From Prevotella sp. (GTDB lineage: Bacteria; Bacteroidota; Bacteroidia; Bacteroidales; Bacteroidaceae): a stretch of 51,710 nt of DNA. The position numbers and the translations under genes are program-made. The stretch's first letter is position 1; the number at the start of each line of letters is the position of its first letter. The DNA lies in assembly GCA_017428055.1 (NCBI GenBank), contig JAFRRN010000010.1, forward strand, positions 1-51,710, read 5' to 3'. The notes below the pieces were generated by a model. It was given only the letters and a program-made list of their open reading frames with translations, had not been told where the DNA came from and ran no database searches. This document shows, in pieces, positions 1 to 51,710 of this stretch.

Positions 1-32
1 AATCTGTAAGTTATGTATCCTTTAATAGCAAA

Positions 33-80
33 GAAAAGACCATTTTTGAACTTGATTTAGGGTTCAGAAATGGTCTTTTC
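33..80 (-). terminator. Long hairpin downstream of the clan-A hydrolase gene
   Basis: Arms 33-51 and 62-80 are complementary over 19 bp with one mismatch, around a 10-nt loop. The hairpin lies about 90 bp beyond the stop codon of the minus-strand gene at 170-2875. Read on the minus strand, its 3' arm ends in GGTCTTTTC and runs into a TTTGC stretch, so a terminator for the YfhO/hydrolase pair is plausible. The uridine tract is poor, so an RNA-stabilising 3' structure is the alternative. Nothing else is seen in positions 1-169. Confidence 0.5.
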
Positions 81-169
81 CTATTAGAAAGTTTCAATTT
101 GTGAGATTTTCAAAATAGCATTTGCATTTTGACACACCCTCATATCAAATCTAAACGATTGGGTAATTC

Positions 170-2875
170 TTACTGGATGACTTTGCGCGACGAGCCATCC
201 GATGCTTTCACGATGTTCACACCTCTCTGTGGGCTGTCTCGCTTGATGCCATTGAGGTCATAATAAGTATCTGTCGGTTGCTCGCTCATTGTCTTTCGGA
301 TATCACTTGTTGAGTCTTCCATGACCGCTTTCAACTCATCGGCTGTAAGGGCATAGTTGTAAATACGCAGGTCATCCACATATCCACGGAATCCGGGGTC
401 GTTAGTGAACTGACTCCGCGCGATGTAATTGAGTGCTGGGCGGAAGTCCCGAGGACGGATAGTGACATTGGCATTGCTCGCCACCTCCTCTCCATCGATG
501 AAGATAGAGACCTTCTCCTTGCCGATTGCCACGGCAACGTGTTTCCATACCTTCCCCGCCAACTTGCTCCTACAGTCCACCTGCTGCTCGTCGCCGCCAT
601 TCTTGATGGCGAATCGCATGATGATTCCGTTGCTCGGGGTGAGGAACATATACTCATCCGTTCCATTGCCAAAGTCGAAGATGCGTGTCCAGTTGCTGGT
701 GTTGTTCTGCCAATTCACCCACAGGGCGATGGTCATCTCCTCCATGTCTCCTACTTGATAGGGCAAGCGGACATACCCCGAGGTGATGTTCAACGCCTTG
801 CCCCCCGACTTATGCTCATCAGTAAAGACGGCGGTACTTGAATGGATAGCATCAAACCAGTTATCGGTATTGTCTTGCAGGTTGTCCTCAAACTGCCAGT
901 TGGCAACCATCCCTTTCTCGCCCGTTACCGTGGCTGTCGCCGTTTCCGAGCATTCCGACAGATTCTCCGAATAGTCAAACGCCCTTACCTTATATATATA
1001 TTCCACTCCCTGACGACAGGTATTATCTACGTAATGCGTCTGTGTCACCTTTCGCGCGATGGTATTCCATTCGCCCGTTGCCGCTTCCGCCCTCAATACC
1101 ATATATCCCACCAGGTCATCTTCTGTGTTGGCATTCCATTCCAATGCCACCGAGGCCTGTTGTCCCTTGGCGGAAAGAGCCGTGGGAGCGGCTGGTGCCT
1201 TTTGCTCACATGGTGCATCCAATGGAAGGAAGCGCCATTGCTGCAACTGCCGTGCGGCATCGGTGGTGCCAAACTTGTTCTGTCTGATATTGGTTCCATT
1301 GGCAGTAGACTTCGTCGCCAATTCGAGGTAAAGTCCACTTTCGCGGTTCTTGATATAATAGAAACCATTGCCCGCATAGACAAGATACCACTGTTCGTTG
1401 CTGGCACACCCCGCATTATAGGCAATCACATTGGCGGCATTGGTCGAGTTGTTCAACACATTGAGATACCTTCCATCGTTGACAGACGTGATTTTCAGGA
1501 AGCTATAATCACCTCCTATTCGCGGACTCACAGGTTCAACATTCCACTGCTGCAAGGTCTTGCCCGAATATGACATTTGCGAAATGTTGGTATTGCCATT
1601 CAAAACACCATTCTGCGCAACCACGCCATTGGTGGCACGGTTCATAATCTTATATTGTCCATTGATGACAGAGAGAGGCACATCCTCGCCGCTCACGATG
1701 TCAATGACCCGCTCGGCATTGGTCTGGCCGTTCTGGTAGCCATTGCCCCCTGGAATCTCCATACGGAACTCCCGTTGCGGTCCCTGCCCATCGTAATACA
1801 CCTCGCGGTCGCGTGACACGAAGAGGAAGGCGGAAGTGTTGGCCTGACGCTCCGACGAGCCGAGGAAAGCCTTGACATCGCCTGTCTCGCCATCACGGTA
1901 TACCGATGCCGATGTCCATGCGCTACGGTTCTCAGCATAGCCAATACGCGAGCCATGGTTGCTGATATGGCAAAACTCGCCACGGGCGCGGCTGTCGAAT
2001 CCCCACCATACGCCGGCCTTCATACCATATTCCGCTCCTACCATCGCCTCTCCCACGTTGTGCAATTCATCTGCATAGCCATACTTACCATCATTGGTAA
2101 CTCGTTGGAAGAAGTTGGCATAATTGTCGAAAGACCCTGCCAACTGGTGCGTATTGCCCCAATCCACGTAAGGCTTCACCCCATTATACCAACTCAATGC
2201 CTGGTCGCAATTGAGCGTATTACCCGCCGTGATGGCAATATCCTTGAATCGGGGGAATTCCTCTTTCAGCAAACGGGCTATTTCCTTCATATTGGCGATG
2301 CTCCCTTGCCCCCAATTGCTGTAATCGGGTTCGTTGAAGGGAGAGATGGCAACCACCTTCAACCGTGGGAATTTCTCTTGGATCCATTTCACATGGGCAT
2401 CTATCATCTGCGCCCAACGCCGTGTGTTGGTGTTGCCCTTCGTGCCATACCATGAGTCAATGCCCGCCTCCTGGTCTTCATTGAGGATGATTTCCACGGT
2501 GTCACTCACAATCCGCGCCAAGCGGATGCGCTCTTGGAGGGTGGTCGTCTGGTCCGTGGAAAGGACGGAGTCATTGACCAACTGGTCTTTCGTACGGAAG
2601 CTGCCGCGCACCATGGTGACATCGGCTCTCCCGATATGGTTGATGCCCTTGCGGATATTTTGCTCACTCATCCATGCCACGTCCAATCCCCAGCGCACGG
2701 GAAACAGTTTGCCAGAGTCTTGCAGGTAGAAGGGTACGGTGACATTCACCATTGTTTGAGGTGTTAGGAACATGCTCGACGAGGAGCGTTCATCTTGTGC
2801 CGATGCCAGCATGGATAGATGAAGGGCAACGACGGCAACAACTATACGTAAAAACATATTATGATATTTCTTCAT
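170..2875 (-). CDS. Secreted multidomain clan-A glycoside hydrolase candidate (TIM barrel, ricin-type lectin, FnIII, LamG-like)
   Basis: 901 residues with a signal peptide (about 1-26). Residues 35-395 look like a retaining clan GH-A TIM barrel: a strand ending in SPFNEPD would place the acid/base at E182, and GAEYG would place the nucleophile at E282. Three QxW repeats (near 443, 494 and 546) mark a ricin B-type lectin domain. A FnIII domain follows (about 560-655), then a LamG/concanavalin-like domain (about 655-865), then a short tail with the YDLNG..RGVNIV pattern found on other secreted proteins here. I cannot assign a GH family; GH30-like is a guess. It starts 11 bp after the YfhO-like gene, so the two are probably co-transcribed. 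The lectin and LamG modules suggest action on a large polymer at the cell surface or outside the cell, but the substrate is unknown. Confidence 0.8.
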   Translation of the reverse strand: MKKYHNMFLRIVVAVVALHLSMLASAQDERSSSSMFLTPQTMVNVTVPFYLQDSGKLFPVRWGLDVAWMSEQNIRKGINHIGRADVTMVRGSFRTKDQLVNDSVLSTDQTTTLQERIRLARIVSDTVEIILNEDQEAGIDSWYGTKGNTNTRRWAQMIDAHVKWIQEKFPRLKVVAISPFNEPDYSNWGQGSIANMKEIARLLKEEFPRFKDIAITAGNTLNCDQALSWYNGVKPYVDWGNTHQLAGSFDNYANFFQRVTNDGKYGYADELHNVGEAMVGAEYGMKAGVWWGFDSRARGEFCHISNHGSRIGYAENRSAWTSASVYRDGETGDVKAFLGSSERQANTSAFLFVSRDREVYYDGQGPQREFRMEIPGGNGYQNGQTNAERVIDIVSGEDVPLSVINGQYKIMNRATNGVVAQNGVLNGNTNISQMSYSGKTLQQWNVEPVSPRIGGDYSFLKITSVNDGRYLNVLNNSTNAANVIAYNAGCASNEQWYLVYAGNGFYYIKNRESGLYLELATKSTANGTNIRQNKFGTTDAARQLQQWRFLPLDAPCEQKAPAAPTALSAKGQQASVALEWNANTEDDLVGYMVLRAEAATGEWNTIARKVTQTHYVDNTCRQGVEYIYKVRAFDYSENLSECSETATATVTGEKGMVANWQFEDNLQDNTDNWFDAIHSSTAVFTDEHKSGGKALNITSGYVRLPYQVGDMEEMTIALWVNWQNNTSNWTRIFDFGNGTDEYMFLTPSNGIIMRFAIKNGGDEQQVDCRSKLAGKVWKHVAVAIGKEKVSIFIDGEEVASNANVTIRPRDFRPALNYIARSQFTNDPGFRGYVDDLRIYNYALTADELKAVMEDSTSDIRKTMSEQPTDTYYDLNGIKRDSPQRGVNIVKASDGSSRKVIQ

Positions 2876-2886
2876 AACACATCAAT

Positions 2887-5382
2887 TCAAATCTTCTCTT
2901 TTCTATTCCGATAACCAAAGAATAAGCCTAAAAGAATGGCGACGAGCAAGATACCGTAAGAAACGTATGCCATTGTCTCCGTGCGTTCCAATGACTTGGG
3001 CTTGAAAGACAGCACCACTTGGTGTTGCCCAGGTTGTATCTTCATGGCGCGGAGGATGTAATTGACACGCCCCATTTCCATGGGTTCACCGCCATCCACC
3101 GTCGCTGTCCATCCTGGGTAATAAACTTCCGAGAAGACCACTACCCCACCCTTTTGCGATTGCACGTCGTAAGTAAGTTGGTTGGGTTCGTATGCCGTAA
3201 GTGTCACAAGGGCAGAGTCATCTTCCACGGCACCATCTCCGATGATGTCCTTGAATGCCTTGTCTGCCACCGCCTCATTTCGCAAGTCCAATTGCCCTAA
3301 GGAGGCAAGTTCCTCCGTGGCGTTATCCACGTATTTCACACAATCCACAAACCAAGCGTTCCCGTAGGCGTAGGGATTCATGATAGGTACGGTCTGCCCT
3401 CCTTGCAACGGCACGATGACATATTTCATGTTGAGCATGTTCAAGACGGGATAGATGGAGTCGCCAGCCACTTGTGTCATGTCGCCGTTTGCCTCGGCAA
3501 TGGCGGGCATCATCTTCTGCATCTCTGGCGAGATATACGCCTCTATCAACTCTTGGTAGCGACGCAACTTGGCTGCATGGTAGCCTCCAATGCTCTTGTG
3601 ATAGTATGAAGTTTCGTTCTCGTTAAATGTATTTGTTGCCAAATTCAGCACACGATAATCCAATCCATCGTCCAAGAGGATTTGCTTGTCGGTGGCAGTC
3701 ATCTCTTGTGGGTTCTCGCGAACACTCCGTTCTACAAACATGCCGTCGTTCAGATACCGCTTGTTGACACTCCACATATCAATGAGACAAAGCACGGCGA
3801 TGATGCTGATCATCCAGACGGCATTGAGTTTCCTTGTCTTGTAGAGCAACAATACCAACGTGCCAATAAGGATGATAGCGAAGGAACGCCAGCAGTCGGC
3901 GGTGAAGATGGACTCACGCACGGCGCGGAGATTGGCCAACAAGGGGGAGAGTTGGTCGGCGGGGAATTGGCTCAAAGCCTGCATCTCCTGAGACGAGACG
4001 AAGTCGGAGAAGAACACTGAGGGCATCAGGGCGAAAAGCAATGCCATGCCCGCCGTCAATGCGAGGCTGAGATAGAGGTATTTGATTTTCTTGGCAAGCA
4101 GGTCAGGGTCATCCACAATCTTCTTCAATGCCATCATTGCAAGCAAGGGGATGGTAAACTCGGCAATAACCAAGATGGAAGCCACCGTGCGGAACTTGGA
4201 ATACATCGGCACGTGGTCTATGAAAAAGTCGGTGAAACCCATGAAATTCTTGCCCCACGACAACAGGAAGGAGAGGATGGTCACCGCCAACAATGCCCAT
4301 TTCATCGGTCTCTTGACGATGAAGAGTCCCAAGATGAAGAGCATCAACACGAAAGCCCCCACATAGACAGGACCACTCGTCATGGGTTGCTCGCCCCAGT
4401 ATTGGCCGATTTGTTGGTAAATGGGCATGTAGTTGGGGTCGGCTTTCTCCATCGCTTTCTCGTTGAGAGCCAAGGGAACAGACGCTCCGCCCTTTGCATT
4501 GGGTACCAATAGCGTCCATGTCTCACCAATGCCATAGCTCCATTGAGTGATATAGTCACGCTCCAGACCGCTGTCTGTCTGGTTGGCGGAGTTCTCTTTC
4601 ACCAACTCACTCTTGCCTCTCATCGACTCCTTGCTATATTGCCATGTATGATAGAGGTTGGACATATTCAAGCAAATGCCAATACCCGCTCCCACGATGC
4701 ACACAAGCGTAGCCTTGATGAATCGCGCCATTTCCCTCTCCTTGACGGCTTGTACCAGAAAAGCAATAATCATGAAGAGAATGATGAAGAGGTAATAATA
4801 GGTCATTTGCACGTGGTTGGCATTCACCTCAAAAGCGGAGAAGATTGCCGTCACGATGAATCCCTTGAGCAAATGTCCCCGATACGCCCATACCACGCCC
4901 GCAATCATCGGTGGGAGGTATGCCAATGCCATCACCTTCCAGATATGCCCTGCGGCGATGATGATAAAGAAATACGAGGAGAAAGCCCAGATGATGCTAC
5001 CCAGAATCGCTAATTCCTTTCGGAAATCAAATGCCCGCAAGAGGATATAGAACCCCAAGAGGTAGACAAAAACATACCACACATTCTCGGGCAACCATAG
5101 GTGATATGCCTTGATGGCTTTGGAGAGGATGTCGGTGCTGTTGTATGAGGGCGATGTCTGGTAGGTAGGCATCCCGCTAAAAAGCGATCCCGTCCATCGG
5201 GTGCGCTCTCCCGTCTTTTGGTAATAGGCAGCCGCCTCCTGTCCTGCCCCCCTTCCTGCCGACGAGTCGTGTTGGAAGAGTATGCGTCCCTCAATGTCTG
5301 CAGGAAAAAAATACGCAAAGGAAATAACGGCAAAAATGACGATTGCCAAAATATCTAACAGATATTTCTTCAAAAACTCCAT
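2887..5382 (-). CDS. YfhO-family polytopic membrane protein
   Basis: 831 residues. The N terminus (MEFLKKYLLDILAIVIFAV) is the first of about a dozen hydrophobic segments. The second loop contains LFSGMPTYQTSPSY, a pattern characteristic of YfhO-like proteins, which have a glycosyltransferase-C-like fold and often act in cell-surface polymer glycosylation. A soluble extracytoplasmic region (about 560-790) precedes a final transmembrane helix and a basic tail (YRNRKEKI). The length fits the family. The promoter-like box at 5419-5426 lies about 37 bp upstream and would drive this gene and the hydrolase gene behind it. The role is probably envelope glycan assembly rather than xylan breakdown, so this pair may be a neighbour of the xylan locus rather than part of it. 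The family call is firm; the substrate is unknown. Confidence 0.85.
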   Translation of the reverse strand: MEFLKKYLLDILAIVIFAVISFAYFFPADIEGRILFQHDSSAGRGAGQEAAAYYQKTGERTRWTGSLFSGMPTYQTSPSYNSTDILSKAIKAYHLWLPENVWYVFVYLLGFYILLRAFDFRKELAILGSIIWAFSSYFFIIIAAGHIWKVMALAYLPPMIAGVVWAYRGHLLKGFIVTAIFSAFEVNANHVQMTYYYLFIILFMIIAFLVQAVKEREMARFIKATLVCIVGAGIGICLNMSNLYHTWQYSKESMRGKSELVKENSANQTDSGLERDYITQWSYGIGETWTLLVPNAKGGASVPLALNEKAMEKADPNYMPIYQQIGQYWGEQPMTSGPVYVGAFVLMLFILGLFIVKRPMKWALLAVTILSFLLSWGKNFMGFTDFFIDHVPMYSKFRTVASILVIAEFTIPLLAMMALKKIVDDPDLLAKKIKYLYLSLALTAGMALLFALMPSVFFSDFVSSQEMQALSQFPADQLSPLLANLRAVRESIFTADCWRSFAIILIGTLVLLLYKTRKLNAVWMISIIAVLCLIDMWSVNKRYLNDGMFVERSVRENPQEMTATDKQILLDDGLDYRVLNLATNTFNENETSYYHKSIGGYHAAKLRRYQELIEAYISPEMQKMMPAIAEANGDMTQVAGDSIYPVLNMLNMKYVIVPLQGGQTVPIMNPYAYGNAWFVDCVKYVDNATEELASLGQLDLRNEAVADKAFKDIIGDGAVEDDSALVTLTAYEPNQLTYDVQSQKGGVVVFSEVYYPGWTATVDGGEPMEMGRVNYILRAMKIQPGQHQVVLSFKPKSLERTETMAYVSYGILLVAILLGLFFGYRNRKEKI

Positions 5383-5418
5383 AATTTAATCGTTTGGTTA
5401 TTATTCTGATTTGTTTGC

Positions 5419-5426
5419 AAAGATAA
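5419..5426 (-). promoter_or_regulatory. Bacteroidota -7 box for the YfhO-like gene
   Basis: On the minus strand this reads TATCTTTG, an exact TAnnTTTG -7 element. It sits about 37 bp upstream of the ATG at 5382. No TTTG lies at the usual 19-bp spacing, so only half of the consensus is present. Confidence 0.5.
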
Positions 5427-5507
5427 AGAAAAAAAAGGAAAATGAAGCATGAAGTATGAAGAATTGTCAAAAAAACAGAAAAGAAACATCACAAGGGAAT
5501 GAAAAGA

Positions 5508-5569
5508 CGAACACAGATTTCACGAGTCATACGAATTGAATTTTCGTTTTCTCGTGAAATCCGTGTTCG
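5508..5569. repeat. Palindromic element with 19-bp arms, possible terminator of the GH10/esterase operon
   Basis: Arms 5508-5526 and 5551-5569 pair over 19 bp with one mismatch, around a 24-nt centre that itself contains ACGAA...TTCGT. The element lies just after the stop codon of the GH10-CE1 gene, so on the minus strand it could end that operon, although only a short TTTT follows. Its sequence (CGAACACnGATTTCACGA) resembles repeats at 51402-51566, which suggests a dispersed family rather than a dedicated terminator. Confidence 0.6.
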
Positions 5570-5589
5570 CCAATCTATAATAAAAATGT

Positions 5590-7776
<2,187 letters not shown>

Positions 7777-7795
7777 TTAATAAATGTTATCCTAT

Positions 7796-11048
<3,253 letters not shown>

Positions 11049-11055
11049 AATATGA

Positions 11056-13611
11056 TTAAGGACAAATCATTATCTTCTTTCCACCTTTTATATATATGCC
11101 AGGCATCAGACACTGGGCTTTCACACGACGACCAAGGAGGTCATAAACCACATCAACTCTATCGTCTGAACATTGTATTTCATTCACTGCCGACAATTCT
11201 TTGACGATGACACGATGACGCAATGCCGACCGCACGGCATAATAGGCGGGCTTTTTGGACAACCCAGAGGTATAAAGCAAAGGATTGGAAGAATCCCGCC
11301 AACTGTCATTGTCCTTCACTCCCCATATCACAAGGTACGGACAATTATCGTTGTTGAGTACAATATCTGTGATAACACGGTAATTGCGGGCTTGCTCCTC
11401 CAAGTCTTTTTCCGATGTGGAGGGAATACCCATGTCAAGCTCGGTGATGATGCACCGCAAGCCAGCGGCGGCAAAACGCCGGATGGTATTCTCCAATTTC
11501 ACGGAATCCACGTCGCCCACAGAGAAATGACATTGCAAACCGACACCATCAATGGGGATGCCCGACCTCTTCAACCGCATGGCAAGATTATAAAAGGCAC
11601 TCGATTTCGCCTTGCCTTGCAGTTCCACGCCATAGTCATTGAGGAAGAGTAAGGCGTTGGGGTCTGCCCGATGGGCATAGACAAACGCGGAGTCGATGAA
11701 GTCCTCACCGATGGCTCGCGTCCACACGCTCTGCCGCAAGTCATAACTGTCGGGATTGGTGCGGACGGTGGTCTGGTCATCGTCCAGACATTCATTCACC
11801 ACATCCCATTCAACGACATTCCCCTTGAAATGGTTGACTACATTCGTGATGTGATTCTCCAATATCGAGAGAGCCTCCGCACGACTCCAGTTCTGGTCAT
11901 TCTTCTTTCCATCGCTCGACACCCACGTTGGCAACTGTGAATGCCACGCCAACGTATGGCCGCGCACCGTCATTAGATTACGACGGGCGAAGTTCACCAG
12001 ATTGTCCGCCCCCGAGTAGTTAAACTGTCCACGGGAGGGTTCCAGTGCGTCAAACTTCATCTCGTTCTCCGCCACAAGGAGACTGAATTGCTTGCCTATC
12101 TCCTTAGTTATCGCAAGGTTTTCGTTGGTGATGTCGGTCTTCCATGTCGAGATTGCTGTGCCGATGAGCTTGCCGTTCTTCCTTGCGTAAGTACGCAACG
12201 AGGTAGCATCGGCATTGTCGTCAATACCATCATCATAGAACGCACCCATCTGTGTCCCGTCATCGGGATTGTCATGGGGGTTAGGATCATCGGGGGTGTC
12301 ATCATCTTTAAGCGACACCAAACGTGCCACCACACGATACATCCCCTCCTCCTCATGCTCTTCCAATGCCCAAGTGTATTTCCCTGGCTTTTGTAAGCGG
12401 AACAGCCACTCGCCATCTTGGGATGCCTTTCCCTTGGCTGTAAGCAGACAGAACTCATCACCCACCTTCACGTCGGCATCCTCATTTAACGCCAATTGGA
12501 AAATGGGCATCTCATCACTTTCCACGAAGTCTTGTCCAATATGGTTATATTTGACCATGCCATCCACCGCCAATCGGTCATAATCATTGGTAGAACCAAT
12601 CTTGAAACGCAAGACCGATGAGGGACGGACATACAGATGGGCTTCCTTGGCTACAGCATAGTTCTTCAACGTAAGCGTACCAATGCCGTCAGCACCCGGC
12701 TCTATCGTGCCATAGTTGTCCACAGTACCGCCAATGCTACCCGTGCCACCAAGCAACCCTTGGTTGAAAACATAGACTATCGCCTCTTGGTTGTTTGATT
12801 TAGCACCCGTGGCACCACGAAGTTTCTTTTGTTCAGCCTCCTGACGGTCGTTCATGACAAGCACACGACCCTCCAACACACGGAGTGCACCACTAATGTA
12901 ATTGCGGTTGCCCGTAATACGGTATGTTCCTTTACCTTCCTTGATGATTCCCACCAAATGGGTGTCGCTATAGTCTGGAGGAGCTATCGTACCCGCCAAC
13001 GTGGCATCTGTTCCCAAGCAACCTACCATGAAATAGGCGGGACGGGTGCCTTTCTTCATATATCCTTGGATTATAGAGCCAGCCTCAGCCTGTAGTTCCC
13101 CTAATCGGAAACCGCTGCCGCTGGTGTGCGCCTCGCAACAGAGCGTAGACCCATCATGCAAAACGACATGGTTGTTCTCCATGGAATTGTTCACCTTGCC
13201 CGACTTGATGCCACCCTCAATGTCCTCTGCAGAGAAAGCCTTGCCGCCATGAGCCATCACCACGCCATAGAAACCCGCCGAAGACGAGTTTTCGCGGTAA
13301 GGATAGACATGCACGTCGCCCTTGAAGTTTGACCAATTGGGCCAACTCGCCCCTTTCGCCGTCCCAAGGTAACACCGCTCGCCCCCCGCATGGAGGTTGA
13401 GCGTACCCGTCCCTGAAATGGTGGAACTGAAATAGGCATATCGCGCCATCATCACGTTGACCGTCCTCGTGGAAGGCAATGAGATGGCTTGGCTGTATGA
13501 CACATAACTGGAGGAGGTGTTGTTCCCGCTAATGTCGATGGTCACGTCGTCTGCCGAAACAGACACCATGCAAGACAAGAGGATGCAAGCGGATAATAAA
13601 AACTTTTTCAT
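11056..13611 (-). CDS. GH10 endo-xylanase fused to an N-terminal autotransporter-type beta-helix
   Basis: 851 residues from the ATG at 13611, chosen because it starts the signal peptide (MKKFLLSACILLSCMVSVSA); an ATG four codons earlier is also in frame. Residues about 25-330 form a Gly/Asn-rich beta-solenoid with two passenger-type repeats (KGTYRITGNRNYISGALRV, and LGGTGSIGGTVDNYGTI). A beta domain and a very acidic Asp/Pro linker (about 435-455) follow. The GH10 domain (about 475-805) has RGHTLAWHSQ, the acid/base E607 in DVVNE and the nucleophile E724 in ITELD. The last 30 residues (VYDLLGRRV...GIYIKGGKK) look like a type IX secretion sorting tail. It heads the operon of xylan esterases. 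The beta-helix may act as an adhesin, stalk or binding domain. Confidence 0.92.
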   Translation of the reverse strand: MKKFLLSACILLSCMVSVSADDVTIDISGNNTSSSYVSYSQAISLPSTRTVNVMMARYAYFSSTISGTGTLNLHAGGERCYLGTAKGASWPNWSNFKGDVHVYPYRENSSSAGFYGVVMAHGGKAFSAEDIEGGIKSGKVNNSMENNHVVLHDGSTLCCEAHTSGSGFRLGELQAEAGSIIQGYMKKGTRPAYFMVGCLGTDATLAGTIAPPDYSDTHLVGIIKEGKGTYRITGNRNYISGALRVLEGRVLVMNDRQEAEQKKLRGATGAKSNNQEAIVYVFNQGLLGGTGSIGGTVDNYGTIEPGADGIGTLTLKNYAVAKEAHLYVRPSSVLRFKIGSTNDYDRLAVDGMVKYNHIGQDFVESDEMPIFQLALNEDADVKVGDEFCLLTAKGKASQDGEWLFRLQKPGKYTWALEEHEEEGMYRVVARLVSLKDDDTPDDPNPHDNPDDGTQMGAFYDDGIDDNADATSLRTYARKNGKLIGTAISTWKTDITNENLAITKEIGKQFSLLVAENEMKFDALEPSRGQFNYSGADNLVNFARRNLMTVRGHTLAWHSQLPTWVSSDGKKNDQNWSRAEALSILENHITNVVNHFKGNVVEWDVVNECLDDDQTTVRTNPDSYDLRQSVWTRAIGEDFIDSAFVYAHRADPNALLFLNDYGVELQGKAKSSAFYNLAMRLKRSGIPIDGVGLQCHFSVGDVDSVKLENTIRRFAAAGLRCIITELDMGIPSTSEKDLEEQARNYRVITDIVLNNDNCPYLVIWGVKDNDSWRDSSNPLLYTSGLSKKPAYYAVRSALRHRVIVKELSAVNEIQCSDDRVDVVYDLLGRRVKAQCLMPGIYIKGGKKIMICP

Positions 13612-13975
13612 CTGGGTATACAAATCATTATCTGATGAGAAGAATATTTGCGGTCCATTTCATGGAAGACGATTGCCGGCTTTTGGCAATGTTCACGATA
13701 GAATGCCACAAAATTAATGATATTATGGATAACCCACTTGTCTTTTTGTCACACATACTTTTATCCATGTTACTTTATATCTTCTCTGAACTCCATAAAA
13801 AAAAGCAATTACATGGTTTTGCGTTCCTTTCGCCCCCTTTCTTATCTCACATCTGAAGAATACACGAAACCATTCACACTTTCGTCCGATGGGCAAAAAA
13901 CGATGAAAAGGCTTGGCGCATTTCCTTTCTTTTCGTAACTTTGCCATTGATTAACTAACAAGAAAGGAGAAAACC
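13612..13975. promoter_or_regulatory. Divergent promoter region between the GH10/esterase operon and the orphan secreted gene
   Basis: This is 364 bp without a convincing gene. On the minus strand, TAATTTTG at 13716-13709 is an exact -7 box about 98 nt upstream of the GH10 start, without a matching -33 element. The leader it implies contains a small hairpin (ATTGCC at 13672-13677, GGCAAT at 13685-13690). On the plus strand a full promoter lies at 13913-13943 (listed separately). The short frames crossing this region have no coding character. Confidence 0.5.
13913..13943 (+). promoter_or_regulatory. Consensus-type promoter of the orphan secreted-protein gene
   Basis: A -33-like TTGG at 13913-13916 is separated by 19 bp from an exact -7 box TAACTTTG at 13936-13943. 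The ATG follows 32 bp downstream, preceded by AAAGGAG at 13963-13969, a stronger Shine-Dalgarno sequence than most genes here have. Confidence 0.65.
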
Positions 13976-15007
13976 ATGAAGAAAACACTATTGATAGTCC
14001 TTGATTTGTTGATGGGCACGGCTTTAACGACAGACATGATATTTGGAGCCACTCAAATAGAAAAACACAATGTACATATATCCCTATATACAGGAAAGCC
14101 TACTGATATGCCATACGCCTTTACTGACAGTATCAGGCCCGTGTTCGTACTCCCTGATGGCGAAGTGGCGAAATGGGGCTTTTCCCTCTATACATATTTG
14201 GCTGATGGGCAAGCCGAAGAATACGTGAAGACGATTGGTTACACCCAATATTTCGAACTCAACTACGACGATGTAAAATGGGTGTATGGCTCACGGGTGC
14301 AAGTGGATGGTCGTTCCTGTTTACATGGTCTTGTAAGTTATGTGACCCTGAAAGGCGCAACGAATGTCTTTGATGTGTACTTTGACCTACAGCCTCCCTC
14401 CAAGCCCCGTGTCACGGATGTTTCGTATACCTACGAGAGGGACTATACGCAGCCTTGGCCGTACCTTGAGGGCGATATGTACTTGACGGTGGAGGCAGAC
14501 GGTGCCGACCGCTATAATGTCTCCTATTCCACCGAGCCGTTCCTGTTCTCACCCCCCGATTGGTTTGGGGTAATATACGGCTTGTATGAAACCGTCACGC
14601 ATCCTGCCGTGCTACGGATTGAATTGGTGAACTGGGGCGAATATTTCTTTGTTGGTGCTGGCAACCAATATGGCTGGTCTCGTGGCGACACGCTCTGCAC
14701 CACGGACTACATTTCCGACGCAGAGCTTTTGGCGGAGATAGAGACACTTCGTCAGGAGGACTTGGGGGTTAGTGCCACGGCCTCACCCAACGACCCTGTT
14801 ATATGCCTTGGCCGTGACAGAATCACATTCAATATGGATATGGCCGACATGCTGTCGTATGATGTCCATGCCGTAACTGGCAAAAGCGTATGCCATGGAA
14901 GTTCCACTTTTGAGATTTCAACCCATGGATGGGGCAAAGGCTTATATGTCGTTTCCGTAAGGACGAGGCAGGGAAAAAAGTATATCATCAAATACAACAA
15001 GTTGTGA
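13976..15007 (+). CDS. Secreted protein of unknown function with type IX secretion-like C-terminal tail
   Basis: 343 residues. The N terminus is a signal peptide (about 1-25). The middle is rich in aromatic residues and predicted beta strand (for example TYERDYTQPWPYLEG), with no motif I recognise. A DVSYTYE...YNVSYSTE stretch (about 145-185) could be a FnIII-like or other beta-sandwich domain. The last 60 residues read SYDVHAVTGKSV...GKGLYVVSV...GKKYIIKYNKL, the classic form of a type A C-terminal sorting domain of the Bacteroidota type IX secretion system. The gene stands alone on the plus strand behind its own promoter and a good Shine-Dalgarno site, divergent from the GH10/esterase operon and 237 bp before the CE1 gene. 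A surface or secreted glycan-binding role is a guess. Confidence 0.8.
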   Translation: MKKTLLIVLDLLMGTALTTDMIFGATQIEKHNVHISLYTGKPTDMPYAFTDSIRPVFVLPDGEVAKWGFSLYTYLADGQAEEYVKTIGYTQYFELNYDDVKWVYGSRVQVDGRSCLHGLVSYVTLKGATNVFDVYFDLQPPSKPRVTDVSYTYERDYTQPWPYLEGDMYLTVEADGADRYNVSYSTEPFLFSPPDWFGVIYGLYETVTHPAVLRIELVNWGEYFFVGAGNQYGWSRGDTLCTTDYISDAELLAEIETLRQEDLGVSATASPNDPVICLGRDRITFNMDMADMLSYDVHAVTGKSVCHGSSTFEISTHGWGKGLYVVSVRTRQGKKYIIKYNKL

Positions 15008-15015
15008 GAAACATA

Positions 15016-15120
15016 GTCAACTGGTAGTATAAATAAGCAACAACAACTGTCAACTGAGAATAATAATAAGTATTAACCAAAGTCAACCGCAAATACAAAT
15101 AATGCTCGAAGTAGTCAACC
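15016..15120. repeat. Degenerate 33-bp tandem array with iterated GTCAAC
   Basis: GTCAAC recurs at 15016, 15049, 15082 and 15114, at steps of 33, 33 and 32 bp. Each is followed by an A/T-rich stretch with partly conserved ATAATAAG-like positions. The array ends 67 bp before the -33 box of the CE1 gene promoter. It may be a worn minisatellite or a set of helically phased regulator sites. Confidence 0.55.
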
Positions 15121-15186
15121 AGAATCGTTAAACTACACATAATCGTTTCCATTTTCACATTCATTATTGAAACTTGCGTTTGTTTC

Positions 15187-16453
<1,267 letters not shown>

Positions 16454-16460
16454 GTGATAC

Positions 16461-16497
16461 AACAAAGATTCCCGTTCGATAAGCGGGAATCTTTGTT
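16461..16497 (+). terminator. Rho-independent terminator of the CE1 gene
   Basis: Perfect 14-bp stem (16461-16474 with 16484-16497) and 9-nt loop, followed on the plus strand by the U-rich CTTTCTTTC. It begins 8 bp after the stop codon. It lies between convergent genes, but the minus-strand side has no uridine tract. Confidence 0.9.
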
Positions 16498-16579
16498 CTT
16501 TCTTTCGAGCGAAAAAACGATTAGGGTATTTCGTGCCTAATCTGCCACACGTTAGGTTTTTCGGCAACTATGACTCATA

Positions 16580-18142
16580 TTACGGACAAACCGCACGGAT
16601 GGTCATCCCAACGTATCTGTCTTCCCACGTTTTGTATGCCTCTCCCCAAAACGAATGGATTGAATAACAGATGGCATGTTGATTGGCGCCTGGACTCAAG
16701 TCCGTTGTCCAACAGTATATTTCGTCCACCACACGAGTTGACCCCGTATGAGGAAAATAGATGTAGTTTCCGTTAGGTCCCGTCGCTTTCATCACAGTAT
16801 GACCATTTAGCGATACGTTTTCGAAAGTGCAGTTATCCACCAGTTCCTGAAACTCCTCTGGAGTAGGCATGCGCCAGCTGCCTCCCATGAAGGCATGTGC
16901 CGCGTCATCCTCAAGATCAAGTCGTGTCTTTCCGTCCACCTCGCCCCATTCACTGTCGGTAACGTATTTGGTGAATGCCCCTTCGCCCGCTTCCTTGCAG
17001 AACTTATAATTCCCCCATTCGTAACGCCCTTGCTTGGGTGTCAACTCTCCCCAAGCGATGAAATAGCCGTTTTCAGTCTCCGTGCGGGCTCCTAAATTAG
17101 CCGATGCCCAGCGCACAGACAGCCCGAGGTCTACAGCCTTGATGTCGCTGGGCTTGGGCAGGGGTTGCAAGTCCACCATAGCCATACGCAGGAAATGGGA
17201 TGCATGGTCTATCGAATCCTGTAGTTCTAAATTCACCTCGTTGATGAGGCCTAAGTAGGCATGTTTCTTCTGTCCGTCGTTCTCTACCACGTAGGCTCTC
17301 ATGGCAATAGCACGCTGATGGTTCTTTTCAAGAGTCTGATAGCTTTCTGCGGTGTATTCCTCGGGATTGATGGTGCTCAGCAGCTTTTGAGCTTCCGCTA
17401 TGTTGCGGTCGAGGACGTTTAGTTTCAGATACACGGTGTCAGGCATTGCCCCCCGTTCTTTGACAGGACGTATAGGCAATCCATCGCTTCTGTTAACCTC
17501 CCAAAAGGTCGAAACATCTATCATGTCGATGGTGAAGACTTTCAACGCCCTGGTCTTCGCGCAATCCTTGCACCACATCTTGGTGTCGTTGTCCCAAGTA
17601 ATCAGCTCGTTACCCTGCATTCGCCCGGTAGACGGAAAGAATACCGTGTTGCCGTTAGGTCCTATCAGCAGGTAACCGAAAACGCCGTTCCTGATGGTGG
17701 GTCTCATCCTACAACAGTTGCGGTCGGTAGTATACGTGTCATAAAGGAGTTTCACCTCGTCTACCGTCGGCATTCGCCATCCTTCGCCTAAAACAACCGT
17801 TGCAGCATCGTCTTGGGGCTGAAGAAACCCATTCTCTTTATAATACAATGTGGAGGTTTGCAACTTGTATGTATCCCAAGAATAAACCTCCTTTGGCTCC
17901 GTTTCACCCCAAGCAAAGAAGTCGCCCGTGTCCTCGGGGCGCTTGGCACCTAAGTTCTTGGTGGCAATCATGAAATTGCCAATACCGAAGTCTACGTAGT
18001 CGTCATTCGTCTCGTACTCGGCATACTTGACAATAGGTTCTTTAGGTTCGGGCTGCGGTTCGGGAACAACATCCTCATCCTTCTGACATGACGAAAACAT
18101 GCACATCATGAGAGATAAAAACGCATAAAATACCTTTTTCAT
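16580..18142 (-). CDS. Lipoprotein with two Fib_succ_major-type paralogous domains
   Basis: 520 residues. A lipoprotein signal peptide ends in MFSSC (C19) and is followed by an acidic, proline-rich tether (DEDVVPEPQPEPKEP). Two related domains follow. The first, about 45-230, contains VDFGIGNFMIATKNLGA, WGETEPK and WRMPTVDEVKLL. The second, about 335-520, contains VDLGLSVRWASANLGA, WGELTPK and WRMPTPEEFQEL. Both match the repeat family first named for the Fibrobacter succinogenes major paralogous domain, found on surface proteins of fibre degraders. A helical segment (about 240-320) separates them. It is the last gene of the series that begins at susC, 15 bp after the BACON-type gene. Surface display and ligand binding are likely, but the ligand is unknown. 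Confidence 0.85.
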   Translation of the reverse strand: MKKVFYAFLSLMMCMFSSCQKDEDVVPEPQPEPKEPIVKYAEYETNDDYVDFGIGNFMIATKNLGAKRPEDTGDFFAWGETEPKEVYSWDTYKLQTSTLYYKENGFLQPQDDAATVVLGEGWRMPTVDEVKLLYDTYTTDRNCCRMRPTIRNGVFGYLLIGPNGNTVFFPSTGRMQGNELITWDNDTKMWCKDCAKTRALKVFTIDMIDVSTFWEVNRSDGLPIRPVKERGAMPDTVYLKLNVLDRNIAEAQKLLSTINPEEYTAESYQTLEKNHQRAIAMRAYVVENDGQKKHAYLGLINEVNLELQDSIDHASHFLRMAMVDLQPLPKPSDIKAVDLGLSVRWASANLGARTETENGYFIAWGELTPKQGRYEWGNYKFCKEAGEGAFTKYVTDSEWGEVDGKTRLDLEDDAAHAFMGGSWRMPTPEEFQELVDNCTFENVSLNGHTVMKATGPNGNYIYFPHTGSTRVVDEIYCWTTDLSPGANQHAICYSIHSFWGEAYKTWEDRYVGMTIRAVCP

Positions 18143-18157
18143 CTTATTCTTGTTTTA

Positions 18158-19816
18158 TTACATTTTCTTAGCTTTCATCGCGGCGGCATCAAATATCCAA
18201 ACACCGTCGTAAGATGTTACTACCAACTGGTCGGTGGCTGGCAGGAAATAGCAACTCTTCGCCTCGTTATTACCGATAAATCTGTGGTGTGTGCCAAAAA
18301 TGCCACGACCGTCAGTCATATCGAACAGTTCGAGGCAGCCGTCATACGAGCATATCTGATAGATGTAATCGCGCTCTGCCGTCAATTCGTCCCAAGCACA
18401 TTTTGAGCCTCGTGCCTCCATTTCAAGAACCTCGGAATACGACAAAGGCTCCAGACTGACCACGCACTCGCTGCCTGGGGCTGTACAAATGAAGGCTTTA
18501 TTGGCAAAGGGCGACATCTGTAAGTCCGTTAAGTTACCGCCAGCATAGTATTTGTCTGACTGGAAACTGGGGTGGACATTAACTTCAACAGGTTTCTGGT
18601 GCTGCCTGTTCACCCATTCCATAGGGCTATAGAGACGAGGATACATACTGGCATAAATGCGCGAGCCGTCGTAGTTGACATACAAGTGCTCAAACTTATG
18701 TTCAGTGTCATACCCGCTCAGCGTAATCTTGTCACCATTGGCACTATCGATATAACGCCATTCCATTCCCGTGCTACCATCCGATATCAGTCGCAGAATG
18801 CCAAAACCGTCCTTGGTGAACGCCACCTCGGAAGCATAGTTCGTAGGGTACTGCGGATGGGCATACGGCGAGGTTTCCTCTATCTGAATCGTCTTCACGA
18901 TCTCTCCCTTCGCAGGATCTACCACGCAGAAGTAATCCTGATTTCCCATCACATAGAGCAGCCCGTTATAAGGATTCATGCAGAGGTGAGTGGCAGCGTA
19001 TGGCATCTTCACACTCTTCATCTCCATCATGTCGTCAAGCGACAACTGCACCAGCCTTTTTTTGTTCGGCTCCCAGTCGTCAACGGCTATCCAGATGCTT
19101 TGCTTGTCGAGGGAGAGCGTAGTATTATTGATCCAACCATGCTCTTCGTCTAATAGAAACTTTTTCTGATAGAAAGGAACAGAGACTCCTATAGTACGCT
19201 CCTTCCAGTCACTCGCCGACTTGTAATCCACCCTCAACTTAATATCATTCCCAAGTTTAGAGACTTTCAACGGAAGTCGCCAGCGGAGTCCTTCCTCGTC
19301 TATCTTCTCTGCCTTGTCATCGATATAATAAAGCTCGCTGGCAGAGGAAACGAAAACCGCACCTACAGGCTTGTCGAAGAAAAACTCTACAGAGTCCCGT
19401 TCGCCGTTTATCACATTTCCAACAATGGCACGGGTGCCTACAAATTCTGCAGGCTTTTGACCTTGCTTGACTGTCAGCGTCAAGTCACTCCTTTGGGGAG
19501 TTGTAATAGTGACCGTTGCCTCACGGTCATAAGCAGCCGTGTTTTCCTGCCATTTTACGTTGATATTGGCACCTCCTATGCCCGAAGACGGCGATACAGA
19601 GAGCCTGTCGGCTGAAGAAGAAGTTGTCCACGATATGGCCATATCGGTATCAAGATAGATGTTCTCGAAACTGGCAGTATAATCAACCGTAATGCTATTC
19701 TTCTTCAGCTTGAATTCATGGGATGCAATGGTCATATTCTCAAAATGTTCATCGGAACACCCCGACAACACCAGCAATCCTACAAAAAGGAATAAAAAAT
19801 GACACTCTTTTTTCAT
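18158..19816 (-). CDS. BACON-type lipoprotein with C-terminal beta-propeller-like region
   Basis: 552 residues. Lipobox LLVLSGC (C20). Residues about 25-125 resemble a BACON/Ig-like domain (ISWTTSSSADRLSVSPSSGIGGANINVKW and TVTITTPQRSDLTLTVKQ). A second beta-sandwich (about 128-210) is followed by a region of about 330 residues with repeated patterns such as HLCMNPYNGLLYVMG, VDPAKGEIVKTIQI and HLYVNYDGSRIYASM. This suggests a YncE-like seven-bladed propeller. BACON domains in Bacteroidota are usually spacers or glycan-associated modules on surface proteins. The start follows the second CxxCH propeller gene by 8 bp, so the two are co-transcribed. No catalytic motif is visible. Confidence 0.8.
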   Translation of the reverse strand: MKKECHFLFLFVGLLVLSGCSDEHFENMTIASHEFKLKKNSITVDYTASFENIYLDTDMAISWTTSSSADRLSVSPSSGIGGANINVKWQENTAAYDREATVTITTPQRSDLTLTVKQGQKPAEFVGTRAIVGNVINGERDSVEFFFDKPVGAVFVSSASELYYIDDKAEKIDEEGLRWRLPLKVSKLGNDIKLRVDYKSASDWKERTIGVSVPFYQKKFLLDEEHGWINNTTLSLDKQSIWIAVDDWEPNKKRLVQLSLDDMMEMKSVKMPYAATHLCMNPYNGLLYVMGNQDYFCVVDPAKGEIVKTIQIEETSPYAHPQYPTNYASEVAFTKDGFGILRLISDGSTGMEWRYIDSANGDKITLSGYDTEHKFEHLYVNYDGSRIYASMYPRLYSPMEWVNRQHQKPVEVNVHPSFQSDKYYAGGNLTDLQMSPFANKAFICTAPGSECVVSLEPLSYSEVLEMEARGSKCAWDELTAERDYIYQICSYDGCLELFDMTDGRGIFGTHHRFIGNNEAKSCYFLPATDQLVVTSYDGVWIFDAAAMKAKKM

Positions 19817-19824
19817 TTTTCATG

Positions 19825-21303
19825 TTATTTGCGTACACCAAAGTTCTTGCGGGATTCATTGTTGATGATGCGACTGGCCTGATGGCCATCGAAGTGGGTT
19901 GGGCTGATAATGAAATCGGGTACATTAAAAGAAAGGAAACGGTCACGATAGAAACGGCGCGGATTGCGCTGCGGCAACATAAATGCCTTGCTGACAATGC
20001 CTTTGCCATTGACATGACAGAAATAGGGGCGCGTGAAGAGACCATCATCACGGCGGGAACTAAACACCATCCAGCGCGAGTTGGTACTCCAGTTGTGGAA
20101 CGATTCTGTGTCTTCTGAATTTGCCTCAACCATAGGGCGGCTCTCTCCTGTAGCGAGGTCAAGCAGGTAGAGGTCGGCCTCATGATGCCAGATGCTGAAC
20201 TGTCCGTAGTCGGAGAGTGTGTAGCACAGGAAACGTCCGTCGTAGGAGGGACGGGGGAAAGATACTGACTTATGTTGAGACACGGCATCGACAATGATGT
20301 CTATACGGTCGCCGAAGTTGCCCGTTGCGGGATCGAAATCGATACGGCAAAGGTTATAATGGATAGAATCAAGCTGGTGACTATCATCGGGGAGAGCGCG
20401 GGCGGCACAGAAATAGAGTGAACGACCATTGGCGGAAAAGACGGGATAGGTCTCATAGATGGAGTCTTGCTTGAGAAGTGGAGACAACAGCAGCTCATTT
20501 TTCTCAACGTCATAGACCTGAAGGTCGGAAGCGGTATCAAAAACCTCGATGCGGTTAGAGTCAGCACTATGGAATAACTGGCTCGTGGAGTTGGTGGAAT
20601 AAGCAATATAGCGACCCGAAGGATGCCAATAAGGATATACACACAGGCCAAGCGTCTGATTGGTCTTGGTGTTGTAAGCGGTGACAGGTTCATAATTCTG
20701 ACGCAGTAATGTGGCACCATGCGGACCACGGATATGGAGGCTCATATCGGCAGGGTTGCCACGGTTGAAGCTATGGCAGTTGACGCACCCCTCAAACTGG
20801 GTGTTCTCAATCAACGGACGCTCATCAAACGTGGAGAGATCGCGTTCGTAAATGCCCATCTTGCTCCATACCTCGTAGCCAGGTTCGATGAGGCGGTAGC
20901 AGAGACCGTAATCGATGCTGTCAGGACTGACGTAGATGGAGAAAGGGCGATAGGTGTGCCAACCATCTTCATATTTGGCAGAAACAGTTACACAGAGCGA
21001 ATCGCCACGATTCTGACCGAGGAGCGTATGCCAGTCGTCAATGTCGAAGTCTATCGATTCTTCGCCTTGGCAGTGCAAGTCGTGTCCGTGGCGGTCTGAA
21101 ATGACGGCATCAATGCGCAAAGCCGTCTCATCGGCCAAGCTAAAGTTGAGTGGTGCGATATTCACGGGTATGGTGACACCTATATAGTCGGGATAGATGT
21201 TAGGCTGAACAGTCTCCTGACGTGCGTCGCTAACAGTTTCGGAAGTGCAACCCATCAATCCCATCAACCCTATTAAAATATGTATATATAGAATCCTTTT
21301 CAT
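19825..21303 (-). CDS. PD40/TolB-like propeller lipoprotein with single CxxCH motif (copy 2)
   Basis: 492 residues. Lipobox GLMGC (C19). The N-terminal domain shares the block YPDYIGVTIPVNIAPLNF with the paralogue at 22658-24169. A single heme-c-type motif CVNCH (C173, C176, H177) follows a conserved Tyr/Leu/Ile/Glu segment (YRLIEPGYEVW). From about 215 to the end there are repeated PD40/WD40-like blades (YPYWHPSGRYIAYSTN, YPVFSANGRSLYFCA, FPRPSYDGRFLCYTL, NWSTNSRWMVFSSRR), as in TolB-like propellers. Its start overlaps the stop codon of the preceding membrane-protein gene (ATGA overlap at 21300-21303), so translation is probably coupled. The function is not established; the CxxCH could bind heme c or be structural. 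Confidence 0.85.
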   Translation of the reverse strand: MKRILYIHILIGLMGLMGCTSETVSDARQETVQPNIYPDYIGVTIPVNIAPLNFSLADETALRIDAVISDRHGHDLHCQGEESIDFDIDDWHTLLGQNRGDSLCVTVSAKYEDGWHTYRPFSIYVSPDSIDYGLCYRLIEPGYEVWSKMGIYERDLSTFDERPLIENTQFEGCVNCHSFNRGNPADMSLHIRGPHGATLLRQNYEPVTAYNTKTNQTLGLCVYPYWHPSGRYIAYSTNSTSQLFHSADSNRIEVFDTASDLQVYDVEKNELLLSPLLKQDSIYETYPVFSANGRSLYFCAARALPDDSHQLDSIHYNLCRIDFDPATGNFGDRIDIIVDAVSQHKSVSFPRPSYDGRFLCYTLSDYGQFSIWHHEADLYLLDLATGESRPMVEANSEDTESFHNWSTNSRWMVFSSRRDDGLFTRPYFCHVNGKGIVSKAFMLPQRNPRRFYRDRFLSFNVPDFIISPTHFDGHQASRIINNESRKNFGVRK

Positions 21304-22661
21304 TGCTTCGTGGAAATGTGAAGTAATAATTTGCCATAGTTTTCGCGGTCGCCCGTAAGCATATAGTAGGCCTTCAGATATTCGTATGCCATGCGATTAT
21401 CCGTGTTGCCATAATAGAGACTTTCGAGCATCTCACGGGTCACATGGTCGCTGAAGTAAAAGTTTTCTTTGTAGGCGAATTTACGTAGGCGTCCGTATTC
21501 GGGATGTTGGGCTATCGCCTTCTCATTCCCCAACAACGGCAGTGTCTCATTGGCCCATTCACGATAGAAAAGTGTTTTTTGCAATGCCGTGAGATATTTG
21601 CGAGCCACTTCGTAACTGCCGTTAATCAGGTTGGTCTCTGCCAGTCGTTTGTAGCATCGACCACTTTTCTGGAAGTCGAGTATGGCTTCCTGCGCCTCGA
21701 ACACCGTTCGCTGGGCAACGTTAATCATTCCCAACTGATAGAAAGCCTCGGCTGTAGGCAGAGGACTGGTGGCATCAGTCTTTACATCGGGCAGAAGACC
21801 TGCAATGCCGTTTTGATTATATTCGAACAAATGATTGGCAAGTAAACCGTGCATCGCCAAGGCAAGGTTCTGTACCGTCACTCCAATCTGGTTGTTAGGC
21901 TTTTCGGCGTTGATGGTCTCAAGTATACGGTTCCATTGCTGATGACGAGCCATGAAGTCATATTGCATCACTTTTTCTGCCTTGAAGTTGGCGTTCTTCC
22001 AAACGAGACATCCCATAATAACAGCAATAAGCGCAAAGGAGGCAAACGTCATTACAGGACGGCTCGAAGCTGTGATCCACTTATGGCAGGCACGGACCAT
22101 GAACGGGAGGATGATAGCAAGTAGCCATGCAGCATAGAGTAGCGCGGGGAACACTGTCGGATAACGATAGTAATGGCTACCGCCAAAGGCTATCCAATAG
22201 AGTATAGGAATGGCGATTATGAACGTGATACGTTGCAGCCATCCTTTGGGTATATGGAGACAGCCCCACATGGCGAGCTGCGTGAGCAGGACTGCCCAAA
22301 CGCCGCCCAGTAGCGCATTCTCGTCGAGCAGGAAGAGCCATAGCAAGAATGAAGGCACAAAGCTCAGGCCATAGAGCCATCCCCAGTTGGCTAAACGGAA
22401 CGTCAGCAGCTGCACCACCGAGAGCAGAAGCGCAATGATAAATGCCCCCACCCAAGCAAAAAGGAAGAACTGTGTGCAGAAGCGTCCCAGCAGGTCGGCT
22501 ACGCCTCCTGGCAGTTTGACAATGTCCCACACGTAAGTGCTATCGAAGAGAAAAAGTTGGTACTGCTCCTGATAATGCAGATGATGCGGATAGGCCATTC
22601 CGAAAAAGAGAAATACTGCCAATCCGAAGAGGAACGTGCATGTAATATGTAAATACTTCAT
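21300..22661 (-). CDS. Polytopic membrane protein with helical C-terminal domain (DUF6057-like, copy 2)
   Basis: 453 residues. About seven to nine transmembrane segments occupy residues 1-225. A soluble helical region (about 235-453) follows, with TPR-like phrases (AEAFYQLGMINVAQRTVFEAQEAILDF, GSYEVARKYLTALQKTLFYREWANE). A second, longer member of the same type lies at 24177-25952; both share the layout of membrane part then helical repeats and the phrase about tyrosine/phenylalanine after ALQK or ILHH. I associate it from memory with the Bacteroidota family DUF6057. The start overlaps the preceding lipoprotein gene by 4 bp (22658-22661), and the stop overlaps the next. The strict alternation with CxxCH propellers suggests that the two products work as a pair in the envelope. 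Confidence 0.75.
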   Translation of the reverse strand: MKYLHITCTFLFGLAVFLFFGMAYPHHLHYQEQYQLFLFDSTYVWDIVKLPGGVADLLGRFCTQFFLFAWVGAFIIALLLSVVQLLTFRLANWGWLYGLSFVPSFLLWLFLLDENALLGGVWAVLLTQLAMWGCLHIPKGWLQRITFIIAIPILYWIAFGGSHYYRYPTVFPALLYAAWLLAIILPFMVRACHKWITASSRPVMTFASFALIAVIMGCLVWKNANFKAEKVMQYDFMARHQQWNRILETINAEKPNNQIGVTVQNLALAMHGLLANHLFEYNQNGIAGLLPDVKTDATSPLPTAEAFYQLGMINVAQRTVFEAQEAILDFQKSGRCYKRLAETNLINGSYEVARKYLTALQKTLFYREWANETLPLLGNEKAIAQHPEYGRLRKFAYKENFYFSDHVTREMLESLYYGNTDNRMAYEYLKAYYMLTGDRENYGKLLLHISTKQ

Positions 22662-24169
22662 TTGAATACCTTACTGAATTCGTCGACGCTGATTCTGACA
22701 GGCTCAACCATAAACTCTGGACGGTTATAGCTCTTCAGGAGTTGGATATGTTGTTCGGGGTCTTCTTGTGGCAAGAGGAATGCCTTTTCTACTTTCCCGT
22801 TGTTGAAATAGGCGAAATAGACTCGGCTGTAATTGTCGTCATCACGACGGCTGGCAAGCATAATCCAATGACCATTGCTTGACCATGTAGGGTAGCTGTC
22901 GGAATAGCCGTCGCTGTTAAGGAGGGAGAGATCGAGAGCGGAAGAGGTTTCCGCTGTGAGGGCTGTTCCTGTGTACTGGTCCATCGGAATACAGACGATG
23001 TCGGCATCATGGTGTCTGCTATGGAAACAGCCATATTGCCCCAGGGCAAACAACAGATAGCCTCCATCGGGGCTGATGCGTGGCAGCGAGACGCTCTTAT
23101 CAGCCGATGCTGCATCATAGACGAGTTCCTCATCACCGAAGCCATGAGTTGCCAAATCGAAAGAACGGCGATAAAGGTTGTATTGTATTTTCGCGTAGGT
23201 AGACCGAATATCCTTATCGCTCATCTCTTCTGGGAGCGGCACTGACTTGCAGTAATAGAGGTATTTGCCATCAGGCGACCACGTAGGATAGACCTCTAAA
23301 AGAGTGGAATCATTCGAGACGATGCTCACCGAGTCGGTCTCCACATCGTAGAGAATCATGTCGCTCTCAAGGTCGTAAACTTCAATCTTGTTGGGATTGG
23401 CCGTATGGAATGCCTGTCGTGTCTTGTTGGTAGAGAAGGCTATCAGCTTGGCAGTAGGATGCCATGACGGATAGACACCTCCTGAGATGGTATAGTCACG
23501 CTTCATATTGACTTTCGAGATCTTACCATCATTTACAATAACAGTACCAGCATTAGAGAGTCGCACATGGAACAGCATGTTGTCGGTCTTGTAGTTCTGA
23601 TAGCTGTGGCAGTTGATGCATTGGCCAATTGTTCTGTCGTTCATGGTAATCTCGTTGTTGAAGATCTGGGTCTCTTCAAATGTAGTGAGGTTGCGCTGGG
23701 CAATCTCCATATAGGTCCATGCCACATACGATGGTTCGATAAGGCGATACGAAAGGTATTCGTCGATAGGCTCTTTAGCCACATGTATCTCAAACGGACT
23801 GAACGACAGCCATTCGTCTGCCTTCTGACCCCACACCTCGACTTTGATACTCTTGCCCTTTGAGGCATCGAGCATGTCGTGCCAATCCGATTCGGGTATC
23901 TGAACTTTCACACCATTGCCGTAGGTCTGCTGTTGACCATCGGGGGTGGTAAAACGTGCCACACACCCCTCGTATTCGTCTGCCGGGAGCATGAAGTTGA
24001 GCGGAGCAATATTGCAAGGCACAGTGACATTGCAATAATCAGGGAAGATGGTAGGCAGACACTTAGCCTCTTTGGTTGAAGAAGGCACATTAGGGTGATT
24101 TGTGCACGATGCCAACAACAGCACGGCTACAGCTAATAGCTGGAAATAAGGATGGATATATCTTTTCAT
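22658..24169 (-). CDS. PD40/TolB-like propeller lipoprotein with single CxxCH motif (copy 1)
   Basis: 503 residues from the ATG at 24169, which gives a proper lipoprotein signal (MKRYIHPYFQLL...LLASC, C22). A start at 24271 would run 95 bp into the upstream gene and was rejected. The N-terminal domain has FPDYCNVTVPCNIAPLNF, matching copy 2, then YRLIEPSYVAW and one CINCH motif (C184, C187, H188). PD40 blades follow (YPSWHPTAKLIAFSTN, YPTWSPDGKYLYYCK, LPRISPDGGYLLFAL, YPTWSSNGHWIMLASRR). An additional N-terminal cysteine pair (near C46 and C52) could form a disulfide. The gene begins 7 bp after the first membrane-protein gene and overlaps the second by 4 bp. The role is unknown; outer-membrane or periplasmic placement follows from the lipobox. 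Confidence 0.85.
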   Translation of the reverse strand: MKRYIHPYFQLLAVAVLLLASCTNHPNVPSSTKEAKCLPTIFPDYCNVTVPCNIAPLNFMLPADEYEGCVARFTTPDGQQQTYGNGVKVQIPESDWHDMLDASKGKSIKVEVWGQKADEWLSFSPFEIHVAKEPIDEYLSYRLIEPSYVAWTYMEIAQRNLTTFEETQIFNNEITMNDRTIGQCINCHSYQNYKTDNMLFHVRLSNAGTVIVNDGKISKVNMKRDYTISGGVYPSWHPTAKLIAFSTNKTRQAFHTANPNKIEVYDLESDMILYDVETDSVSIVSNDSTLLEVYPTWSPDGKYLYYCKSVPLPEEMSDKDIRSTYAKIQYNLYRRSFDLATHGFGDEELVYDAASADKSVSLPRISPDGGYLLFALGQYGCFHSRHHDADIVCIPMDQYTGTALTAETSSALDLSLLNSDGYSDSYPTWSSNGHWIMLASRRDDDNYSRVYFAYFNNGKVEKAFLLPQEDPEQHIQLLKSYNRPEFMVEPVRISVDEFSKVFK

Positions 24170-24176
24170 TGTTTTC

Positions 24177-25952
24177 TTATGATGCAACTTCATGTCCAAT
24201 TCCGCCACGTACATTAATAGGTTTTCTTCCAAAGAGGTTGTACCACCAGTAGGTGTCTCCATATTCTTCACGCATCAGTTCACCAACCTGGGCAATAGTC
24301 ATACCAGGCTTTGCCAGACTCTCCAATGTTGCCCAGAACTGTTTGTAGCGTTCATAGACTGACTGCTCGACAGGGAGCATGATACGCTTTTCCTCAGGTG
24401 ACTTATCCATATACATGATATAAGCCTCCATCGCATGCAAGGGGAACTGTTCGTCGAGGTGTAGTTTCACATAATTGCGCAGCGATGCCCAGAAACGACG
24501 GGTGTCGCAGCGTAGCATGGAATAGAACAATGCCTGTTCTGAAGCCACTTTGCAGTCGGATTCATACCACTGGCTTATTTCATTGACGATATAGCTGTCA
24601 CTGTTCTCAACGCCCGTAAGTTCATCGGGATAGCATTTTTGCAGTTGCTTGATCTTTTCTGTGACAGGAGCCGGTTGCCAGTTACCGTAGAATGGATGAT
24701 GATGCAAGATGGTGGTATAGCGTTCCACCAGTTTCTTATCTCCGACCGCCAAGGCACAGCGGGCAAGCATCTTTAAGTAGAAAGGTGAGAAACCAGCCTG
24801 TATGGCATTTTCAAAATCCAGGCGGATGGCTTCATTCATCATGCCGTAGTTGTAGTACACCAGCGGCGATGCGATGTCCAAAAGGGTGACGTGTAGCGTA
24901 TCGGGGTTATTGATGTTGACAGCATCGTTGCCCAATTTGAAAGAACGATCGAGCAGTCCTCCCTCATTCATCAGGGCTATATTCTTGAGAAACATCATCG
25001 TGCTGGTTGGCTTCTTGGTTTTTTCTGCCAAAGCCAGAACCTCCTTCCAATTGTCGTTGGAAGCATGTCGCACCATGCGCATTTCGTTGATATAGTTCCC
25101 ATCTTGGAACATAAGCGACAAGGTAAAGATTATACCAGCAATGGCACACAACACCGGCACAAACCTTTTAGCAAGATACTTGCCACATAGTGGAATGAGC
25201 ACAGAGACGACAACCAACACCCAGAACGGAATGGAGAGATGCGGGCAAACGTCGCTTGGCGTTTCGAAGCGGGGAAAGCCTGCCAACATGACATCATCGG
25301 CTTTCAAATTCGAATAGAACTGGCTATGCCAGATGCCGGCGGTAAAGAGAAGCAAGATGATGCCCACAAGCTCTCGCCAAGTGGGTTTTTCTGTAAGTGT
25401 TAGACATAAGACGAAAAGCAAAGCAAACCATCCCAGCACCGGATAGATGCAAACGGCTATCAGATACCAGACAAGATGCCATTTGCGAGGTGTGCAACGC
25501 GCTGCCCACAGAAGTAGCAACATGACGAGATAACCTACTGACTGCGAGAACCAATAGCCTCTGATGGTGGAGATATAAATCCAATAGCCCAAATCGACTA
25601 TCGATGTGAGCAGACAGGCAACTGGCAAGAGCATCAGCGCGGAAGCATCTCCCTGTAACCGGAAAGCCTTGACACCCACATAGAATATGAGCGTCCAGAT
25701 AACCATCATCACACTTGCACCTACCGACGGCCTATAACACAATTGCGTGAGCCAGGCTCCCACATACTGCATCAAGCCAAAGGGCTTCGATAGGAGCGTA
25801 TGGAAGAAGGGTGCTCCGTAGATGAACTCGGAACGGTCGTGTGCCGTATAGAGAACCTCTAAATTGATGTATAGTATATATACGACAAAAGCCATGAAAA
25901 CCAATAGGCTTACATTGAGGACAGCATCAGGTACTTTGCTTTTGTTTATCAT
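24177..25952 (-). CDS. Polytopic membrane protein with helical C-terminal domain (DUF6057-like, copy 1)
   Basis: 591 residues from the ATG at 25952 (MINKSKVPD). The in-frame start at 25985 lies inside a terminator hairpin and was rejected. About eight to nine transmembrane segments cover residues 10-285. A helical, TPR-like region fills the rest (NWKEVLALAEKTKKPTSTMMFLKN, YGMMNEAIRLDFENAIQAG, FYLKMLARCALAVGDKKLVERY). It is the first gene after the susC-susD-lipoprotein trio and shares its layout with the shorter protein at 21300-22661. No transporter or glycosyltransferase signature is visible. The 71-bp gap to the trio has no recognisable promoter, so expression probably depends on read-through of the hairpin at 25971-25996. 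Confidence 0.78.
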   Translation of the reverse strand: MINKSKVPDAVLNVSLLVFMAFVVYILYINLEVLYTAHDRSEFIYGAPFFHTLLSKPFGLMQYVGAWLTQLCYRPSVGASVMMVIWTLIFYVGVKAFRLQGDASALMLLPVACLLTSIVDLGYWIYISTIRGYWFSQSVGYLVMLLLLWAARCTPRKWHLVWYLIAVCIYPVLGWFALLFVLCLTLTEKPTWRELVGIILLLFTAGIWHSQFYSNLKADDVMLAGFPRFETPSDVCPHLSIPFWVLVVVSVLIPLCGKYLAKRFVPVLCAIAGIIFTLSLMFQDGNYINEMRMVRHASNDNWKEVLALAEKTKKPTSTMMFLKNIALMNEGGLLDRSFKLGNDAVNINNPDTLHVTLLDIASPLVYYNYGMMNEAIRLDFENAIQAGFSPFYLKMLARCALAVGDKKLVERYTTILHHHPFYGNWQPAPVTEKIKQLQKCYPDELTGVENSDSYIVNEISQWYESDCKVASEQALFYSMLRCDTRRFWASLRNYVKLHLDEQFPLHAMEAYIMYMDKSPEEKRIMLPVEQSVYERYKQFWATLESLAKPGMTIAQVGELMREEYGDTYWWYNLFGRKPINVRGGIGHEVAS

Positions 25953-25970
25953 TTGTTTTTTGCTATAAAA

Positions 25971-25996
25971 GGCTGGCTCAATCAAATGAGCCAGCC
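25971..25996 (-). terminator. Terminator/attenuator hairpin between the SusCD trio and the membrane/propeller genes
   Basis: Perfect 10-bp GC-rich stem (GGCTGGCTCA with TGAGCCAGCC) and a 6-nt loop, followed on the minus strand by TTTTATAG. It begins 27 bp after the lipoprotein stop codon and ends 18 bp before the next ATG. As no promoter fits in between, partial termination would set a lower level for the six downstream genes. Confidence 0.85.
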
Positions 25997-26023
25997 AAAT
26001 TGAATGATACTGATAAGGAATGA

Positions 26024-26794
26024 TTATTCCTCATAGTAGACAGCATTGATAGTGCAGCTACCAGAAGTAATCATCAAGTCAAGGTCTTTACCATCACCGC
26101 CATTGCCACGTGCACAATCCTTAGCAATAGCCTCGGTGAGAGGAAGTTCCCACAAACCATTGGTGAACTGAACATCTTTGTTGTCATCATAACGAGCACT
26201 CCACCAACCGTTCATAATGCGACCGGCACAGTCTGGTGTAGCATCGGAGATTTCGAAGATAAGGGTCTTGAAGCCCCAATATTCATCGTCAGTAAGATAA
26301 CGGAAATACTTTCCTTCATAATCACTGAAACGCATGGCGGCGGCATCCCAAGCACCTGGCTGGAATGGCGGCTGCTTTACAGGATCCTCACCATAGATCC
26401 AGAATTTCTGGAGTTCGTCGGTAATCGTCTGACATGTCACAGGAAATTCTGCTGTAAGCTGTGTGCCATCGGCACAAAGAGCAGTCATGATGATTGTATA
26501 TGGAGTATCCTTATATTCACCTTTCTCATCCCTGCTAACCTTCATCTTCTTCCACGCATAATTACCAACAAATTCCTTGCCGCCGATATCCCATTTGGCG
26601 TTGACAGGTGCTGAGGTCTGACAGGAAATGACGTTACCATTCTTGCCATCTTCTGCCTTGTCAGTAGTGACAATGGTCTTTGCCAAGAGCTCGTCAATTG
26701 TGATGTGGCCGGCATTGCTGAAATCCTCCTGAACAGGATCACAAGCAACAAAAGCGCATACTGCGACAACAAGCAAAAATAATATCTTTTTCAT
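26024..26794 (-). CDS. Small surface lipoprotein of the SusC/SusD system (candidate surface glycan-binding protein)
   Basis: 256 residues from the ATG at 26794 (an ATG four codons upstream is also in frame). Lipobox AFVAC (C18) followed by acidic residues (DPVQEDF). Residues about 25-125 look like an immunoglobulin-like fold; the remainder (WIYGEDPVKQPPFQPGAWDAAAM..., DCAGRIMNGWWSARY) is rich in tryptophan and tyrosine, as in carbohydrate-binding platforms. Its place directly behind susD (17-bp gap) is where SusE/SusF-like or other surface glycan-binding proteins usually lie. I do not recognise the exact family. A terminator-like hairpin follows, so these three genes form the highly expressed part of the transcript. 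Confidence 0.75.
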   Translation of the reverse strand: MKKILFLLVVAVCAFVACDPVQEDFSNAGHITIDELLAKTIVTTDKAEDGKNGNVISCQTSAPVNAKWDIGGKEFVGNYAWKKMKVSRDEKGEYKDTPYTIIMTALCADGTQLTAEFPVTCQTITDELQKFWIYGEDPVKQPPFQPGAWDAAAMRFSDYEGKYFRYLTDDEYWGFKTLIFEISDATPDCAGRIMNGWWSARYDDNKDVQFTNGLWELPLTEAIAKDCARGNGGDGKDLDLMITSGSCTINAVYYEE

Positions 26795-26811
26795 ATCGAT
26801 TACCAATTATA

Positions 26812-28707
26812 TTAATATATTACCTTATATTGTGTTGTTTCATCAGAAGCATCCCAACCTGGGTTCTGCTCCATCTTACCATTCATCAGGGTAATCTGAC
26901 GCTGAGGCTTAGACAAGAAGCCATTAGTAGCAATGTAACGCTCTGTCCAAGAACAGGTCATGTGGGTCATCGTGCGCTTGTTAGCCTTGTCGCCAAGACA
27001 AACAATCTTCTTGCCAGCTTGAGCCTGGAGAGCCTTAGGAGCGTATGAGTCGGCTGTAGGCTTGTTACCAGTCCAACGACGCATATCGTTGAAGCGTAGG
27101 CCCTCAAAACAGAACTCCCAACGACGCTCGTCCTGAATGGCTTTCCAAGAGTAAGGTGTCTGCGGTACACCCGCACGAGCCTGGACTTGATTCATGTACT
27201 TGGCATCACCGGTAAGCTCGGTCATCATCAGCAGTACGTCAGCATAACGCATCAGATAGAAGTCCTCGAAGTGGTCACCCTGCATCTTGTTTTCAAGTGA
27301 ACTGCCGGAATAACCCTCACACATAGACCACCATGTATCGTTGTTTGCATTGCAAGCGTCAAGATTGACCTCGGCATACTTCTTCACCGAATAACCAGAC
27401 TCCTCGTTGTCATCTGCCTCGTAGGTATAGCCAGCCAACTCATTATCAAGGTCGATCATCGAAGCGAGCTTACGTTTGTCAGTATAACCCCCATTGGTTT
27501 CAGCAATAGTCCAATCGTCCCAGATGTTACACGATGGAGTACCCTGACCCCAACCCTGGTTGAACGGATAAGTCAAGTCACGGTTACCATTCTGGTTGGA
27601 AGCACCATTACGAAGACCCCAGAATACGGAGATGTAATTTGAATACATACGTGATTGAGAGTATGTACCACTAATGGCCCACTTGGAGGCATTTAAGAAC
27701 TGAACCTGGAAGATTTCCTCAGTGTTACCGTTACCCATACCGGGCTGGTCAAAGCAGTTCTCACGCTTCATATCCTTGATGAATGCATATTCATGACCTA
27801 CACCATCATGAGCCTCATCCCACAGAAGGCTGTTAGAATATTGCCAGAGTGAGCGGAAGTCCTCGCAGAGTTTGTAACCGCCATTGTCAACGATGTCCTT
27901 CAAGGCGGCAACGACATCAGCCTTTGCGAGTTTGGTTCCTGCGGGGCAACCCTCTTGTTCTACAAGTTCAATAGTAGCATCGCCCTTTGCCAGTTCACCA
28001 ACATTCTTATAGAAGCCAGCCCAGAACATCCATGCACGTGCAAGATACCCCTCGGCAGCGAACTTGTCAGCATGGCCAGAGCCATTGGCTCTCTCTGCCT
28101 TCATAAGACTCTTGGCAGAATAGAAGTCTGAAAGAATCTGTGGGTAGATAACATCCTCTGCACTCACCTGCTGCCACATATCATCCGTAATAACGGTAGA
28201 GGTAATCAGGGGCACATCGCCAAACAACTGGGTAATCAAGAGCGTATAGAGACCGCGCATGAAATAACCCTCACCGAGAAGCTGGTCGCGCTGGGTCTTT
28301 TGAGCATCTGTCCAGGCTACATTGTCAATCGTCTCAATTTGGTTGTTGGCACGTGAAACGCCACCATAGAGTACAATAAATATAGGTTCAAACTGATTAA
28401 CACTCATCTCTACCAGATGATGGAGAGACTTGGTCTTGTTGTCCTGCAAACCACCACTACCGTAGCAGTTGTCAGACATAAGCTCCCACCAATAGTAAGG
28501 ATTGTAGGTATCACAGTCGCCACCACCCATCGTATTCATGATACTATAGGTAGCTGCATTCAGGGCCTCCACGTCTCCAGGTTTCCCTGGGAATGTGCCT
28601 GCCGTCATCTGTGTAACACGCGGGTCCGTGTCCAGCATGTCGTTACAAGAAGTGAACAAGGTTGCTGCTGACAAAACAGCTAACGCTGATAAAATATATT
28701 TCTTCAT
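26812..28707 (-). CDS. SusD-family (RagB/SusD) outer-membrane glycan-binding lipoprotein
   Basis: 631 residues. Lipobox LFTSC (C21) then NDMLDTDP, the usual SusD opening. TPR-like helices and conserved phrases run throughout: QLLGEGYFMRGLYTLLITQLFGDVPLI, AEGYLARAWMFWAG, and near the C terminus AIQDERRWEFCFEGLRFNDMRRW, the family signature. It would form the lid over the SusC pore and hand oligosaccharides to it. It is 14 bp downstream of susC. At 631 residues it is slightly longer than the family's usual 500-600. The ligand is inferred to be a xylan oligosaccharide from context only; the residues lining the binding site cannot be judged by eye. Confidence 0.95.
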   Translation of the reverse strand: MKKYILSALAVLSAATLFTSCNDMLDTDPRVTQMTAGTFPGKPGDVEALNAATYSIMNTMGGGDCDTYNPYYWWELMSDNCYGSGGLQDNKTKSLHHLVEMSVNQFEPIFIVLYGGVSRANNQIETIDNVAWTDAQKTQRDQLLGEGYFMRGLYTLLITQLFGDVPLITSTVITDDMWQQVSAEDVIYPQILSDFYSAKSLMKAERANGSGHADKFAAEGYLARAWMFWAGFYKNVGELAKGDATIELVEQEGCPAGTKLAKADVVAALKDIVDNGGYKLCEDFRSLWQYSNSLLWDEAHDGVGHEYAFIKDMKRENCFDQPGMGNGNTEEIFQVQFLNASKWAISGTYSQSRMYSNYISVFWGLRNGASNQNGNRDLTYPFNQGWGQGTPSCNIWDDWTIAETNGGYTDKRKLASMIDLDNELAGYTYEADDNEESGYSVKKYAEVNLDACNANNDTWWSMCEGYSGSSLENKMQGDHFEDFYLMRYADVLLMMTELTGDAKYMNQVQARAGVPQTPYSWKAIQDERRWEFCFEGLRFNDMRRWTGNKPTADSYAPKALQAQAGKKIVCLGDKANKRTMTHMTCSWTERYIATNGFLSKPQRQITLMNGKMEQNPGWDASDETTQYKVIY

Positions 28708-28721
28708 AACTTATAGTCGAA

Positions 28722-31700
28722 TTAGAATTTAATACTTGCACCAATCAAATATGTACGAGATGGTGGGTAAAGACCCAGGTCAATACCAGAAGCCCAGCTT
28801 GAGCCACCAGCGGTATTACCAACCTCAGGATCGAGACCTGTGTAACCGGTGAATGTGCAGAGGTTTTGAGCCTGCACGTAGAGACGGAGCTGCTGTAATG
28901 GGCAGGACTTCCAGAGACGCTTGAAATCATAACCGAGTGTTACGGTCTTGATTTTGAAGTAATCAGCATTCTCCATGTAACGGGTAGATACATAGATGGT
29001 GTTCGGGTGTCCTGAATCAGATATACGTGGCTGGGTGTTTGAGGTTCCCTCGCCATACCAACGCTGTAGGATTGAGGTATCATAGTTCTGGTCGGGGTCA
29101 TCACCGAATGAACGGTAAGAACGCATAATCTGCATACCAAATGCGCCGGCACCGTTGATGGAGAAGTCAAGGCCCTTCCAAGAGAGACCGAGGTTGACAC
29201 CAAGGGTGACATCCGGGTTAGGATTACCAATCTCATGGCGGTCGCAAATATCATTACCGTTTGCATCTTTAGCTTCTGCGTATGTAATCACGCCATCACC
29301 ATTCCAGTCGTCCCAAATGCAGTCACCGGGCTGTGCGTTGTCAAGAACGGCCTTGCCTGCTTTACGTGCATCGTCAATCTGCTGCTGATTCTGCCAGATG
29401 CCGCTGTACGACATACCGTAGAAGTAACCGATGGGCTTGCCTTCCTCTGCACGGTAGATGTATTCTGTACCCTGTGAGAGTACACTGGCAGGACCATTGA
29501 TACAGTGATTGTCGTTAGCGATGCGGGTTACCTTGTTCTTGTTGGTGGCAAGGTTCACGCCTACGTTGTAGTTGAAGTCCTTACCAATCCTGTCGTTCCA
29601 GGAGAGAGCAAGTTCAACACCAGTGTTCTGGACGTCACCACCATTGACGGCAGCAGGGTTGGTTCCATAGATGGCAATCGGTTCACCAGCAATCAACCAG
29701 TCCTTTGTCGTCTTCTTGTACCAGTCGAAGTTGACACCCAGACGGCTGTTGAGGAAACGGGCATCGAAACCGAGGTCAATCTGCTCAGATGTCTCCCAAG
29801 TGAGGTCGGGATTCGGTACGATGTCAGCGTAAGCACCTGTGTGCGGTTTACCCGAAACAGAAGTGGTCATGTCAGAACCGAACTTATAACCGCTGTCGCC
29901 AGCGTCGCCAGACAGGGCGATGGTAGCCAGGTACTGGTACTTGTCGATAGCGCAGTTACCGTTTTGTCCCCAAGAAGCACGGAGTTTGAAGAAGTCCATC
30001 CAGCTCTTGGTGCTCTCCATAAACGCCTCGTTGCTGATGACCCAACCTGCGGACACTGATGGGAACACACCCCAGCGTTTACCATCGGTGAAGATACTCG
30101 AACCATCATAACGCAAAGTTGCGGTAGCCATATAGGTCTCATTCCAGTCCCATGTCACACGACCGAACCAAGAAGCGAGATACTCCTCGTCGTTGGGGCT
30201 GCCGTTCAGCGTGGCGTTGTTGAGGTCGGTGCTGAAATTGGAAAGCCAAGCAGAATTCCAGCCTTTCAGTGTTGCGAGCTGGTCGCCAAAATCAACCTTG
30301 TTAGATCCACCCACGTTAAAACTCCAAGCGGTGCTTTGGTAAGTCTGACCTACCATGGCACTGATCTTATGACCTGAAAGGATGGGAAGATCGTAAGTAA
30401 GGGTGTTCTCAACAGACCACGAAGAATTCAACCAAGCATTTTGGCTGACACTATATACAGTTGAGATAGAAGCACCTTCACCCGGTGCACGTGGCTCACC
30501 ATAGTTACGGTATGCGCCTGAACCCCAGCTGTAGTTGAACTGAGAGCGGAATCTCAAGCCCTTGATAGGCTGGATGGTAGCGAAGACAGTTGCATTGGCA
30601 TTGATGTTGCGGCTCTCTGCCATAGAGTTCCAACCACCCTTTGTAAGGTTCTCCCAGGGGTTGTAGAACAAAGATGCGGTCCAACCTTTACCATAAGTAA
30701 GATTACCTTCAGGGTCCTGATAATTATAGATATCACCATTGTCAGCATACTGCGGCAACAATGGACAAGTCTGGAGCAGGCTGTGGATATAACTCCAGTA
30801 CATACCATCCTCAGCGAGGTCGTGACTCTTGTTGTAGCCAATCGAGATGTTTTCACCAATGGTGATGGCATCGAAGTCCTTGGCCTTCAAGAGTACATGG
30901 TCGCTGTTGACACGGATGGTGTTGCGCTTGTAGAAAGAGGCCTGTTCTGCACCCATGATACCTTCGTTGCTGGTATAGGTGTAAGACATGGCGAACTTCG
31001 AACGGTCTGTGCCACCGGTCAAGGTAACAGAATGGTTCTGCTGTACGGCATTCTTGTTTTCGAATACGCCCCACCAGTCTGTGCCTTCCCAACCATTCGC
31101 AACTTTATTGAGAATGTCTGCCGGCACATTCTTAGCCCAGTTAAACGTAACACCTGATTTGTTGAAGTTGTACTCGTCATAGATGGTCATGTACTGCTGG
31201 GCATTGAGAAGCTGCGGGCGCTTGTAGGTGTTAGACCAACCCATAGCACCATTGTAGGTAATCTCAATCTTACCAGCCTTACCCTGCCTGGTAGTGACGA
31301 GGATAACGCCGTTGGCAGCACGTGCACCGTAGATGGCAGCCGATGCAGCATCCTTCAGCACGTCGATGCTCTCGATGTCGGCAGGGTTGATGTCGTCAAG
31401 GCTACCACCTGCCACTCCGTCAATGACATAGAGAGGAGAATAATTGTGGATAGTACCCTTACCACGAATGATAACCTTGTAGCCCTTACCCGGCTGTGAA
31501 GATGACTGGGTAATCTGTACACCAGGAGTAGAACTCTGCATAGCCTCGAGCGCATTGGTGGTGTTCAGTTTGGCGATGTCCTCACCCTTCACCTGAACGG
31601 TAGCACCTGTGACGAGCTTTTTCTTTTGAGTACCATAACCGATGACAACCACGTCGTTGAGCGTCGTGTTGTCCTCAGCTAACGTAATGATGATGTTGCT

Positions 31701-31979
31701 TCTGCCACCAACGTTTACTTGCTGGGTTAAATAACCCACGTAGGAGATGCTCAGCGTGGCAGTCGAAGGAGCCTTGACGCTGAAATTACCGTTCACATCG
31801 GTAACCGCACCTTCCTTGGTACCCAGCACAGCGACGTTAGCACCGATAACCGGCTCGCCTGCTTCGTCATTTACGACACCTGTCACAGTCTGAGCCTGGG
31901 CACAGATGGCAAAAAAGCAAAGAATGGAAAGGAAGAGTAACGACCTTTTCCATGTTCCGAACTTTTCTTGTTTTTGCAT
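28722..31979 (-). CDS. SusC-family (RagA) TonB-dependent outer-membrane transporter
   Basis: 1085 residues. Signal peptide about 1-30. A carboxypeptidase D regulatory-like domain (about 31-110, TVTGVVNDEAGEPVIGANV and GNFSVKAPSTATLSISYVGY) precedes the plug (about 115-240, with NDVVVIGYGTQKKKLVTGA, SPLYVIDGVAGG and IESIDVLKDAASAAIYGARAANGVILVTT, all SusC signatures). A 22-strand barrel follows, ending in RTYLIGASIKF with a terminal phenylalanine. No N-terminal signalling (STN) domain is present. It takes oligosaccharides into the periplasm with energy from TonB. It is the first gene of the transcript; a -7 box and an operator-like repeat lie upstream. It is the only SusC in the window. Confidence 0.97.
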   Translation of the reverse strand: MQKQEKFGTWKRSLLFLSILCFFAICAQAQTVTGVVNDEAGEPVIGANVAVLGTKEGAVTDVNGNFSVKAPSTATLSISYVGYLTQQVNVGGRSNIIITLAEDNTTLNDVVVIGYGTQKKKLVTGATVQVKGEDIAKLNTTNALEAMQSSTPGVQITQSSSQPGKGYKVIIRGKGTIHNYSPLYVIDGVAGGSLDDINPADIESIDVLKDAASAAIYGARAANGVILVTTRQGKAGKIEITYNGAMGWSNTYKRPQLLNAQQYMTIYDEYNFNKSGVTFNWAKNVPADILNKVANGWEGTDWWGVFENKNAVQQNHSVTLTGGTDRSKFAMSYTYTSNEGIMGAEQASFYKRNTIRVNSDHVLLKAKDFDAITIGENISIGYNKSHDLAEDGMYWSYIHSLLQTCPLLPQYADNGDIYNYQDPEGNLTYGKGWTASLFYNPWENLTKGGWNSMAESRNINANATVFATIQPIKGLRFRSQFNYSWGSGAYRNYGEPRAPGEGASISTVYSVSQNAWLNSSWSVENTLTYDLPILSGHKISAMVGQTYQSTAWSFNVGGSNKVDFGDQLATLKGWNSAWLSNFSTDLNNATLNGSPNDEEYLASWFGRVTWDWNETYMATATLRYDGSSIFTDGKRWGVFPSVSAGWVISNEAFMESTKSWMDFFKLRASWGQNGNCAIDKYQYLATIALSGDAGDSGYKFGSDMTTSVSGKPHTGAYADIVPNPDLTWETSEQIDLGFDARFLNSRLGVNFDWYKKTTKDWLIAGEPIAIYGTNPAAVNGGDVQNTGVELALSWNDRIGKDFNYNVGVNLATNKNKVTRIANDNHCINGPASVLSQGTEYIYRAEEGKPIGYFYGMSYSGIWQNQQQIDDARKAGKAVLDNAQPGDCIWDDWNGDGVITYAEAKDANGNDICDRHEIGNPNPDVTLGVNLGLSWKGLDFSINGAGAFGMQIMRSYRSFGDDPDQNYDTSILQRWYGEGTSNTQPRISDSGHPNTIYVSTRYMENADYFKIKTVTLGYDFKRLWKSCPLQQLRLYVQAQNLCTFTGYTGLDPEVGNTAGGSSWASGIDLGLYPPSRTYLIGASIKF

Positions 31980-32165
31980 TTTTAAATGAGTTTAAGTTAA
32001 TGAATTATAGTTAATTAAAAGATTCAACTGTCACATTTTCCCATGGTAGGAAACAGCGCATGAACGACAATGGTGTCTGAATAGCCTTCATAATGTTCAT
32101 CATTATTATTATATAATATGTACAGTCTTTTATCCAAAACGGAACGTGAGTACCGATTTCGGCTA

Positions 32166-32173
32166 CAAAAGTA
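32166..32173 (-). promoter_or_regulatory. -7 box of the susC promoter
   Basis: On the minus strand this reads TACTTTTG, an exact TAnnTTTG element about 187 nt upstream of the susC ATG. No TTTG lies 19 bp further upstream (the sequence there reads AAAT), which fits a promoter that needs an activator. Confidence 0.55.
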
Positions 32174-32203
32174 CGTAATTTGGCATGAAATAATTTAATC
32201 ATT

Positions 32204-32224
32204 TGTAACATAAAGTTTGTTACA
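32204..32224. promoter_or_regulatory. Operator-like inverted repeat upstream of susC
   Basis: TGTAACA-N7-TGTTACA is a perfect 7-bp inverted repeat. Its centre (32214) lies about 45 bp upstream of the centre of the susC -7 box, a position typical for an activator site. I did not notice a second copy in the window. The regulator is unknown; the hybrid sensor/AraC protein at 46497-50492 is the obvious candidate, although such regulators often use direct repeats. Confidence 0.5.
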
Positions 32225-32339
32225 CGTCCCAAATGTATCATTATATTAAAGAATGTTTCATTTTGTGTGGTTTTTAAGTAAAGCGTATGATACAACAAAA
32301 ACGTAAATAGATGCATAGTGCCTTGCCACTACCAATCTA

Positions 32340-32405
32340 TTTTGGCTATAGCCGCAAACCCTTTTGGCTATGCCCGCAAGGTCTTTTGGCTATAGTCGCA
32401 AGGTT
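32340..32405. repeat. 22-bp tandem array, three units (TTTTGGCTATAGCCGCAAGG type)
   Basis: Units 32340-32361, 32362-32383 and 32384-32405 each begin TTTTGGCTAT and carry a CCGCAA or TCGCAA core. GGCTATAGCC in the first unit is itself palindromic. No unique spacers separate the units, so it is not a CRISPR array. Confidence 0.9.
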
Positions 32406-32451
32406 GCGGATGCGGCATTTGTTCCCGACATATACCACATCCATCACCACC

Positions 32452-32535
32452 AAACCATACATTTGCGCCTTTAAAACCATACATTCGTGCCTTCAAAACC
32501 ATACATTCGTGCCTTCAAAACCATACCATCACGCC
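32452..32535. repeat. Second 22-bp tandem array, three units plus a partial one (AAACCATACATTCGTGCCTT type)
   Basis: Units 32452-32473, 32474-32495 and 32496-32517 begin AAACCATACATT and end in GCCTTTA or GCCTTCA; a partial, diverged unit runs from 32518. The period equals that of the adjacent array although the sequence is unrelated. Confidence 0.9.
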
Positions 32536-32575
32536 ACGATTTTGTAATCATACGATTTGTAAAAAGTAAAAAAAA

Positions 32576-32600
32576 GAGCCATTGGTGTTGCCAATGGCTC
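32576..32600 (-). terminator. Rho-independent terminator of the GH10-CBM6 gene and its operon
   Basis: Perfect 10-bp stem (GAGCCATTGG with CCAATGGCTC) and a 5-nt loop. On the minus strand it is followed at once by a run of eight T residues and further T-rich sequence. It lies about 50 bp after the stop codon at 32652 and closes the xylan operon before the susC promoter. Confidence 0.95.
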
Positions 32601-32651
32601 AATTTCAATAACGTATAGAACGATTATAACTATTTCCTGCTATGACCTCAT

Positions 32652-34547
32652 TCACCGATTCACCAGCTTCTTGCCATTCTTGATGACGATGCCCTTGTAA
32701 TTAGCATCCACTTTCATGCCATAGATATTATAAACGTCAGATGTGGATGGCTGGTCGTCGATTGTCACCATATCCACCCCGTCGCTGACGGTACACTTCA
32801 ATGTGACCTTATCAATGTTGCAATAGCCACCGTCTATGGTGATGCGGAATATCTGTTTGCCCTCCTTGAGCTTGACATTGAGGTTCCCCTCCACGGTCTT
32901 GTAGGTGTCCCAATTGTTGTCGCCCGTCTGCGGCACGTTCACCTTACACAGGGTAGTAAGGTTACCATCTTCCACGAGACTTAGAGTGAAACCCGAGCCA
33001 GATACCCCTGACGAAACGACGGCAGAATAAGCATACTTGCCAGCCTCGTTCACGTTCACGGTGTATTCGAGCCACTCGCCCGAGGCGGTATAACCAATCG
33101 CATAGCCGCCGTTGCCTGTGACGATGTCCACGCCGCCGCCATTGGTGCGATACGACACGCCCTCGTTCTGGGTGTCGGAGTCATGGTAAGAGATGCCTTC
33201 CGCGCCAGCGTCGAAGTTCTCCGCCTGTATCGTGCCCGGGATTTCTATCTCTCCCTTGTATGGCGCACGTGGTGTGTATGCCGTGAAAGATGACAATCGC
33301 TCATACTGTGAGCCGTCAGTGGCGACCACGACAGCCTTCAACTCATGCTTTCCCAACACCGTAGGCACATACTCCGTGGTGTATGGGGCTTCGGTCATGG
33401 TGCAGTAGAGCTTGTTCTTCACATAGAGATCCACATGGTCGATGGTTTTCGTCTTCAGTCTTGCACGGACGGTGATGGGTACGGTTTCGTTCCGTGAGAC
33501 AGCCAACGCACCTGGCTTGACATATACCGATGCCTCCTTCACCATGCCGGGGAAGGGGCTCTTGGCATTCTTGGCGGCATCCGTCTGCATATATTCACGA
33601 AGCCAAGTCATGGCGGGGCGGTCTTTCCCGTCCTTGATGATGCCCGAATTGCCATTGGTAGTCCACGTGCGACCGTAAATGTACCCCCAAAGGGTGATGC
33701 CCGCACAATAATCAGCCTCCCACATATAGGGGATTTGCTCCTTATAGCGTTGCAACTGCTTGCTGTCGTCGTCGGTGCCAATGTCGTATTCCGTGCTATA
33801 CATCGGCATCTTGAGCGCAGTTTGGATTTGCGTCATCGCCGACTTGAAATCGCTCAGGCTCATGTCCGTAAGGTCGTGTGACTGGCAACCGTAAGCGTCG
33901 ATGGGCGCACCCGCGTCGCGCAACGTCCTCACCAGGTTGATGAACTCCGTGCGCTGCCATTGGAACGTGTTATAGTCGTTGTAAATCAGGATGGCATCGG
34001 GCCAACGCTCGTGTGCCATCTCAAAAGCCTTGATAATCCAGTCATAACCCGTCTTGCCGTCACCGCCCAAGGCTGCCTTGTATGGAGCGGGCTGGTGTCC
34101 TGCCACTGCCTCGTTCACCACGTCAATCATAGGGAGGTTGGGATATTTCTTCTTGATGGCATCCATCCATTCCTCGATGGCCTTGTATTGTGCCGCGGTG
34201 GAGAGGTTGTCCATCCACGAAGGGTACTGGGAGCCCCATATCAAGCAATGAAACTTAAAAGGGAAATTGTGGTTCTTGGCATAGTTGTAGGCATTGTCAC
34301 ACCCTCCCCAATTGAAACTGCCGCGTCTGGAACCCTCAATGGAAGCCCATTTCGATTCGTTCTCTGGCGTGATCTGGTTCCAGAGAGTGTAAAACTTCTC
34401 CGCGCCAAAGTCCACATTGTAGCTTGTCGTGATATTTCCCAGGAACTTATCTGGGTTGGACGACAATTGCGCCCTTGCCTCCACCACGGCGAATAGACAA
34501 ACCGTCAACGGCAAGGTACTAATTAGGAATCTCGTCTTTCTTTTCAT
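32652..34547 (-). CDS. GH10 endo-xylanase with Ig-like domain, CBM6 and sorting-type tail
   Basis: 631 residues. Signal peptide about 1-27. The GH10 barrel (about 30-330) has the acid/base E146 in DVVNEA and the nucleophile E253 in STEYDIG. It departs from the other two GH10 enzymes here: the conserved WHSQ is WGSQ (about 104-107), and the nucleophile motif reads TEYD instead of TELD. Residues about 345-425 are an immunoglobulin-like linker (DHVDLYVKNKLYCTMTEAPY). Residues about 430-570 are a CBM6 (GTIQAENFDAG, WLEYTVNV, DKVTLKC), a xylan-binding type. The tail (VYNIYGMKV...KGIVIKNGKKLVNR) resembles a type IX sorting tail. It is the last gene of the block, 26 bp after the GH43_12-type gene, with a strong terminator behind it. 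Confidence 0.93.
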   Translation of the reverse strand: MKRKTRFLISTLPLTVCLFAVVEARAQLSSNPDKFLGNITTSYNVDFGAEKFYTLWNQITPENESKWASIEGSRRGSFNWGGCDNAYNYAKNHNFPFKFHCLIWGSQYPSWMDNLSTAAQYKAIEEWMDAIKKKYPNLPMIDVVNEAVAGHQPAPYKAALGGDGKTGYDWIIKAFEMAHERWPDAILIYNDYNTFQWQRTEFINLVRTLRDAGAPIDAYGCQSHDLTDMSLSDFKSAMTQIQTALKMPMYSTEYDIGTDDDSKQLQRYKEQIPYMWEADYCAGITLWGYIYGRTWTTNGNSGIIKDGKDRPAMTWLREYMQTDAAKNAKSPFPGMVKEASVYVKPGALAVSRNETVPITVRARLKTKTIDHVDLYVKNKLYCTMTEAPYTTEYVPTVLGKHELKAVVVATDGSQYERLSSFTAYTPRAPYKGEIEIPGTIQAENFDAGAEGISYHDSDTQNEGVSYRTNGGGVDIVTGNGGYAIGYTASGEWLEYTVNVNEAGKYAYSAVVSSGVSGSGFTLSLVEDGNLTTLCKVNVPQTGDNNWDTYKTVEGNLNVKLKEGKQIFRITIDGGYCNIDKVTLKCTVSDGVDMVTIDDQPSTSDVYNIYGMKVDANYKGIVIKNGKKLVNR

Positions 34548-34573
34548 TTCAGATGTCTTTTATTATTCATTCA

Positions 34574-36163
34574 TTATTCGTAAGTAACCTCAAATTGATT
34601 GATATCGACATAACCACCCAATCGGCTTGTGGCATAATAGAAGATGGCATACTTCGACCCCATGAAAAGGCGGCGGTAGTCGAACCGCATCTTGTAGTCG
34701 GAGCCTATCTTCGTCCACTGCTGCCCGTCAAGGCTATAATAGAACGTGGCAATGTCACGACCAGGATGGAAGTCTCCATCGATGCGCAGCCAGACCTTGG
34801 ACTGTGGCAGGGCGACGGTCTCCTTCACAGTTTCATCCACCTGTTCCACTTGTTTGTCCCTATCGGTTAGGTTGACTACTTGCTCTGACATGGAAAGCGT
34901 CAGTTTCCGACCGTTTTTCTGGACGGTGAGAACGCCACTATGGCCATTGAATGCCGCAAGCCCGGCACGGTCTCCATCCTTGATATGCGACAAGTCAACC
35001 TCAACAATCCCGCTGCTTGAGGGCCCTACCATGCGCTGTGTCAATGTGTTTGGGGCAAGATAGAGATTCGGCACTACCCTACTCGACTTCAACCGCAGGT
35101 AGCCTGGGCGGTCTTGTAACGACCAAGCACCATCCACGGGATTGTGGTTCCACTGCCAATGCAGCCCTAACTTCCCATCTGAGAAGTCATCGCTCTTGAC
35201 GATGGCGGCAAAAGGTTGCCCCGATGTATAGGGCCGTATCTGCGCCGGGATGTTACCTTGCTCGTCGCCCAACATCGGCCAGCCATCAATCCATCTACAG
35301 GGCATCAGCAATGGCACTCGACCCACTGCCCCACGGTCTTGGAAGATGACACCGTACCAATCTCCGCTACCTGACTGCACAATTGTTCCTTGTCCCACGT
35401 ATGGGAATCCTCCATAGTCAGCCTCAAGGATGGTTTTCTTCTCGTATGGGCCGTGGATGTCATCGGCACGATAGCATACCTCACGGCGGTGGCGACCCGG
35501 AGCGAACACATGCGAAATCATCAACAGGTAGTATTTACCATTGTGCTTGATCATCCGCGATCCCTCCAACAATCCCGTCTCATCAGCTTCACGTTGGAAA
35601 ATCCTCTTGTAAGTACCCTCTATCACGTCGGAGAGGTCTGGTTTCAATTCCATCATCTCGCCAGTTCCATAGACGACATACACGCGGTCGTCGTCATCGA
35701 AGAACAACGAGCAGTCGTGGAAATGGCGCATCCTGGAGATGATACGCCACGGTCCCTCCGCCTTTTCCGCCTCGCAGATATAGGTGTCGCCCATCGCTCC
35801 CGTCTCGTTTGGGGCGAAGAGGACATAAAACTTCCCATGATGATACTTCAGTGATGTCGCCCATTGCCCCCTGCCATACACCGTTCCCGCCGTGGGAGAG
35901 AGGTCGTATTTGGGCGAGTCGGTCAGTCTATCGACGACATAACTTACCGTCTCCCAGTTCTTTAAGTCTTTTGAACGCATGATGGGAACGCCCGGCATAA
36001 GGTGCATGGTGGTGGAAACCATATAAAAACAGTCATCCACACAAATGACATCAGGGTCGGGAACATCCGCCCATATCATCGGGTTTTCTACCATCTGCGC
36101 CTTTGCAGATACAGCGAAGGCGATGTTGCCCATCAACAATACAGATAAAAATAATTGTTTCAT
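34574..36163 (-). CDS. GH43 (subfamily 12-like) alpha-L-arabinofuranosidase / beta-xylosidase with C-terminal beta-sandwich
   Basis: 529 residues with a signal peptide (about 1-23). The five-bladed GH43 propeller (about 24-310) has MIWADVPDPDVI (catalytic base aspartate), HDCSLFFDDDDRVYVVYG (pKa-modulating aspartate) and LLEGSRMIKHNGKYYL (acid glutamate). The C-terminal region (about 325-529) is a concanavalin-like sandwich (DDFSDGKLGLHWQWNHNP, WLRIDGDFH, FYYSLDGQQW) that usually completes the active site in this subfamily. Members usually remove L-arabinofuranose from arabinoxylan; xylosidase activity is the alternative. The gene starts 6 bp after the DUF3237 gene and is followed by the GH10-CBM6 gene, so side-chain removal and backbone cleavage are co-expressed. 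Confidence 0.9.
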   Translation of the reverse strand: MKQLFLSVLLMGNIAFAVSAKAQMVENPMIWADVPDPDVICVDDCFYMVSTTMHLMPGVPIMRSKDLKNWETVSYVVDRLTDSPKYDLSPTAGTVYGRGQWATSLKYHHGKFYVLFAPNETGAMGDTYICEAEKAEGPWRIISRMRHFHDCSLFFDDDDRVYVVYGTGEMMELKPDLSDVIEGTYKRIFQREADETGLLEGSRMIKHNGKYYLLMISHVFAPGRHRREVCYRADDIHGPYEKKTILEADYGGFPYVGQGTIVQSGSGDWYGVIFQDRGAVGRVPLLMPCRWIDGWPMLGDEQGNIPAQIRPYTSGQPFAAIVKSDDFSDGKLGLHWQWNHNPVDGAWSLQDRPGYLRLKSSRVVPNLYLAPNTLTQRMVGPSSSGIVEVDLSHIKDGDRAGLAAFNGHSGVLTVQKNGRKLTLSMSEQVVNLTDRDKQVEQVDETVKETVALPQSKVWLRIDGDFHPGRDIATFYYSLDGQQWTKIGSDYKMRFDYRRLFMGSKYAIFYYATSRLGGYVDINQFEVTYE

Positions 36164-36169
36164 GATGAT

Positions 36170-36739
36170 TTATTTCACTTTCCAGATATTGAGGATAATG
36201 CCCTTGAAATCGTTATTGGGTTCAAACGAGGGTGAACAGAGAAAGAGAGAGTTGTTAAGCCACGCGTAGGGACTGTCCTCGGGAGCCTCAAATTGTGGGG
36301 CTGTCTTGAAATAGAATGATGGTTGCCCGTTTTCATCCTTGCCTGTGCAGATGATTCCCCGATTGCGTATGTGGATGTTGACGCCATCGTCTGTGCGTAT
36401 GCTATATATCGCCTCGACTTCTGTACGGTTGCCTTTGGCAAGTTGCCAGTCAGCTCCGCCATTGAGGATGGTACCCTTCAACAGCGGTCCCTCAAACGTG
36501 CCACCCGTAATGGGGATGACGGTACGGCGACCATGGGGCGTCTCGCCAACGGTATAAGGCTTGTCGAGCGTGACTTTCAACTGCATCACAAACTCCGTAG
36601 AGGGTCCCTCCATGCCATTGAAGGTGTTTCTATCTTGCCCTGCCGTTCCCGTCTCGATGCCTTGCTGCCTTGTTTGTGCTGTTGCCATGATGGCAGGAAA
36701 CAAGCACGACACCATAATTATATATAAAGCTTTTCTCAT
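36170..36739 (-). CDS. Secreted DUF3237-family protein
   Basis: 189 residues. Signal peptide about 1-21. The body matches DUF3237, a small beta-barrel family, in the phrases FEGPLLKGTILNGGADWQ and the run up to IRTDDGVNIHIRNRGII. DUF3237 proteins have no firmly established function and are usually cytoplasmic; here the signal peptide sends it to the periplasm or beyond. It lies 6 bp upstream of the GH43_12-type gene and probably shares its transcript. No promoter consensus is visible in the 356 bp upstream, so read-through from the carboxylesterase gene is likely. A role in handling a released aromatic or sugar product is possible but unproven. Confidence 0.8.
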   Translation of the reverse strand: MRKALYIIMVSCLFPAIMATAQTRQQGIETGTAGQDRNTFNGMEGPSTEFVMQLKVTLDKPYTVGETPHGRRTVIPITGGTFEGPLLKGTILNGGADWQLAKGNRTEVEAIYSIRTDDGVNIHIRNRGIICTGKDENGQPSFYFKTAPQFEAPEDSPYAWLNNSLFLCSPSFEPNNDFKGIILNIWKVK

Positions 36740-37095
36740 GTGATACCTTTTTAAACACTAAACAATAAACATCCTACCCTATTTTTGATAGATTTTGTAT
36801 TTCATTTTGAGAAATTTCGGCCCGTAAAGGTACTACCTTTATGTTATAACCATACACATTTCTTTTCATATAGAATCGCTTTGGGGCGAGAAATTAAACG
36901 AAAATTAAAACAAAATGTATTCAAAATTTCTTCAATTTTGAAAGATTTTGTATTTCATTTTGAGAAATTTCTGCCCGTAAGGGCACTACCTTTATGTTGT
37001 AACCATCGCTTTTCTTTTCATATAGAATCGCCTTGGGGCGAGAAATGAAACAAGAATTAAAGCAAAATGTATTCAAAATATCTCCAACCAACATT
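36740..37095. repeat. Intergenic tandem duplication of about 153 bp
   Basis: GATTTTGTATTTCATTTTGA begins at 36791 and again at 36944, a period of 153 bp. The second unit stays recognisable to about 37080. Each unit carries a GCCCGTAAGGGC-like mini-hairpin, CTACCTTTATGTT.TAACCAT and a TTGGGGCGAGAAAT block. Differences between the copies are scattered, so the duplication is not recent. No Bacteroidota promoter consensus was found, and the open frame across it (36785-37048) only reflects the repeat. A relative of part of the unit lies at 51287-51333 in the opposite orientation. Confidence 0.85.
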
Positions 37096-38574
37096 TTAAG
37101 GAAGGATTGGATTACCCATTTCCGATGCCTCTGCACCCGTATCGTCGAGCTTGAAAAGCATAAACTGCGGCTCCTCTGACGTGCAGGGTTTCCATGCCCC
37201 ATCTTGTTCGCCGTTAGGGTTGCCATACTTGGCGAAGTTAGTCCATGCCGTCAACATCTTCTCCGACAAGTCCCAATCACCTTGCGTCCAAGGTCGCCAA
37301 CCATGTTTCAGGCTCTTGAAGACATACCAGAGGTCGCTGCTATGGAAAGCACCCTTCAAACGATTGGTGATGTCGGGGTGCTTGCCGTCATCAGGCAATG
37401 GACGGGCAAACTCGTATGCCCACGCCTTGCCGCCTTTCTCCTGTCGTACCTTACAAAACTCAGCGATGCCAGGTCCCATCGACCCCATATCGTTCAAGGT
37501 ATAGCCGATCATATAAGGTACATCGGCAATCGTACCCTCGCGTGTTGCCTCGTCGAAACGTTTGAGCGACACATACCCATCGACAATAGGACGCTGCATG
37601 AGGAAAAGATCACTCCTATTCACCATGTTATACATCCGACCAACCGTATATAGTATTTCCGTGGAGGCAGAGCGAAGCTTCTCCAAGTCCGTCAATCCTG
37701 CCCAATCCATCACCTTTTTGGTCTCTGCCTCACTTTGGGCGAGGGTGGGATTGTAAGAGAAAAACTTATTCATGGGCGTTGCGGGCTTGGCTTGCTCGCC
37801 ATCCTTTGCGGGAACGTTGATGCCACCGCCACTCATGATGATGGCTTTATGGAACAAGCCCCGAGCCAATGGACTCTCGCACAACGTGCGTACACTACCC
37901 GCTCCCGCACTCTGTCCGAAGATGGTCACGTTATTGGGGTCGCCACCAAATTGGGCGATGTTCTGCTGAATCCACTTCAATGACTGTATCTGGTCAAGGA
38001 TGCCATAATTACCCGAAACATGGTGCGGACTCTCGGCAGACAGAGCAGGATAGGTCATAAAGCCAAAGATACCGAGACGATAGTTGATGGTGACAAGCAC
38101 CATATCCTTGGATGCCCACTCCTGTCCGTCAAACTCAGGTTCAGACCCCCATCCCTCGAAGTAGCCACCTCCATGAATCCATAGGGCGACAGGGAGTTTC
38201 TTGTCGGTCTGCCCCGGTGCCTTCGTCCATACATTCAGATAGAGACAATCCTCACTATAAGGAGCCTCATCGCCATAACCCCATTCCGAGGCATAGCCGC
38301 CTGGGTAGTGTACAGCCTGATACCCTGGGTGTCCGAACTTATCACAGATACGCACGGAGTCCCACGCCACGACAGGCTGCGGCTCTTTCCAACGAAGGTC
38401 GCCGATAGGCGGGGCAGCGTATGGGATGCCGCGATAGACATACACTCCTGGATTCTCTGCCAGTACACCTTGCACTTGCCCACCTTCGATGGTCAATACG
38501 GGATTCTTGTCTTTGGGCGAAGTACAACCCAACAATGCCAACACGGACAACAAAAGGAATGATAATTTTTTCAT
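37096..38574 (-). CDS. Type-B carboxylesterase lipoprotein
   Basis: 492 residues. Lipobox ALLGC (C17). Carboxylesterase type B signatures are YVYRGIPYAAPPIGDLRW (about 45-62), EDCLYLNVW (about 108-116), the oxyanion HGGGY (about 134-138) and the nucleophile S222 in FGQSAGAGSV. The later acid and histidine lie in the C-terminal third (the GAFHSSDLWYVF block). Length fits the family. Such enzymes cut many carboxylic esters, and several from fibre degraders act on acetylated or feruloylated oligosaccharides. Here it lies 35 bp after the GH115 gene, and the lipobox suggests anchoring to the outer membrane. It is followed by the duplicated 153-bp repeats rather than a terminator. The substrate is inferred from context only. 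Confidence 0.87.
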   Translation of the reverse strand: MKKLSFLLLSVLALLGCTSPKDKNPVLTIEGGQVQGVLAENPGVYVYRGIPYAAPPIGDLRWKEPQPVVAWDSVRICDKFGHPGYQAVHYPGGYASEWGYGDEAPYSEDCLYLNVWTKAPGQTDKKLPVALWIHGGGYFEGWGSEPEFDGQEWASKDMVLVTINYRLGIFGFMTYPALSAESPHHVSGNYGILDQIQSLKWIQQNIAQFGGDPNNVTIFGQSAGAGSVRTLCESPLARGLFHKAIIMSGGGINVPAKDGEQAKPATPMNKFFSYNPTLAQSEAETKKVMDWAGLTDLEKLRSASTEILYTVGRMYNMVNRSDLFLMQRPIVDGYVSLKRFDEATREGTIADVPYMIGYTLNDMGSMGPGIAEFCKVRQEKGGKAWAYEFARPLPDDGKHPDITNRLKGAFHSSDLWYVFKSLKHGWRPWTQGDWDLSEKMLTAWTNFAKYGNPNGEQDGAWKPCTSEEPQFMLFKLDDTGAEASEMGNPILP

Positions 38575-38609
38575 GATTGCTAAAGGTATTTAAATTAAAC
38601 GACTTTCAT

Positions 38610-41099
38610 TTATTGCCTTAGACCGACATACGAGGGTTTCAACCCACCCCAATCTATGATGACACGCTGAAGCATCTGCCCTTGGTCGAGGGCATAGAAT
38701 TGAATGGTGTGGGACGGCTTGTCCTTATCGATGGCAAAGCGAAGGCGACACACCGCACCATTACGCATCACTTGGTCTTTCCAAGAACGGGAATATTCAT
38801 AAAACTTGTTCTCAAATATTTGTGTCTCCCCCGCGTCTACACGAATGGCAATGGAGTTACTCTTGCCGGCATAGAGTGGCCAAAAGGGTACTGTGTAAAT
38901 AGTAATTTCAATGGTGTCTTTAGGAATAGCGGGGAGAGAATATGAAACCTCTCCAAGCTGCATGACCTGCCAGTCATAGCCTATTCCCTTGATGAGTTGG
39001 GCATCATCACTCTTGCTGGTATAGTTTGCCAAGTCGATGACATGACATCCCTGCAAAGGTTCATGCCGTGGAATCAGGTTGACAGGGGTGACAGCTGCCG
39101 TCTCAAGCAGGGGAACGGTGGGCTTCTCGTGGTAAAGGGCGCAATAGCCCGGGGGCAAAGTCATCATACCACGCCACTTGCCATCCTGTTGTTCACAGTA
39201 ACGATGATTCAAACTATTGATGCTGTCGTATGCTATCTCCATCTCTTGGGCAGCCCATTTGGCACGGGCAGAGTCTCCCTGGCTAAGCATCTCATGGCTA
39301 AGTTGTGCCATCATGAACTTTCGATTCATCTGATATGCCCCTTGGATGGGAAACTGCACCAACTCATAATAAGCGGCAGAGCCGTCAGACAATCTCTCCA
39401 CCTCATCGCTAATACGTTGATAGTCTGCCAAGCGCTGTTGGAAGTCATCATAATTGGAGATGGAAAACTCCGTGGACTTCAACCCTGTATGCTCCTTGTC
39501 ATCCCATTCATATTCCCATCCCATAAACTCTGGCTTACGACTCCAAGCCAACCGATAATAGTCGTCTAACAATGACTGGAACTGGGATTCAGGCACAGAA
39601 AACAGTGAATGGAGGAATTGGGCTTGGTGGCGACTTACTTTGCCAAAGTCGAAGTCATCGATATTCCATGCCATATCCATAAAGGTCTGGATGCCAAGTT
39701 CCATGGGTTTGATGTCGCCAACATTGAGCAGCCAATAACGGTCAGCCCCTGCATCGTATGCTTTCTTTAACTCCTCATACATCAACACGGGCGGGGTGGT
39801 ATTGAGCCATAGATAGTCATGAGGTGCGCCCAGATAAGAAAGGTGATAGTATACACCCGACCGTCCGCTCCGCCTCTGCTCCTCGGGATTGCTGACACGC
39901 TTCATGTAGCCGTAATTGTCATCCACCCACACCAATGTGATGTCATCGGGAACGTTCAATCCATTCTCGTAAATATCCATCGTCTCCTTATACGGAACGA
40001 AGATCTGCGGGATGGCAGTTACCCTGTCTGGTGTTCTATCCATATCATTGGCGGGTGACCATGCACGATGTTTCATCAGAAGTTCACGCTGGTCATTAAT
40101 GACTTTCTCGATGAGTGGCACACGCTCTTCCATGGGAAGGTTGCCGCGCAGCCCCGCGTCGTGCAGCCCGCGCATGGCTACGGTATAGATATTCTCGTAT
40201 TGGGAAGCCTCGGAGAGGCGGTCATCCCATTTCTTGATGATGGTCTCGCGGTTGGTCTTGTAATTCCAATCACCATCGGTTTCCTGGTTCCACTCGCTTT
40301 TAGCTGCATTATTCAACAGCAACGGTTCACAATGTGAGGTCGTAATGATGATGCCAAAGGAATCACAAACCACCTTACTCTCGGGATGTGAGTAAAATGC
40401 TCCCGTGCAACTGTGCATGGCGGGAGCCAACATATTAGCCTTCAAACGTAGCAACAACTCACAGACACGGGCGTAAGTCTTTGGACCGATGTCGCCTAAA
40501 TCCTTCTCATAGTTCGTGGCAGCCCAAGGCTTCAGTCCCCAGTCCTCATCATTGATAAAGATTCCTCGGTATTTCACTTTCGGCGAGGGCTGCACAAAGC
40601 GTCCTTCATCATAATAGATTTCGTCTTGGTGTTTCACTGGCACATCTGCCCACCAATTCCATGGTGACACGCCAATACGTTGGCTGATTTCATAAATCCC
40701 ATAGATGGTTCCGCGTTTGTCACTACCCGCAATAACGAGATTTCCATCGATGACATCAATGATAAACGACTCCCATTGTCCTCGAATCTTACTGACGTCG
40801 AGTTTCTTTCGCTTGACGAGACCGTCAATGAGCTTACTTTTCCCAACGGTACCAATGATGATATGACCTTTCTTTACCTTCTTGCTTTCCACAACATCCG
40901 ATGGAATCCCAGTAACTTTACGCACGTCATCTCCCAAATCGTATGACGCACGTTTGACACCCGTCCAATCGTTTTGGTCCACGACAATGGTCGCCCTCCA
41001 TCCATCCTTGGCGATGCAAAATTGTTCTGCCCTTGCCGTCACTGTGGCAATAAGCACAAACGAGGCAACTAAAAACCTTCTCATCTCCATCTTACACAT
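38610..41099 (-). CDS. GH115 xylan alpha-1,2-(4-O-methyl)glucuronidase
   Basis: 829 residues from the ATG at 41099, which overlaps the previous stop codon as TGATG; the in-frame TTG at 41102 is less likely. A later ATG at 41084 would begin directly at the signal peptide (MRRFLVASFVLIATVTARA). The N-terminal mixed domain (about 25-165: ATIVVDQNDWTGVKRASYDL) is followed by the (alpha/beta)8 region with GH115 hallmarks such as KYRGIFINDEDWGL, KANMLAPAMHS, WVDDNYGYMKRV and YYHLSYLGAPHDYLWL. A C-terminal beta domain (about 690-829) completes the family architecture. GH115 enzymes remove (methyl)glucuronic acid from internal and terminal xylose units. It is co-transcribed with the esterase genes on both sides. 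Confidence 0.95.
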   Translation of the reverse strand: MCKMEMRRFLVASFVLIATVTARAEQFCIAKDGWRATIVVDQNDWTGVKRASYDLGDDVRKVTGIPSDVVESKKVKKGHIIIGTVGKSKLIDGLVKRKKLDVSKIRGQWESFIIDVIDGNLVIAGSDKRGTIYGIYEISQRIGVSPWNWWADVPVKHQDEIYYDEGRFVQPSPKVKYRGIFINDEDWGLKPWAATNYEKDLGDIGPKTYARVCELLLRLKANMLAPAMHSCTGAFYSHPESKVVCDSFGIIITTSHCEPLLLNNAAKSEWNQETDGDWNYKTNRETIIKKWDDRLSEASQYENIYTVAMRGLHDAGLRGNLPMEERVPLIEKVINDQRELLMKHRAWSPANDMDRTPDRVTAIPQIFVPYKETMDIYENGLNVPDDITLVWVDDNYGYMKRVSNPEEQRRSGRSGVYYHLSYLGAPHDYLWLNTTPPVLMYEELKKAYDAGADRYWLLNVGDIKPMELGIQTFMDMAWNIDDFDFGKVSRHQAQFLHSLFSVPESQFQSLLDDYYRLAWSRKPEFMGWEYEWDDKEHTGLKSTEFSISNYDDFQQRLADYQRISDEVERLSDGSAAYYELVQFPIQGAYQMNRKFMMAQLSHEMLSQGDSARAKWAAQEMEIAYDSINSLNHRYCEQQDGKWRGMMTLPPGYCALYHEKPTVPLLETAAVTPVNLIPRHEPLQGCHVIDLANYTSKSDDAQLIKGIGYDWQVMQLGEVSYSLPAIPKDTIEITIYTVPFWPLYAGKSNSIAIRVDAGETQIFENKFYEYSRSWKDQVMRNGAVCRLRFAIDKDKPSHTIQFYALDQGQMLQRVIIDWGGLKPSYVGLRQ

Positions 41100-43141
41100 C
41101 AATCTTGAAGAACTAATTTTGCCTTGCCACCGACAGACCGAACAACATTGATGCCCTTCTGAGGCGCGGCTCTCTTCATACCCGCCAGTGAATAGACGGC
41201 TGCGTTACGGGAAGTACCAACGGTCTGCACAGACGGATAAATGGCGGAAACCTCAAGGGCATTCCTAAAAGCGACGAGGGCTGCGTCAACTGTCTCAGTG
41301 GCAGCGGCGTATGCACTTGGTGCGGTAGACACGAAGTTGGCGTATTGGTCGATGACCTGTTGCAAGGCTTTGCCCTCCTCCGTATCCTCATATCCGACAA
41401 TGGCAGCTTGTGCGGCATGGAGCGTTCGCAGGAAAGTACCTTTATATCTGTCGGCAACAGAAGGCTGGGTGGTCAATACGACATCACCGACGATGACCGA
41501 GTTCCATCCTTCATCCATTTCAAAACACAACGCATAATTGGCATCACTGCTCACGGTGAAATCTATCTCGTGGATTTTTGACCCTTTGACTTGTTGGTTG
41601 GTATTCTCTTTCATCGTACCCGTGGAGAGGAGCGACGTGGCAGAGGACAAGGAGGTGGTGATGTTTTTCATTACATGGAAACTGAAGGTGGCACGATTCG
41701 TCATGGCTCCCTCGCTCCAATAGACAGAACGGAACGACGCACGGTATTTACCCGCCTTGAGTTTCAACAGGTTGCCATTCACCATGCCATAGTAGAGATT
41801 GCACTTCTGGTTATCGCGGGCACTCAAGTAAAACCCCGCATCGAAATCCCCACCCCGTTCAAAATACTTCATCCGCACACCCGTGCAATTAGCGACAGGA
41901 CCGCTGATAGACTCTGTGGCTCCCGACGAGGTGGTGTTCACTCGCCTCCATCCCGTCGGTATGCCCTCGCCCACCGTTTCACGCTCCGCATACCAATCTG
42001 GTGCATAGATGGTATCAACACGAAGTGTCTCGCCCACCTCTTCTATACCATAGTAATAGGTAAATGACGTATTATCCATGACACCTCCCTTCTTGGTCTT
42101 GGCATTGCAGATGGTCAACGTATTCTCACCGTCGGCAATCGTGGCATCTGCGGGAAAGGCAAAGTTGACGGTGGATGCGAAGCCTTGCGTCAACACATCA
42201 AGAGTGATGCTACCCTGCGCGGAGGCGAGTGTGGCACTGATCTGGGAACAGTCCACATCTTCATTAAACGTTACCTCAAACCTGTTATCATGTTCTGCCA
42301 ACATGTCAAACGACAGGTTTTCAGGAGTGATGGAAGTAACCTCGGGCGCATCGGCACCGAGGGTGTAACGCTTGCAGAAGTTCCAGACTTCCTCAGAGGT
42401 AAGAGCCTGGCTGGCATCCATCGACCACCAATGCCCCTTGTCGGCAAGTGTGAGCAAAGCCACCTCCACGCCATTCTTGCCATTCCTGTACCGTTTCATT
42501 GACGCTGGCGAATTGGGCTTTGAGGCAGGATAAGGCTTGATGATCTCTGGCGTGGTGTTACAACCATTGAACTTCACCCAGGCATCGATGTGCGACTGAA
42601 CGTTACTGTAGACACAGACATCGTCAGCCGTACCGTGTGTATGCAAGATGGGAACGGGACGGCTCGACGTGGCATTAGGCCCGCCCATCAGATAGCCACT
42701 CACGGGGGCGAAAGCCGCAATCTTGTCTGCCATCCTCGATGCGGCATAATAGGTGAACATCCCACCCATGGAAAAGCCTGTGAGGTAGACACGGTTGCGG
42801 TTGATGTGATAACGCTCATACATCTTGTCAATGATGGCTTGCATGAACTGCAAGTCGCTCGTGCCAGAGATGTCCCAATACTTATTGACACCATTGGCAT
42901 AGACAACGACGAACTTTGCCGTGTCAGCCACTGTCTCCCATTTCGACAGGCTTTGAAGGTATGCCGCATCTTGGTTTGCACCGTGACAGGCGATGACCAA
43001 AGCGGGGCTTGCAGGCAGTCCATTCGGGGCATAGACAATCATGGTGCGGGTGGTGTTGCCAACCGTAATATTCTCCAAGGCAAAGGCAGTGGCAACCATC
43101 CACACAAAGAGTGAGAAAATAACTATTCTTTTCTTCATCAT
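41099..43141 (-). CDS. Secreted multidomain esterase (PHB-depolymerase/CE1-like) with binding domains and sorting-type tail
   Basis: 680 residues; the second ATG (43138, MKKRIVIF) may be the real start of the signal peptide. Residues about 25-260 form an alpha/beta hydrolase of the LpqC/PHB-depolymerase type: VIACHGANQDAAY (oxyanion), the nucleophile in GFSMGGMF (S124 from the first ATG), a likely aspartate in HGTADDV and a histidine in DKGHWWSM. Similar domains are feruloyl or acetylxylan esterases. Residues about 265-370 look Ig-like (SITPENLSFDM, VTFNEDVDCSQISATL), about 370-570 like a carbohydrate-binding beta-sandwich, and about 570-640 helical. The tail (VYSLAGMKRAAPQKGINVV) resembles the type IX tails of its neighbours. 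It lies 27 bp after the tandem GH43 gene and is translationally coupled to GH115. Confidence 0.82.
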   Translation of the reverse strand: MMKKRIVIFSLFVWMVATAFALENITVGNTTRTMIVYAPNGLPASPALVIACHGANQDAAYLQSLSKWETVADTAKFVVVYANGVNKYWDISGTSDLQFMQAIIDKMYERYHINRNRVYLTGFSMGGMFTYYAASRMADKIAAFAPVSGYLMGGPNATSSRPVPILHTHGTADDVCVYSNVQSHIDAWVKFNGCNTTPEIIKPYPASKPNSPASMKRYRNGKNGVEVALLTLADKGHWWSMDASQALTSEEVWNFCKRYTLGADAPEVTSITPENLSFDMLAEHDNRFEVTFNEDVDCSQISATLASAQGSITLDVLTQGFASTVNFAFPADATIADGENTLTICNAKTKKGGVMDNTSFTYYYGIEEVGETLRVDTIYAPDWYAERETVGEGIPTGWRRVNTTSSGATESISGPVANCTGVRMKYFERGGDFDAGFYLSARDNQKCNLYYGMVNGNLLKLKAGKYRASFRSVYWSEGAMTNRATFSFHVMKNITTSLSSATSLLSTGTMKENTNQQVKGSKIHEIDFTVSSDANYALCFEMDEGWNSVIVGDVVLTTQPSVADRYKGTFLRTLHAAQAAIVGYEDTEEGKALQQVIDQYANFVSTAPSAYAAATETVDAALVAFRNALEVSAIYPSVQTVGTSRNAAVYSLAGMKRAAPQKGINVVRSVGGKAKLVLQD

Positions 43142-43168
43142 GCAATCTTTTAAAGTGATAACCTTTTA

Positions 43169-45922
43169 TTATTTGAACTGCCACCAGTCGAGGTGCGTGT
43201 CACCTTTGGTGTTGTCGAAGCAGAGATAGAGGTCATGGACACCAGAGGCATTCTTGACTTTCGCATTGAAGAGACGGTATTTATCCACCGTTCCCGTCTT
43301 GCCGATATTGACCGAGCCGATAACGGGACCGTCTATCCCATCAAGACGGAGAGTAAGGGATGCATTGCCCGTGGAGGCCGCCATGATACTGAATTGCTTG
43401 GCTCCTGTGGCGAAGTCAACCCCACGCAACCGGATATACTCGCCATCATTGACATCATAGACATACATGTTGCGACGACCCGTGGATTGTGGCATGTCCG
43501 CCACAACACCCGTATTGGGTATTCCCATCTTGGCAGACTTGAGTCCATACCCCCAAGCCATAGTCTCTGCCTCCACCCTCTGATAGGGATTGAGCCAATG
43601 GAGCTGCGAAACAGGCTGTTGGTCTAACCAATAAGGCACTTCCTGTATAGTGCCGTCTGCATTGTAAGAAATCTCTGTGGCAGAAACGCTGCGCCGCTCA
43701 TGATGCACGAAAGTTTCCAAGTGCATGAGGTCATAGTTCTGCCCAAAGAGATAGGAATGCCCCTTATAGTCGCAGATGCCTGGGTGGTTGCCACGGTCAC
43801 GCTGTGTCGGTCGCATGATGTAACCCTTGGCATCCCACGGTCCCGTGGGCGAATCGCTCATGGCATAGCCGATTGCTTCGGGACAACAGGTTGTCGCATA
43901 GCCCAAATAATAATGGCCATTGCGCTTATAGAACCAAGGTCCTTCTTGGTATGTATCGATATGCGGCAACTTCACCACCTCGCTTTTCAGCGACACCATG
44001 CCATCATTGAGCTTGGCATAATACATGCTTGGATTTCCCCAATACATATATGCCTGTCCGTCATCATCAGTATAGACCGAGGGGTCGATGTCATCCCAAT
44101 GTTCCTGTTGCCATACCAAGGGTTTGCCAAGAGGGTCTTTAAAAGGCCCGTATGGGGAGTCGCTTTCAAGTACGCCGATGCCATGCCCATGCAAGGGGGC
44201 ATAGAGATAATACTTGCCATTGCGTTCCACCGTTTGGATTGCCCAAGCTCCATTCTCGCGGCTGCGCCATGAGAAGTCCTTCAGGGAGGCAACTGCCCCA
44301 TGCTCCGTCCAGTTCACCATATCTGTTGTTGACCATAACAACCAGTCGTACATAAAGAATCCCGCAGAGTTCTTTTCCCTCTCATCGGCAATGTCTTCGG
44401 GCGAGGCATCGTGGGATGTATATAAGAATAATGTGTCACCCACAACGAGCGGCGAGGGGTCTGCCGTGTATTTTGTTTGGAAAAGCGGCATGTTCACTTG
44501 CTCCAACCCGCGCATCTCCCACCAGTCAAAGTTAAAGAGTTTCGGTCCTTTGCGTCCTTGGAACACGAGATAAAGGTCATGTACGCCACTTGCTATCGTC
44601 TTTAAATCAAGGGTAATCGTCTGCCATTTCTCCCATCCGCCCGTTGCCGGCACCTCCAAGACCCCGAGGCATTGTCCGCCAATGCTGTCAAGACGAATGT
44701 CTATCTGCCCGCCACGCAAACCAGAGGCAACACGCGCCGTGAATGTGCGTGGCACCCGATTGCCAAAGTCTACCTCCCTCAACTTGATGAAGTCGCTATT
44801 GTGAATGTCTGTCAGGTAAACACCCACCTCATCGTTCTGCTCACTTTTCACGCCTTGGGAGAATGCCATCGTCTCCGCCTCCACACGACGATAGGGATTA
44901 AACGTAGCGACAGGAGCCACTCCCTCGTCCGTGGGGAGTATCGTTGGGAACGAACCGTCGGCATTATATTGGAATTCCTCAACGGCAACGCTCCGTCCAA
45001 ATCCTCCACCTTTCGGCAATTTACCTGTGTGGTAGAAGAAATAATGGTGTCCCTGATAGTCTGCCACCCCGCAATGGTTTGTAAAAGAATTGGTCTCACT
45101 CAGGGGCATGATCTCACCCATGTATGACCATGGTCCCACTGGGGACGGTGCCTTGCTATAAGAAATGTGTTCGGGAACACCACCAGCGGCATAGAGCAGA
45201 TAGTATTGCCCTTTCGGTGAGAGTGCTTTCTTCCCCTTTTGGTTTGATGGGAGGGGGGCTTTCATCAGCCAAGGTCCTTCCACATAACTGTCTTTATATG
45301 ATTTGCCTTTCTCTCGCTCACGCATCATCGGCGACCCGAAAGCCTCCTCTGTCATCGGCAACATGCCCAACTCACCATCGACAGAAACCATGTCACGGTT
45401 TAGTTTTAGGTAATACACGCGGGGATTGCCCCACATCAGCCATGCCTGGCCATCGTCGCCTATCATCACTGTGGGGTCGATATGGTCCCACGACCCATTC
45501 TCGAAGAGCGGCTTGCCAAGGGCATCATGGAACGGTCCTGTTGGCGATTCGCCTACGGCAACGCCAATCGCCATGCCTTTCGACAATTTGGAATGAGCGC
45601 ATATATACCAATAGAACTTACCGTCACGCTCCACACATTGACTTGCCCAGGCACGGTCGTCTGCCCAAGAGAACGACTCAAGGGCAAGTGGAGAGCCATG
45701 GTCTGTCCAGTTCACCATGTCTTGTGAAGAGTATACTCGCCATTCTTGCATCCAAAAGAAATCCGCTCCATCCTCATCATGTCCGGTATAAACATACATC
45801 GTACCATCATGCACCAACGGTGCGGGGTCGCTGGTAAACCATGTTTGCACAATCGGATTTTGCGCGTTTGCTGCCATTGACAAGCCCGTCAACACGGCAA
45901 CGGCCATTAATTGTTTCTTCAT
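43169..45922 (-). CDS. Tandem GH43-CBM6-GH43-CBM6 arabinoxylan arabinofuranohydrolase candidate
   Basis: 917 residues from the ATG at 45922, where the signal peptide begins (MKKQLMAVAVLTGLSMAANA); the start at 45952 lies inside the promoter. The first GH43 propeller (about 25-340) has FTSDPAPLV (base D32), HIDPTVMIGDDG (D149) and YVEGPWLMK (acid E215). A CBM6-like domain follows (about 345-475: RRVEAETMAFSQG). A second full propeller (about 480-780) has YTADPSPLV, DIDPSVYTDDDG and YQEGPWFYKR, then a second CBM6 (RVEAETMAWGYG, ending in HLDWWQFK). Both sets of catalytic residues are intact. The patterns resemble arabinoxylan arabinofuranohydrolases. It is the first gene of the operon behind a perfect promoter. 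Confidence 0.9.
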   Translation of the reverse strand: MKKQLMAVAVLTGLSMAANAQNPIVQTWFTSDPAPLVHDGTMYVYTGHDEDGADFFWMQEWRVYSSQDMVNWTDHGSPLALESFSWADDRAWASQCVERDGKFYWYICAHSKLSKGMAIGVAVGESPTGPFHDALGKPLFENGSWDHIDPTVMIGDDGQAWLMWGNPRVYYLKLNRDMVSVDGELGMLPMTEEAFGSPMMREREKGKSYKDSYVEGPWLMKAPLPSNQKGKKALSPKGQYYLLYAAGGVPEHISYSKAPSPVGPWSYMGEIMPLSETNSFTNHCGVADYQGHHYFFYHTGKLPKGGGFGRSVAVEEFQYNADGSFPTILPTDEGVAPVATFNPYRRVEAETMAFSQGVKSEQNDEVGVYLTDIHNSDFIKLREVDFGNRVPRTFTARVASGLRGGQIDIRLDSIGGQCLGVLEVPATGGWEKWQTITLDLKTIASGVHDLYLVFQGRKGPKLFNFDWWEMRGLEQVNMPLFQTKYTADPSPLVVGDTLFLYTSHDASPEDIADEREKNSAGFFMYDWLLWSTTDMVNWTEHGAVASLKDFSWRSRENGAWAIQTVERNGKYYLYAPLHGHGIGVLESDSPYGPFKDPLGKPLVWQQEHWDDIDPSVYTDDDGQAYMYWGNPSMYYAKLNDGMVSLKSEVVKLPHIDTYQEGPWFYKRNGHYYLGYATTCCPEAIGYAMSDSPTGPWDAKGYIMRPTQRDRGNHPGICDYKGHSYLFGQNYDLMHLETFVHHERRSVSATEISYNADGTIQEVPYWLDQQPVSQLHWLNPYQRVEAETMAWGYGLKSAKMGIPNTGVVADMPQSTGRRNMYVYDVNDGEYIRLRGVDFATGAKQFSIMAASTGNASLTLRLDGIDGPVIGSVNIGKTGTVDKYRLFNAKVKNASGVHDLYLCFDNTKGDTHLDWWQFK

Positions 45923-45949
45923 ATCATTGAGTTTATTGTCATTTTGGCA

Positions 45950-45980
45950 CAAAATTACCCATTAAAACAATAAGGACAAA
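45950..45980 (-). promoter_or_regulatory. Consensus promoter of the tandem GH43 operon
   Basis: On the minus strand, TTTG at 45980-45977, a 19-bp spacer and TAATTTTG at 45957-45950 match the Bacteroidota consensus exactly. Transcription would begin near 45943, leaving a leader of about 20 nt. No other exact promoter was found between here and 32652, so it may serve all seven genes of the block. Confidence 0.88.
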
Positions 45981-46030
45981 GAATAATTGTTTCACATTTT
46001 TTTCCCGAAGTAACCATCTTAGTGTTTAAT

Positions 46031-46104
46031 GTTGAGTGTTGAGAGTTGAGTGTAGATTGGTTTGTTGCATTCTTTTAATAAACACTCAACACTAAAGACT
46101 CAAC
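46031..46104. repeat. Imperfect inverted repeat between the GH43 promoter and the small-RNA terminator
   Basis: Arms 46031-46053 (GTTGAGTGTTGAG type) and 46081-46104 (its complement with a few mismatches) could fold into a stem of about 24 bp with a 27-nt loop. GTTGAGTGT-like words recur within each arm. No role is apparent. Confidence 0.6.
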
Positions 46105-46120
46105 AAAATCTGTCATTCAT

Positions 46121-46161
46121 AAAAAAAAGGAGCCTGTACTTTCCCAAGCCCAGACTCCTTT
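46121..46161 (-). terminator. Terminator of the candidate small RNA
   Basis: Read on the minus strand: AAAGGAGTCTG, a 14-nt loop, CAGGCTCCTTT, then U8 overlapping the end of the stem. It has the form of a complete intrinsic terminator although no annotated gene ends here. Confidence 0.85.
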
Positions 46162-46263
46162 ACAAATGTAAGTTTACTTTTCCCAACTATGGGTTACGGG
46201 TGTACACTGGCAACCCAACAAACTACTACTATAATAACTAACCTAAAAAATGATTTGCTTTTA
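46121..46263 (-). ncRNA. Candidate small RNA (about 140 nt) between the GH43 operon and the regulator gene
   Basis: On the minus strand an exact -7 box, TAATTTTG at 46277-46270, would start a transcript near 46263. It ends at a strong terminator: an 11-bp stem with one mismatch (46126-46136 with 46151-46161) and eight U residues (46128-46121). In between, TGGGTT/AACCCA (46190-46195 and 46212-46217) forms a second stem whose loop contains GTGTACAC, and the phrase TTGGGAAA(A)GTA occurs twice. The GH43 operon has its own perfect promoter 140 bp further on, so this is not simply its leader. No open reading frame is apparent. A -33 element is not evident, and I cannot match it to a known RNA family. 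Confidence 0.55.
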
Positions 46264-46428
46264 CGGCTGCAAAATTACAAACAGTTTTATAATATGCCTT
46301 TACATATTGTTACCCAAATTTTCCCACAAGTATCTTTTTCTTTGAGAATATATCTGCAAAAGAATAATTTACAATATCGAAAAAAAAGCACATAATCTCG
46401 CGATATGAACACAAATAGTTTCTTTTTT

Positions 46429-46459
46429 TTTGACAATTCAACATTTTACATTATTTTTG
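46429..46459 (+). promoter_or_regulatory. Consensus promoter of the hybrid regulator gene
   Basis: TTTG at 46429-46432, a 19-bp spacer and TATTTTTG at 46452-46459 match the consensus exactly. The ATG is 38 bp downstream. There is no Shine-Dalgarno sequence, as is common in the phylum. Confidence 0.85.
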
Positions 46460-46496
46460 CATCATCTTTTCTTGCTACTATCATTACAGCTAAACA

Positions 46497-49400
46497 ATGA
46501 AATTTAAAGTACTATTATCATGGATTGCCACTTTTGCCTCACTGAACGTTTCAGCGCAAATGGGCAAGTTGTTCGATGCAAACCAACAATTATCCAGCAG
46601 TTTTACCAGCCAAGTTTACTTGGATAATGACGGTTTTATATGGTCTGCCACCCGTAATGGCCTCAACAAATATGACGGTTATCAATTTCGTATACTGAAG
46701 AAGGAGAATGCGCAGCAAACAGACATGGCGAGCAACTACGTCAACTGCATCATCCAAGACCAAAAGGGATTATTCTACATGGGTATGTGGGGCGCATTGC
46801 AGACTTACGACGGCAACAAGTTTCATGACGTGACGGTGCAGTCGCTCGATGGTCAAGACGTGACATGCTATGTCACATGCTTCGTAGAACGGAAAAATGG
46901 GGAGATCTGGGCTGGCACCTCGGGATTCGGCGTGTTGAAGTTTGACGACTCACGACATGCCCATCAGATAGGCGGTCCTCTGAAAGACATACATACCGTA
47001 AACCATCTCATGGAGGATGACCAAGAAGGACTATGGGTCGTCGACCGGGATGGCGGCGTCATCCATCTTATAGGCAAGACTGTCCATAAGTATTTCATGG
47101 AAGAGCCCATCAAATCCAATCTGACGAGAGTCTGCAAGGACAACAAAGGCAACATCTATATTGGTACGAAGGGCTTTGGACTCTATCGAATCACCAACCA
47201 CCAGACTCACAAGGTTGAGGGAACAGACAGGAAACAGATTTCCTCCCTTTATTTCAGCAAGAAAGGACAGCTCATCATTGGTTATGACGGAGAGGGAGTG
47301 GGCATCTATGACCCCACCACGGGAACATTGACCGACAATCCTTTTTACAGCCAAGAGGTGGACTTGTCGAAATCCAAGGTGTTATCCATTACCGAAGACC
47401 GTAGCGGCAACCTATGGCTTGGCTTGCTCCAAAAAGGACTATACATGCAGCCCGGTGTTCCTATGGGCTTCCATTATATGGGTTACAAGCTTGGACCTCA
47501 TAATAAGATCAGTTCTGCGTGTGTCATCAGCACATTCATCGACAGCCACGGACGGATATGGATCGGAACTGACAAGGACGGACTCTATAGTTTTGACAGT
47601 AACTTCAATCTGTTGAAACACTACAAAGACCAATTCCCTGCCTCCATCATGACCATTGAGGAAGACTTAAATGGCAAGATATGGATAGGTTCCTATCGCG
47701 AGGGAGGCGGATGGATTGACCCCACCACCAAACAATACCACAACTATCCCTTCGTTCAGTCCAATGTGTTAAGCATCTTCGACATCGACGTGGACTCCCA
47801 AAACAACCTTTGGGTAGCGACTATGGGCAACGGGTTGTTAAGATTAGACTTAAACACTGGCAAACTGAAATCTTACCAGATGAAAGAAGGGGCACCAACC
47901 AATCCCAAGATGAACAGCATCACCAACGACTATATCTCACAACTATCCTTAGCACCCGACAACAAACGCATCTATGTGGCAACCACCATGGGTGTCTGTT
48001 GCCTGGACATTGCCACAGAGAACTGGACCAACTTGTTTGGGAAAAACTGCCTCAACTACGGAACTCCCGTGCGGATTGCCCGAGAATACTCAGGCGTGTT
48101 GTGGATTGGCACCAACGATGGTCTATACGGTTACGACCTCCGAAGCAAGGAACTAAAACACCATAGCACGGAGAATGGCTTGGCAGACAACGGAATCGCC
48201 TCCATCGAACAAGACAAGCAGGGGAAGCTCTGGGTGTCAACAGACCACGGACTCTGCTGTCTGGATATTCAGACTATGCAGACACGAAACTATTTCATCG
48301 ACAATGGGCTGCAATCCAACGAATTCAGTGACGGCGCATCATGGAGTGCGCCAACGGGCATCATGGTATTCGGCGGTGTGGGAGGCATCACATGGTTCGA
48401 CCCCTCGGAAATCCAACAGGCAAAATGGGATGCCACCGTGGAGTTGACCGCTTTCTCCGTCAATGGGGATCCCGTCAACAGCACGACGCGCTCTGGCAGC
48501 TATCAAGTGACAGACACTGCCGTCATCGCCAGTCACCGTTTTGACCTGAGCTATAACGACAACTCATTTGCCATCCAACTCTCCACCTTGACATACGACA
48601 ACCCCGAACACATTACTTATATTTATAGCATCAACAACGAGCCTTTCGTCAGATTGCAACCCGGTGTCAACGAAATCACATTCTCCCACCTTTCTCCTGG
48701 CAAATACCATTTCCGGGTGAAAGCGGAACGTAACAACATCGAGACTCCCGAACGGGAATTTACCATTATCGTACACAGCCCTTGGTATCGCACGTGGTGG
48801 GCTTACCTACTCTACCTCGCCGCATTGGCGACTGCCATCTACCTGTACCTCGCCAATCGCCGCCGTAAAGAGCAAGACCGCCTCAAACTACAAGAGCATA
48901 TCCATGCAGAGGAGATGGGAGAAGCAAAACTACGTTTCTTCATGAACATCAGCCATGAGATACGTACCCCGATGACGCTCATCCTCACGCCATTACTCTC
49001 GCTGATGAAAGAGGATCATGACCCACAACGCCAAGGCATCTACGAAACCATCAAACGCAATGCAGAACGGATACTCAGCCTTATCAACCAGATCATGGAC
49101 CTACGCAAGATCGACAAGGGAATGATGCAGATGCGGATGCAAGAGACCGACCTGGTGGCATTCGTCAAGGACATTCACTCACTATTCAACCAGCAAGCCA
49201 ACGCCAAGCATATCACGCTGAACTATGAACACGACAGCGAGGAGCTGCCCGTGTGGATTGATCGCAAGCATTTCGACAAGGTGATTGTCAACATCCTCTC
49301 CAACGCATTCAAATTCACACCCACAGGAGGGGAAATAGGCATACGCCTGTCGCACGACGAGCAAAACGCCATCATCGCCATCAGGGATGACGGGGAGAAA

Positions 49401-50492
49401 ATACCCGAAGAGAAACTCGATAAGATTTTTGAGCGGTTCTACCAAACACCATCCGCTACCAACGACCGCAACACGGGTACGGGCATCGGCCTCGACCTGA
49501 CACGCTCGTTAGTGGAGTTGCACTATGGTGCCATATCCGCCCACAACCTGGATAAAGGATGTGAGTTCGTGGTCAGCATTCCATTGGGCAACGCCCACCT
49601 GAAACCCGACGAGATCATCACGGAGAAAGAGATGGAGGCTTCCGAGCTGGCGGAAATCAACGAGCCGGAAATGATGATGGAAGACGAGCCCAAATACAAG
49701 CTTCCCAACGAGCGGATGACCCTCGTCATTGCAGAGGACGATGACGAGATCCGCGAATACCTCAAGTCGGAACTATCGAATGATTACGACATCCACGACT
49801 GCACTAACGGGCGCGACGCCTTGGCGGAGGTCTATCGCTGCAACCCCGACATCGTGGTGTCAGACATCATGATGCCAGAGATGGATGGCAACATGCTCTG
49901 CTCCAGGTTGAAGTCGAACCCCACCACCAACCACATCCCCATCATCCTCCTCACAGCCAAGAACCGCGACGAGGACAAATTGGAAGGACTGGAAATGGGC
50001 GCGGATGCCTACATCGTCAAGCCTTTCAACATGGATATCCTGCGCCGCACCATCATCAACCTCATCAACGAGCGCCGCCTACTACGGCAAAAGTTTGGCA
50101 AGACCGAGCAGTTAGAGGAGCAAATCAACGAGGTGAAGATGAAGTCACCCGACGAGAAGTTGCTGGAACGTGTGATGAAAACCATCAACAAACACCTAAC
50201 CAATTCCGACCTTTGCGTTGACATGATAGCCGACGAGGTGGGCATCAGCCGCGTACACCTACACCGAAAGATGAAGGAACTCACAGGGCAGACACCCCAC
50301 GACTTCATCCGCAATATCCGCCTGAAGCAAGCTGCCACCCTCTTGGCTACCAAGAACATGAACATCACGGAGGTGGTTTATGCCTGTGGATTCTCCAATG
50401 CCGCCTCCTTCTCCACGATGTTCAAGAACGTTTACGGCATGTCACCCCGCGAATATATGCGAAACCATGCCAACGGAAAGAAAAACAACTAA
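46497..50492 (+). CDS. Hybrid two-component system sensor/response regulator (HTCS) with AraC output
   Basis: 1331 residues. Signal peptide about 1-20. Two seven-bladed Reg_prop propellers fill about 21-690 (repeated LDNDGFIWSATRNGLNKYDG, DSHGRIWIGTDKDGLYSF and DKQGKLWVSTDHGLCCL patterns), then a Y_Y_Y domain (about 690-760) and one transmembrane helix (about 767-788). The histidine kinase follows: phosphoacceptor H820 in NISHEIRTPM, then an ATPase domain with NAFKFTPTGG and GTGIGLDL. The receiver (about 1075-1190) has D1123 in SDIMMPEMDG. The C-terminal AraC HTH (about 1220-1325) has DEVGISRVHLHRKMKELTGQTP and ACGFSNAASFSTMFKNVYGMSPREY. Such proteins sense an oligosaccharide in the periplasm and activate the adjacent polysaccharide utilisation genes; here arabinoxylan oligosaccharides are likely. 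Confidence 0.97.
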   Translation: MKFKVLLSWIATFASLNVSAQMGKLFDANQQLSSSFTSQVYLDNDGFIWSATRNGLNKYDGYQFRILKKENAQQTDMASNYVNCIIQDQKGLFYMGMWGALQTYDGNKFHDVTVQSLDGQDVTCYVTCFVERKNGEIWAGTSGFGVLKFDDSRHAHQIGGPLKDIHTVNHLMEDDQEGLWVVDRDGGVIHLIGKTVHKYFMEEPIKSNLTRVCKDNKGNIYIGTKGFGLYRITNHQTHKVEGTDRKQISSLYFSKKGQLIIGYDGEGVGIYDPTTGTLTDNPFYSQEVDLSKSKVLSITEDRSGNLWLGLLQKGLYMQPGVPMGFHYMGYKLGPHNKISSACVISTFIDSHGRIWIGTDKDGLYSFDSNFNLLKHYKDQFPASIMTIEEDLNGKIWIGSYREGGGWIDPTTKQYHNYPFVQSNVLSIFDIDVDSQNNLWVATMGNGLLRLDLNTGKLKSYQMKEGAPTNPKMNSITNDYISQLSLAPDNKRIYVATTMGVCCLDIATENWTNLFGKNCLNYGTPVRIAREYSGVLWIGTNDGLYGYDLRSKELKHHSTENGLADNGIASIEQDKQGKLWVSTDHGLCCLDIQTMQTRNYFIDNGLQSNEFSDGASWSAPTGIMVFGGVGGITWFDPSEIQQAKWDATVELTAFSVNGDPVNSTTRSGSYQVTDTAVIASHRFDLSYNDNSFAIQLSTLTYDNPEHITYIYSINNEPFVRLQPGVNEITFSHLSPGKYHFRVKAERNNIETPEREFTIIVHSPWYRTWWAYLLYLAALATAIYLYLANRRRKEQDRLKLQEHIHAEEMGEAKLRFFMNISHEIRTPMTLILTPLLSLMKEDHDPQRQGIYETIKRNAERILSLINQIMDLRKIDKGMMQMRMQETDLVAFVKDIHSLFNQQANAKHITLNYEHDSEELPVWIDRKHFDKVIVNILSNAFKFTPTGGEIGIRLSHDEQNAIIAIRDDGEKIPEEKLDKIFERFYQTPSATNDRNTGTGIGLDLTRSLVELHYGAISAHNLDKGCEFVVSIPLGNAHLKPDEIITEKEMEASELAEINEPEMMMEDEPKYKLPNERMTLVIAEDDDEIREYLKSELSNDYDIHDCTNGRDALAEVYRCNPDIVVSDIMMPEMDGNMLCSRLKSNPTTNHIPIILLTAKNRDEDKLEGLEMGADAYIVKPFNMDILRRTIINLINERRLLRQKFGKTEQLEEQINEVKMKSPDEKLLERVMKTINKHLTNSDLCVDMIADEVGISRVHLHRKMKELTGQTPHDFIRNIRLKQAATLLATKNMNITEVVYACGFSNAASFSTMFKNVYGMSPREYMRNHANGKKNN

Positions 50493-50503
50493 CATATTAG
50501 AAT

Positions 50504-51196
50504 ATGAAAATAGGTATTATCGTTGCGATGGAAAAAGAATTCACGCAACTCAAGACACTACTCGATGAGAGCCATACGGAGAGAAAAAACTACCATGAGT
50601 TCGTGATTGGCGAGATTGGAAACAACCAGGTGTTCATGCAACAATGTGGCATCGGAAAAGTCAATTCCGCCATCGGAGCAGTGGAGATGATCAACAGCTA
50701 CCACCCCGACCTCATCATCTCGACGGGAGTGGCCGGCGGAGTGGATGTGGAAATGAATCCCTTGGACGTGGTGGTAGGCACACAATACCACTACCATGAT
50801 GTCTATTGCGGCAGCGAGGTGGCATACGGGCAGTTCGTGGGAATGCCTCCCTACTTCACTTCACCAAGGGAAATCGTCGAGAAAGCCATAGACGTGGAGT
50901 CCGAAAACAAGATTTATAGCGGCATCATTGTCAGCGGCGACTGGTTTGTTGACTCCAAGGAGAAGATGCAAGCCATCGTCAACTCTTTCCCCCAGGCGAT
51001 AGCCGTGGACATGGAGAGCTGTTCCATCGCGCATACCTGCTACCTCTACCAAGTACCTTTCGTCTCCTTCCGCATCATCAGCGACATCCCGCTCAAGGAT
51101 GAGAAGGCATCCCAATACTTCGACTTCTGGGACAGGATGGCTAATGGCTCGTTCCAAGTGACCAAGCTGTTTCTTGAGACATTGACCGTCATTTAA
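50504..51196 (+). CDS. mtnN: 5'-Methylthioadenosine/S-adenosylhomocysteine nucleosidase
   Basis: 230 residues, the usual length. It hydrolyses methylthioadenosine and S-adenosylhomocysteine to adenine and the thiosugar, in the cytoplasm, for methionine salvage and removal of a methyltransferase inhibitor. Family motifs: IGIIVAMEKEF at the N terminus (the glutamate equivalent to the E. coli catalytic E12), GIGKVNSAIGA, STGVAGG, AVDMES (ribose-binding Met-Glu) and RIISDIPL with the catalytic aspartate. The ATG is 11 bp after the regulator's stop codon, on the same strand, so it may be co-transcribed, but there is no evident functional link with xylan use. The gene is followed by a hairpin at 51232-51278. 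Confidence 0.95.
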   Translation: MKIGIIVAMEKEFTQLKTLLDESHTERKNYHEFVIGEIGNNQVFMQQCGIGKVNSAIGAVEMINSYHPDLIISTGVAGGVDVEMNPLDVVVGTQYHYHDVYCGSEVAYGQFVGMPPYFTSPREIVEKAIDVESENKIYSGIIVSGDWFVDSKEKMQAIVNSFPQAIAVDMESCSIAHTCYLYQVPFVSFRIISDIPLKDEKASQYFDFWDRMANGSFQVTKLFLETLTVI

Positions 51197-51231
51197 CCTC
51201 CTCACAGTGGGAATTATAATGCTTAATTTTG

Positions 51232-51278
51232 AATGCTTAATGCTTAATTGAGGCTAACGCCATTGAGCATTGAGCATT
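51232..51278 (+). terminator. Hairpin downstream of the nucleosidase gene
   Basis: AATGCTTAATGCTTAAT (51232-51248) and ATTGAGCATTGAGCATT (51262-51278) pair over 17 positions with two G:U-type mismatches around a 13-nt loop. It lies 35 bp after the stop codon. No uridine run follows, so it could be a weak terminator or an intergenic repeat. Confidence 0.45.
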
Positions 51279-51401
51279 AACATAAAGGATGCACTTCGTG
51301 CAGAAATTTTACAAAATCCTATTCAAAATTTGACAAAAATGAACCTTCAAAATAAGTAGGGAACACAAATAGTTTATGTATTCAAAACGAACACAATTAT
51401 C

Positions 51402-51566
51402 ATGAAAGACGAACACGAACAGGATGAAAGACGAACACGAATATCACGAATAAAACGAATGATTCGTATTATTAGGTAGATTCGTGTTCGTTCATTGTGG
51501 GTAGATTCGTGTTCGTTCATTGTGGGTAGATTCGTGCTCATTCCTTGTGGGTAGATTCGTGTTCGT
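51402..51566. repeat. Direct, inverted and 25-bp tandem repeats built on GAACACGAAT/ATTCGTGTTC
   Basis: ATGAAAGACGAACACGAA occurs at 51402 and 51424 (22-bp step). ACGAACACGAAT (51431-51442) is inverted at 51480-51491, with ACGAAT/ATTCGT nested inside. Three 25-bp units (51476-51500, 51501-51525, 51526-51550) of GTAGATTCGTGTTCGTTCAT type follow, plus a partial fourth from 51551. The words resemble the palindrome at 5508-5569. Confidence 0.88.
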
Positions 51567-51608
51567 ATATGTCGAAAAATAACAAGTACTCCTGACTTCG
51601 TCGATGCG

Positions 51609-51710
51609 TCACCCAAAACGCCTCACCAGTTTTTCTAAGTCGAAAAGTGGCTGTATAATCTTCTGCTCATCTGTCAGGAATAATGTTCTTCTCTCAGTTC
51701 CTGTAACTCC
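51609..51710 (-). CDS. Possible C-terminal end of a gene that runs off the right edge
   Basis: The minus strand is open from the window edge to a TGA at 51609-51611, giving 33 residues with ordinary composition (it ends FDLEKLVRRFG). The other two minus-strand frames are closed within 40 bases of the edge. One plus-strand frame is also open to the edge, but it is rich in Ser and Lys and less protein-like. No family is recognisable from so short a piece. Confidence 0.35.
   Translation of the reverse strand, partial: GVTGTERRTLFLTDEQKIIQPLFDLEKLVRRFG

Follow-up and report, generated by a model that had tools for sequence, protein, structure and literature searches.

Downstream of a susC/susD gene pair on a contig from a rumen Prevotella-like bacterium lie four genes in which a membrane protein alternates twice with a lipoprotein carrying a CxxCH motif, which raises the question of what such a duplicated arrangement does and whether it belongs to the neighbouring transporter. 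The window (the whole 51,710-nucleotide stretch analysed) also holds a GH10 xylanase gene upstream of this run. The four genes, here called MEM_A, LIP_A, MEM_B and LIP_B (Table 1), follow one another with a 7-bp gap and then two 4-bp ATGA overlaps, and the coordinates bear out the alternating pairs behind susC/susD described in the original prediction. A further in-frame ATG is found upstream of LIP_A, and a start there would overlap MEM_A. The gene for a BACON-domain lipoprotein begins 8 bp downstream of LIP_B and is probably on the same transcript. Among 80 rumen loci the exact order SusD, lipoprotein, (FISUMP), [MEM-LIP]x2 was found in 52, in which the small lipoprotein LPX keeps its position, and a FISUMP-like relative directly followed LPX in 15 of the 80. 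The twofold MEM-LIP arrangement thus exceeds chance, given this recurrence and the rarity of CxxCH elsewhere: the motif is present in 149/153 LIPs of the 80 rumen loci and in just 8 of 667 other proteins of at least 150 aa from the own and wider loci.

Table 1. Features of the MEM-LIP locus and its neighbours (positions in the window).
Feature	Position	Strand	Evidence or remark
SusC/RagA TonB-dependent transporter	28722..31979	-	TIGR04056, 871 bits; first gene of the apparent operon
SusD-like lipoprotein	26812..28707	-	PF07980 and PF14322
LPX, small lipoprotein between SusD and first MEM-LIP pair	26024..26794	-	without Pfam family
MEM_A, DUF6057 membrane protein	24177..25952	-	PF19529, 233 bits
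MEM_A, predicted GT-C-like membrane part, about residues 1-288			model and structural matches
MEM_A, predicted C-terminal TPR-like part, about residues 295-575			model and structural matches
Asp39 of MEM_A, candidate GT-C-type catalytic acid, first loop after TM1	25836..25838	-	
LIP_A, TolB-like lipoprotein with CxNCH	22658..24169	-	PD40; lipobox Cys; alignments A1 and A4
CINCH, heme-c-type motif of LIP_A	23606..23620	-	sequence
MEM_B, DUF6057 membrane protein, shorter membrane part	21300..22661	-	PF19529, 430 bits, two stretches
LIP_B, predicted TolB-fold lipoprotein with CxNCH	19825..21303	-	
CVNCH, heme-c-type motif of LIP_B, residues 173-177	20773..20787	-	sequence
BACON-domain lipoprotein	18158..19816	-	PF13004
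Lcl_C/FISUMP-like lipoprotein, last gene of the run	16580..18142	-	PF07603; TIGR02145 below cut-off

The two lipoproteins proved as alike as had been claimed: they are 35.6% identical and have in common a PDY..VT.P.NIAPLNF block, a single CxNCH each (CINCH and CVNCH) and matches to PD40 repeats, beyond which they match no named family among Pfam and TIGR-type profiles. The membrane proteins both score above the Pfam gathering cut-off (29.8 bits) for DUF6057, a family of no assigned function, but they are only 18% identical in a multiple alignment, and BLAST between them gave no match spanning half the length. Because of this strong divergence, the common architecture proposed for them holds at the profile level and not at the level of plain sequence. 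Seven hydropathy peaks were seen in each window MEM and eight in two relatives from the same genome.

DUF6057 was present in 21 of 198 genomes of the same order, and LIP (E <1e-80) in the same 21; in G331 the LIP was truncated by the contig end, and partial matches of an LIP2 type in this sample and that of the phylum (G160, G196, G262, G344, G254 and G331) were treated apart. In the phylum sample, DUF6057 and LIP at full length were each confined to 3/198 genomes, the same for both, counts that exclude 14 DUF6057 matches scoring under the family threshold (E 8e-5 to 1e-3) and many short PD40-only matches to LIP. Outside this genome, 43/48 DUF6057 genes had a same-strand LIP no more than 500 bp away; this count assigned each LIP to the nearest MEM and returned seven cases with LIP upstream, two of which (G298:C40:44613 and G355:C49:24371) involved a LIP that belongs to an adjacent pair. 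When each MEM was allowed a single LIP, LIP was downstream in 45 cases and upstream in 6, and the median gap over 51 pairs was 4 bp. One MEM and one LIP in G298 and one MEM in G246 had no partner, and a single genome carried up to eight pairs. The distances between MEMs and between their partner LIPs were correlated over the 51 pairs (r 0.535, against a mean of 0.254 on re-pairing within genomes, 0/5000 shuffles being as high), although such shuffles, while controlling for species ancestry, do not remove the effect of linked genes that are duplicated or transferred together, and this can by itself raise r. The set comprised 47 loci, with orphan loci, contig ends (L236-L239, L241, L244 and L245) and LIP2 left out, and co-variation with LIP gave z 4.9 for the TPR part of MEM and z 3.3 for its membrane part. 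Since MEM and LIP nearly always adjoin and vary together, they very likely work as one machine, and the window has two paralogous copies of a single envelope module whose two proteins are near-obligate partners. A duplicated two-component module had been predicted, with separate occurrence of the families named as the test, and is strongly supported now that they prove rarely to be apart. In the open-licence literature we found no mention of DUF6057 and, among the papers listed in further searches, no title pointing to the MEM-LIP pair.

The CxNCH motif of the lipoprotein is near-invariant, being kept in 50/51 paired LIPs and in 8/8 members of a distant family. Of the candidate axial heme ligands, the motif histidine (His177) is found in 51/51 LIPs. 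His403 is present in 47/51 LIPs and in 8/8 distant relatives, with Pro in LIP_A. (Alignment A4 held 78 of 84 kept LIP sequences and the two window LIPs.) In the LIP_B model CVNCH falls on a DSSP strand (173-180) with which, in our interpretation, the first propeller blade begins. ResB, a cytochrome-c maturation protein, was detected in 21/21 module genomes compared to 113/177 others, and in 11/11 compared to 55/98 when genomes without detected NrfA were considered; a chorismatase-like gene was present in 21/21 compared to 11/177 (2 of the 32, G215 and G250, having short matches only), the sampled genomes having common ancestry such that Fisher tests overstate their independence. This gene also adjoins di-heme or ResB-type genes at several other loci. 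Such cytochrome-type neighbours were seen at 10/20 loci, against a background of 6/38 genes at the same loci, where the 20 were a biased choice from 37 matches, several having been picked for a ResB already nearby on the contig, and a spurious-looking frame underlies one of the ten (L279). We interpret neighbouring genes as CcsBA and NrfH from their ResB matches, the gene order and the number of CxxCH motifs, and the contigs are presumed to belong to Bacteroidales from their named matches. The near-invariance of the motif, together with the co-inheritance of ResB and the chorismatase-like gene, indicates that LIP is probably a c-type hemoprotein, and we are fairly confident that the heme would be attached covalently at CxNCH. 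Searches of the open-licence literature found no paper on a TolB-like c-type cytochrome in Bacteroidetes or on a cytochrome c biosynthesis protein in Prevotella polysaccharide utilization and, judged by title, none tying the chorismatase-like gene to cytochrome c in Bacteroidetes. LIP may be likened to non-canonical c-type hemoproteins such as hydrazine synthase alpha and its relatives; an HZS_alpha-domain protein is encoded in one run of genes together with the chorismatase-like protein and a ResB-type protein, and a Pfam search gave no HZS_alpha match for LIP. In heme alphaI of hydrazine synthase, the CxxCH histidine binds zinc and a tyrosine ligates the iron (PMC12607021).

Structure comparison of the LIP_B model placed TolB in the 12 best rows, aligned from the N-terminal domain onward, so that LIP has, as modelled, a TolB fold. 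A PDB search with the LIP profile gave weak matches only, to an uncharacterised TolB-like protein and to TolB chains. That LIP is a true TolB was rejected, the two LIPs scoring 27.6 and 28.6 bits against the equivalog cut-off of 343.15; compared to TolB of the Tol-Pal system, LIP differs further in its low identity (12-14%), lipid anchor, CxNCH and DUF6057 partner, and TolB is not known to carry a heme-c motif. The lipobox pattern was matched by 8/8 own LIPs (one with the Cys misplaced by the pattern), 144/148 in the 80 loci and 35/44 in the wider set, as expected of proteins exported past the inner membrane. In Bacteroidota, acidic residues after the lipid-Cys form the surface-export signal of lipoproteins. 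At positions +2 to +6, LIPs had a mean of 0.25 acidic residues (own), 0.90 (80 loci) and 0.43 (wide), compared to 2.15 and 1.72 for SusD, and LIP is therefore probably not surface exposed. A role as surface glycan-binding protein was rejected on the same count: although some MEM-LIP copies are located in SusCD operons, which contain such lipoproteins, LIPs differ from these in having few acidic residues and in that most copies are outside such operons.

For MEM_A, the AF2 model (pLDDT 86.7, pTM 0.85) has a helical part in the membrane and repeat helices after it. In structure comparison GT-C enzymes took the six best aligned rows, with scores that were moderate and partly tied, whereas Foldseek gave no match with E <0.001, its matches being mostly TPR/PPR repeats, and a PDB search with the MEM profile gave none up to E 1. 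On the model, the membrane part is somewhat more apt to be a GT-C fold than something else. A first-loop acid at either of two adjacent positions was found in 90/92 sequences of alignment A3 (90 of 126 kept MEMs and the two window MEMs) and in 45/54 of the wide set, leaving 9/54 without it, against a background of 7.7%. No histidine was conserved above 80% at well-occupied positions of a 55-sequence MEM alignment, which makes a heme-b quinol oxidase unlikely, and MEM as a quinol-cytochrome oxidoreductase was rejected. The closest likeness is to the TMTC1-4/TMEM260 O-mannosyltransferases, in which a 7-TM GT-C module with first-loop acids is joined to lumenal TPRs (PMC11292533); MEM has, as modelled, a GT-C-like bundle and a C-terminal TPR part, and the acid in most members. 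It differs in that the acid is not universal, a heme-motif partner is encoded alongside and the activity is only predicted. Sequence similarity to two TMEM260-like proteins of the same genome was not found: hhalign gave a probability of 2%, with a two-sequence profile only and in no better result class than the controls CcsBA, MATE and Amt (0.1-0.5%).

Whether the module serves the SusCD transporter, as had been suggested, was only partly answered in the affirmative. SusC or SusD was within three genes at 15/40 wider loci and 2/6 loci of this genome, compared to 4/154 background genes; adjacency is thus enriched but not required, and most copies stand elsewhere. Among the other functions proposed, a redox role is favoured by the heme-c motif, which hardly varies, and by the joint inheritance with cytochrome-c maturation; nothing found here favours energy coupling.

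Taking these results together, we tentatively propose, at rather less than even confidence, a cognate complex in which a TPR-docked heme propeller is joined to a GT-C-like part acting on the envelope. LIP would be a lipoprotein of TolB fold, most likely tethered to the outer membrane on the periplasmic side, and would carry one covalent heme at the start of its first blade. MEM would lie in the inner membrane, its TPR part should be periplasmic, and docking of this part onto its own LIP appears likely. Our best guess is that MEM acts in the manner of TMTC/TMEM260-kind GT-C enzymes: the TPR part would recruit a beta-rich client, either LIP itself or something that LIP brings, and the membrane part would transfer a lipid-linked sugar to an envelope acceptor. 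Glycosyl transfer is possible but doubtful, and it is unlikely, if conceivable, that the heme controls MEM by rendering this step redox- or ligand-dependent. Some copies would be deployed within SusCD operons.

The same proteins could form a redox- or gas-sensing module with no glycosyl transfer, LIP using its heme c to sense or to carry electrons and MEM being no more than a TPR anchor across the envelope that reports redox state or passes electrons for envelope proteins. The motif, the co-inherited genes and the 9/54 MEMs lacking the acid are consistent with this; the absence of a conserved histidine argues against a heme-b quinol oxidase, and a simple anchor would leave the GT-C-like arrangement unexplained, so that we hold this reading to be unlikely, though it deserves attention. 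Alternatively, CxNCH might not be a heme site at all, the cysteines forming a redox-active or structural disulfide or metal ligands and the histidine being merely part of a blade motif like WHPSG in the next blade. The motif does sit on a beta strand, and in our alignment its histidine seems placed like the WHP of that blade, but the exact spacing in 50/51 LIPs and 8/8 distant relatives, and the presence of ResB and the chorismatase-like gene in all 21 module genomes, make this improbable.

A Tol-like trans-envelope machine, in which LIP and the inner-membrane TPR protein would be a non-catalytic scaffold that assembles or positions outer-membrane complexes such as SusCD, fits the TolB rows, the TPR-like part and the SusCD enrichment. 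It fares less well with LIP scores of about 28 bits against the TolB cut-off, with a heme-c motif that is not known from TolB and with the many copies lacking a nearby SusCD, and we consider it more improbable still. Very improbable indeed is that the pairs are accessory genes for one SusCD substrate, e.g. xylan: the upstream GH10 gene and the recurrence of SusD-LPX-[MEM-LIP]x2 in rumen Prevotella would agree with it, but no SusC/D was within three genes at 4/6 own and 25/40 wider loci, and a xylan-specific role was rejected because most copies are far from SusCD.

Through this pairing, DUF6057 gains an almost certain partner and testable biochemical predictions. The c-type cytochrome usual among fermenters of the gut and rumen is NrfHA; with heme c on LIP, these organisms would possess a TolB-fold c-type hemoprotein as well. 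Should MEM prove to be a GT-C enzyme, the phylum, which has a general O-glycosylation (PMC10897501), would have a further glycosyl-transfer route particular to the module. The presence of eight pairs in a single genome points to machines that are insulated from one another and specific to their clients, and the copies within SusCD operons would link redox or envelope modification with nutrient uptake. In its fullest form, which we regard as unlikely though conceivable, the finding would be a new class of Bacteroidota envelope machine: a dedicated TPR-guided GT-C glycosyltransferase in the inner membrane, each copy having its own heme-c TolB-like lipoprotein that serves both for docking and as a redox or ligand switch, with up to eight cognate pairs per genome, recruitment into SusCD operons and the co-inherited chorismatase-like protein as a new factor connected with atypical c-type hemoproteins.

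The original prediction gave the exact spacing of the two genes for DUF6057 membrane proteins (MEM_A and MEM_B) and the two for CxNCH-bearing lipoproteins (LIP_A and LIP_B) in the window, the only Pfam matches above cut-off in LIP_A and LIP_B being PD40 repeats. Upstream of the SusC gene lay a gene for a GH10 xylanase with a CBM6 match (32652-34547). The window is one contig of a 4.2 Mb host genome, and most of its nearest named matches were MAGs of rumen Prevotella.

Features of the gene run in the window, and loci of the chorismatase-like gene
Feature	Position or loci	Strand	Remarks
SusC	31979-28722	minus	
SusD	28707-26812	minus	
Small lipoprotein between SusD and MEM_A	26794-26024	minus	
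MEM_A	25952-24177	minus	Pfam DUF6057
LIP_A	24169-22658	minus	PD40 repeats, one CxNCH
MEM_B	22661-21300	minus	Pfam DUF6057
LIP_B	21303-19825	minus	PD40 repeats, one CxNCH
BACON lipoprotein	19816-18158	minus	
FISUMP-like lipoprotein	18142-16580	minus	
Chorismatase-like gene	L246, L247, L250, L263, L268-L275, L283		

The host genome carried nine DUF6057 genes (13 matches, pieces of one gene having been merged) and eight LIP genes, all eight of which lay directly downstream of a DUF6057 gene; one divergent DUF6057 gene, on contig C68, had no LIP. This lone gene (L014:9799-11004; G000:C68) adjoins a gene whose product has alpha-amylase and CBM48 domains. The eight pairs were spread over six loci, with SusC or SusD at most three genes away at two of them. 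In two genomes that belong to different families, a small DUF4369 protein is encoded either between MEM-LIP pairs or immediately ahead of them (L009:9526-10185 and L250:5866-6456).

A single scan of the species-genome collection for relatives of LIP_B gave 190 loci, and the analysis used the best 80. In these 80, which held 153 LIP genes, MEM was the upstream neighbour in 145 of the 148 cases with that neighbour in view, and CxxCH was present in 149/153 LIPs. Two MEM-LIP pairs, adjacent or separated by a single gene, occurred at 66 of the 80 loci, the exact order SusD-lipoprotein-(FISUMP)-[MEM-LIP]x2 at 52, and SusD lay upstream at 60 of the 64 loci of at least 16 kb. Because they were picked by similarity to LIP_B, these rumen loci represent conserved synteny, not independent pairing. 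Among 40 wider loci SusC or SusD was found within three genes of MEM-LIP at 15, compared with 4/154 genes (p 1e-8). Thus, the predicted link to SusCD is real, but only partial.

In a sample of 198 Bacteroidota genomes, DUF6057 was above cut-off in three, the host genome included, and full-length LIP was present in the same three. In 198 genomes sampled from the Bacteroidales, DUF6057 occurred in 21 and in none of the 14 named control genomes. LIP matched at E < 1e-20 in 23 of these 198, namely all 21 with DUF6057 (one match being cut by a contig end) together with G262 and G344, where the match was to LIP2, a distant relation. Outside the host genome, 43 of 48 DUF6057 genes had a same-strand LIP at most 500 bp away; the other five comprised one at a contig end, one fragment and three in G246, G223 and G295, each of which also has one unpaired LIP elsewhere. 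Numbers of the two genes, tallied by hand, were equal in 21 of 23 genomes. Two wider LIPs lacked CxxCH, one unpaired (G295) and one paired (G355).

Co-variation was assessed on 51 MEM-LIP pairs in 22 genomes, drawn from an input of 47 loci; the median gap between the genes was 4 bp. Pairwise distances of MEM and LIP were correlated (r = 0.535), whereas reshuffling partners within each genome gave a mean r of 0.254 (sd 0.057), with the observed value never reached in 5000 shuffles. With the two genomes richest in copies removed, r was 0.490 against 0.348 for shuffled partners, and 3 of 2000 shuffles were as high. MEM and LIP are a near-obligate, co-varying module, which bears out the predicted pairing and goes beyond it; the open-licence papers searched yielded no description of such a module. 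The TPR part of MEM co-varied with LIP at z 4.9 and the membrane part at z 3.3, the pattern that docking of LIP by the TPR part would predict, with linked inheritance also contributing.

CxNCH was found in 50 of the 51 paired LIPs (both Cys and the Asn in 50/51, the His in 51/51) and all four residues were present in 8/8 LIP2 proteins, although other parts of LIP and LIP2 vary widely. By comparison, among the 667 other proteins of at least 150 aa from the host-genome and wider loci, 8 contained CxxCH. Beside this conservation, a use of CxNCH other than in heme binding seems unlikely. LIP2 proteins (L200:670-2931, L201:1294-3021, L125:757-2916, L126:766-2973) combine CxNCH and PD40 repeats with a hydrophobic segment at the N terminus, and three of the four carry clear TPRs on the same polypeptide; LIP2 also occurs in some genomes without DUF6057. 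ResB, a part of cytochrome-c maturation system II, was present in 134 of the 198 Bacteroidales genomes and in 21/21 module genomes (Fisher 2.8e-4, in which independence is overstated as the genomes share ancestry). Only 10 of these 21 had an NrfA match, and among genomes without one ResB occurred in 11/11 module genomes versus 55/98 others (p 0.003). The host genome has NrfA with an adjacent ResB match, and its second ResB match adjoins a DHOR di-heme protein. At this second cytochrome-c maturation locus (L209:6209-10305; G000:C86), a ResB-type gene of 744 codons comes after the gene for the DHOR protein.

A chorismatase-like gene of about 390 codons, with weak likeness to FkbO/Hyg5 (Rid-fold) chorismatases, adjoins MEM or LIP in G039, G078, G222, G295 and G331, sits two genes away from MEM in G223, and adjoins LIP2 in G344, G254 and G160. 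TIGR04444 was below cut-off in 8/8 of the proteins and the N-terminal domain PF21168 above it in 4/8. A profile built from nine such proteins detected the gene in 32 of the 198 Bacteroidales genomes: 21/21 with the module, both LIP2-only genomes (G262, G344) and 9/175 others, that is, 21/21 module genomes against 11/177 others. Without the six genomes that supplied the profile, the figures were 17/17 and 9/175. A CxxCH protein or ResB-type gene lay at most two genes away in 10 of 20 further stretches, against a background of 6/38 genes (p 0.012), the choice of stretches being biased in that several were picked with ResB already known nearby on the same contig. DHOR di-heme proteins are among these neighbours, and the gene run at L271 also encodes an HZS_alpha-domain protein. 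The host-genome copy (G000:C68:52481-53524) has no CxxCH or ResB-type neighbour. We take the chorismatase-like gene as a candidate marker of unusual c-type hemoproteins. The L271 protein (6499-10494; 1331 aa) carries two CxxCH motifs along with NPCBM, HZS_alpha and FGE-sulfatase domains. Its gene adjoins a ResB-type gene and is itself two genes away from the chorismatase-like one; a gene at L273 is similar in size and also has two CxxCH.

Acidic residues after the lipid-bearing Cys averaged 0.25 in LIPs of the host genome, 0.90 in the best 80 of the 190 loci and 0.43 in the wide set, against 2.15 and 1.72 in SusD, which suggests that LIP lies on the periplasmic face. That the pair is purely a redox or sensing unit is possible but rather doubtful, and a Tol-like scaffold appears improbable. 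According to PMC11292533, TMTC1-4 and TMEM260 have a GT-C module with first-loop acids and lumenal TPRs, the latter thought to recruit beta-rich substrates. MEM, as modelled, appears to have the same outline, with a probably GT-C-like membrane part and a TPR part, and therefore our working model is one of cognate, TPR-docked glycosyl transfer. The TPRs of MEM would hold the probably heme-bearing propeller of the cognate LIP, and by analogy the membrane part may move a lipid-linked sugar onto an envelope acceptor; sugar transfer, the envelope acceptor and control by heme are what we infer for this module.
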